DNA of 64,000 bases from Kryptolebias marmoratus (taxonomy: Eukaryota > Chordata > Actinopteri > Cyprinodontiformes > Rivulidae), in NCBI RefSeq assembly GCF_001649575.2, contig NC_051430.1, positions 19,340,296 through 19,404,295 on the forward strand. Direction: 5' to 3'. Positions within the stretch are counted from its first letter, which is position 1, and the number at the start of each line of letters is the position of its first letter. Below, piece by piece: positions 1 through 64,000 of the stretch. Under the pieces are notes generated by a model. That model made no database searches, was not told the origin of the DNA, and saw nothing but the letters and a program-made list of their open reading frames with translations. The translations under genes and the position numbers were made by a program.

Positions 1-929
1 TGAATACTTAAAGTATTCTGAACACAGTCAGATCAGACAAGTCAGTATTGATATATTTCTCCAAATTTACTTAATTTTTAATAAAGATTGCAATGTTCTG
101 TTTTAAACCATCAAATAACAACTTGGGGTGACATCTATGTATTTTTAACAAGTTGCCCAATTTTAACAAATTTTTGCTTTACTTATAGTGCTGCTTAACC
201 AGACAGACAATCTTCCCCCTTTTTCCAGCAAGTCATTTTCTTAGACGTCCTATGTTCCACGTCCCCAGTCCTCCCTGACATCCATTTGTCCTGCTTTTTT
301 GTGTCCCTGCGTTTTGCTAGCCTAAAACCCGCCCCACTTCCCAGACTGTGCATCCTGGTGTTCCTCCATAGTATCAGAAGTTTCAAGATGTATCAGAAAT
401 GCTGTTTAGTTCATTTAATCTCTGTAAAAATAAGCCCAGATTATTCACCCATCATAACAAAACTGTAAATTAGTATGTTAAAGCATGAAAAGGTAGTGTT
501 TGTTTTATGGATGTTTAGAGTATGCAATGTAGTTGGATTAAAATTGCACTCACAGTTCTTTAATATTAACCGTTTTTGTTCATGTCTCTATAACATCATG
601 AAATCAATAATAGCATAGTGTTCATTAAATAAATTTTTAAAGTTAATGCTGTGAAATATCTTGCACACTGTTAGCTCCATAGTTTGCTTCATTTCCATTT
701 TTTTAAACCATACCCTTCATAACCACAAGAGGTCAGTATAATGGCTTTTTTGGGGTTACAGATTATTTACTTTATTCATAAAGTAACTAAATGAATTTTT
801 GTCACTTATCAGTTTTTAGTAACGCATTTAGTTACACATGGCTTTATTAATGAACCTTTTTATTGTACACAGTGCTTGTAATGACTGGGGGGAAAAAACG
901 TTTTAAATTAAAAATCTCTGCTTTCAAAG
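1..929 (+). other. clip1 intron (5' side open)
   Basis: AT-rich sequence ending in the acceptor ctttcaaag before the first visible clip1 exon. No further exon, RNA gene or mobile element recognised. Confidence 0.8.
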
Positions 930-3900
930 GTCGCTACTGTATCCGAAAGATCCCGGATTATGGAACTCGAGAGAGACCTTTCACTGAAGACCAGAGAAGT
1001 AGCTGACATGCAGCTGCGTATCGGGATCCAACAGAGCTCTGACGACTCGAACTCTGCTCTCTCCCCCCTGCTGGAAGAGATAAACTCTCTTAAGGATCAG
1101 CTGGCATCTCAAGAAGCTAAATGGCAAGAAGAGGTGGGAAAGTACAAGGAAAAGCTAGAAGCTGAAGAAAAAACCCACAGTGAAGCAGTTGCACAGATTC
1201 AGGCTTCATCTGTAAAGCTTACTAGTGAGAAGGAACAGCTACAGATACGGTTAAGCCAAGCTGAGAAGGAGAATGGCGACACTGTAGAGCTATGGCGTTC
1301 CAAGTTGGAGTCTGCCTTTACCTCTCACCAACAAGCCATTGAAGAGCTGAAAGCATCCTCCAGTAAAGGTGCAGAGGCTCGGGTAGAGGAGCTCATAGAG
1401 GTCAAAAGTGCTCTAGAAAAGCACAAGTTGGCTTTAGATGAGGCTGCAGCCAAATATGAAGCTGGTGTCTCAGCTTGGACTCAGGAGAAGGAGTCACTGA
1501 CAGCACGGCAGATGTCTTCGGACAAGGACCTGCAGCTGCTGGAAAGCTCGCTGCGGAAGAGTTTTGAAGAAACAGAAAAAGAACACCAGGTGAAGATGAA
1601 GGATGTTCTTGGAAAGCTTCATGCAGCTGAAATTAGAGTGAAGGAGCTCGAGGAGAAAACGATGACAGCACAGCAGGTTCAAGACAAAGACAGAGAAACC
1701 AAAGAGCAGAAGGCAGAAATGGAGGCTCTTAGAAGCCAATTAGCACAAAAAAGCCAAGAGTCCGAAGCTCTGAAGAGTCAGCTAGAAGATGTACAAAATC
1801 AAGGAAACAGTCACTTGGCAAAGGTGGGTTCTTTAACACCTCTTCTTTATTTGAAGACTTTTTGTGCTAGGGTTTAGCGAAGTGTTATATCTTTTCCATT
1901 TGGATCACTTTAAGAAAAATAAACATTTTGTTATTTTATTGTACGCTTTTACTCTGTATATGCTGCAGGTTGGTGAACTAAGCTCTCAGTTGGAGACTAA
2001 AGGGCAAGAAGTCGTCTCTTTACAGCAGAGCCTAACTACTATAAAGCAGCAGAAGGACACCCTGGAACAAGACCTTGAAAACCTGGTGAGGTCGTTGAGA
2101 GAGGGAGAGGTCATCGTTCAGTGTTTCATAACTGCGTTGCCTTTTACATTCCACTTTGTTGTATCATAACACCACAAACAAAAATTGTTTCCTTGCAGAA
2201 AAAGAAGTTGGATGAAAGCACAGAGGAGCTGACAAAATCAGCTAAAACTATGCAAGGTAAAGGATGGAGTCACTAGAAGTCAAATATTTCACTTCAACTT
2301 TTTTCACCTAGCACAATTACAGTTTTTTCTTTATTTTTTTCTGCAGAAACACTTGAGAAGCTCAGTAAGAGAGAAGAGCAGTGTACATCCTTATCCACAG
2401 AATCTGAGTCTCTGAGAAGTCAGCTTGCCGGTGAGCATGTTAGAACTGCATTGTTCTGTTTTAAAAGTTTTGTTTTCATTTCGTCTGCTGTGTTGAATTT
2501 TAGTATACTTTCCCATTCCTAAAATGTTAACCGTTTTCTTCAGGAATGGAAAGGAAACTGAAGACTGCAGATGAAAAGCTTGAGCAGTTTTCAAAGGATA
2601 AAAGCAAGCTGGAAAAGGATATTTCTGACATGATGAAGACATCTGGTGATAGTTCAGTTCAGCTGACTAAAATGAACGAAGACCTCACACAGAAGGAAAG
2701 GTACTAAACTTAACTATTTCCTTCTTGTATACTTGATTATACTACTTTACGTGACCAATTTAAGTAGCGTAATCAAGAAATTTATTTCTTTTTACAATCA
2801 TAAATTGGATTTGATTTGTAGATTAGTTTATTTTGTGTTATTCTTTGCCAGAGCAGATTATCCTTTCAGTTTTGTCATCTTTCGTCATTACGCAGGAGAC
2901 TGGAGGAGTTGCAGAATCAACTAGCAGAAGAGACGGAGAAGGTGGTGCGTATGAATGAACAACTCCAGCAGGAGCAGTCAAAGAAAGAGCAGGAGCTGAA
3001 AGAGATCAGAGAAATGCATCAGACTCAAACAAGTAGCCTTCAGGAGAAAATTACTAACTTGGTCAGTATTTTTGGAGCGGTCGCAAGAAATGTTTTGGTT
3101 TTTTTTTAAACGTTTTTTGGAAGGAAAATGTGTGGGGAAATCCGGTCCAGACTTATTTCTCAAACACTATTCACACATGCACATTACAGGTGTGGAAAAC
3201 TTGTTTTGTTTACAGCATGTCCAGGTTGATACGCCTTCTAATGACAATTTTTATGTTTAAATTATTGCAACTTATATTTGAATATTTCCACAAAATGTTG
3301 CAAAGAAGCTGGCTGAAGAATCTTTTAAGCCTCAAACTATCGCTGCTTTCTCACTTTTCTTGAAAGTTTTAGAACTGCAGTTCATGTGTGAAAATGGCTT
3401 TAATCATGGGCAGAAAAGGCAAATAAAATCTGTTGTGATTGTTTGTTTGCTCTTTTGTTTCCTTTTTTAGGAGGCTACGCTGAAACAGAATGAGACTCTT
3501 GTTGAGGACCTAAAGGCATCAAATAAGAAATCCCTGTCCGAGGCCTCAGAGCTCCACGTGAAGGAGCTCGAGAAGCTGCAAACGCAGATCGACAGGTTCA
3601 AGGAGGAGCTCTCCTCCTCCAGAGACAAAACTCAAGAGTTGGAGAAGATGGTGTCTGAGCTGCAGCCGTACAAGGAGCAGGTTCAGGTAAGCACAAACTC
3701 ACGGGAAGGAAACAGAACAATAGCAATAATATTGTAGCGTGTTTACTGATGTTGGATGAACTAAACAACAGACTCTAAGTACTGTTCCAGATTAGCTGGG
3801 TTTTTTCTGTTAGTACTGTTTTTCACATAAAGGCTCATAATCAGATAGCATTGGAAGCTGCCTTAGGGACAAAGGTAAATCTAATAAAATGTATTTAATG

Positions 3901-6900
3901 GATTGAAACAGGTTGAGGAGTCTCAAGTAACATAAAACCAAGTTTCCACTAATAATTTATTGGCAATAAACCAAGCTACTTATCTTATCAACTCTGGGAT
4001 TTTAAAGTGTGCCAAAAAAAAAAAAAAAAAGTGTTTGGGTTGAGATAGGTTGGTGTGTGTCCATTCCAGATCCATTTTTCTGGGGTTGATTACTTCGCTT
4101 TTCAACAGGAAAATTTTCACTTTCTGCCCAAGATCTTTTTTGTTTGTTTGTTGTTATTGTTCTGTAGCATTCACTTGTAATACTGTCATTTACATTCTAC
4201 AGTTTATATTTATTATTATTCATTTATTCAAACATTAATATTTGTGCAGCTAATATAACAAAGACATTTCTACTGATGCTGACAATATTAAAGTGCTCAT
4301 ACACTCAGTCTCTATTAGTCTCGACTAAATGTGGTTGATTTATTATCAGTAATTCAGTGACTTAAAGCTGTTGGGCTGAAGTGAAAATTTGTCCATCTAC
4401 CTTTTTTTTTCTTTTAAGGTTTACAAGTTGTGGTGTGATCCTTTGCCATATTTTTATGCTTGGTTTATTTGATATTCATACGTTTCCATGCGTGTGTGTG
4501 TGTGCGCACACATATATATTCCCTTCTTTTTTTTCTTTCACCTTTATTTTCCCAGCGCCTTTCTGCTGAGCTTGACTCCTACAAACGCGATGCTGATCAT
4601 TTGTCCAAAAAACTGGAAAAGCAGAATCTAGATCTGGAAAACCTGTGTAAGGGAAGCGAGGACATTAAAGCTGAGAGAGACAAATTGGAGCAACAGGTTT
4701 CTGAAACTCTGAATAAGCTTTCTGCGCTCGAGATTAGCTGCAAGGAGCTTTCAGTGCAGAATGAAGAGCTGATAATGGCTAAAGATAAACTTCTGAAACA
4801 TCAAGAGGAATTACGAGCTGATAACAAACATTCAGATGAGGAGAGAATTTCACTGAATAAGGAAATTGAAACTCTCAAACGCCTCCTGCAGGAAGCACAG
4901 ACTGAAAACAAACAGCTGCAGCACAGTAAAGGTGAATATCTGGCTCAAATTGATGAGCTTCAAAGACAAAATTCAGAGAAGAACGACACAGTCCTGAAGC
5001 ACCAAATGGACATCCAGCAAATTGAGTCTAAAAAGAAGCAGCTGCTTGAGGATTATGAAAATGTCTGCAAAGAGAGGAACCGGCTTGAAGAGGACCTCAG
5101 TGAAACCAAGTCGAGACTCACATGTGAGAGGGACGATCTCCTCTTAGAGCGAGATGCAGCTAGGAATGCCAGAAACTCTCTTGATGCGAAGACCGCAGAG
5201 CTTCAGGGGAAACTCAAGTCCCTGAATTTAGAAAAAGAGGATCTCACAATGAAGAACACCCAGCTTCAGACGCTGACGGAAACGCTGACAAAAGAGAAGT
5301 TAGAGATGTCGTCTAAAATCAGTGCTGCTGCGTTGGACAAAAACAGCCTTGAGGTGGAGAAAGAGGAGCTCAAAAATACACTCGGCCTTACCAAAGCGGA
5401 ACTGGAGAGCTTTGTCCGCGAATGTGAGGAGCTCAAAGCCTCTAAAACGAGCCTGGCTCAGATGCTGGAAGAATTCAAGACGAGCAGTCAAGTGACTGAT
5501 TCTGAGAGGCTTCACCTTCTGCAGGAGAAGGAGGACCTGCTTGCAAACCAAAGAAAAATCTCCAATGAGAAAGAGGAGCTGCTCAGGCAGGTGGAAGAAA
5601 TGAAAAAGAAGCTGCGCGTCTCGACGGAGCAGCTGTCTCTTTCTAATGAGAAACTTAAAGAAGTGTCGTCGTCCTTCGAGCAAGAGCAGCAAACGTTGCG
5701 CCTTCAGATTTCTGGCGCTGAGATGGCTCTGCATGATCTGCGGAAAGAAAAGATGAGCCTGGACTCAGCTGTAGAGCAGCAGAAAATGGATTATGAGCGA
5801 CTGGCAGAGGAGAAGGGAGAGTTACAAGAGAAGTACACAAAGTCCACATCAGAGAAAGAGGCTCTTTCTCTTGAGCGTGATAAGCTTGCTGGTGATATCC
5901 GAACAGCTAGGGACCAATTAGACAATCAAACCAGAGCTAACGCGGATCTTCTTCAAGACAAGAACCGTTTAACGGCAATGCTCGAGGAAGCCAAAAATCA
6001 GAAAAATGAGCTGGAAGTCGACGTGACCACCTTGAAACGAGAGAAGACGGACCTACAAAATGAACTGCAGAAACTTCACTCTGATGCAGAAATTCTTGAA
6101 AAGGCCAAAGCTGGACTTGTTGATGAGCACAAGAAAATAAAAATGGAGTTTGAGAAATCAAACTCGGAGCTGCTTCGACAGGTGGATGACCTTAAAAAAG
6201 ATTATCATCACATTCAGTCGCTGCAGGCTGAGGCTGAGAACAAAGTGCAGTCTTTAGAGGAGGAGAAGCGGGATTTGCTCCGGGAGATCCAAGAGTTTAA
6301 AAGTCAAATTGAATCCATTTCAGAGGCCAAAAATGTTGTTGAGACAAAGCTACTTGCTGAAAACAGTGAGCGAAGTAAAGTCGTGTCTGACAGAGACAAT
6401 CTTTTCAAACAACTCGAGGACCTTCAGAGAAATTTGTCTTCAGTCACACGGGAAAATGAAGATGTTTCCTCCAGCCTTAAGAGCGCTGAGGAACAAAAGA
6501 GGTCTTTTATGGAGGAAATGGAGGCTTTGAAAACAAAACTGATGCAGAAAGAGCAAGAAAACATTGAACTGATAGAACGTGAGGAACAACTGTCATCTAA
6601 GCTTGAAGAGGTGGACAAACAGATACTTTCAGTGACCACAGAGAAAGATCTTTTAGCCAAGCAGTCTAAAATGGAGGCAGAAATCTCTTCTCTTTGCGCA
6701 AACATGGAAAGCTTGTTGACTGAACGCTGCTCACTTCTTGAAGAGGTGGCATGCTCGCAGGCTACCAAGAAACGGCTCGAGGTTGAAGTCGAGGCCCAGC
6801 AAACCCAGAGGGAGAGGTTGGAGAAGCAGTACGAGGATGCTCTCGCAGCTCTTGCAGCCTCTGCTGTCGTGAAAGAAGAATTTTCCTGCAGCGTGTCGGG

Positions 6901-9900
6901 TCTCACAGCTCAGAAGGATGCCCTGCAGGTGGAGAGGGATGAAGCCGCCCAGCGAGTCAGGGAGCTCGAGTCACAACTAAACAATGCCCTTTCTAAGCAG
7001 CTTGAGGTACTTCTCCTCCTAACTACTAGTACTAATCACTGACCCGCTCACTGTTAGTGTCGCTGGGGCTACGCCACCCTCTCACTGCATGCCTGCTGGT
7101 TTGTCTCCCTTTTCTTTTCGTGTCTAACTTTCATCTTTCATTTACCAACCACTGTTCGTTACGCTTAGTTCCCAGCTTTTCCCTGTGGGTTTATAACGTG
7201 AGCTAAAGTCAGGCAAAATCCATCAAGGTTCCACCATTACGGCAGTGAAGTTTTCTTAATCTCACACAATCATTTTGGGTTATTTTGGAAACTGGCAAAA
7301 GTCCAACACCTTGGCTTTTTAAAAAATTTTGACCTGATATCTAAATTTTCACACAGCTTGGTTGTTTTTCTGTCTCCGTTCTGAGGCCACAGGTTGGAAA
7401 ACCAGTATTTTAAAGTTTACACTAATTGTTTTTCCTCTTATTGCAATATTTACATTAACTGTCAACAAGAGCATATATAAATACCAATATTTGGATAATT
7501 TTGTATCTTCCTTAATCAGTAATCTATTAAAAAAAAAAGCAGAGCATGTACTTAGGTAATTATTTCAATAATATCAAAATAAGATCATTGGTTGCTAAAA
7601 ATTATGCATTGAAATGGCAAAAATTCTCCCAGATTGAAACCACTGATTGTTTATCAGAGCACTGTGTTTGATTTGAACTAGTTGATCTTAGCAAATGTGC
7701 TATTTTAGGCTACAGAGGCCGCAGGCAAGACTTCGGAAGCTCTCGAACAACTGACTAAAGAGAAAGCAGTTTTGTTGAAGGAGAAGAACGAAGCTCAGTC
7801 CCTGCTGGAGGAGCTCCAGAGCTCAAAGGAGGAAATGCAGACTCAGGTGAGATGAGTTATAGCTGAGGAAACCAAAACAGTAACACAGTATTTCAGAGAA
7901 TAACTGAGGTCTGACACCAACAGTGTTTATATTTGCTTAATGCATGTTTTTTTTTTGTTTTGTTTTGACATTTCCTGTTGCTAAAACCATTTTATATAAA
8001 TGTTGTTTTAGATGGAAGCTCTGAGGAAAGAGAACTCTAAATATCAAGAGGACCTGAATGTGTCCAAAGAGCAGCTTTGCACAGAAACACAGAGGGGAAA
8101 GAGTTTATGCCAAGAAATGTGAGTACATTTGTACATCCTGGTCTGAAAAAAAGAAAAAAAAAGTCATGTTGGGCTTTTGGAAGTATGCTACAATCAGCAG
8201 AATATAGTGCATCACCAGATAATATGAAGAGTTATTAATGTTTTACCCAAACACTTCTGTTTGTTCAGCGAGGAACTTAAAGAAGCGGTTTCTGTGAAGA
8301 CTCAGTCCCTGCAGACGCTGCAAGACGAGAACAACAGGCTGTCCCAGCAGCTGGACGGCAGTCACAAAGACCAGAGTCAACTTGTGAAGGTGAGCCATGA
8401 AAATGGTTGCCGTTGCCAATATTGTTATTGTTAGGATTTGTCTTTTGTTGACAATGTTTGAATTTGACGTGTTTCTTTAAAGCTACAGGACGAGCACTCA
8501 AAACTCAAAAAAGAGCTGGCAGAGTTGAAACGAAGGTAAATGATTTCTCTTTTTTGTGTTTGTATTATTCAGGTTTTTTGTACGAAAATAGCAATTTATC
8601 TTTTTGCAGGCCAGCTTTTAAAAGCATGTTTGTTTCATCTGCTTGGCACTGGCTAATATGTCACACTATTTTATTTATTTTCTTCTCCTTCAAAGCCTGC
8701 CAAAAAATGCCTTCAGGTACTTGATGCCTCTTTAATATATCTAATCATCACCTCATGAAACGTGTTAACCATGAAGCCGACAGAGCATTATAATTCACCT
8801 GCTTGGCAATCATAGCTTCCGTTTCTCACCTTTTTATATTTCCCATTGTATCTCTTCCTTTATCATTGATCAGCTTCTTCCTACATATCTGTTGTGGTCC
8901 AAAGACTCCAGTGAACTGTTTGCACTTCAAAACTGGAAAGCTGCTATAAACATATTTGTGAAATTAGTTAATTTATCTTTTTTCATCTTCTTTGCATGAT
9001 TGTACCTCGTGTCTTTGTGTCAAACAGTGAAAGCACTTTGAAGGAGCAGCTGAACAAGGAGAAGGCTGCCCTCCAACAGTCCATCCATAAAAACAGTGCC
9101 TTAATCTCAGAAAAGGACCAGCAGGTGGAAAACCTGAAGAGTGAGGTAAGAAACGAACCTCTGATTTTACTCTAAAGCATTTTTTTTTTTTTTTTTAATT
9201 TCTCCAGGCACACCTGGTATTAACATCAGCTCTTCTTGTTAGAATCATTGTCCCCGATAAGGTGCTGGTAAATGGGTTCTGGACAGTAGGTCCCTAGGAT
9301 TCTGGGCTACAACTGGTTAGAACCATATTTTAGATGTTATATAAGTATTCCTTTACTATGGAGATCAAAAGACGACAAAATGATAACAAAGGTATTTAAA
9401 ACATTTAAAAGGACATGTTAAGTGAAATTAAAGTACACAGAGGAAGAGAGGAGGAAAAGTGTAAGCTTAGAGACTGACCGGACCGACACGTGACAGAAGG
9501 TTGGAGTATAATAAATGAGTTGAACCGCACACATTCAGGGTGGATTAGTGTGTTTGAGTTTGAGTTGTTCAATCATTCACAGGTTGAGACTCTTGAAAGG
9601 GAAACTTTATCCAGCTAAAATAAAGTGGAAAATATCGTCCATAAAATAAAAATCCATTGCCTGATGGAGTCTGATGGTCGATTAAGTCACCCAGTCGCCC
9701 AACCCGAATGGACGTCTGTCTAGAAAATCTGGAATATAGTAAAAAATATTCATAGGGTGGCAAAAAGGGGGGCAAGAGATGCCCAGTCATGATGCTGCTT
9801 CAGTGGAGAAGCATCATGACTGGGCCTTCTCTACCTGACCAAACTTCACACACACACACACACACAGATAAAACTGGTAGCAGTTGCAAACATCATCTCT

Positions 9901-12109
9901 TTGATTTTTTTTTTTTTAATCCAGTTCTTAAATAATTCAGACCAAAGAAAGGCGTTCCCCAACAGCACGTTATTTCTCGGTCGAGTAATGACCTGCTTTC
10001 ATTCTTGTGCGCCTTCAAATAATTTCCTCCAAGTCTGAAAGTTCAGCTTTGAAGATTGTCAGTCGGAAACTTTTGTTTTTTGGTACAAACCAAGTGGCAC
10101 ATTTCTCAGCAGAATCAGAGCGGCTCTTCTAAAGCCTGGTCTACATTTTCTCATGTAAAAGCCTGAACTCATTAAATGACTACTCACATTGAATTAATGC
10201 TTGTATTAGTGTCTAATTTACCTTATTTTTTTCCTGTTTGTTTACATACTTAAAGAGACACATATATAATTTATCCTATATTTAATAAATGTTGGGTGTT
10301 TTTCTTAGGTGGCTGCAGTGCGTGAAGAAAGTGCCTCAGTTAAGAAGCTGCAGAGTACGGTTCAGGCCTTGGAGGAGGACAGAGCTTTTCTCCAGGAGCG
10401 TGTTCAGAGACTGGAGAAGGACCTCGCTGCTGGACCTGACGGCATCAACAAGCCCTCAGGTAACACTGGAAGTAACTAAGAACCACAGTTCCCCCCGTAG
10501 CTCTTAAATCGATCCTTATGTGAGCTGAAAGAAAACAAAAAGACAATCGTCTGGTTGTTTCCTGTTTTCCAGGTGATGCCGTTTTGGACCACTTGAGAGA
10601 AGAAAAGGAGACCGCAGAGAGTCAGGTGTGTACTGTTCCACTTGTCTTAAATCAGAGGAATTTTAGGTCCAGATTTTATTTTAATGTTTATAGATTTCTG
10701 TCATGATGCTTTCCTGCCATGCATAAGAGATTTTTGGATAAATGACCCTCATTGCATTTACATCAGATTTTATTTTGAGGTCTGACTGTATGTTGTCACT
10801 AACTTGTGTCATTGTGTACTTGCTACTTTCTATAATCTAGATTTTATAGGTTATGGACTCCTGTTGCAGTGTAATATTAAAAACATGTTGCTTCAGGTTA
10901 CAGAGTCTACCCGTTAATTAGTTTTAGTTTAGAGGCATTTCAGCAGCATACAGCAGGTTCTAATGTTCCATCAGCACATCTTTTTTCACCTATGACTTGT
11001 TTATTCAGAAATGTTGTGTGTTCCTGTGTGTTGTCTGGCCGAACAGGGATCCTAATTCAAATTTCATAAATATATTTTTTTTCTTTCCTTTTTCTCTAAA
11101 TTCAACTCTCCTCCTCTGCCCTGTTTCTGATGTTGGCTACACCACCATCAGGCAGCGGTTCGTTGATGCTTTTCATCAGCTTCATTTGTGCATGTCGTTC
11201 ACTTTGTGTCTCACTCAGTAGAATCTCACTGTGGTTGGTGGGGAAAGTATTAAACCGTCATCTGAAGACGAATCAAGCTTGTTGTGTTGATGTCTGAAGA
11301 GTTAACTCAGCTCTCTGATTAAATTCTTTAAAAAACAACAAGATCTTATCAAAGAGGCATAATGGACATCTGTGAAGTTACTCAGACTCATTTAGGTAGT
11401 TTTCTGGCTCTCTCTGTGAGTCACTTCAAGCTTTGATTAGTCTTTGATGACAGCTCAAAGCAGACAGAGATCATTTTTAGGGGAGGGGGATGCAGCAACA
11501 CAACTATTTTACTTTTCTCACAACTACTATTAATTTGTCCAAAAAACCCCTAGGTGCTTTAAAAAAAATCCCTGAATTAGGAATTAGAAAAAAAGCATAT
11601 TTAAACACGTTTGCTGTGTCACAGGTCAATTTATGGTCCAGTTTTATGTCTTCTCCACAGATTGAGTTCCTGAATTCGGTTATTGTTGACCTCCAGAGGA
11701 AAAACGAGGAGCTCAAAGACAAATTGGAGAAAATGGCGGCTGCTGCTCTCAATGGGAATAATCCAAGTGAACTGGATAACAGTGAGGGGTACGTCTCTTC
11801 CACAGCAGAAGTTTATTTAATGTCTCACTGGACTCATTTTCACACTTGGCTGCTTTTTTTTCCCCTCTCCCTATGTGCAGCTTTGAGGATCAGCCCGTGA
11901 AGAAGAAGCCTCCCCCACGACTGTTCTGCGACATCTGCGACTGCTTCGACCTCCACGACACGGAGGACTGTCCCACCCAGACGCAGATGCCAGACTCGCC
12001 TCCACACACCACCTACCACGGCAGTAAGGGCGAAGAGCGGCCGTACTGCGACATCTGCGAGGTCTTCGGCCACTGGACCGACTCCTGCACCGACGACCAG
12101 ACCTTTTAA
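930..12109 (+). CDS. clip1: CLIP1 (CLIP-170), C-terminal 1,746 residues, 5' end outside window
   Basis: Microtubule plus-end tracking protein; the N-terminal CAP-Gly domains lie left of the window. Seventeen exons join in frame: 930-1823, 1969-2085, 2199-2256, 2347-2430, 2544-2700, 2896-3061, 3471-3686, 4556-7006, 7709-7846, 8012-8118, 8269-8389, 8483-8535, 9028-9145, 10309-10459, 10573-10625, 11661-11788, 11881-12109. The first visible residues ([18 protein letters not shown]) match the start of the CLIP-170 coiled coil. Nearly everything up to the last exon is heptad-rich coiled coil. The end carries the conserved stretch [18 protein letters not shown] and two CCHC zinc knuckles ([18 protein letters not shown] and [16 protein letters not shown]), finishing in DDQTF. 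That EEY-like tail is the autoinhibitory CAP-Gly ligand in the family. The 817-codon exon 4556-7006 makes the protein far longer than the roughly 1,090 residues I expect for the same span in human. Identification is very firm; which fish paralogue (clip1a or clip1b) is open. Confidence 0.97.
3687..4555 (+). other. clip1 intron before the giant exon
   Basis: Intron of 869 bases with poly-A and poly-T runs and a short GT tract near 4492-4506 followed by a CATATAT run just upstream of the acceptor. No other feature seen. Confidence 0.8.
7007..7708 (+). other. clip1 intron after the giant exon
   Basis: AT-rich intron of 702 bases; nothing else recognised. Confidence 0.8.
8696..8716 (+). other. 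clip1: candidate 21-nt cassette microexon of clip1
   Basis: Lies in the intron between the exons ending at 8535 and starting at 9028. It follows a pyrimidine-rich tract ending caaag and is followed by a gtac donor. Length 21 keeps the phase-2 frame, adding seven residues with no stop (S-L-P-K-N-A-F pattern). Splice sites are seen; use in a transcript is inference. Confidence 0.35.
9146..10308 (+). other. clip1 intron with AC repeat and hairpin
   Basis: Intron of 1,163 bases. Contains poly-T runs, an AC dinucleotide tract at about 9847-9867 and a perfect 16-bp inverted repeat at 9781-9825. No exon found. Confidence 0.75.
10626..11660 (+). other. clip1 intron
   Basis: Intron of 1,035 bases before the conserved [14 protein letters not shown] exon. 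No repeat or RNA gene recognised. Confidence 0.75.
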
Positions 12110-12919
12110 AAGCCTTTTTAAAACTCGTTCGCACAATCAGTAAATTTGCACATCATGTTGGGTTACGCGCCGCATTTTCAGCTCCTAGATTCTACCGTTT
12201 TCCGTGTGCTCGTTTCTGCCAAGCGTCTTTGTTGCCCACGCCAGCCTTTAAGCTCTCCTGATGGGGAGCGATCTTCACAATCGTTCCGAAAGCCGAGACA
12301 TCCAGAAACGCGTTGGCATCGATGTTTTTGTTTGTAACTGTAAATGACTGTGGAGGGAGAACGTTCAGTATCCTGGGTTTGTGTGAGTGGGATGTACCTT
12401 ATGGAGAGAAGCGGCGGTCTTCCTCAGATCCGTTAATTTATCTTTATCTTTATCCTGATGATATTTGCACAGATTATCCGGGGCTACAAGAATAATATAG
12501 TATCATAAAAGGTGTTTATTTGAAGCTGTAAAATACTTGATTGAAAAAAACAAATGTCAGTTTGTGCAAAAAAGAACCGGTGAGCTATAGTTTATTTTTC
12601 TATGTCCGGAAATGCTATGTACTCTAAAATGGTTTGATAATGTGTGTGATTTTATGATGGAGGATGATTTGCTCACTGTTGTTTGGAGTGAAGCAGTAAA
12701 ACTCACTTTTTTGGGGCTTTAATGAGAGTTTTTTAATGGTTACCTTTAATCGGTGCACTGGAAGGTGGGTAAGAAACTTCACATCTGCTGTAAGACCTCA
12801 GTTCCAGTTAACATCACCCTTTTCAGAAAGTTTCTTATTGATTGAAAAACATGATTCGTTTGCATCAGTAAAATACTTTGGCATCTCTTTCAGTCTGTTT
12901 TAAAGATCTGTATAAAAAA

Positions 12920-12925
12920 AATAAA
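12920..12925 (+). terminator. clip1: clip1 polyadenylation signal AATAAA
   Basis: First canonical AATAAA in an about 810-base 3'UTR after the stop at 12107-12109. It is followed by a GT-rich stretch (aagtgttctgtccc). Confidence 0.7.
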
Positions 12926-13779
12926 GTTTATGGATGAATTAAGTGTTCTGTCCCTCTGCAGTGATTTTACTCAGTAATGTGTAGTTAAAAAGGGCTAAAT
13001 GACAGAAACACGGCACAAAATGGTGAGCTGTTTAGGTTTTTGGTAAACCTCTGGGTGGGGAACACAAAATGTGGTTTGATGGTGTTTTTTGGGCACAAAA
13101 GGAGTAATGGAAGTCTTGTTTTAGACCTTTAGTGTGTGAAGTGCTGCTGACAGGAAGCACTTTTAGACTCTCTTGTTGCAGATTTATGAACAGGTTTGTC
13201 ATCAGCTGACCTCAGATCAGGTCTACATAATGTACAGTGGACTTTAGGGGTTAAGTGTGTTTTCAAAACAAAAGACTTAAAGGAGTCCAAGTTGGTGTTT
13301 GTGGGTTAAAACAAAGACAGACACCCAGAGTGTCTCTGAGGTAAATGATGACAGTAGGTCATCAGAGCTGCAGGAGCCCAAATTTCTCTCATCGTTCTAC
13401 GTTCAGGAACATTTAAACTATCTTTTTGTGCACAGAGCTACATTATTAAAAGCCCTGAGAGGTAAATCAGTCGACAGGTCTGTCAGTTTTCCTTCTTAAC
13501 ACTTACTGAGTAACAACTTCTGTGTAAGTTGTAGTGGAAACTTGCATTTTCTTTGAATCGTGTCACATTCAGTAAATATTTCTTTTAGGTTTTCAGCAAC
13601 CTTGAGGAGTGAAATGTATTTTTCAGTCCATATAGATGCAGCTCTTTTGGACACTATAACACTGATCCAATCCTACATCTTGGTGATAATCTAACAGATG
13701 TTTTAGAGTATATTAAAGTCTGCTGAACTGATCGTTGTGTATTAAAAACCCTGCTCTGAGTTAACTCTGTTGTGAAACT
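12926..13779. other. convergent intergenic / 3'UTR interval clip1-lrrc43
   Basis: Between the clip1 poly(A) signal and the lrrc43 stop, genes tail to tail. It probably holds the lrrc43 3'UTR, though no clean reverse AATAAA was found. Human B3GNT4, DIABLO and VPS33A, which lie between these two genes, are absent. Confidence 0.6.
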
Positions 13780-16700
13780 TTATGGGTTTCGTTGTGGTGC
13801 TTTGAGACGGTGGGCTTCAGGTGCAGACTGCCATTTCTCCAGCTCCACACGCAGCTCCACGGTTACTGGTTCCAGTTGGACGCCTGCAGATCCGTCTCTG
13901 AGGACGTCCACGTCTCGTCTCCTGGTTTCTTTCCCTTTGCCTGCAGTGGACAACGTCAAGCAGGACTCGTGAAAATAAGCACGCAGAGAAAGGAAAAGTT
14001 TTTTCCCCCACCTTCATCTTGTTTTTGTTTTTTTGTTTTTTTTATTATTATGCCCTGAAATTTAGAATTCAGGTGTGGAACGTAATGAAACTTCTAAAAA
14101 CAATCTTTACAGACTGCATTTATAATAGACTTTTTATTTTAATTAACAGCAGAAGTTGTGGTGTTTGACCTTTTGAAGGGACTGTGTCCTTCGTCGATTT
14201 ACTGCTGTCTCCTCTCTGCTTTGGTTCCTTGTCTTCCTTCTTTTCTTCTTTAGTTTTCTTTCCAAGATCCTTAAAATGTGAATTAAAAACAGAAAACGTG
14301 TCAATGTAACCGTTACGTTCAGGTGGGTGGACTACGTATTGACCATTACATCTACACAGCCTCTAATCGTACCTTTTGACTTGTTCGTTCAGCTTCCTCC
14401 ACATATTCTGCGTTCAAAGGACCGAAGTCGCAGAGGACGTTGACCTTCTGACCTCCTTGGACCAGGCTTTGCAGTGGGACGTGTGCAGAGCTGAGGGTTC
14501 TTCTGATGGGGGCGTCCTGGACCAGATCTGGGACAGATTTTCTCTTTTTGTCTTTAGGTTTGTCTCGAGTGGAAGCTGGTTTAGCTGCAGACTGAAGAAG
14601 AAGAAGAAGACTGGACTTATTAAACTGGATGAAGCTTATCTGCCAGAGCAGGGAGCTTAAAGAATAATCTTCATTATTGTTTCTATTCAGCTGCTGTCTT
14701 TAATTTAAGAACTTCACCACCAATCCCTGACATAATATGATGTCTAAAGCAGAAATTAGTTTTCAGTGAGTAATGGACAAATGCTTTTACGACACTTTGG
14801 AAAGAAAAAGTTCAAAGTTTCCTGCTAATCAGCAGGGTCATGAACTCAGTGTTGCGTGTCTTCATTTTGTAATTTTGTGGGAAATAAATGATAAACTCAC
14901 TTCTTCCTTCTTCCCTTTCTTCCTTTTTTCAGGGCGGCTCGGTTTCACCACCGGAACGTCTTCAGACGCTGCAGGCCACCACAGGATCTAAAATATCAAA
15001 TGCCGAAGCGGAAGGTTCACCTCGCTTTTTTTCCTCCTTCGCGTCAGAAATCCCCCACCTACCACACCTTTAATTTCCTGTACCTTTTCCTCCACCAGCC
15101 TGAGATAAAGTCCTTGATTCAGAAACTTCTTCAAGTCCCCCAGAGAACTAACAGCGAAGGCCTGCGCGTCGCTGAAGTCCATGAACTCTGACCACGACAG
15201 TTTTGATGTGCTGTGTTGTGACACTATGGAGAAATGGAAAAGTGGAGGGAAAAAGAAATGAACACAAAGTATAAGGATGGTGTTTAACACCTGATAACAT
15301 CTGACAGAGGATCAGCCTCGTCATCCCTCCTCGACTGCTTTTCCGAGAAAGCATGCTGACACAGCACTGATAAGAAAAAACTCCTCCCCAGTTCTGCAGA
15401 ATATATTACTCTTTAAAGATTCACTATTTTAAGGTTACGTCACATTATCACAGTTTCCCACTTCCTGCTTGCTCACTGAAATCCTGTTGTGTAATAATTT
15501 GGGCCTGGAGTTGGTTGCATCTTAGATGATTCAGTTATTCCTACAGCGTTCAGTTCTGGCGTAGGTTTCATCAGAAGTGATGGTGGAAACTCCAGTTTCT
15601 GGTCTGGACGCCTCTCCTTCACCATTCGCTTGTTGGTCGGCTTCGCTCGAGCCGTCCTCTGTCCCACGAGTCGTGGACTCTGTGTCAGGCTGGGACTCAC
15701 CGTCCAGTTTCTGTGAGCAGCACAACAACAACAACAACAACATAAAAAATAGGATTTTAAAAATATGAAGTGGATTTCTCTGCAGATGTGCTTCATCATT
15801 TATCTGTGTAGTGATTCTATTTGTGGTTTGGCTGTGAAATTCACACATAAAAAAGCTTTTTTTATGGTCCAGTTTCTAATTTGAACTTACTCTTTACATG
15901 AAAACTAAATCCACTGGTTATTATTGTCTGTGTTTGTTTGTGATTTGACCCTTTGGCCAATAATTTGGTAATTAGTTTAGACAAATTTCAGTGACCGTTT
16001 TTACTTGGAAACATAAAATAATCGTTGTGGTTAAAAAAGTTGTTTTCATACCAGCTAATTAAAAAAACAAAAGTTTATAATAAGGTAATATTACCGAGTT
16101 TTAAGATTCAGATGGCTTTTGACATCCTTGTTGGGGTTAGGATCACATTAAAAGACATACTGTACAAAGATTTCATTGGAAATACATGCAATTTATTTTC
16201 TATTTTTGCAGAGCTGTGACAAAGAAATAACCTTGATTTGAAACAATTACTTCCCAGCTCATCTAAACAACAGAATACATTATAGTAATTAATATTTTTT
16301 ATTAAGCACATGATTATTGAGCATTATTTAAGACAGACTTAAAATGTCAACACAAAATTCACTTATTTTTTTTGTTTTTAAAATTAGAAAGACATATTGA
16401 GGGGAACAAACAAGTAAAAATGGGCAAACTCTTTTTCTAATTAAATAAACAACATATGATGATGTTAATTTAGTAAGCACAATGAGACATAATGCCAATC
16501 AAACACATTTACGGTTGAGTCATACTCGGAACTGGCACTTTGATGATGCACATATGTATGAGAATTGAAAGTGTAAGAAGACTACATCACCGGGTTATCA
16601 GGTGTAGAATGACTAAGGAACTGGTACGTGATGAAATAGCTGTAGGTAATGAGTGGAAAGTCAGGAGCTTTTTTATTCACACCCATCGAATGGTCTGGGA

Positions 16701-19700
16701 TTCCCCTCAAACGGCTCAGATTCACTGTGACTGAAGCTACATCCACAATCAGATCTGTACAAACAAACAAAAAATAACCCTAATATTAAAAAAAAGCCCA
16801 CTTTATATGCAAACAATGCACACGTGGCGAAAGGAGCCCACGTTTGCAGATATTCTACTGGACAGGTCAGTGTACATTCTCACCGCTCATCGAGGCCAAG
16901 CCTCTGAAACAATGCCTTTCCTCAGCAGAGATCCACGAGGTGTCTAAACAGGCGAGCTGTGGGAGGCTGTCCACAGTGAAGCCTGGATACGACGGTGCCA
17001 GGGTGAACGGGTTGCCCTCCAGCAACAGTGTCTTAAGGCACGACAGAGTGCTCAAAGCGCCCAGCAGGGCCCGCTGGTCCAGAAACTCACAGTCGCTGAG
17101 GTCCAAACACACCAGCTGAGGCCTGAGGTCAGAAGAAGACAAAGATTATGCAAAACAGCTTCATCATAGGCATCAACAAAAAGCATAAAAACTTAGTTCA
17201 TATGTGTAATCTGTTATTATTGTAATGGTCACTTATTACTCTGAAAAACACAACTAACAAAGCAGTAAAAAAAAAAGTACAAAGCAGTTTTAACAATCAT
17301 ATGATATGATATGATATGATATGATATGATATGATATGATATGATATGATATGATATGATATGATATGATATGATATGATATGATACTGTATATCACTCA
17401 ATACAATCCTACACAATACAATATGATACAACATCATATAATACAATATAATATGATGCAATCCAATGTGATAGAACACAATATGGTATGATATTGTATA
17501 TTATACGACATGTAAAAGTATATCACACAACACAATATGGTATGACACAACACGACACAATGAGTTTCAATACGATATGAAACAATACAATACAATATAA
17601 TATAAATGACTTTATTTGCCCCATCTGATGAATTTTGTTATCTTATGCTGGACAATTTGAGCTCGATCAGTACAAATGTGTCCATCACCTTCAGTAGAAA
17701 CCACTTGCGCTTCTTTTGTAATATCAGTAAACAGTATGCTGAGATTTTGTGTCAGCCTGAACTCTGTACTGGCATCTAAACCACACAAATGTGTCTGTGA
17801 GTGCTTTATGTGGGATCAAAAGTTTTTCACTTGGCATTAGCTTCTGCGCTCACCACTGACTGAGCACTTTGTGTGTCAGTGGGTGTCACCACTGAAAACT
17901 GCTGTCAAATCAGAAAAAACCTACAGAGAAGCATCCTGGCGTGGTTGGGTATCACCGTCTGGCCTTACATCCAACTACAAAGCCTGTGACTGTCACTGAG
18001 CCCTTATTTGACCTGATTTTGGGTTACCTCTTTAAAAACCCAACAGCTTCCTGTGTGTGTGCGCGTTTGTGCGCGTTTGTGTGTGTTTGTGTGTGTTTGT
18101 GCGAACTAACCAGTGTCTTCCTGTAAGATGAAGTATGTCTTTATGGGAACCCAGACTGTTTGAGCTGAGGCCGAGATACTGCAGATGGGGAGGCGGACGC
18201 TTTGTGAGTCCATTTAGAGAAGATAACCGGTTTGCACGTAAATCCAAAACCTTCAAAAGACACAATTTCATACTTAGTTAGTCCTCAACATGTTGCAACA
18301 TTAGCTTTAATGCTTCCACCTAAAAGCTAACAGCTTCAGATATTAATTTGCGTCTCATTAGACCATGCCACAGGCAGGTAGTTCACCCTAATATGAATCG
18401 CTAACAAGAAATTTGATAGTTTCCTGCTCTGCATGATGAGCTGTAAATGAGTCTTTAGTAACATGTTGAAACAGCTGAAACTTCTCCTGATCTGATAAAG
18501 TGCAGAAAGCTGTTGCATCACTCTGATGCAGCCGAATGACTCACCTTTAGAGTACTGGGGAGATTCTCTGCAGGGATTTCTGAGATTACATTAGCACTCA
18601 GCACCAGTTCCTCCAGTCTGGAGAACCTCAGCAGGCCTTCGTCAATCACAGATACCTGAAAGCAACCCAAATATATCATCAAAGGTACATCACTGCAGAT
18701 TTATGTAATTTGTTGTTTCACGGAAAGGCAGTTTGGCCAGTAGGGCCCCTCAGACTAAGAGAGGCATCCAGAAAACCTTAAATTTATTGTATACTTTGGA
18801 CGTCATAATTTGTGTACACAGTTCAGGGTTTAGGGTGTGCCATGACCAAATAAAGACTGCTCCTAGGGGCTATAAAAATAATTTAGGCTGGGTTGTTTTA
18901 CTGCAATGCAACAGGAAGCATGAATCACACCAACAAGTACATGGACAATTACAGTGTATACTTTATTTAAGTTTTTTATTAATGTTAAAGTTCCCAATTA
19001 GGTCAGTAATTATTTCAGCTAACACTAGGAGCAGAAACTGTGACTATACTGATAATAAAAAGCTTATTAAACAATCCTCACTTCAGTTGTGTTGTAGGAA
19101 TCCTAAATGCACTAAAGTTCAAATTCATGAGGATCATTTTTACCACATTACTGTTTCACGGAGCTTTAATTCTATTTACTACAAAAGTAGAAGATGTGCA
19201 GGTTAGGAGCCCCTGTGTCTGCCGCTTATTGCATCAAGATAAGGATTTTGATTAAGGGTTTCAAAATGTACCAACTACATATCAGTGCAACAGCTTCAAA
19301 AGTAAATAAGAACTAAAAAAAACATCATTTCACAAGAACATTTGATTACTATCAAAGTTTACTATTATAACCTCATTCTAAAACAAAATTCAGGGACCTG
19401 AAAAAATCGTGACTGGAGATTTGAAACAAGGAAACATCAGATGAAGATCAAATCTGAGTCCTAATCTGTTGGTAAGAAATACAACCAAATCAATCAATAT
19501 CTGTCTGTCTGAAAATGAGATAAACACACAAATATAACAAACAAATCAAATGTTAAAGTAGAATTTTTTTTCTGATTAGTTAAATAATTGCACTTGATTT
19601 TAAATTAAACTTAAGAAGAAAAACATTAATTTTGAGGTGGCGCACCTGTTAATTTTCAGGTAAATTATTTTAGGAACTGATTGGAAATATATTAAGAGTG

Positions 19701-20259
19701 TGAACAAGTGTAATGAAAACTATTCACGCAGGTTTTTTCTTTTTAAACCAAATCCTCCAGAACAGTTTGAGTTGAGAACAAGCGAGCGGCTGGAGTCAAA
19801 CTTCAAGCTTTTGGATGTTAGTCGTGTTCACTCACATCTTTTCCAAGGATACGAAGAGTAGTGAAGTAATTATAAATGAAGTTTGCGTTCAGCTGCTGCG
19901 GTTCGAGCACACCCAGCCGTCTCAGAGCTGAAGCGTCAGGACTCCACTGTTCATCACGGCGTCTCCATGGAGACCGAGGACAGCTCAGCAGGTCCAGGAG
20001 GACATCTCTCGACTCTGTTCCTGCTCCCTCTGCACTGTCTTCTGTACTTCTCTGAGAGCAGAACAAATGTGTTTGTCATATTTTATTATTTTTAAAAGTA
20101 CTTCGTGCAGCAGCGTGAGCCATTTCAACTAAAATTCTGTTTCATTTGAAGCAAATGTAGCTGAAAACTCACCCAGGTGCCGTTTCCGCAGGGAAAATCA
20201 GTCAGACAAAGGTGTCGGATCTGCTTCTCCAACACAGCAGAAAGTGTTTTTGAGCTCAT
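13780..20259 (-). CDS. lrrc43: LRRC43, leucine-rich repeat-containing protein 43, 609 aa
   Basis: Twelve exons on the minus strand, listed 5' to 3': 20173-20259, 19836-20051, 18545-18655, 18111-18250, 16884-17122, 16591-16754, 15545-15710, 15084-15223, 14901-14987, 14373-14591, 14170-14269, 13780-13940. All phases agree. The start is the only ATG before [16 protein letters not shown], which matches the family N-terminus (LCLxxFPCG). Leucine-rich repeats fill about residues 105-265, closed by an LRR-cap-like stretch ([20 protein letters not shown], then [12 protein letters not shown]). Then come the [11 protein letters not shown] segment, an acidic linker (exon 15545-15710), the LVEEKILWWP motif across two exons, a lysine-rich spacer, and a C-terminal [20 protein letters not shown] motif. 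Human LRRC43 is 656 aa with the same order. Function is poorly known; cilia-linked expression is inferred from the upstream X-box. Confidence 0.95.
15711..16590 (-). other. lrrc43 intron
   Basis: AT-rich intron with an ACA trinucleotide tract near 15721-15740. No nested gene recognised. Confidence 0.7.
17301..17385 (+). repeat. (ATGAT)n pentanucleotide microsatellite with decayed tail
   Basis: Seventeen perfect ATGAT units in an lrrc43 intron (17123-18110). Degenerate relatives of the unit (ATACA, ATATG variants) continue to about 17600. The long minus-strand reading frame here is only the repeat. Confidence 0.97.
18050..18104 (+). repeat. imperfect GT-rich simple repeat
   Basis: TGTGTGTGCGCGTTTGTG-type tract in an lrrc43 intron, directly beside the donor of the exon 18111-18250. 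Confidence 0.85.
18656..19835 (-). other. lrrc43 intron
   Basis: Intron of 1,180 bases. A 157-codon plus-strand frame at 18733-19206 has no recognisable family, Kozak context or splice partner, and is treated as chance. Confidence 0.65.
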
Positions 20260-20340
20260 AGCTGTTAAGATAATATACTGTATGACGATATATCACATAA
20301 AGTAAAGAGACGAAGCTACAGCAGCTGATCATCTGATATT

Positions 20341-20370
20341 TGTTTACACTTTTACCTGTTGCCAGGCAAC
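20341..20370 (-). promoter_or_regulatory. lrrc43: RFX X-box and forkhead site upstream of lrrc43
   Basis: GTTGCCAGGCAAC at 20358-20370 is a perfect palindromic X-box (6-1-6) about 100 bases before the lrrc43 ATG. A TGTTTAC forkhead (FOXJ1-type) motif is at 20341-20347. Both are hallmarks of motile-cilia gene promoters; binding is inferred. Confidence 0.7.
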
Positions 20371-20543
20371 ACCTGGGGATTCCTTCAGGACTGCAGTGAA
20401 ACAGTTTGTGCTCAAAAACAGTGAAATAGTGTCCAACCTGCTTTGAAATGATGAAAAATCACTGAAGTTATGGAAATTTGATGTTAGAGGAAACAGAAGA
20501 AAATTAATAGGATAAAATTTGGGCCTGGAGCATCGGTGTAGAG

Positions 20544-20757
20544 GAGTGGTGTCCAGTCCTGGTCCTTGAGGGCCACCATCCTGCATGTTTTACGTATTTC
20601 TCTGCTCCAATACACCTGATTTGAATGAATGGGTGATTTACAGGCTTCTGCAGAACATGAAGAGGTGATTTAACCACTGAATCAGGTGTGTTGGAGCAGA
20701 GAAACAAGGAAAACATGCAGGATAGTGGCCCTCGAGGACCAGGATTGGAGACCCCTG
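20544..20757. mobile_element. hAT-type MITE with 8-bp target-site duplication
   Basis: Fold-back element of 214 bases. Its ends are about 50-bp terminal inverted repeats beginning GAGTGGTGTCCAGTCCTGG and (reverse complement) CAGGGGTCTCCAATCCTGG. It is flanked by identical GTGTAGAG direct repeats at 20536-20543 and 20758-20765. CAGGGG-type ends with 8-bp duplications are the hAT signature. It has no coding capacity and lies under 300 bases upstream of the lrrc43 start. Confidence 0.88.
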
Positions 20758-21258
20758 GTGTAGAGCTTCATGTTGACAGCAGATTGAAACAGAAATATCA
20801 TACATTTAACGTACATGTAAAACCAGAATGCAAGGATCTGCGAAACATTTCCACAAAAAAAGATAAAGTGACTGCTTTCCCATCAAACGATTACTTGAGT
20901 TAAAAGTCGACAAAACATTAAGAAATAGGGAAACAAAGGAGCAGAAAAGTTTTAAAACCGTTTTAAAACAAAGTTGGTGGTTTTGTGTTTCATATGTTCT
21001 TGCTTCAAACAGCCTACGCACCTCATTGTGTTTTTTGTTTCACAATGCATAAAATCTTGCTCTACCTGAATGGTGCCTTCATAAATGTTTCCTGTGCCGC
21101 CAGCGGTATTTTAGAGCCGCACTCTCAGAAATGTTGGCTTTTAAACTGGCGTCTGACAACAAACTGGATAGTTTTTGGCAGAAGTAAGGTTCACAACATC
21201 TATAAGGGTTTCAAATTTTTTGTTATTCGACCACAAGGCAGATTTTTCGCAGTACATC

Positions 21259-21367
21259 CTGTCTGGCCTGGGAACAGGGAGGAGCTGGAGAATATCACCG
21301 GGGAGAGGGACGTCTGGGACCTTTAACATGACCATGGGTAAGCAGAAGGATGGATGGATGGATGGAT
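21259..21367 (+). mobile_element. RTE/Rex3-like LINE 3' end fragment
   Basis: Contains the conserved 3' phrase of fish RTE elements (ctggcctgggaac, then gaggagctggagaa, then gacgtctgggac) followed by a (GATG)n tail at about 21351-21367. Truncated; no reverse transcriptase left. Confidence 0.7.
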
Positions 21368-21807
21368 ACAAACAGATTTCCACAGGACTGAGTCATTCCG
21401 AAATGAGCTTCAGCTCAAAGAAAACAGCTTTTTCTGATCTTTTGTAATCATAGTTGTCATCTTTGCACAGTAATGTCTGAATTTGAATTTGTGGCTGCAG
21501 GAGTGAACTGTGTTCATGAACAATTAAAGAATTGTTTTAATTTTTTTTATAGCCTGAAACCTGAAGATCACAGATATTTAACACTGATGTTTTTTAGCCA
21601 TGCTGTCATTATTTAATTATGAACTGCAGGTTTTTTGTTTCACTTGTTTTGCCAACCAGAAATTCTAAACACGTTGCCTGTTCCCCATATTGTTATTTCC
21701 CACATCATGTTCATTATCAGCACACCTAGATCCTCTATTCCTTTATCCTCTGATCACCACCTGCAGTATTTATACTCTAGTATTACATGTGACATAAATG
21801 TAAAACT

Positions 21808-22205
21808 AAACAGAACACAATGAGCTGCAAATCTCATAAACCATGTTTTATTCACAATGGAATATAGTAAACATATTAAATGTTGGAACTAGGAAATTGT
21901 ACCATTTTCTGGAAAATAAAGGTGAAAAAGTAAACTTAGGTGGTTTTGTGTGAGCAGGGGCAACAAAAGGCTGCAAAAGTAAGTTGTACAAATGAAAAAA
22001 CAGTCGGAGAATTGACCTGTTGCCAATAAATTAATTAGGTGAATTGGCAACAGGTCAGTAAGGGGACAGGGTATAAAAACAGCATTTTAGAGAAGTAAAG
22101 ATGGGCAGAGGGTATCCAGTCTGGTCAGAGCTCAAAGGACGAGGCTGCTCGTGATCTTTTGGCTCTCAGGTGGAACTTCCACCAATCACTGTCTGTAAAC
22201 ACAGT
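21808..22205 (+). mobile_element. remnant of a common fish DNA-transposon-type repeat
   Basis: Word order (aacacaatgagctgcaaatc, gaacta, aggggcaacaaaaggctgc, aattggcaacaggtcagta, ggtataaaaacagc) resembles a repeat I have seen widely in teleosts. Family assignment is uncertain; no transposase frame remains. Confidence 0.45.
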
Positions 22206-23208
22206 CCACTGTTCACATTTTTGACAATGTTTAGCTGTAATTAGTTATTTCAAGGCCATGTGACACCATTAATGTGTGCAGGCTTTGGTCCTAAAAATAA
22301 AACAAGGCAGCTTCGTAAACCTGGTCCTTCAGTTCCCAGCAACAAAAGGAGCAGCGACACTTGGTCTAGAATGTATAGAATTTATAGTTTAGTGTTTTGC
22401 TTTTAATGTCATTTTTTTCAATATACTGTGTATATAGCATTCCAGCATTTTAAAAGAAGGGGTTTTATAAACTAATTTTCTTCAGTGTTTGGATTCTGAT
22501 GGTTTAAATGCACAAAACTAATGAAAATGACAGACATACACACAGTTTTGGGTAATTTTTTGTTTCTTTTGAAATTGAAAAACTGAGTCAAGTATACTAA
22601 CTAGTATTATGACTCTTCAAGATAAATCAAAGGCAGATATCTTGTGCTGTGTTATCCAAATAAAGCAGAAAAGCTAAAGATAGATAAACAGTAACTGACG
22701 TTAATTGCTCTTGTATTACTAGGAAATTTATGATTGTATAATGTAGATAGAGTATACACAGTACATTTATACCCTGAAAACCCCAAATTGGGCATTTTTA
22801 ATGTATATATTAGGCTTTATGGAAACAAGAATCACGGTGACTAAACACAAAAGGGTCTGACTTGTATATAAATCAAAAAAGGGAGTAATGCTAAACCAAC
22901 TACGGTGCATTATGTAACAACTTCTCAAAACTTTAGAAGCATTACAACAATAAGTGAACAATCTCTCAACATGTCTGAGTTCCACACTGTGTTTCAAGCA
23001 TTTTACCAAACAGTTTCAGTCTTGAGATGCCATCGATACCTCTGTGGCAGTTTGCACAGCCTCCACACAACCAACCACTGTGGTAAATGCTGCCCTACAA
23101 CTGCAAAAAAGAAACATTTACAAAGAGATTGTTTGGACGATAATGCCACAGTGGCGTCATCAACCAGCTGATGGCATGCAGAAAAAAAAATCCCACGTAC
23201 TGATAGCC

Positions 23209-23247
23209 TATATAAGCAGTTAGTGCCAGTACATGAGCATTGAGTCA
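23209..23247 (+). promoter_or_regulatory. TATA box and AP-1 site of cytokine-like gene A
   Basis: TATATAAG at 23209-23216 lies 58 bases before the ATG, leaving a short 5'UTR. A TGAGTCA AP-1 consensus sits at 23241-23247. A focused TATA promoter fits an inducible gene. Confidence 0.6.
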
Positions 23248-23273
23248 GCAAAACCCAGGAAACAAATCACACC

Positions 23274-24749
23274 ATGTGTCTGCGAAAAGGTAAGGTTCTG
23301 CTCAGGAGGAGCACTTAACGCTGAGGACTGTTTTAAAATTTAACAAAAAGGTTTAATTTTGTTGTTTTTCTTTTCAAAATTATTGTCCTTTCTCCTCAGT
23401 ATTATCTTATTGAATCTACTTAGACGTCTATGAGGCTTCAGTTCACTTGTTACGCAGATAACAGCCTCATATTTTTGTATTTTTGTTTGCAGAGTTTCTG
23501 CTTTTCTTTACCGCTGTGATCTACATGGGCCTCCTGGTCGATATAGTCCAACCAATACCGCCGAGGGATCTGAGGATCCTTAACATGTCTTTGAATAATC
23601 TAAAAATGGCGGAAAACCAATGTGTAAGTAAGCTCACAAAAAGTATATATAAAGTGTACAGAACTTTGTGACAGTTTTAGGTTTTAGTTTAGCCCAATCT
23701 TTTATTATATTAAATACTTCTCCAGGCTTTTTGAAGGTCTTTCATTGGACTTTAGCAGGTGTTTTCACTCATTTTCAGTCCATCTCTTGTATCTACACTA
23801 TGACAGCATGAGATCAGCCTGAGCTTAAAAACTGAGGAAAGTGAACAAATGAGGATGAAGGACAAAAAGTCAAGCCTAAAAAAACCATCTACAGTAGACA
23901 GGGCAGCTGTGGATCAGTGGTTAGAGCAGTTGTCCTCCAATGAGATAGCTGGAGGTTTGATTCCACCAGTATGCCATGTGTTGAAGTGTCCTTGGGCAAA
24001 ACACTGAACCCCTCAATACCTCCAAGGTGCTACACTGATCTATGAATGTAATCTAAAGCACTTGCTTGACTCTATTGAAGGATTTATTCAGATTAGCTGT
24101 GTAAAGTTCTTTGTAGATGGGTGAATGAGGACAATGAAGCTCTGAGTAACCTGGTTGGATAGAACAGCACTATATAGGTACAGTTTATTTAGATGAAGAG
24201 TATCTGAAAATCATGTCTTCATGAAAAAATCCAGCAGATATCTGAGAGATTCATCATCGCTCAGTTGATCATTGACTGTATGCCAAATCCTCTTTGAGAA
24301 TCGCCTTTTTGTGCTAGTTTCCTCACAGTTTTGTGTCCCAGCATTTGCTTTTATGATAATTGCTCCTGTTTCCTCCACAGGTCCATCAGCTCTTTGGGGA
24401 AGAACCGAACGCCTACAGTGCTGATACTTTAGAGCCCCTTGTTGGAATAACTTTTCCTGTGGGAAACACTACTGATCCTAAAACCCAGGAAACCATGTTT
24501 GCCATCAACGACTACCTCGAATGCCATCTGCCAAAAATAATCAAGACCGTCGTTCTGAATGCCTCTGAGATCCTCAGCAACACTAAGGCTTTTCAGATTC
24601 AGTTCAAAGCTTTTGCAGAAAAGACATTTTCAACAGAGACAAAATGCAACGACGAAAAGTTGGAAAAGTTGGGGGATTATGCTAAGAAGATATTTGTCCT
24701 CAGGATCATTTACTTCTCCAGGAAATGGACGGAAGCGTTCATCAGCTGA
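23274..24749 (+). CDS. candidate secreted type I cytokine A, 171 aa (IL31-locus position)
   Basis: Three exons: 23274-23289, 23493-23623, 24381-24749; intron phases 1 and 0. The first exon gives only five codons, as in LIF/OSM-class cytokine genes. Residues about 6-25 are a hydrophobic signal peptide with likely cleavage near VQP. The mature chain is alpha-helical in character, with cysteines 49, 97 and 138 and N-glycosylation sequons at N36, N78 and N109. The C-terminal helix (KLGDYAKKIFVLRIIYF) is amphipathic and reminiscent of helix D of LIF-type cytokines. The 3'UTR holds a strong AU-rich element. It lies between lrrc43 and mlxip, opposite in orientation to both, as IL31 does in mammals. 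I do not recognise the protein directly. Alternatives are fish M17, another LIF/CNTF-like member, or an unrelated helical secreted protein. Confidence 0.75.
23901..24192 (+). mobile_element. tRNA-derived fish SINE in intron 2 of gene A
   Basis: Begins gggcagctgtggatcagtgg (A-box region) with a B-box GGTTTGATTCC at 23954-23964. It continues with the usual body (gaagtgtccttgggcaaaac, actgaacccc) and ends in the tail agcactatataggtacagtt. A widespread percomorph SINE type. Confidence 0.85.
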
Positions 24750-24768
24750 ATCATACGTCACTGAAGAA

Positions 24769-24833
24769 TATTTATTTATTTATCTACCTATTTATTTATT
24801 CATCTATTTATTTATTTATCTATTTATGTATTT
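24769..24833 (+). promoter_or_regulatory. class II AU-rich element in the 3'UTR of gene A
   Basis: Nine or so ATTTA pentamers, several overlapping as TTATTTATT nonamers, start 20 bases after the stop codon. Such elements confer rapid decay on cytokine mRNAs. Confidence 0.85.
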
Positions 24834-24969
24834 GCTGAGTAGTAACAGTCTCTATTTAATGTTGTTTTTATACTAAGTGATGGTTTAGATGTAACAATGT
24901 TTTCTGTTACTCATTTCTGACTGGTGGTGGTTGCCTTCAGCTCGACTGTTGTTAATCTACCATCGCAGC

Positions 24970-24975
24970 AATAAA
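24970..24975 (+). terminator. polyadenylation signal of gene A
   Basis: AATAAA 221 bases after the stop codon, downstream of the AU-rich element. Confidence 0.75.
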
Positions 24976-26021
24976 AACAGTCAATTCAACCTAAACATGG
25001 TTTGGTTTCAAAGCTGCTCTGTGCAATGTTTGATTGTCCAGCAGAAAAAAAAAAAGTAAGGTGTCTTTATGGACACTTGAATATTTTAACCATAATGATT
25101 CAGACTTGATGTTAACTTCAAACAAACTTAAGCTTTTAGACTGCGATTAGAAGTTTTGAAATCTGTTTAAATTAAAGATAAAGGAAAAAATAGATTCATC
25201 TATGACATCTCTTCAGGAATTTCCCATCAAATCCAGCCGTACTGTAGATGTAGCTCATAATAATGGCCGCCCTTTCTCCGACCGCTCGGTAAAAAGGGTC
25301 TGTAGCCGGTGAGCCGGGTCGTACAGTTTGGACATTCAGGTCTTTACGCTGCTGTTCAGGTTTTTTGTTGGCGTTTCTCAGACTTTCACATTAACAGGAT
25401 AATTAGCACTACTTTTCCTGTTGGTGGTTTTGATGTTTTCACTGACTGATGTGGGTTCTTTCCAGGTACTCAAGGTTTCCTCCTACAGTCCAAAAACACC
25501 TGTTAGATTAACTGGAGACTCTAAATTACCCTTAGGTGTAAATGCTTTGACCCTGCAGCGAACTGACGACCTGTCCTGGATGTACCCCCACCTGTCGCTC
25601 ACCAACCACTGGAGAGAGGCACAAGCCCCACTTGACCCTGAACAAGATTGACAGGTACAGAAAAGAGTCAAGTCTATGTAACATGAAACATAGGCAACAA
25701 ACTCAAATACAAGGATCACAGAAAACAAACAACCACATCCTGACAGTAGGCCCCATTACATTCCTTTTTTCAGAAAAAGACCCAATTTAATCATCTTCAT
25801 ATCTTTATACTGATGGTCTTTAGACTGATATTAGACAGAAAGATAGAAAACACCCTTTATTAACCACAACATTTTGAACAATTGAAGTTAATTTGCATTT
25901 AATCTGATTGAACGGGGGTGCAGTTTATCTGAAACTCCAAAGAGTAAAACTGAGTCAAGGGCAGTTTTTCCTGTGACAGTCATACGCAGAGGAAAGTGTA
26001 ATTGATTTTTATCTCAAGAGG
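24976..26021. other. intergenic interval between cytokine-like genes A and B
   Basis: Apart from the repeat fragment at 25468-25645, no gene is visible in this spacer. Confidence 0.6.
25468..25645 (+). repeat. old interspersed repeat between genes A and B
   Basis: Matches the pattern of a very common fish repeat: tcctacagtccaaaaacacc, then taactggagactctaaatta, then ctgacgacctgtcctggatg and taccccc. Decayed; class (SINE or LINE 3' part) unclear. Confidence 0.55.
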
Positions 26022-26028
26022 TTTAAAA
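26022..26028 (+). promoter_or_regulatory. TATA-like element of gene B
   Basis: TTTAAAA 74 bases before the ATG, similar in spacing to the TATA box of gene A. Weak evidence alone. Confidence 0.4.
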
Positions 26029-26101
26029 GGGATCTTTAAAAGATGAATGACAGAAAAGCATCACATCAGAACTCTGCTGTGGACTGAAGACTCCTGCTGT
26101 C

Positions 26102-27264
26102 ATGGATTTCCGTGCTGGTAAGGATCTTGTTTGGGCTGTGAAACACTGAGGCTCTTCCATGCTGGTTACAGATCATGAGCAGTCTCTCAGTGCATGTGTC
26201 CCTTCAGTTCTAATTATTATCTTGTGTGTGTTTGCTCTTGTCACCGCTGTAGGTCTTATCTTGGTGTGCACACTTTTTGCACGAGCATCCTGCAAGCCTG
26301 TCAGTGATGAAGCAAAAGACGAGGCCTTGACCTCCACCATCGAATCCTTGATGAAGGCGATACGGAGCGCGCTGCACCACCTCGTAAGTCTTTTTATGCT
26401 TAGTTTGAGTATCAAACTTTAATGTGTATGTATTTTTTTAATTAAGAAAACTTAGCATTAACTGTTGACCTTAAATACAATGTATATTTAACAACCGTTA
26501 GAAGATCTTGTAAACTTTAAAAACAGATGATAAATGAGCGTTCTCACCTTTTGTTTTTGTTAATTTTATGATAACAAAACGTGATAAAGAGCATGTCTAG
26601 AGGTCGACCAATAAGTTTTTTTATGGCCGATGCAGTTTTTCAGAAATCCAGTCAGCCGCAGGCTGATAAACACCTCTAATTTTATTTTACGCTTTGGACT
26701 ATATGTATAGCAATAATTGTTGACCTTGAATAACATGTATATTTAACAACCTTTAGAAGATCTTGTACACTTTAAAAACAGATGATAAAAGAGCGTTCTC
26801 ACTTAAAAACAACAAACTGAGGAAGCTGGTTTTCTTTTCGTTTTCCTAATTATGTTTGCACACGTTTATCTCTAAGCATTGCACATCATATGAATTTATT
26901 ATGATCTCAAATAAGCAGTTGACAATATTTTTGTGTTTCCCCTCAGTCTGCCCCGGAGCTGCTTCCCAACACCTCCTGCAGCTCCCTGAACATGACGGAG
27001 CAGCTCGGACCCGAGCAGCAGCCTCTCGCCGCTCACATCTCCACCTTCCGCTGCTACATGCAGGAGTTGTCTGAGCTCATCCCCGAGCTGTCAAAGGGGC
27101 TCAAGACAAATGTGCAGTTACTGCAGAACATGGAGAACCTACAGGGCAACCAGACGGTCCCCACCACCTGCAGCCTGCCCAGCTTCGAGCAGCAACTGGA
27201 TTTTTATGTTTACGCCAAATGCTTTCTGCAACTTGTGCAGAAGAGACTGACCAAGTCAAAGTAA
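26102..27264 (+). CDS. candidate secreted type I cytokine B, 169 aa (tandem neighbour of A)
   Basis: Three exons: 26102-26117, 26208-26383, 26947-27264, with the same architecture as gene A (five-codon exon 1, phase 1 then phase 0, final exon largest). Residues 6-29 form a long hydrophobic leader. The mature chain probably begins near C34. It has cysteines at 34, 75, 100, 139 and 156, sequons at N72, N79 and N132, and amphipathic helices (TSTIESLMKAIRSALHHL; LAAHISTFRCYMQELSELI; LDFYVYAKCFLQLVQKRL). Some AUUUA motifs follow the stop. Sequence similarity to gene A is low by eye, so common origin is inferred from position and exon phases. The leader could instead act as a signal anchor. Members of the IL31/M17/LIF group are the leading candidates; a search is needed to name it. 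Confidence 0.72.
26464..26802 (+). repeat. interspersed repeat with flanking duplication in intron 2 of gene B
   Basis: A core at about 26595-26690 (agaggtcgaccaataag, then ggccgatgcag, then ggctgataa) is bracketed by two close copies of one segment (26464-26547 and 26714-26802; shared words aacaacc, tagaagatcttgta, aaaacagatgataaa). A reverse-oriented relative lies at about 39765-40075. Probably a non-autonomous DNA transposon family. Confidence 0.6.
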
Positions 27265-27365
27265 AGATGTTGTGTTGTTGCTGACTATTTATTTTTAACA
27301 ACCATAAATTATATTTATATTTAAGTTATTTTTTCTACTAAATATTCATTCAGAAACTGATATTT

Positions 27366-27371
27366 AATAAA
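27366..27371 (+). terminator. polyadenylation signal of gene B
   Basis: AATAAA about 100 bases after the stop codon, in an A/T-rich 3'UTR with scattered ATTTA motifs (27282-27330). Confidence 0.7.
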
Positions 27372-27407
27372 AATTAAATGATAAAACGTTGAGTTTGTTC
27401 TTGTGTG

Positions 27408-27413
27408 TTTATT
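27408..27413 (-). terminator. mlxip: candidate distal polyadenylation signal of mlxip
   Basis: TTTATT on the plus strand is AATAAA for mlxip. It would give a 3'UTR of about 2.1 kb and an mRNA end only tens of bases from the 3' end of gene B. Confidence 0.45.
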
Positions 27414-29505
27414 GTGATTCAAAGTCATTTAAGGCATTTTAAACCATGTTGCATGTAGACATCAGAGAACTCGGAGAACACTCATACATACAGCATAAGA
27501 AAATGTTTTTTTTGCCCTTTAAAACACACAAAACAGAAATATAAGAAACAACATGCAGATCCCATCTGCAGAGATATACTGTACAACATCAGTAAAGGCA
27601 AACAAAAAGGGGAAATTCAACCTGTTTTAATCATTCAAAAATGACTGAATGAGAGAAGAAAAAGCAAACAACATCCTCACACAAACTTCCAATCAAAGGG
27701 GATAAAATTGGAGCTTTTTCATGCAATTATTCAATAAAAAAAATCACTGCAAAGAGAAAAAACATAATCATTTGTAGGCAACAATAAAAGCATTCAAAAG
27801 GTGCGTTTTCTTTTCCAAAAATGCCAATAAATTATTTTAGAGTCTACAGGATATTTTAAAGTCCCCATGAAATCAAATGTGTGGTTTGAAAGTTTGAATA
27901 TAGATGTATAATTTTCCAATATTTCAGGTCTTATATGAAATACAAAAACCTTGTAAGTATTTCTAACATTATTTTGGGTGTGATCATTTCCTAGAATAAT
28001 AAATTCTTGAAGCAGAGTAAAGATTGATGCCTGATCAGACTTTTGGAAGGAGAAACTAATGAAAAGACTTCAGGTGATTTCATCAGGACTTCAATATTTA
28101 ACCAGCAACATTGTGAAACACTGCTGTATACCTTTCTGGTGCCAAATCTTGATCAGTCCTTTCTGCAGGTAAATCCCCTCATAGAAACACCAAAACTCCC
28201 ATTCAAAGACCCTTTAAACCACATAATAATAATAATAATAAATAAAAAACTACTCTGAAAAAGGCACAAAAATCAAATGAAAATCGTGCCTTTTGCTTCT
28301 GTAAACTCCCAGCTGTTCTTCAGAAAGAGAAAAGAAAATACCCCTCCCCCCTAAAAAAATAAACCAAAAACAACTAAACCAATCACATCTGCCTGAGGAG
28401 TGACGAGCAACAAATCAAAAACAAGAAACACATCAGCCTCCACTGACTACAGGTAAAAGGACACTTGACTATAAGGCTGATGGATGACGGCTAAATCTGC
28501 ATCTTTTTCCCTGAATTTGTCCACAGAGTGCTTCATCAAACGTCTGTAATGCTCTTCAGTGATGAATCAGCTCCTCTTCAATATGGCTTTTTGTTGAGCT
28601 ACGGTATAAATTAGTGTAAGAAGAGCAGAAAAAGCACGTGTAAACCAGTCCGTGTGATGGAGCGCCTCTTTCTGCTGAGGAGGATCTTAATTTGTTCAGT
28701 TCAATGCACAATAATCTTACACACCAAAGTAGCCCTGAGTCATCATCAAAGAAAAGAGCCGGTTGAGTGATACTGTAGGTAAAGGTATATTATTGTCGGG
28801 AATAATTTGGCTCCATCGGGCTGTTCAAAAAAATAAAGATCGACTGCATTGTGTTGTAGTTTAAAAAAGGCAACAAAAACAAACAGGCAGAATGTGCAAA
28901 AGGCAGAAGTTGAAAGTGGATGGAGAAACTACAAGATAAGTTCTAGTGTTAAACAGATAATCTAGCATTTTCCTGAGTAAATGAGGGATGTGAAGAGAAA
29001 TGGAGCAGAACTCTCTCGCGACATGACCTTTCTCAGGTTATCTACATGCTAATATTGAGTCTTTAAAAAAAAACAAAAAATAAACAGGCCTCCATTAAAA
29101 CTACAGTTCGAGTCTCCACATGTTTAAAACCAAACAATCCCACATTTATCTCCTGGTAAAAAACATTTTCATTCTGAACAAACATTCACTCATTCCCTTT
29201 TTAAACACTTTTTTTTCTTCTTTTAAAACCTCAAGAAACACCTTTTCCATGTTGTTGTTTAAAACTAAAGTACCAGCTTGTTGAAAGTAGTCACTGCATC
29301 GTTTCCGTCAGCCGACACGCAACAAAACAAAAGAGCGACCGTCACGTCCTGAGTGAAAGAAACCCCAGTCCCACGTAGCGTTTTTCTTTTCTTTCTTTAT
29401 TCCTCTGGGAATTTTTGCGGATTGGCGGAAGACAAGGCGACCTTCTTGAATGTCTTTCAGGAACGACAAAAGTTTTCCTGAACTGCTGATATATAAAAAA
29501 AGTGT
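27414..29505 (-). other. mlxip: probable mlxip 3'UTR
   Basis: About 2.1 kb without open frames, splice-coherent exons or recognisable repeats, directly downstream of the mlxip stop. Long 3'UTRs are normal for MLXIP. Confidence 0.5.
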
Positions 29506-32500
29506 TCAGATGACCTTCGGGTCACCGGTGTGCGTGACGGCCTCGACGGCTTCTTTAGGCAGCAGGAAGGGATCGGTCAGAATGGACGTGGTGGTGGACA
29601 GCTGACGGAGCGTACTCAAAACCACTGAGAAAACAAATGAAAATAGAATAAACATGAATGAATTTAGCTCACACAGCAGATAATCTCTATTCAGCAATCG
29701 AAGAAATAAAAGGTTACGATGTAGACGGATATTTACTGCAACAAAAACACTTCAAAGTGCTGCTAAGTGGCAGACAAATTCCTTATAAATATATTTTTTA
29801 TTCACTAAACCTGCATCGAAAGTTTTTTATCCACATTCACAGCAGAGCAGAAAGTCTGTTCCACAACATGAGGAATAATGAGCGTATTTTTTTTTTTCTT
29901 GTAGTTTCCTAAAACAGCTTCCTCCTTCATCTGAAAGTCAGACACATAGAAGGGCTAATCTGTGGGCTGAAAAACAGACGTAAATGCAAAACATAAATTA
30001 CTAAAAGGTTTCCACGGAGAGGACGGAGAGTTTGGGAAACCCCTTTCACATCATACAGAAACTAACTTCTCTCATATTGCATTAATAAACACAACAACAC
30101 AACCGTAAAGTCAGAAAAAATGTTTTGTTAGAAAAAGCAAACTCACTTAGGGGACAAATTATTTTAAATTACTTCTCTATGGTTACGTTTATCTCCAGTA
30201 TTGCTATTTTGTAACTTATGTTTAGCTGACACTATAAGTTTCCCACCCATTATCGATAAAGGCTGCCCTGACCTAGATTTGAACCAATGACATTAAAAAC
30301 GCTTTTAGCTTTTCTAAAATACACAAAAACTCTGAATGTTAAGATGTATACCAGTGGGGTCCAAACTTTGTCATATGTGGGCCAAAATCCTCAAGTTGAA
30401 AGTACCAGTTAGTATAAATTACTAAAAGGTATAACTTTTATTTTATTTGTGACTTTTGTTTTCTTTTTAAACTCTCATAAACAATGAAAAGACACAAACA
30501 AAAGTGTACTGACTTAGGTGGAAAAAATCCAAATAATCTAAATTGTTGTAGATCCAAACGGAGAAAAACCGTTGCAAACATTTATCTTTAAAAAGAAAAA
30601 CAAACAAACATTAAATTCTTTACATTTGTTGGGTTTAATGCTTTTGTTTTCTTGTGTTTGGAAAGTACGGTGGCCCTGAAGTGCAAAGCACATTAACAAA
30701 TCACTAAGCACAAGTAGAAATTTAAAAACACAACATATTTAAAAACACAACGACCATAATCTACAGGAAGAGGTAGGTATCAGTGGGAAACACGAGACAT
30801 CTCTGATTGGACAACGGCACCGTTTGGCTTTTGGATCAGAAGTTATTCTGTTTGTAGCACGTTTTTGAAATGTTCCCGGTGACCCAAACGTAAGACTTTT
30901 TAAATCCATTTTTAAACCTAAAAATTATACAAAAACTATACTTAAAACAAGCCAAAAGGTGTCCATTTGCATCAGCCTCTCTAAATTATACCACTTTTAA
31001 TTTGTAGTTTTGGGCCGCACAAAATCCCTCTGAGGGCCGCAAATAGCCCACGGGTTGAACTTTGGAGACCCCAGATGTGTAAAATGACTAATGGACATTT
31101 AAGGGCAGATTTACAATTAATAATTTACTAGCTGGACAAATTGAATAAATGAATTTAAGAAGATAATGTCAATAATTTAAAACAAATGTGTCATTTTCCT
31201 TTGATCTAATGACACAAACTCAAAGCTGAATAATTTCCTTTTTGCAAAAATGAAAAGCCCTTCCCCCCCATAAGCTGCAAGTCTACAACCGGATGATGTC
31301 AATCTTGTCATCATCAACTTTTATCTGCCACCAAGCGTAATGCTAATGGTCAGGAACAAAAATATATTACTTTGACGAGTGAGAAGGGTGGAAAAGCTTT
31401 CAGTAAAGCCTTATTAACATGACTGGAGCGACCCGATCTGCTTAAAAACCCCTGTTGTGTCATGGTAACTGAGTAAAATCCAGGAAAACACAAACAGAGA
31501 TAGCCGAAGAGTCAACGGTGAAAATCCCTGCAACTGGAACAAAGTCTTGTCGCGATGACTGCAAACGAGCACTCACACACACGGCGTGGGCAGATTTTAA
31601 CTGCACAGACATTTTAATGTAAAACAGCCACACTGAGTGAATTAATCACACCGCATTGAGTTGAAAACAAGTGATATTATTTTACTTACTGGGTCTGAGG
31701 ACAGGGAGGGAGCAATGATTCTCGAGCCACTGCAGCGTGGTCTGATACAGCTCTGCTTTGCTCGTAGTTGACACCATCCCATTGAACGACTCAAAGAGGG
31801 GCCTGATAATGATGCTGAACTAAAACAAAGCAATAAGGTCAAGGAAGATTTAACATCAGAGAGAGACGGACATGCAGCCCTGCAATACAAATAACTAAGC
31901 AGCAAGTTCTGCACGCATTAATGCCCAGAAAAAGAAGAAAAAGAGCTGAGATTCAACAGCTTTGTCCTCTACAGAAACACTGGAGTTGCATCTTTTTAAG
32001 TCCAGTGATTGAACCTTTTTAGTGCAAGAAAGGTGCTGAATAATGCAGAAAGTCCATCATTCAGTCTATGCAGCATATTAAGGGTAGGGATCGAGACAAG
32101 CTCAAAAACAGCAGGAACACCGTTTGTAATAATGCCCCGTGATGCAAACAGGATGCTTAAAAAGCAGCTGCTAACACTGAAACGATGAAGGGGCGTTATA
32201 AACAAACATCACTTCTGATAAATGGCTTTAGTCCAGTCAAGAACTGATGCTAAGGATTCAGTGATCCTCATCAAGATTTGAGATCAGAGACTCGCTACAA
32301 ACCAGGATTAAAACTCCCTCAGTAGAAAACGTGTCCATCTTCAGTGCTTCATTAAAACAGGAGAGAGAGAGTGATTAAAAGATGACTTGAAAACAGGGCA
32401 AACTCAACAGACAGAGAGGAGAACAGCAGCAGTGTTGGCACTGTGGTCATCAGAACGCCAATCACTCTCACATATTTCGGACATGTCGTAAAAACTCATT

Positions 32501-35500
32501 TTTACTCTTTGGCATTTAATTGATGTATTGTTTTGTGCTTAGTTTTATTATTTGTGTTATCGTTCTTGTACAGCACTTTGGTGCAGTTTTATACCTGTTT
32601 TTAAAGTGCTATATAAATAAATTTGACATTGACAGGTCCAAAGTTAGCACCATTCTGGGACAGCGTCTGTCAAACTATTAGGAGGATATTGGGTTATGTC
32701 ATTCCTAGGGATCCCAAAATGGACTCATTTTTTTCACGACGGTGGTCACAGGCACAAATTACTCACTGCCACAAATGTAGTGACACCCCTCTGTCACAAG
32801 ATCTGGCAGGAGAGTTTCTCTGCTGCAAAGGGGGAAAAAAACCAACAAAAAAACCCCAGCAAAAACACAGAAACAGTTTGCGGATTTCCTTGGCAACAAT
32901 ACATGATGCAACAAATGTTCAGCGCCTGCGGGCAGCGCCGCTGATTATCTGACCCCGCGATCTAAACTTCAAAAAGGTATCTCATCAGAGCTGTGAGAAC
33001 AGAAGCACATCAAGAGATCTACTGTGGCTACAAGGATTACTGGTGATGGACGAACTGAGTCACTCCTGAAGTGACTCACTAAGTGAAGAGTAGACGGTGC
33101 TTTGCACAAGAGGCACCTTTCCGCAGAGCGAGGTAGGGGACTCCTTCCTGAAAAGCTTGATAAACATCAAAATACTTTTTTTAAAGATAAAACGTAGCTA
33201 ATAACAATGTAACAGCAAAGCTTTCTGTTTGTGAGTGAATGTGTATAATCTTGACTACATCCCACATCACTATTATTTGAATTATCCATGTTTTTAATAA
33301 ACAGCAGAAAGAGTAGGGTTTGTCTTGTGGAAGGATACGATCCAGAACTTCCAGTTCTGAAGAGTGCGGGTCTTTACGTACTCGTTGAACTTCTCCTGCA
33401 TGTGGTCGGAGCGATTCCGCTTCATCGGCACGCCGGTCGCAGGAAGCTGCTCCTGACACAAGCTGCGATTAAACGGCGAGGGCAGACACAAAGAGAAAAT
33501 GCTTTAACGAGTCCGGCTTTTGCACACGTTCATGAACATGTATTGTGTTAAAGTTTTCAATCACTCCTAATGTCTTTATACTTTGCTTCTGAGAGGTCAG
33601 GCTGTTTCGTAATCTTTTAAAAGTAATAATTCTGGCTTTCTGATGGTCTTTCTAAAGAGTTCTTTGGGACTTTGGCTGCTTTAAATGTATTCTGCACATC
33701 AAATTTTGACCTACTGTGTATATACTGCTTTTAGTTTTATTGTGATTACATGAGCAGTTGTAACATAAGCAATTTCCCTTTGAAATTAATAAAGCTAATC
33801 TGATTTTAATTGGCTGTCTAGTCCCTGACAGCATATTGTGCAGCGTGGAGTTAAAATGAACAATAAACAAATGAAGAACAAAAGTGTCAGGCCTAAAAAA
33901 AAACAAAAAACAGAACCGCCTCTGAAAGTCGTTAAGAAATAGGAGAAAAGATCCTGCTATGACCTGAAACAAGACACGAGAGATGCATCATCCTTCTGCT
34001 GATCAACTGTACGGCAAGTTTTTAGATATTTGCTCTTGTTTGTGCTAAAGTACTATTTTATGTGTCAAACTGTGTTATCTTTGGTACTTTTGTTAGCTTC
34101 AACTAAAAGATATAAACATAAAATACAGGAAAATCTGAAAAGCTAAATATAAAAGTAAGGGATGAGTCAGGACTTTTGCAGAGTGCAGTATATGATGTTT
34201 TGGATTACCTGATAGAAGTGTTGAGCTCCTCTATCTCCTCTCGTAGTCTCCTGACCTCTTCCTGTATCTGATGCCTTTCCTGCTGGAGCTTCCCAATGTG
34301 CTCCACTGCCTTCTGCAGCGTGACTGCATTCGTAATCTGAAGGAAGAAAGTCAAGGCAGAAAACACAAACCTTGGAATAAGCACCACGTAATCCCAGTAA
34401 CATAAGATTTATATCAGCAGACCTACGTTCGATTGGGACTTCAGAGTGGGAACAAGGTTGCCGAGCGTCTTAAAGCCAATATTTATGTTGCATCGTCTCT
34501 TTTGTTCAGCAGATATGTGGGTCGTCCTCCGGTTCTGTCACACACCAGTGAAAATATCGGAGTTATTAATGAGTGTTTCGTATATGAGAGAGAAAAAAAA
34601 AGATGTTGCTGAACATGAAGGGTGGAGTTTATTCATTCGAACCTGTGAAGAGCTAATAAAAACTGTAACACAAACCTGATTGTGTTCGTTCTTTACCAGA
34701 GCTGAGCTGCTGCTGATTATTGCCTGGGGACTGGGAACTTGATCTAATCCACAAGGTGAGCCTTGACTGGACCCTGGCTGACTGTGAACTGCAAAGAGAA
34801 GAAGCACAAAAGACTTCTGTTCTTAGGAAGAAGCAAGCTTAGAGTCTTGAGAAGCTGTCGTCTTGGAGAGAAATCTCACCGGCACCAGGGGAGGTGTCTT
34901 TCTGACTTTTTTGGCCAGTAGAAAATAACTTCTCTTCTAGGACAGTGGGCTGAGGAGACTTCTGTGTATGAGGCAATCCAGAGGCCTGAAATACAAGGAT
35001 AGTTATTAGGAACTAATAACTGATCATCTTTTTCACAACTGGCTGATTTGCAGAATAAAATGAAGTCATACCGCTGCAAAATGGGATGCAGTAATGACCA
35101 CACCGGTGGTAGGTGGGGATGTACCAAATACAGCACTGGGATGACCTGGGAAAGGGGCTGAGAGGATTTGTGTTCATTCATATTTTATCAAAAACAAATC
35201 ATAGATCAGTTGTCACTTTTGACAGATTCATTGGTACAAAACGTCAGCTTTGAGAAAATGTAAATCAGACCAAGTAATTTGTAAAAATCGACTGTTTTAA
35301 TAAAAATAAAAGCTGAATAGCCGAATAAGAAAAGCTTGAGTGCCACCTTGTGAAAGTTAGATTAAAACAGCATACTTCTACTCTCAGATCAATCAACAAA
35401 CAAGTTTTTAAGAACGCCGCTGACCTGGGAAGATGAGGTGGGAAGAAGGGAGGGTGTTAGCCGGAGCAAACCGTTGCACAGGACGGACTTTGCTGGAAGT

Positions 35501-38500
35501 GTTTGCCTGAAATGAGCGAGGCAGAACGAAAGTCTGAGGCTGCTGCTTGTGAGACGCAGGCAGCGGAGCCAGAGGCTGGAGCTGGGATGGAGGAGCTGAG
35601 ATGTGGCTGAAGGCGGTGGCCGTGTCGCTGGGGGTGACGGAAGAGGGCGCGGTGTGTGTAATCACAGTGGGAGGTACGGCCTCCTCCAGCACCGAGGTGT
35701 TGTCCAAGGGCGAGGCGACCATGGGTGCTGCTGGGGCCAAATTCTGACCCGGAAGGCACGGGACCAGGGGATCTTGGGATAACGCTTGAGAGACAGAGGA
35801 AACTACCGGCTGATTGCTGGACGCCACCTCTGCACCAAACAGGGCCGCGTAGTTCTGTACAAATGCAGCTCCATCGCCATCTGCCTGAGTGGTCTGACTG
35901 ACCATGGGCGCAGGAAGGGGCAGCGGGCCTGCAGGGGGTATGTGGTTGGCCGAGAGCTGCAAGGAGGACATTAATGGGGTCTGGTGAGGGATAAAAGAGT
36001 GAAAACAGTCATTTATTACTTTCTTACAGCAGATTATGATAGAGAAGTTCATGTTAGTTGGAAACTTTGTCTGATTTTTTTAGTTATGTTTATAACGGTA
36101 AACAGGCTGCTTTAGCCAGAGGCAGAATTATTTCCCATTTAATTCATTAGTGGTTAATTAACTTAACTTTAACAGTGTTGACTTGGGTTAGAGTTAGCCT
36201 AATGTTTACAGCTAAAGTCACTAGTTTTTCTTGTTATTTTTAAATTAAAGATGAGCAGAAACAAAAAAACAACCAAGCTGCATTAATATTGGTTTTTTTT
36301 AAGTTCCAAGTGATAAAACAAAACATCATAACTAAAAAAAGATGATAGAATATCTCGTATTGCTATGTATGACCTGTCAGACATCTGATTTGGTCCCAAG
36401 CTTGATCCGATTCAAAATTTTAAGTTTGAAGCCAAACAGAATTGGTTCCCACCCCAAAAACAAAACAGAAAATCTTGTTTCACTTATCTCATAAATTTCA
36501 AATAAGGAAAATAAACTGATACAAACAAACAAGGAATATTGTCCAAAACTGTTATTAAAAATCTGACCTATAAATGTGAATATTTTAAGTGCTTGTAATG
36601 CTATAATAATTGCTATAATAATAATAATATTATTATAATGCCAGAACGTTTTCTGTTTATTCTTTTCTCAATATAATGAAGGTGAAGACAACACTTTGGT
36701 TTAGACTTTGAGGTGTAGTAATGTCAGACAAGGATGTACTGTAATGCTTTTAGGGGCCAACTCCAAAAACCCATACATTAATATTTTCACCAAATTACTG
36801 CTGAAATATTTAAGGAAATAAACAACTATGTTGAAGCACCGATTGTGACGGTGGAGTGTGTTAGGGGCTGAGGTTGGGTCGGTGTTTACCTGCGACTGAG
36901 AGCTGCTGCTGGGTTGAGGGGTGACAGATGATGCAGTGGGGGAAACAGAGGGGAAGACAGGCTGACGGAGGCTGTGAAATAAGTCTGGAACAAGAGTCTC
37001 TATGTTAGCTGGAGGTTAGTAAAACCACACTACTTCTTATGTTAGGCTAAGCCGACTGCGTTACCAGAATGTGTGCTTGATTCCTGTACAGTGTGCACTA
37101 TTAGTTTGAGCTTTATTACTGCTGCTGTAGCTGTGCGTGCTGCCTCATCGCTACCTTGTAGTGGATCGAAGGAGTCCATGAAGTCCAGGTTGGGTTGTAA
37201 GGGGATGAGTCCTGGTTGGATCATGTCTGCATTCCCTGCGTGAGCTGTGGACGGTGGAGGCAGAGGCAGGGTGAGCGGGGGGGGGAGGAACGTGGACGGT
37301 AACGAGCAGAAAGCAAACGCTCCGATCAAAGGTTTCTCACCGATTTCCCTTGGGTTGGGCCAGGCTATGGGCTGGTGTGAGGCCAGCGTGGAGAACAAGG
37401 TGTCTGAAAACTCTGACATCAGAACGTCCATGTCAAAGAGGGGGTCCATCTCCATCGGGGCGGGGATTTCATTGTGCTTACGAGGCATGCGGCGCGACGC
37501 GGTCTCTTCATCCTGATAAAAGGAAGCACGGAGCATGTCTGGAGAGACTTCCCCAAACAGAGAAAACTGCTCCTCTGGCCCCTTTAAATGTCCAAAATGC
37601 AACCACCAAGCCAGTTAATGTCACACAAGCATGCAGTGTGGTGCACAATCAACAAGTGATGGCACTAATATGACACATGCACTGATCCTAAACTAATATT
37701 TCTCCATTTCTTTACACAGTAATGTGCAAACGGTTTAAGCAGTTGCCTAGATTCTAATTTATTGCAGAATATCAAAAGTGATAGATCAGACTGGTCCAAT
37801 TAATTAACTTTAAGTGTTTGAAACTTTTGCACAGTGCTGTCAGTGTGGTCCTAATGTCAGCAAATTACAAAAGCACAAGCTGTCAGAATCATCCTTTCAC
37901 ATTATAGCAACAGAGTATTTCCTATGAAGTAATATTTGGTTAGTTTCAGTGGCGTTGACACTTGACTGAATAGATGCTGATGGTACTGATCATGTTGACA
38001 TCAGAAGTGCTCCGGTGAGTTAATCAGGATGCAGTTCTTCATACCTTGAGCAAGCTGGAGAGGTCTTCATCTTTGTGCTTCTGTAGCTACAAATGAATGA
38101 GCACTATGTTATATTATGCTGTTTTATATTTAAAATAGGGCAAAAAAACAAGACAAAGCTGCAGAATTTACAGTATTGCCTTGAAGTTAATTAAAGTATT
38201 AGTGTATCTTTAAAAAAAAACAATACAATACCCTTTTCTTAAAATATGTTCTCCATTTGTGATATTCTTTTATGACAATTTCAATTCTTCTTTTCCAGCC
38301 TTTCCCATCTGTAGCAATAGCCTGTAGAAGAACGAGAAACAGGAACTACTGAAATGTGCCAAGAGAAGAGCTGAAGGGAAGGAAGTGGCAAGAAAAACAG
38401 CAAACTAAACAAATTCTTTAGGAGACTGAACTTAAAATGACCTGTGGGATTTTGGCTACCAAAACTGTTAAAGAAATCTGTTGGCTGGTACTTCTCATGG

Positions 38501-41500
38501 TCCTTTCTTTACCTCTGCAGGACGATGAACATCAGAGTCCATGTTTCCATCCAGGGGGGTTACAAAGTGACAGACAGGATTCCCTCTTTTCTCAACATCT
38601 GAGGAAAGAAAATATTAATTAAATTAAATCTAATTTCTATTTTGTCTTCATCTTAAGTCATATGCAGCTGAATTACTAGCCCCTTGCAGAAATAATTGCT
38701 TCAGGTTTGCAGCTTCAGAAGGGCTCACAGCTCATAAAACTCTGTCCTGCTCGTCTTTATGACACAAATAAAATTTACAATGAGGCACTAGCATCCAAAC
38801 CGCTCCTAGTACATTCAGGTTGTAAAGCTCTATATAATTTTCTTGATGACTTCATGAACAGAAACCAGTCCCATAGTTTGTGAGTTTAAAGATAATGCTG
38901 CAAGTATCGATAAGAATGGGCTGAAATAAACACGTGCAGTGCAAACATAGGAACTGAGCTACAAGTTATAAAAAATTTACTCAAATTTAAATATAAAGCA
39001 CATTTCAAACACAACTGTCACTTAAAGTGCTACACAACAAACATTAAAAAATAAAATTTTACAGACAAGAAGTCAAATTGTGGAGTTTTCTTTAGCGTTT
39101 CAGAGGACGTTTAAATTAGCAGCTCGACTGAAACAATCCAACGTCTCACTAAATAGTAAACAATTTAACCAGAAGTCTCAGGTAAAACTAAAAGTTTCAC
39201 TCTTACACTGCATATACCAGGCTCTCCATATGGCGTTGTTGAGGCGGATCTTGTCTCTCCAGAGCAGCTTCAGACCTTTAAAGTTCTTCCATTTGGGAGA
39301 AACTAATTTTCCACTAGAAAAAGACAAAAACAAACAAAAAACAGCACAATTTATTCTCAGATGATGACTGACATAAACCACAGTAATGTAGGCACATAAT
39401 AGCATTCAGTATCTGAAGTTAAAGTTTCAAACTTGTCAGATATTTTCTGCAAATAATTATAAGAACACAAACATCCCTGTGTAATGTAATTAGATTTAGG
39501 AAAGAAAAAATATATATGCCTGAATTTGAACATTGTGCTCACCGGTGGGTTGGAGCCTGTCTGGGACAAAATAAATAAAGCAACTTTCTCATATACTGAA
39601 TTTGTGAGCCTTAATTTTTCCTCATATCCAGGTGACTATTTTCTTTTTAACTGTTTACTTGCAGAAGTTCATTTTACCTTTTTTTCATAAACACCTTGAA
39701 AAGAAATATAACAGTTAGACCAATTAGTTGATTGACTAATCTGCTACTTTAAAAAAAAAGGCAATTGGTTACTGATTATGAAGTTATCAGATGGAGATGC
39801 AGCAGCAGCTGCTACAACCAGCTTACAATTTAGTGTTTTTTAAAGAATGCTCTTTTATGTGTTATTATTACGTTCACAAGTTCTTCCAAGGGTTTTTTAA
39901 ATCCACATGTATTTAAGGTAAACAATTATTGTTATACTTTGTTAAATGAAAAATATGTATTGGCAAAAAATAAAAATAAAAAAATCTGTGTTGTATATCA
40001 GCCATCAGCTGCCCTGATTTAAAGACAGCTATCGGAATCGGCCACAGAAAAGCTCATATCGGCCGACCCCTAAAAAAATAATGATCCAAAGCTTGAGTAT
40101 CTACGATGAAAGCTGCTCTTCGTACCTCTGAACCAGCATCATCCTCTGTAAAAACCTCAGTCTGCTGATAGTGATTACTGACTTTCACAACAGAACGACC
40201 TAAATTTGAGTCTAAAAGCCCAACAGTGGACAGGTTGACAAAAGATGTATATAAATACTAAAGTATACCAATTATAAGAGTTAAAATGAACTGCTTCATT
40301 GTTCTACTTTATTCATTGTGTTACTAAAAGAATGAAAGATTTGTCCGTTTTTACCCTTATGCATCCAAGTGCCTCGGAGCTCATCCGCATGCACCGATTT
40401 TGTTACAAAACCTGAGATTAGTGATAACAGCACAATGCACAGTCTGTTCATTATCAGAAAACTTAAAAAAAACAAAACCAAACCTGTCCTAACACAGAAT
40501 GAAACTCACTGAACTCATAAGATGCAGGTTAAAGTGTTGCATCTGAGTGTTTTTAAACTTGTTCATTTGATTAAAAGTACTTTCCTCTGAAAGGGATATG
40601 TTTGCACCCTTCCCACCCTGTCCTTTTATTTTATTTTATTTAGTTACAGTCCGTCCTTCCTGTCAACTTGCTTCCCATTATTTTCCAGACAAATATGAGT
40701 GTTAACACGCTGCGTGAGTCTTCAGAGCTGGGAGGGTACTGAAAATGGGTGAACAAATGAAAAGATTAGCGCACTGGTAACGAGAGCATATCTATCAGAT
40801 AAAATTGTAAGAAAACATTCTAAAGCCCATTACTGCTAATGGAAATACTACACCAAATACCTTTATAGGAGACAACAACAAAACAGTCGGTGCTTTATTA
40901 ACAGGCCTTCCAGTGAGTTAAACTTAGAGCGAGGTCTGAGGGAATCCTCGGAGCAGCTGGCACCGACGCTGCGACTGTAAATAGAGAACCTCGGGTAACG
41001 TGAGCTTCTTTCTTAATCTTACTACCTGCTAACAGGAGTTAAATTTAAACTGAGGTTTGTATAGAACATTATGTGCGTCTCTAAACAGTTACACTGCTTT
41101 TTATCTGTGCTTAAAAGAATGGAAAAGCTGCATACTTATAGCTAGTTTCTTCACAACAAGGAGCAAAATTCTAAATAACGTTTTCAGACATTTTTTGTCA
41201 CAAGTTACTTTAAAAACGACACAAATATACGGTTTTAATGTCTAGTTACTGATAAGTGTTGTTGCAAAGTCACTTATCAAGAAATATGTCCCATCATTGC
41301 TTCTGCTTTACTTTGTAAACTTTTTGTTTTTGGAACATCTCTGGCTTAGTCTGTTGGATAAAAGAACAAAGCTGAAGATAAATTTGTGTTTTGGGATCCA
41401 TTTTATGCTGTTATTTTACACCCCTTAAAAGAAAACCCAACAACCTGCTGACACTTCTGATAATACGCAAAGATGAGAGTCATAAAACTGCTCGTCAACT

Positions 41501-43863
41501 TTTTAAAAAACTTACTTGAAACTATATATTTTTTTAAAAGTATGTTTTATAGACTGTTTTCATTCAAGTTTTAAATAAACAATAGCAATAAATATATAAA
41601 CAAAGCACAAAAAGCAAGGAAGTTTGTTTGGTCGATTGTTTCTTTGTTGTAACAGTGCATCTTGGGAATAAATCTCATACCGTTGGAAAGCCCGTTTGTT
41701 TCTCTTTATATGGAGCCACATTTGTTTGGAAAATGCATCTGTGGGATGAGCAGCAGAGCTGGGTGTGTGGGTTGCACCCATGAAAAACTTGCCAAATCTT
41801 TTCTGCCAAATACCTTCTTCTTCTTGTGGAATTTATTGGCGGTTGGCCAAAAAAAACTGAAGGTGTATGTTACCGCCATCACCTGGTATAAAGTGTGGTT
41901 CAGTATGAACTGTTTAAATTAACTGCATGCAAGTACTATATAATTAAATTCTTTTAATCAGTTTATCTTTTTTAACCTAATTATAATCTGCATATGTTTG
42001 CTCCCTAAATTCTTTTGTAAAGTGTCTACTATCTTTAATCCTTTCAAACTCTTTCATATCTACTCTTTTCTTCATATTTTTTTGACATTCTAACATGTTT
42101 TATTGTCTCATCCTCCCTGCAGTGGTCATGTGTTCCCTGTGTTACACTTCTGTATTTTAAAAAAAAAAAGTGTATAATTAAGTCCTGTATGACCAAACCT
42201 GAGTCGTGTTATTAATCTTTCCTCCTTTCTGCTCCTTCCTCCAGCTCTCATTTCTCCTACTGTCCTTTGAACCCCATAAAACCATCTTCCTTTGCTTCCT
42301 CCATCCCACCTTTTCCGCCACTCTTTCTTTGATGATACTTTTTGTTTCTGATTTGCTTGTACATACTGTCTGAGTTGCCTATTTTGCTGCCTTATTTCTC
42401 CTATTGACCCTTGTGTTGAGCTTCTGGTCCCCCAGGTGGTGACAGTCAGGTGTCTGATTGGCGCCTTATCAGCACCTGTGAGCAATCGGCGGCAATCCCA
42501 TCTCCCTGCAACCAGGGAACTCTATCCTCCAAGACGACGACGCTCGCCCCCACAGAGCGAGGTCTATCAGAGGCTACCTCCAGAATCTGGGAAGAGTTTT
42601 TAAAACTTAAACACGTAGCACTTTCTTGTGCAAATGCTGCGATAGGAATAAAGTGTTGTGTTTGTTGACATCTTGTCACCTTTTAAAACAAGCTGAAACT
42701 CTAATCAGCAGCTCAGCGAAAGTATTATGTATTCCTATCGTGTCACGATGCCCGTCCTAAAGTGACAACATGAGGCTGGAGCTCTGCTCATCCGTGTTTA
42801 ATGAGCCGCAATATTTATTTTATTAGCTGTGAAAGAAGCGGTGTTCCTGTTCTTAAACTATGACAAAGTTAAATGTTGAAGCTCTCCCTGGAGCCGTTTT
42901 TTGACTTGTCCTTGCATCACTTCCTTTAGCTGTTTTGGTCCCATTATGGGTCATGTGAAATCAAATAAACAAGGTAAATTCAATCCTCTGACGTTAACTC
43001 TTTCAGAAACTAATCTAAATGCAAGTCTTATCTCGTGGCCTTTAACTGGAAACCCGTGCACGTCCACTTTGATAGGGCTTAAGGACATGTTGCCAGAGCT
43101 CAGTCTGAGGAAGTCAGATGTAAAAGAACATGAGTAAAAAGCAGATTAGCTTTAATTTATGCTGATGCTTGCAAACAGGGGTCATTCAAGTGGTTTTCAT
43201 TGGGTGACACTGATAATTGGGTACATGAAGTACCTTATGCATCTGCACAGTTCATGACAGGTCAAACAGGAAATGACAAAAAAAAAAAAAAAAAAAAANN
43301 NNNNNNNNNNNNNNNNNNNNNNNNNNNNNNNNNNTTTCCTCTTTCCTGTTAAACAGGAAATGACAAAAAAAAAAAAAAAAAAAACAGGAATCTCGTGACT
43401 GCCTTTTTTTACTGTCATATGCCTGAGCAGGATGTGCAGAAGTGGGAAAACAACACGAACTGGAAACCACAGGGGTGTAAGTGAAAGTAAATATTCCCAT
43501 GCATGTTGAGTGCACGTGTGTCGCAGCTCACCTGTAGGCAAGAGTCATGCACTCAAAGAGTTTGGTGAGGGACGCGTCTATGGAGATGTGCGACGTGCTC
43601 GCCTTGCCGAAATGATACGTCTGGCAGGTCTGTTTGTTGACGGTGTCGAAGTCGTAGCCCTTCTTCGGGGGGTGCTCGCAGTGCGGCGACGACACCATGA
43701 AGTGCCCGCTGTGGATGATCTGGGGCTCCAGCCCGTCCGCCTTCCTCAGCCCCATCATCATGTGCGTCTCCTCCGCGTCCGAGTCGTCGTCCTGCTCCTG
43801 CTTGATGCTGGCCGCCGGCCGACGGTAAGTCTGCCGCGGCTGAGGCATCTCCCCGGTAGCCAT
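29506..43863 (-). CDS. mlxip: MLXIP (MondoA), glucose-sensing bHLH-ZIP factor, 820 aa
   Basis: Seventeen exons, 5' to 3': 43532-43863, 39207-39313, 38513-38598, 38232-38321, 38045-38086, 37341-37512, 37155-37244, 36890-36984, 35425-35980, 35072-35157, 34880-34985, 34697-34788, 34427-34534, 34209-34336, 33339-33462, 31690-31819, 29506-29624; all phases agree. MondoA dimerises with MLX and drives glucose-6-phosphate-responsive genes such as TXNIP. Mondo conserved regions cover about residues 48-215 (QIIHSGHFMVSSP; SGKLVSPKWKNFKGLKLLWR; WYMQYVEKRGNPVCHFVTPL). Then come MLMSEFSDTLFSTL-type and GNADMIQPGLIPLQPNLDFM motifs and a proline/serine-rich middle. The bHLH (HISAEQKRR) and leucine zipper fill about 620-697. 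The C-terminal dimerisation/cytoplasmic domain (TRTLQNWKFWIFSIIIRPLF) ends the protein. Human is 919 aa; the loss is mostly in the disordered middle. Confidence 0.97.
29625..31689 (-). other. last intron of mlxip
   Basis: About 2.1 kb, of which 30352-31074 looks like one inserted element (listed separately). The remainder is AT-rich with nothing recognised. Confidence 0.65.
30352..31074. mobile_element. hAT-like non-autonomous element in the last mlxip intron
   Basis: Starts CAGTGGGGTCCAAACTTTG and ends with the inverted counterpart (TTGAACTTTGGAGACCCCAG). The sub-terminal gtgggccaaaat / gagggccgcaaatagccc pair also reads as hAT-type ends. Flanks ATGTATAC and ATGTGTAA match at 6 of 8 bases, a decayed 8-bp duplication. 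No transposase frame. Confidence 0.65.
31820..33338 (-). other. mlxip intron
   Basis: 1.5 kb intron carrying a LINE-like 3' tail (32508-32632). The plus-strand frame at 32623-32952 shows no recognisable domain. Confidence 0.6.
32508..32632 (+). mobile_element. LINE-like 3' tail fragment
   Basis: Carries the recurrent fish non-LTR tail phrase (tgtacagcactttggt, then aaagtgctatataaataaat) in plus orientation inside an mlxip intron. Highly truncated. Confidence 0.55.
35981..36889 (-). other. mlxip intron
   Basis: About 0.9 kb of AT-rich sequence with an ATA-rich stretch near 36600-36640. Nothing else recognised. Confidence 0.6.
37715..37840. mobile_element. mariner-type MITE remnant
   Basis: Ends cagtaatgtgcaaacggttt and, inverted, cagcactgtgcaaaagtttc resemble the CAGTACTGTGCAAAAGT ends of fish mariner MITEs. 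Lies in an mlxip intron. Confidence 0.5.
39765..40075 (-). repeat. second copy of the gene-B intron repeat family
   Basis: Reverse complement begins aggggtcggccgatatgagc. After a ggctgatat segment it shares the aataattgtttacctt ... ttggaagaacttgt ... aaaagagcatt series with 26705-26802. Confidence 0.55.
43299..43334. other. assembly gap (36 N)
   Basis: Gap inside the first mlxip intron, flanked on both sides by aaacaggaaatgac plus a poly-A run (43264-43298 and 43351-43384). The repeat at the edges suggests a collapsed or mis-sized simple repeat. Confidence 0.98.
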
Positions 43864-44116
43864 AAGGGCAACTTTCCGAACAAACAGCTAACGTTAGCCA
43901 CCGAGCTAGGACAATAACACAACCGTCCCTCTCATTAGTCCGGTTGTTAAAGTCGGCCAACTCCGTGCCATGTAGTCAGAGTCCTCGCTTCAGGCATGCT
44001 AAAGTTTGCTTCTGGCCATCAGCGGTCCAAGCTAAAATGTTATCTTGTTAGATAGCTGACGTAGCTACGAAGCAGCTGACAAAAAACTGCTCCTCTCACC
44101 GAAGCAGGAAGCGTCT

Positions 44117-44193
44117 GTGCTAGGGCGTCTCTGATTGGTCAAAGTCAGCGCTCCCGTGCTACGGCGAATCTGATTGGGCAGAGTCAGAGCCCC
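44117..44193. promoter_or_regulatory. mlxip: duplicated CCAAT-box unit upstream of mlxip
   Basis: Two imperfect 39-base tandem units (from 44117 and from 44156), each holding CTGATTGG (inverted CCAAT; ATTGG at 44134-44138 and 44173-44177) followed by AGAGTCAG/AAAGTCAG. They lie about 270-330 bases upstream of the mlxip ATG. Likely NF-Y sites; binding is inferred. Confidence 0.6.
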
Positions 44194-44199
44194 ACCCGC

Positions 44200-45056
44200 C
44201 AGACAAACCTAAAATAAACTGAAGCGCCACAAGAACAGACAAGCGCCGGATGTTTACCAGATTATGACTACAGCGATTCTGCAACCAAAACTTTCTGTGA
44301 AAGTATTACTGTAATTGACTGCTAACAGTTACCAACACCAGTAAGATAGTTTCCTAAATTGAGAGATTTAACTCTGTTTAAAGAATGGCTAAATTTGATT
44401 GGTTAAAGATTATTTCTTCCGCTTGTTTGTCTCCTGTTTTTATGTTTATGTGAATATGATTATTTTTAATCATTACTCTGTTAGTTTTACTGTTTGTTTT
44501 AGACGTTTGCTATAAAACTTTTCCAGGTTTAACTTTCTTATTAGCCTAACCAGGGAATGAATTTACAAATTGCTCAAGGCCATAATTACATTATTCAATA
44601 TGCATCATTGTTTACATGAACTGTCCTTAAATAAATAAACTTTAATTGAATGGATTTAGTCTATTCACGTGGGAGCAAAATGGTACAATTTCTTTACAGA
44701 AAAAATTAAGTGAAATGCATTTAAAAAAATAATAATGCAGACTGCTTCTACAACCGTTAGTGAAAGAATGGGTCGATCTCAGGAGCTCTGTGATTTCCAG
44801 AGCGGTACTGTAATAGGATAGGATGTTTGGTGTGGAAGAACTTGACCGGCCTGCACAGAGTCCTGACCTCAACCTGACAGAACACTTTTAGGATGAATTA
44901 GAGCGGAGACTGAGCGCCAGGCCTTCTGTCCACCATCAGTGCCTGACTTCACAGATGAGCTTCTGGAAGAATGGTGAAAAATACACAAAAAAATAATAAA
45001 CCCAATGTTACAGAACACATGCATAGAATACACCTGTTCATGTCTCAGTACTCAAC
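44200..45056. other. mlxip-cfap251 intergenic interval
   Basis: Contains the Tc1 relic and AT-rich DNA. Human BCL7A, located here in mammals, is absent. Confidence 0.6.
44735..44985 (+). mobile_element. internally deleted Tc1-like transposon fragment
   Basis: 44735-44820 matches the 5' part of fish Tc1 elements (cagactgcttctacaacc, gaatgggtcgatctcagga). From about 44821 it jumps to the 3' end of the transposase (tttggtgtggaagaacttga, cggcctgcacagagtcctga, gagcggagactg). Most of the transposase is missing, so it is dead. Confidence 0.85.
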
Positions 45057-45062
45057 TTTATT
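45057..45062 (-). terminator. cfap251: candidate polyadenylation signal of cfap251
   Basis: TTTATT on the plus strand (AATAAA in gene sense), about 300 bases beyond the stop codon. Confidence 0.5.
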
Positions 45063-45358
45063 TAAAGTAGCTAATGTCATGTATACAAAAAGATATTTGT
45101 ATTGAAAATAATTTGATATGCTTAAACAAAATTATTAGACTTATTTGGTACAATATTCATTGCTGAAATAATCCAAAAGTATTGAATGTGGATGACATTT
45201 TTTAATTAAAGGTATTGCCACATTTTAAAGTTATCTGAGAGAATATTTTTCTTTATAATATTTCATATTTTAAACTGAAACACAAAACCCAAGCTATAGC
45301 AGCTCTGTAAGGGGAAATCTGTCCTCGACGCATCATCTCCGTGACGAGCTGACAGGTT

Positions 45359-48300
45359 TTATTGCTCCGGAGGGGACGACCAGGCGCTCCTCTGCTCCAC
45401 TGAGAGTGGTAAGCCCAGGATGTGATCTGTAAATGTCTCCACAGATATCTCAGCTGGGACTGCACTCTCTGGCGAATGTTTTGATTCTCCACCTGTAAAC
45501 AAACAGATTGTTGTATGATGATGATGATGATGATGTGAATGTTGTGGCTGCAGCTTGTATGTTTTATTTCACGTGCTGTATGATTTGTCATGCTTACAAA
45601 GTGCCTCTTCTTCATCTTCCTCGTCACTGAGGCCTAAAAGTGCAGCAAAGCACTCTGCCACCTCTTCCTCCGTCATGTGCTCCCCTGTCGGTCAGATCAG
45701 AATCAGGCGTAACCAGACGCTGACAGTGAAAAACGGAACAGTTGTGAAAAGAGACACTGGCCTGCAGCGTACCTCGAACCTGTAGAAGTTCTACCAGTTC
45801 CTGTCTCCGCAGAACGGGCTGTTCTGTACCGTCACTTTTACCAAGGACATGAAAAGCTTGGACAAGCTCACTGCTGGAGAGGCCAAAAGCTGGACGATGG
45901 TTTATATACAGCCTGATAAACTCGTCCAGGTCGATTTCAGTCACATAGTTTGCTGTTTCCTCATATTTGCTGAACTTGACTTCATTCTGCATGTCTTCTA
46001 TCTGGTAGAATTACACACAGAGCTGTTAAAAAAGGTAAAATAAGTAGAAGTACTTTTATGATGTGTTCACTGTACCTCTTGCTCAGTGGGATAGTGGCCC
46101 ACAGCTCTCATTAGAAAGGGAATCTCAAGCAGGGGAATTTTGGTGGATACTTGTCGTTTTTTCATCGTGTTAGTGCCTTGGTGACGCATTTGGCAGTAGT
46201 AGAAAAAGTCTTCCATCTCCTGAAAACAAAAGTTGCCCAAAACAATGAGACAATGTAAATTGCAAATTACAGCCACGACCAGAAGGTGATCAAAATGGAT
46301 ACAAGACGGTAAAATTAGCTTCCTTTAAAGAGTGGACACGCTCAGCCTTAGAGAAAAAAAGAGTTCAGATGTTCAGGAAAGCATCAGAATAAATCCACTG
46401 CTCCTCCGCATTGAAAGAAGATGCTTCGGCATCTGATCTCCCTCTGGAGGTTTTCCCATGCACGTCCTGCAGGGAGGAGAACTTGAGGGAGATAATGTAT
46501 GTCCTTTCTACCCAGGGAACATCTCAGGGTCCCCCAGGAGGAGCTGGAGAGCCTGGGTCTCCCTCCTGAAATGGGCGCCTCTGGAATCTGACCTCAGATA
46601 AGTGGATGAAAAGGGATGGATGCGTTCCCAAACGGAGAATAGATTCTAAATGCTAAATTTGATATTTCAAAAAATATCTGGTGAGTAGAACTGTTCTGCA
46701 CATCACTTATAGTTGTTCACAGAGTTCAGTATCTCATGATGTGGGGTTCAGGGGTAACAAGTTCTTTCAGCAGAAAGGATGCTGCTAAAATGCATTAAAA
46801 CAATTACAAATAGATGAAAACACAGGTCAAATATTTATTTGAACCACTTCGATCCAAACTTGTTAAGGATACAACAAAATGCATAATTTTAATAACTGAT
46901 GAGACTGTATGTGTACTATGTGATGACATAAATATTACAATACTTTTAGCAAGCATGTGGAAGAGGCAAAACCTTGAGTTCACCTTGTGAAACCTGCCGT
47001 CTCTTCCTCCGTCTAGGAGAGTGTAAAATGGTGCCATGCCCTCTCCACCCAATGCCGCTGCTGCCTCCAACACACTGTAGCGACACCAGTTTCAGAAAAA
47101 AACAACAACTTTGTGCCACTCATCCAGTTGGTCTGGTTAACAAGCTGCTACTAGCAAACCTTACTTCAAGTTAATTTCCCACGACAAGGCGCTGCAATCA
47201 TTTCTTCCTGCAGTGAAAACAAACCGTCCGTCGTAGGAGCAGGCGAGCGTGGACACCCCTGTTGGATGGCAGATCAAAGCGTTGGACTTGTGGGGGTTCC
47301 CATCCAGAGGTAAAATCTGGAGACCCACCTGCAGGACATACAAGAACTTTGAGAATCTGTTCACACCAGCCTGTAATATGGCAAACAGAATAAATGGATT
47401 TGACTACAAAATAAAGCTTTAAAAAAAGTTCTAGCCCTGACCTTATCCTCTGTGATGTATGCCAGGTTGTATGTGTTTATTTCAGGGTCTCTCGACTTGG
47501 GAAGAACAACTATTTGCTTAATGGGAGAACCATATGCGGGGCCGAGAAGAGTCTTTCTGTTTCGGTAGAACAAGGAACACATGTAGTAATGCTTCCACAC
47601 AGTTAGCAGTGACAGATTTTACAGACCTGCACATCTTAGTTGTGCTGTTGAAAAGCTTCAGCTTGTATTGGTCCGAGGCAACGAGGAGAAATTGCTCTGC
47701 CGTAAGAGGAGGATACCACGCCATGCACAGAGGCACAGCGCTTTGCTCAATACGCTCAGAGCTTAGGATGAGGAGCTTGTTCACTCTGCTGTTCTCTAGG
47801 TCATACTCCACCTGTTGTTCAGTTCCACATACAGTACACACGCAAAGAGCCACGAGTTCAGAGAGAAGGCAACAAAAACTGTTGTAGAAAACGGTGAAAC
47901 ATGCAATGTTGGCTGACCAGTCTGCAGTCCATTCCCAGAGAGAGCAGTCTTGGTTGGGTGCTGTCCAGATGAACTCCAAAAAGAAGGTCTTTGATAGGTT
48001 TGTAGTGAGAACCATGTCTACCTAAATACGTCCACTGAGGAGGGGACCCTTTTCTCCTCTTCAAGCGGTAAACTGTCACAGCCTTACCTTCATCCTAAAA
48101 AAAGAATCAAAACAAGAAATATTAAAAGTTAAAACACATTTTTGCTGTAATCAAAGCTTTAACAATGGATCACAAGTTTCAGTAAAAAAAAACAAAACAA
48201 ACAACAACAAAACACTGCTGCTTGACTTGCTCACCGCAGTGGCAAGGTACTGCGAGTCTGACGAGAAGGTGATGAGATGGATGCTGTCTGTGGCGCAGTG

Positions 48301-51300
48301 GAAACATTCCTCTGGATCACCTTGCAAAGTGTGGGAATTCAGTATGTGAACAGCTCCATTTTTAAAGCCCACTGCCAGGTAGGAGCCTGAACAGAGACAA
48401 AAATACAGTCCTTGAAGTGCACAGAAGCATCATACAGCAGCTGGAAATGACTTGATGTATGAAGAAGTTGCATTTGATTAACTTCATTCAGTAAGATGCC
48501 TTCTTTACCTTTAGGGTCAAAAGCAACACACTGGATCTGATTTTCGCTCCTATAGACTTTGCAGCCAACGGACACTTTTTTGTTATAGTCCCATATTTTT
48601 AAAATGCCCCGCTGGTTGCCCATGGCCACCACTGCCTGTCTGGGATGGCATGCCACTGCGTGAAGAGGCTCATAATTTTCATGCAGGAGGGTGTGAAAGA
48701 AGCTGGTCTGTGTGTTCACGTGCAGGATTTTGGAACTGGCCGTGGACATTATAAAGTTCCTACAAAGAAGAAATACTGAAATGCAATCATCCTTTTTTAT
48801 TGGCAAAACAAAACAATTTATTTGAACATGTCTCATACCTGATAATCATTGGTTTGGCCTTCAGGGTGCAGTCCTTCAGATACCCCTCTGTGCACTCTTT
48901 GGAAAAGGAAATGGAAACAATGGTGTCCTGGCTGAAGTGGTTGAACCACTTGAGAAGTAAGAAGTTTTCGTCGTAAAAATGAATTTGCCCTCGGACATCA
49001 CCGGTTACAATAAGGCTGTGAGGTCAGATAAGATAAACAAGTAATGAGGGAAGCACAGCAGACATTTTGACAGAAATAACGGTGGATATTTCTGCTTCAG
49101 GTACCCATCAGTCACGGTGAGGACAGTGATCGGGTCTTGCTGGAGCTTCAGTATCTTGATTTGGTCAATGGGCAGACAGCGTCTTTCAACTAAGTCTTCG
49201 CTGACATCCCACACCACGAGGCTGCCGTCAGTGGCCGTTATGACCTGAGGCTTTGTGCAGTGAAACGCAGAGAGTCTCAAAGACACGTCGGCAAGGCGAA
49301 CGCTGTTAGTGGGGTCAGGAGGACGCTGGGTAGATGCAGTAGCATCAGCTGCGTGGGTGAACTGCAACGATAAAAAGGTTGAACATCTATAAAAAGCAAA
49401 CAAGATTTGATATAAAATGTTAATGATCACAAATCTACCATCTTGAACGTCATTGGAAAATACTGCAGACTTCCCTTGTTCTGAAAAGAGACCAGCGGAT
49501 TATTGGAATAAACTTAGACAGTAATATCTGTAGTATGTTTTTTAAACTAAAAAGAAGAACTTGAGCTTACTCTTCTGTAGAACAATGTGTGAGTCTTACT
49601 GCTGCTGAGGAGCTGACTGCTATCATTTGGTTTGAAAGTGACGCAAGCCTGAAAAATAAATCGACTTTTGAACACCAAACCTCTTTTTTTATCATATTCA
49701 GTGTGTGGATATCCAAATATTGACTCAAAACCAAGGCTTGCTTACTTGAAAACCGTGTTTTGGATTGAGTTCAGTGCAGCAGAGAGGCTTTGGGGCTTCC
49801 CTGGTCCAGTCCCAAATACACACACACTAAGAAGAGTGTCACAAAAACATGAACGGCCTTACAGTTTGCTTTGTGTTGCTAAATCTAATAAGAAAAAGTT
49901 CTTATTTATGCTATCACTGTTAACAACTGGTGAGAAAGAGAAAGATCTGTCTATGTAATATTTTCCCTAAAATATTCCATTTTACGGTTTACGGAGTGGA
50001 TTCTGTTAATTTTATGCTTCCATACTCACTTGAACATCATCTCCCCCGAGGGTCACCAGAAGCTTAGCGTCGCTCGAGAAAGCCATGGCGACAACACCTC
50101 CAGCAGGGTGGCAATCAAACAACGTCCGCACAGGAATACTGGGAGATTTATCACAAACAGCGTTTTAATCAAGAGTAAAACGTTAGTGCAGTAAAACAAA
50201 AAAAATACTTCAGTAGATGTAGAATGAAGTATCACCCAGAGTAGGAGTCCCATATTATCACTATGCTCGCTGAGCCGTTGTCTCCCGTTGCGACCCAGCG
50301 TCTGTCCTCACTGGCGCACATGCACGAGATAGGGTGGGAGTGACCCTGAAGGCACCAAAGGTTCACACACTAAACTCTTCAACATAACATCTGTGGTGTT
50401 ATTCGATAATACACAGCTGATGCAAAAGGTTTTTAGCATAAGTGTTCAATAAATTCAGCTAATTGGAGTCTTTCCCTCTTTATTAAATACATTTCGTATC
50501 TGCAAAATTGCTTTTTAACAACCCTAAAGTACTGATTTTTGTTTGAGCTTTAGCATAACCCTAATCTGATGTCATACACTGCCCCTTCGGACCCTTCAGA
50601 CTGGCAGCGATTTGATGCAAGTTATTGTGACTTGCAGAGCTTTCATTTAGGTTAATTTTGATGCCACATTTCGGACTATCACTGTGCTTTATTGTAAACA
50701 ACGTTCTGCTGGAAATGTGTGCAAATTTTATAAGCATTGAGTTTGTGTACTTAAATGCAAAGGACCACTAAGTAAGCACGACCGTTTTGACTAAATGACC
50801 TACATTTCATTTTAAATCTGAGGCTTTTATGTTTTACAATGGAGTAAAAAAAAATGCCCCCCCTTAATGTAATTGATTTGGGGGATGCTTTGAATAACTT
50901 TACCTGCAGGATATGCTGGGAGTTGGAGGTGTGATTATAAATAATCCCAACATTAGTTGTGGCGTAGAGGAAAACCAGCTGACTGTGGTCCTGCAGACTG
51001 AAGACAGGGAGAGCCGGATTCATCCCGAAGACCCAGGATGGCGACTGAGTGAAAGCAAGTTGTGAGCCAGTTAAAGTTAGAAATTAACTTTTATTACTGG
51101 GAAGTGCTATATATTCCCTGACAGCAATTACAGAAGGACAACATAAATATTAACACACTGTCTGCCTCTGTTCGACTACATATACTTACTAAGGCCTGAG
51201 TTTTAGGATGAGCTCTCTGTTTTGGGAAAAGTGTCTCTTCGGTTGCAGTGTAGACCAGAGACTGGCCAGTCGTCTTCCTCTTCTCAGGCTGGATTTTGCC

Positions 51301-51399
51301 TTTTCCTTCATCTCTGCTCGTCCTCTGCTCCTCTTCACCCTCAGCTTCTTTGCTTGTCGATGGATCCTCATCCTTTGCTTCCTTTGCTCCTTCAGACAT
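45359..51399 (-). CDS. cfap251: CFAP251 (WDR66), axonemal WD-repeat protein, 977 aa
   Basis: Twenty exons, 5' to 3': 51190-51399, 50904-51044, 50236-50345, 50030-50138, 49746-49826, 49571-49648, 49439-49480, 49105-49361, 48839-49015, 48509-48759, 48235-48386, 47918-48094, 47627-47811, 47442-47556, 47165-47328, 46984-47074, 46076-46219, 45773-46001, 45598-45684, 45359-45492; the frame is unbroken. CFAP251 belongs to the calmodulin- and spoke-associated complex at the base of radial spokes in motile cilia and sperm tails. After an acidic/lysine-rich N-terminus of about 70 residues come WD40 repeats (CIWDW, LVVWDV, LKIWDY, SQYLATA) to about residue 780. The family hallmarks [15 protein letters not shown] and [14 protein letters not shown] are present. 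A C-terminal EF-hand-like helical region follows ([33 protein letters not shown]). Human is 1,149 aa, longer through a glutamate-rich N-terminus. Confidence 0.96.
46380..46622 (+). mobile_element. RTE/Rex3-like LINE 3' end in a cfap251 intron
   Basis: Decayed 3' terminal region (gttttcccatgcacgtcctg, then aggaggagctggagagcctg, gacctcagataagtggatga) ending in a short GATGGATG tail. Lies in the intron 46220-46983. Confidence 0.65.
50346..50903 (-). other. cfap251 intron
   Basis: About 560 bases of AT-rich intron; nothing recognised. Confidence 0.6.
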
Positions 51400-51647
51400 G
51401 ATGCCCGAACAGTTTCACAGAGTTTTAATGCTAAGTCAGACGGGGTCCACGTAAAGCTAATATACCAAATACAGAAGCAAAAACGAACATAAGTGACCGA
51501 AATATATAGAAATATGAATAATATATGATAAAATTATATTGACGTTTAAAGTTTACTTCTCAGAAACGATTTGCTTAATTTCAGTTGGTCCAGCTTTTTT
51601 TTAGGAGGAAAAACGTTGGTTCGTATTTATATCCTGCGAGGCGTTTC

Positions 51648-51660
51648 GTTGCTAAGTAAC
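51648..51660 (-). promoter_or_regulatory. cfap251: X-box upstream of cfap251
   Basis: GTTGCTAAGTAAC fits the RFX X-box layout (6-1-6 inverted halves, one mismatch between halves), 249 bases upstream of the cfap251 ATG. RFX factors control axonemal genes, so the site fits the gene; binding is inferred. Confidence 0.6.
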
Positions 51661-51699
51661 GCCTGAGAGTAGCTGCGCACCATCTGAAGCCCGGCTGAC

Positions 51700-52500
51700 G
51701 AAGCGGCGAGCCGGAAATTGTACTTTATTTCAAGCGGCCTATCAGCGGAATGCCTTGTTCAGATCCAGAAACTAAACCAGACATTTGTAATCTGTTCATG
51801 ACATGATTAACTTAGATCGTACCTTAAATCATTCCCGATTTAAGGTAAAAACTCCTCCCACCAGCAAACGCTTTGCGCTTTTCGTTAAGGAGCAAGCTCC
51901 GCCCTCCCCCACTCCCCCCTCTCATTAATACAGAACACATTGTGAGCTACCTAAAACTACTATGTGATAACCAAAAGATTAGAAAGATGTAAATAAATTC
52001 CTTAAATTCCAATTCAACAGCAATTTTCAATTCTGACCACCAGAGGTCAGTAAAACACTCTGGTTAACAATCTGTAACCTGCAAATATAAGCGTCAAATT
52101 ATATGTTTAACGACAAATATCTACAAATGATAGCACGGTACATTACGTGTAAAGTATTTTCTCTTAACTGGTTAAGAAGCCAGATATTTGAATATGTTTT
52201 TCAATGGTTTCAAGCAGATTATCTACTAATTTATCACTAAATCGTATGAAGCGTAATCAAAGCATCTTTTTAATGACGTATATCTACTTCCGACTAGTGA
52301 AATTCAAAATAAAATAAAATGCGTAGACAACAAGGATAAAACAAGCCAAGGGCATGGATTCAGGAGGCCATATATGAAACAGATGTGAATACAACTTGAA
52401 TGTACTACTAATAATATAAGATAAAGGTTGCTATGTAAAATAGCGAATGATAATTTCCAGTGAGACTTTTATTTTGAAATCTTGCAACTGTTGGGAAATG
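51700..52500. other. intergenic cfap251 / rabgef1-like
   Basis: Divergent genes head to head. A C-rich patch occurs at about 51900-51925. No coding exon or recognised repeat. Confidence 0.55.
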
Positions 52501-52528
52501 TCTTGACTTTTTCCGTTCCGACTACGTT

Positions 52529-52762
52529 CTTCCGGTTTCACAGGCTCGGGAAGCGTTTCAGCTACTTTAAACCTTTTCGTTAACTTTACAGTTTTTTTTC
52601 TCATCCTTTTCTCTTCGGTATTTCACAGTTTCTGTCAATTTACCCGGAACTCAAGGGTCGTAGCTCTCAGTGGACTGAATATGGCGGCTGTATGACAGCA
52701 GAAAGTAGAAGAAAGCTGTCAAAACTGAACAGTTTGTGATGATTTCACCCTCTGACTGACAG
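52529..52762 (+). promoter_or_regulatory. promoter and 5' noncoding exon of the rabgef1-like gene
   Basis: An ETS-type CTTCCGG at 52529-52535 is followed by a likely untranslated exon ending at 52762 (gactgacag, donor gtgagg). It carries two small upstream frames, 52681-52695 and 52739-52759. The downstream acceptor is at 53737. Confidence 0.6.
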
Positions 52763-53737
52763 GTGAGGAGCTCAAATGTAATTATGTAACTTATTGATTG
52801 ATTGATTTAACGACAGTAGTTCGGCCTTAGCAGCAATAGCATCCCTCACCCCGGCTCTTATCTCCAAAACCCTCAGCTGACAGTCAGCCCCCGATTTTAC
52901 AGCGATTAGCTAGCAGCTAACAGCTAGCACCAACTCGAATAAACTGAACTTTTAGCTTCCTATAGCGGATAATTTAATGACAGGCTTGATTACTTTCGTT
53001 TAATTCAGTAAAATCGCAAAAGATAATAAAACGACCTAATCTATTCCGATTTATACATATTTATACGTTTTAAGTTGTTTTGAATGACACCTGTTTTGCC
53101 CTAAAGAATAATTTCATTTTTATTGTGGTGAAACTTCATTAATCTTTTTATTTATTCATTTTTATATAATATGTGGACAGGAACCAATCCAGATTTTCTG
53201 TATTTTGCGAGATTTGGGACCTTATAGACACTATCACTGAACACTCTAAAATATATGATTTGGAAACAATAACTAGAAACATGATCTGCCACTCGATTAT
53301 TAAAACCATAAAATAAATGTACAAACTACAGTACACGTAAAAACAAAACTGAGTTTGGTCTCACAAATAACCATAACATTGTGACCACTTACTGGTAAGC
53401 TATGTTTTCCAACTTCAAGAGTTAAAAACTGATGTTTCTTTGGTAAAACTGTGTTCCTTTTTATATGAACCTAAATAATTTTCAGTGTCCTTTCGACTGA
53501 AAAGCTCCATGCTGCATATTTAACATTTGGGTAATGATCTGCAATTATATAGCCATATATTATAAAAGGTGGGGGTAACTTGGGGTTCACTGTTTCATCC
53601 AAAGATATGCCAACATATAGAGAGGCTATGAACTGAACTATTAAACTGATTAATGCTAATCCAAACCACAGCATTAAGTGTAATGTTTTTACACTTGCAC
53701 ACTTTAAACTGCTGTTGTCTGTTTTTGTGGTTGGCAG
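52763..53737 (+). other. 5'UTR intron of the rabgef1-like gene
   Basis: About 1 kb, AT-rich, no nested feature recognised. Confidence 0.55.
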
Positions 53738-53752
53738 AGGGAGCGCTCCAAG

Positions 53753-56006
53753 ATGTCGACAGACAAACAGAGAGGAATCAGAGTTTCTCAGGAAGAGCTG
53801 CTTTGCAAGAACGCCTGTGGGTATTACGGAAACCCTGCATGGAAAGGCTTCTGCTCAAAGTGCTGGAGGGAAAAGTCACGTCCGGCCGGAGCCTCGAGGC
53901 AAGATGCGAGGTAAACCTCAGTGACGGTGTAGGTGTGACTTTTGAACAAAGACGGAGAAGAATCATTTCTCCTGCATCATTTATTAATCAGCTTACCGCT
54001 ACCCCTTTCAGACCCAGCAGTGATGGAGCACTTCCCACCTTCTCCAAATTTGAGGAGAAGAAAAACATCGAGAAAGGAAGCCGATATAACACTGTGAGGA
54101 GACTGTTCTGGGGCAGCTCGTCGCCTCCAAAACCTCAAGGTAGGTCTAATAACGTTGTGTGTTTTTAAATGATGTCTTCTGTCCCACAATCATTCGATTT
54201 TCCAGATTTTGTTGTAGTTATAGATATTAGTTTATTTGAAACATGATCCACTGTTTGTCTCTTCAGAGTCCTCAGAAAGCCATTCCAACACATTAAAGGC
54301 CTATCAGGGTCTTGAGTCCGGAGACTTCACTGGTTTCCTAAAGATCCTGCGGAGTCCACCGTCCCAGCGTTTGCAGTCCCGTTGTACTGCTTTCCTCAAC
54401 ACTATGGAGGCTTACCATGTAATCACGCTCTAAATGTTCATTTTTTTTACACTTCAAGATGCCTCTATCTGATGTCAAATCCTGATCTAAGATGCCCGCC
54501 ATCTTTACAGGACCTGCCGATACAGAAACAGTCGGACCTGGTGCAGGATTTCTACCAGTCTTTTGCTGATTATTTTAGAAGTGAGTGCAGATCAGTTCAT
54601 CACGTTCCCGTCTGCTCGTTGTTCGGGAGGAAAAGGTGTTCGAGTTGTTTCTGCTTTCAGGTTTTCCCGAGGCTCAGGTCACTCAGATAATGGAGCACGT
54701 CGAGAAGCTGATAATGACACGGCTGCACAAATGGGTTTTCTGCCATGACAGCTGCGACGATGAACAGAAGGACTTGGCTCTTCAGCGACGGATACGGTAA
54801 CACCTCTCGCAAATTAGAGACTCTAATGACGTCATGTTTGATCCAAGCTTCAGATATCATGTCCCATTTGTCCCTGATGTTTTTTTTTTCTTTTAGCTCC
54901 TTAAACTGGGTCACTCCGCAGATGCTGAGTGTCCCTTTTCCAGATGAAAACATTCCAGTCACAGGCGACCCCTTTCTGCCTGCTATAACAGGTGAGTTAC
55001 AACCTGATCGATCGCTGCACTTTCCTTACTCTCAGGGATTTGGAAATAAGGATCGATATCAGGCAGGTGTTTGGCTCGTGGCAGATTCAGGCTGGTTGTT
55101 TCTTTTTCCTTGTGTGTGAGTTCATATGGCTTCTCATCTAACTTTCTGCTTAGACGTGTATTTCCCAGAACATCAAGTTAATAAATTAATATTAAGAGCT
55201 GAGGAAGAATGTATCAAACTTGTTGGGAACATCTTAAAATGATCTGAAATATCATCTCTGTTTCTGTGTCTTTTTTTTTTTTAACCAGCCATAATAGAAA
55301 TGGATGCCAAACGTGCACCACAGGATAAGCTTGCTTGTGTGTCCAAATGCAGTCAGCACATCTTTGAGGCTCTCTCAGCCCTCAACAATGAGCCTGCTAA
55401 CGCCGATGCCTTCCTGTCAAGCCTGGTTTATGTGGTGCTGAAGGCCAATCCACCTCGCCTCCACTCCAACATGCAGTACATGATTCGTTTCGGGCTCCCA
55501 CACAGTCTGATGGCTGGAGAGAGCGGATACTACTTTACAAACTTAGTGAGTTTTGAAGTCACCCATTCATCATACCTCACAGGGTTGTGTGGATGGAAAT
55601 AACTAATCTCTGTGTCCTTGTCCCCTTCCTTCAGTCTTGTGCTGTGGCCTTCATTGAAAAGCTTAACGGACCAGCGCTGAGCCTCAGTCCAGAAGAGTTT
55701 GAGGGCTACATGCGAGGTCAGCGTGTCCCTGCCGCGTTGACCAAGAGGCAGCAGGTCGTTGGCGAAACGCAGCACCTGCTGGAGGAGCTGCAAGGCAGGC
55801 AGGAGAAGCTGCACCAAGGAGCGGACGCTCTCAGCGTCGAGTTACAAAAGTGGGTTGAAGCGGTTCATTCGCAGCTGGATGAAGCAACAACCCAGTTCGC
55901 TGAAGTACAGAAAGACATAACAGCACAAGCTGAGGAACCATCTTCAGCTCAAGAATCCCAGCGAGAGGATGATGACGAGGAGTCAGTGATGGTGTCTAAT
56001 GGTTAA
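53753..56006 (+). CDS. rabgef1l: RABGEF1-like Rab5 exchange factor (Rabex-5 paralogue), 455 aa
   Basis: Eight coding exons: 53753-53910, 54012-54139, 54267-54418, 54511-54580, 54661-54796, 54897-54991, 55289-55545, 55635-56006. The ATG follows a splice acceptor and precedes the conserved [11 protein letters not shown] start. Residues 18-38 are an A20 zinc finger (C18, C22, C34, C37; [17 protein letters not shown]), which binds ubiquitin in Rabex-5. Then come TFSKFEEKK, a helical bundle, and the VPS9 catalytic domain to about residue 345 ([37 protein letters not shown]). A C-terminal coiled coil ([19 protein letters not shown]) is where Rabex-5 binds Rabaptin-5. It should activate Rab5 on early endosomes. 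The MIU helix between the finger and TFSKFEEKK is missing. Human RABGEF1 (491 aa) is on chromosome 7, so this is probably the separate fish 'like' gene; the symbol is tentative. Confidence 0.88.
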
Positions 56007-56597
56007 CACGTAGGTCCAAATGATGCAAGGTGTTAGCTCTGTTATCAGAACCTCCTAACGTGGTACTTGGTGTTAATAATTACCATATGTAGGCTGCAGG
56101 AAAAATAAGATTTGTGCTCCGGTGACGTTGTTTACGCAAGTTTCAACCTCAGACAAAAGGTGGTTTGAAAGCCGGAGAAGGATGAAGGAAAACTTCCCGA
56201 AGAAAGCTTTTTGGCAAGTCATATGAAGTATTTTAAAACCTTTGTTTAAAATAATTTCCACTTGTTGTATACTTCAGGATATGGGCTATTAACACACATT
56301 CCCGTTTAGTAACAACTGTGACTAAACACAACGTTAAGCACTCAGGGAAACCGGCACTTTGTGAAGTCAACTAACACTTAAAGGGTGCTTTTATTTTTCC
56401 TAATAGTATAAACCACCGTGCCTACATGACGACTGCTGTGAAGTTTAAAAGAAGGTAAAAATGTCTAGTAGCCGTTTTTGACCACTACAGGTTGGGGGTT
56501 GGGGGGGGGGCATTTAAAAAACATGTTTCTTGGAGCTGTGTTGCCTTTACAGGTTAGTGCAATACTATTTGTAACACATTTCCATCAGTGATAGTGT

Positions 56598-56603
56598 AAT
56601 AAA
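56598..56603 (+). terminator. candidate polyadenylation signal of the rabgef1-like gene
   Basis: AATAAA about 590 bases after the stop; a second AATAAA lies at 56849-56854, so alternative ends are possible. Confidence 0.5.
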
Positions 56604-56854
56604 AAGTTGTTTACAATTGTTAAAAGACTAATGAAGAAAATTAAAACATATATTTTGTTCAATGATTGTATCTAATAATATATTAAAGCTGATTTATTTG
56701 ATTTAAAATGATGGATTCTTTTTGCCTGGTTTGAATTTTTCTGCAGACTTTACACAATTTTGTCAAAAGGCAGCTGTTTTAATTATTTATTTTGTACAAA
56801 TAACTTCAGGTTTACTAACCTGTTTGCTGTTGCTGAGTGCAGAATGAAAATAAA

Positions 56855-57620
56855 AGGTTTAGTTGGTCAGAAAAACAAAGATGCTGAACATCTCCAGTTC
56901 CTGTTAGTAAAATAATACTAATTACAGAAACTCAAATGCTTACATTTAAATCTAAAGTCAAACTTCTGATGACACAGTGACACTGGACCAAGAGCTATTA
57001 AATCTTAAATTCTCCACAATAAAATTCCTAAAAGTTTGTGATTGTAGCTGAAACAAGTTGTTGCATCTGATTGAAGTAAAATCTGTTTAGGTTTTCAAAA
57101 ATATTTAGTAAATCCCACTACACAAATGTTTAGTTAATTTCTCAAAATGCCAAGAACAATCTGAGGTAATTTTATGAATGAAATTTAAATGCTGTCAGGC
57201 TAGAGAACTGGGATGAAATTGCCACTTTTGTGTATTCATCAATATTCATAGATCCATCCATAAACAATTGTAGATATTCATAGCTTCATTTACAGTAAAA
57301 TAATCTAATAATAAAATATTTAACAGAATAGGGAATTAAGCTCTGTGTACCTTTATGTTAACATATTAAAACAGATTATTTTTTAAGATTCAAGATATTA
57401 TTTTGTGACATAAGTTTGCTTTCTCTGTGTGGTATTAAAATATTTATTGAAGTACAAAATCTGAAATAATAGTTTTACATAAAAAAAAGGCTACACAGCT
57501 TATAAAACCCAGTATAGCTCAAGTTTAAATCATAAACTTTGTAAATGTTGCTGCATAGATTTTGTAACATTTGGCAGTGTCCGGACCTGTCCACACGGGG
57601 GCGCTGCACCGGATGTAGAA
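56855..57620. other. intergenic rabgef1-like / psmd9
   Basis: AT-rich, no exon or repeat recognised. Confidence 0.6.
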
Positions 57621-57622
57621 TC

Positions 57623-57632
57623 ACCGGAAGTG
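57623..57632 (+). promoter_or_regulatory. psmd9: ETS-type promoter site of psmd9
   Basis: ACCGGAAGTG, 30 bases before the ATG in a locally GC-rich stretch; typical of TATA-less housekeeping promoters. Confidence 0.5.
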
Positions 57633-57661
57633 TTGGGGAACTCAGCAGCTGGTCAGCAAAC

Positions 57662-59643
57662 ATGAAGACAACAGGAGAACAAAGTCCTGAGAGCTCCGGA
57701 ATAACGATGGATGACGTTAAAAATCTTATTAAGAAGAAAGACGAAATAGAGGAACAAATAAAAGCCTATTACGATGTTTTAGAAGACGTAAGTCGGCCCC
57801 ACGTTAGCTCTGTTATTGTCGATGCTAACAATGCTAACATGAGTTTGTTTACAGCAGGGTGTCGGAGTTGAAGGTCCGCTGGTTGACGACGAGGGTTACC
57901 CCCGAGCAGATGTCAATTTGTACCAGATCAGGTCGGCAAGGCACAATATTTCTTGTAAGTACAATCAGATAAAGATATGTGTGACTTTAAAATAGTTTCG
58001 CAGCCGTAGATTACTTGTTCAACCAATAATAGAAGTTTTGCGACACAGAATGCATGTAAAAGTTCATATAACAAAGCTGGGAATAATACTCGCAATACAT
58101 TTTAGAGATAACAGGTAATGTGCATTCCTTCTACAATATTGGGATAAAACTATTCATGTCAGTCTTTATTTCATTTTGCAATTTTGTCAGTTCTTAAATG
58201 TGTTGAATTGATCTGATATAAAATGTAAAAAATCCTTCACAACATCTTAGAGTCGTGGCATAGATAACTCTTCTGATGTCAGATTATTGTTTCACATTTT
58301 AATAAAGAATGCCACTTTCTATAACAACTGAAATACTGGTCACCTTGTTTAATATTACTCCATTTCATGTAATATTTTGAGGTTCCTTTTTTCAGGTTCA
58401 CCAACATGATCTTCAATAATATGCGCAGTGTTGCTTTTTTCCATTTTACTTTGGATTAGTTTTATTATAAGCACATAAATCTTATTATTCTGCTAGCCTC
58501 ATTTGTAAATTTTAGCTTCTAAATGTGTACATTTTTGTCTTATATAAAATCTGCCCCCTCAGGAATATTCAGCCCTAAATTCACTTCTACTTTATTGTAA
58601 CCACAGGTACAGTTTCATGTGTTGTAATATGAAGCTGTCTGTATGTGTTTCAGGTCTGCAGAACGATCACAAAGCCATCATGGCAGAGATAGAAGAAGCC
58701 CTGCACACGCTGCACGCTCGAGAGAAAGCCAAGCGGGAACAGGACGTTTCTGACGCCCAGGAGGAGGCGATGGAGCAGCAGGTCACCCTGCCTCGTCCCT
58801 TTGCACGAGTGGACGCCGTGACTGAAGGCTCGCCTGCCTCTGGAGCTGTGAGTCACAGCGACTGCACTCGTATATTTAGTCAATTTTTCAGATAAATCAT
58901 CAGAATTGTTTGAATTCAGCTTTTAAAAAATTATGTTAATTAGTTGGTTCTTTTCAAAGGGTCTCAAAGTTGGGGATGAAATCGTGGAGTTTGGTTCTGT
59001 AAACACAGGAAACTTTCAGAGCCTCCAGAATATTGCTTCTGTGGTGCAGCACAGTGAAGGGGTAAGTTTACTGAAATAATTGAGCTTTCTGTTTTTTAAT
59101 TATTGATTACAAATTTACATTTCCTTCTATTTGTTTTGTTTTGCTTTTTGTTTACCTTCCATGTATTTATTCGGCAAACTTGTTTATTTCATTATTTTGT
59201 CTTTTTTTATATGATACATATTTACATGACTGTGATCAATCATACATGACATTTGACTGTTACTTAATGTAACCATGTGGTGTCACGTTTGTTTTTTTAG
59301 AAACCATTACGTGTCGGTGTGATCAGGGCTGGTCAGAAGGTTCAGATGAATCTGACTCCACAGAGGTGGTCAGGCAGAGGTCTGCTGGGGTGAGACACAC
59401 ACACACACACACACACACACACGTAGCATTTGCAACAATTTAAAAACCTATGAGAGGAACAAACAAAACAATAAACAAAATCAAATATACTTGAAGGGTT
59501 ATTTACTTTTCTATTTAGTGGTACTGATAGATTTATTCAGTGCACTTTCTTAATATTAATGATTGGTGATTTATGATGTTGATTTTAAACCACAATCTGT
59601 TGGTCTTTTTTCCAGATGCAACATTGTTCCAGTTCAGCGATAA
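57662..59643 (+). CDS. psmd9: PSMD9 (p27/Rpn4-type 26S proteasome assembly chaperone), 212 aa
   Basis: Six exons: 57662-57787, 57855-57954, 58654-58847, 58960-59061, 59301-59389, 59616-59643. PSMD9 (yeast Nas2) chaperones the Rpt4-Rpt5 module during 19S base assembly. The N-terminal half is a helical hairpin ([40 protein letters not shown]). A PDZ domain spans about residues 115-200 ([39 protein letters not shown]). The C-terminus [12 protein letters not shown] is the conserved family ending. The ATG at 57662 precedes the first conserved helix; an in-frame upstream ATG (57545) is rejected because the ETS site and likely start of transcription lie after it. Human is 223 aa. Confidence 0.96.
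57955..58653 (+). other. psmd9 intron 2
   Basis: About 700 bases, AT-rich, nothing recognised. Confidence 0.6.
59394..59421 (+). repeat. (AC)n microsatellite beside a psmd9 donor site
   Basis: About 13 AC units starting a few bases after the donor gtgag of the fifth psmd9 exon. Confidence 0.95.
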
Positions 59644-59973
59644 TCCACAGAACGCTGCCGTATTCAAGTTTCAGAACCTCATCTTTGACTTATCTTTCCT
59701 GAGTGGTTTTACACTGACTTTATTTTTACTGCAGAGATATTGATGCCTTCTCATTAAAATTTAAATATTTCCTCCATTCGAGGGCTGCCCTAAGGACTGT
59801 GAATACAAAAGTAAAGAGTCACAGCAGAGGAGGTGATGAAGCCACTGAATGAGAGAGGTGGGACACTGACTCTGAGTTCACTTTCTCTGAGAGGAAATAT
59901 GGAAGAACTCCACCATTATTACTGCCGTCTGTTTGAAAATGTTTCATCTTGTGTGTGGAGTTATTTTTGGTTG

Positions 59974-59979
59974 AATAAA
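59974..59979 (+). terminator. psmd9: candidate polyadenylation signal of psmd9
   Basis: AATAAA about 330 bases after the stop; an ATTAAA also occurs near 59754. Confidence 0.5.
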
Positions 59980-60830
59980 GGATATTCATGCATAAATCGC
60001 AGGTCATTGAAGTGATGAAAAAACACTGAAATGCAACATATGTGGGAATATTTGCCATAGGAAAAAAAACATTTTTAGACACGTCACACATGAATGAAAA
60101 GGAAAAAAGATCTCAGATTTTAACCAGTAGTCTTGTAAATAGCTGATTGGCCTTTAAAGCTGTAAACTTGTACAAATTTAATTTACTTTTATTGATTCAT
60201 TTCCTGAAGTGTTTCACATGACCATGAACAGAAGATGTTGTCTGCAGTTTGTGTATTTTGCAAAGTTAAATCTGTTGGAAACTATAACGTGTGTCTAACT
60301 ACCTCCTTTTCCCACGATTATAAACAACTGATGGGGCCACATTAAGTTAGATTTTGATTTAATTGACAGGACGCGCACGTACGTACACACATTTCATGTC
60401 CTTGCGCAAACACTGTGAGGAGTCTGGAAAGTGGCTCCATCTTAGCAACGGCTGCTTCAGTGAGGGAGGAAGAATCTTAACGTGTTGTGAAGTTCATATA
60501 ATGAATAAGGAAAAGAAATTGCCTAAAAAATCCACCCAAACCCTCAAAAAGAAGAAAATTCCCATCAATTTTTTAAGCTGTTGTCGTATCTTTTATCAGC
60601 AAAAACAGAATTATTGAGGCTTGTCAACAAATACTGTATTCCAAATAGTCTTTTGAACTGAAGTTCCCAGAAAACATGACTACAGCTTCAGAGAAGAGAC
60701 ACCGATCGGTGCTTTTATGTAAAAATCAGTCATTGCTTGTATGTTTACAGGCATCATAAAGAGTTTTATAAATCTGGATTAACAAAGTTTTATCTAAGTG
60801 TAAAATAAAAAGGAGAATCTACAACAGAGA
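59980..60830. other. convergent interval psmd9 / gtf2h3
   Basis: Tail-to-tail spacing that probably contains the gtf2h3 3'UTR. No clear gene or repeat. Confidence 0.55.
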
Positions 60831-63991
<3,161 letters not shown>

Positions 63992-64000
63992 CACAAGAAG

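Follow-up and report, generated by a model that had tools for sequence, protein, structure and literature searches.

A tandem pair of candidate IL-6-type cytokine genes in the lrrc43–mlxip interval of Kryptolebias marmoratus, at the position of mammalian IL31

The interval between lrrc43 and mlxip in the genome of the fish Kryptolebias marmoratus carries two tandem three-exon genes, here termed G1 and G2, both of which lie on the plus strand between flanking genes on the minus strand. Because the pair occupies the same lrrc43–mlxip slot as mammalian IL31, we regard G1 and G2 as likely fish counterparts of that gene that probably encode secreted helical cytokines of the IL-6 type, a reading to which we assign a probability of roughly one half. 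Position and gene structure argue well for a cytokine pair at the IL31 locus; sequence does not show membership in IL-31. Unless a contig is named, coordinates refer to the 64,000-nucleotide stretch that was analyzed (the window), which corresponds to 19,340,296-19,404,295 of contig C1 in the 680.65-Mb genome.

With respect to the genomic neighborhood, the limits of both flanking genes were set by eye from open reading frames. The lrrc43 gene (14352..17145, minus strand) is seen in part, and the exon of it that was tested (16870-17145) found its best PDB match in the LRRC43 chain 9ijj_5C (E 3e-15). The gene at 29509..43887, also on the minus strand, is one that we take to be mlxip from its residues and the gene order, and its bHLH exon (34412-34537) gave an HLH match with E 1.2e-8. 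Mammalian IL31 is transcribed in the direction opposite to both of its neighbors. Elsewhere in the window, CLIP1 was recognized on the plus strand by a zinc knuckle match (E 7.1e-18), CFAP251 (WDR66) by a match with E 3.2e-13, and a psmd9-like exon by a weak Nas2_N match below cut-off (E 0.0031). A VPS9-domain exon at 55285-55599 (plus strand; Pfam E 5e-24; PDB match to a Rab5 GDP/GTP exchange factor, E 1.2e-34) indicates that a rabgef1-like gene separates cfap251 from the psmd9-like gene. The order across the window is therefore CLIP1, LRRC43, the G1–G2 pair, MLXIP, CFAP251, the rabgef1-like gene and the psmd9-like gene. Over CLIP1, LRRC43, MLXIP, CFAP251 (WDR66) and the psmd9-like gene, this agrees with the IL31 neighborhood of the horse, which the excerpted text of PMC6402180 gives as PSMD9, WDR66, BCL7A, MLXIP, IL31, LRRC43, B3GNT4, DIABLO and CLIP1; the rabgef1-like gene is absent from that excerpted list. 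A sequence-only reading of this DNA had placed two small genes between lrrc43 and mlxip on the strand opposite to both, which the exon models and flank matches bear out, and had equated the site with that of mammalian IL31, which the MLXIP–IL31–LRRC43 order of the same horse excerpt supports as regards position.

The check for additional genes in 17146-23273 relied on the open reading frame list, an architecture scan and tblastn using G1 and G2. Between lrrc43 and G1, at 20540-20760, lies an imperfect inverted repeat, recognized by eye, that resembles a small inverted-repeat transposable element. A run of Ns at 43299, inside the mlxip region, is an assembly gap, and the window holds 36 Ns.

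G1 spans 23274-24749 and encodes a product of 171 aa. Specifically, exon 1 (23274..23289, 16 nt) ends in phase 1 at a GTAAGG donor, exon 2 (23493..23623, 131 nt) encodes the leader and a likely helix A and ends in phase 0, and exon 3 (24381..24749, 122 codons plus stop) likely encodes helices B, C and D. G2 spans 26102-27264, with a 16-nt exon 1 ending in phase 1 (26102..26117), an exon 2 at 26253..26383 and an exon 3 of 105 codons plus stop at 26947..27264. The frames are intact, all donors are GTAAGG or GTAAGT, and the two genes have in common an exon 1 of 16 nt, an exon 2 of 131 nt and phases 1 and 0. A second G2 acceptor, before 26208, is also usable; it adds 45 nt, which extends exon 2 to 176 nt and results in a leader of more than 30 residues and a product of 169 aa. 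The acceptor before 26253 yields a shorter hydrophobic leader and a 154-aa product, and this model is the likelier one because it gives exon 2 the exact 131 nt of G1. The product sizes originally proposed, 171 and 169 aa, are accordingly retained for G1, whereas the value for G2 requires the other acceptor. Both products possess a hydrophobic leader, a putative signal peptide, and each contains three sequons; signal peptides and sequons had both been part of the original reading. Intron 2 of G2 harbors a 95-nt duplication (26453-26547 and 26708-26802) whose copies are 92% identical.

The architecture scan sought gene models with a hydrophobic leader in which exon 1 measures 13-37 nt and ends in phase 1, exon 2 measures 100-200 nt and ends in phase 0, and the last exon has 85-200 codons. 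It returned four models in the window, with two exon-3 ends on the plus strand that are those of G1 and G2, and zero models on the minus strand, in the reversed sequence or in the complemented sequence; the thresholds were chosen after the genes were known, and the scan therefore measures specificity rather than a blind discovery rate. In terms of codon usage, G1 was neutral (score 0.001). G2 exon 3 scored 0.244, a value that none of the 120 non-coding open reading frames with 40 aa or more reached (their highest score was 0.230). We ascribe it to base composition, because two incorrect frames of this exon outscore the right one (0.293 and 0.276).

The 3′ UTR of G1, taken to the poly-A signal (24750..24975, plus strand), is an AU-rich element with 10 ATTTA and 9 TATTTAT motifs in 226 nt. 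Nowhere else in the window are AUUUA motifs so densely clustered, and 0 of 1000 dinucleotide shuffles equalled this cluster; part of it is a short tandem repeat (24770-24840), so the cluster may stem from slippage. The corresponding region of G2 (27265..27375, plus strand) contains 4 ATTTA motifs in 111 nt, a count equalled in 2% of 1000 dinucleotide shuffles. Putative TATA-like boxes, noted from the sequence, are located ~65 and ~80 nt upstream of the start codons of the pair.

Exon 3 of G1 is conserved in three relatives in database records, P0001 (E 9.5e-39), P0002 and P0003, which are 68%, 43% and 39% identical to it, respectively. P0002, from the goodeid Ilyodon furcidens, is recorded as a partial ‘hypothetical protein’; its start coincides with the predicted start of exon 3, and a relative of G1 is thus already public, without a name.

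The exon structure of the pair matches that of a known family. In general, IL-6-type cytokine genes have a short exon 1 that ends in phase 1, an exon 2 that carries the leader and ends in phase 0, and an exon 3 that encodes the rest; G1 and G2 have this layout. Human CLCF1 located clcf1 in the same genome at C9:18244228-18247157 (E 1.1e-20). Exon 2 there measures 152 nt, opens with the last two bases of a codon and ends in phase 0; no exon 1 was recognized at this C9 locus. Human CLCF1 starts MDLRAG, which may be compared with the MDFRAG start of G2. The last clcf1 exon (C9:18244228-18245622, minus strand) reads as a single open frame of 465 aa. A long in-frame stretch, which would be either an expanded loop or an intron that keeps the frame, separates its two CLCF1-like parts.

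Structure models covering exon 3 of each product were of low confidence. That of G1 (pLDDT 53) contains long helices at 33-48, 50-57, 62-82 and 99-121, and that of G2 (pLDDT 62) contains three, at 27-44, 46-66 and 80-103; fold searches with these low-confidence models returned nothing informative. Predicted amphipathic helices, another feature of the original reading, were recovered in part, with 2 of 8 segments at p < 0.05, both in G2, and the other six, including all of those in G1, above that level. No consistent result emerged from the Pfam, PDB and profile tests. In particular, the IL31 profile PF15209 matched neither G1 nor G2 (E 2.5e-57 for human IL-31 as positive control), for which reason we do not file them as IL-31 family members, and no pairwise similarity to IL-31 held across human, dog and mouse. 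The proposal of an IL31-equivalent pair is partly supported, by position, strand and exon structure; sequence does not show such membership. Such sequence and profile tests are of little power, as most of them do not recover a relationship between IL-31 itself and LIF or OSM; in the profile comparison, IL-31 was without signal against LIF-OSM (Z -1.3/-1.4).

This last result bears on an unlikely but serious alternative, namely that G1 and G2 are IL-6/G-CSF-type cytokines that originated in ray-finned fish or moved into this interval, and that share with IL31 a position rather than descent. The lack of a consistent sequence signal to IL-31 is in keeping with this explanation, as are exon phases that are the same as those of clcf1 and weak profile leanings of G1 to IL-6 and LIF-OSM and of G2 to G-CSF. 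It would, however, reduce the exact interval and strand relation to coincidence in a 680-Mb genome, and the missing IL-31 signal is weak evidence given that IL-31 shows none to LIF-OSM. We consider it improbable that the products are small secreted helical proteins of some non-cytokine kind; neither matched a cytokine family in Pfam, where the weak rows were unrelated families below cut-off, yet a cytokine is what the exon phases, the AU-rich 3′ UTRs and the location in the IL31 interval jointly indicate.

More improbable still is that G1 alone works and that G2 is decayed or non-coding. No relative of G2 was found in the data searched and its codon score does not single out the right frame, but its splice sites are intact, exon 3 is open over 105 codons, AUUUA motifs are present, and exons 1 and 2 match those of G1 in length and phase. 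Least credible is the suggestion that this locus houses the fish M17/LIF group, as M17 and a tandem copy, since the fish LIF-type (LIF/M17) gene lies on another contig (C14:17338584-17339063, minus strand), where it shows a LIF_OSM match over cut-off and an FQQK motif. The FxxK motif marks the start of helix D in LIF and OSM; it is absent by reading from G1 (KCNDEKLEKL) and G2 (SFEQQL), and neither product matched LIF_OSM (PF01291). In the region C14:17333406-17348323 the LIF-type gene is flanked by an EF-hand gene and a kinase-like gene, presumably tescalcin-like and TAO-kinase-like; human LIF lies near HORMAD2.

If G1 and G2 are indeed IL-6-type counterparts of IL31, transcription of each would come in a brief burst from a TATA-type promoter, and the AU-rich mRNA would be rapidly destroyed. 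The secreted product would fold into a four-helix bundle, which in IL-6-type cytokines is of the up-up-down-down kind, with helix A encoded by exon 2 and helices B to D by exon 3, and would join two gp130-family receptor chains to trigger JAK-STAT signalling. IL-31 signals through IL31RA and OSMR; the receptor of G1 and G2 may consist of gp130 with LIFR-, OSMR- or IL31R-type chains. A gp130-like gene is present at C14:9,391,056-9,399,559, matching from residue 9 to 653 of a human gp130 query (approximate letters). Mammalian IL31RA adjoins IL6ST; in C14:9,362,001-9,432,000, no second class-I receptor and no IL31RA was recognized beside the gp130-like gene. Excerpted reports on this receptor vary: zebrafish GLMR was not found (PMC1963337), IL31R has been traced to lampreys (PMC8226699) or cyclostomes (PMC13203501), one elephant-shark transcript is closer to gp130 (40% identity) than to IL31RA (32%) (PMC12162339), and il31r and IL31RA are annotated in transcriptomes of largemouth bass (PMC12292805) and Lateolabrax (PMC3091668), respectively.

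As for the ligand, IL31 has been described in excerpted sources as ‘found exclusively in mammals’ (PMC13203501, 2026), as having ‘first appeared in rodents’ (PMC8226699, 2021) and, in a 2016 review, as unknown in fish (PMC4929537); among the matches listed from the open-access literature, in excerpt, none names a fish IL31 gene. More tentatively, and somewhat short of even odds, we suggest that IL31 is not a mammalian invention, that the bony-vertebrate ancestor had an IL-6-type cytokine in the lrrc43–mlxip interval, and that the teleost tandem pair represents the missing ligands of IL31R-type receptors, which would have gone unrecognized because their sequence turned over. If true, an IL31-locus ligand in fish would close the gap between a mammal-only IL31 and an older IL31R, and would date the itch and type-2 cytokine axis to early vertebrates. 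G1 and G2 would then be two new candidate cytokines for fish immunology, and position together with exon structure could reveal cytokines missed by sequence searches.

Among known systems, CLCF1 of the same genome resembles G1 and G2 in the phases of exon 2, which are 1 at its start and 0 at its end, and differs in having no clear sequence match to them in the mature part. Of the weak profile partners, G-CSF is the best for G2 and IL-6 the best for G1. Fish LIF/M17 differs on three counts, as it lies on another contig, matches LIF_OSM over cut-off and has the FQQK motif that G1 and G2 lack. IL-31 (PF15209; PDB 22pl_A for human, 9uk5_A for dog) shares with G1 and G2 the MLXIP–LRRC43 interval and smallness, the human PDB chain having 141 aa. 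Moreover, a Cys lies before the presumed helical stretch at the C terminus of G1, of its three relatives and of G2, as it does in IL-31 of human and dog. The fish locus departs from the single IL31 gene in containing two genes in tandem.
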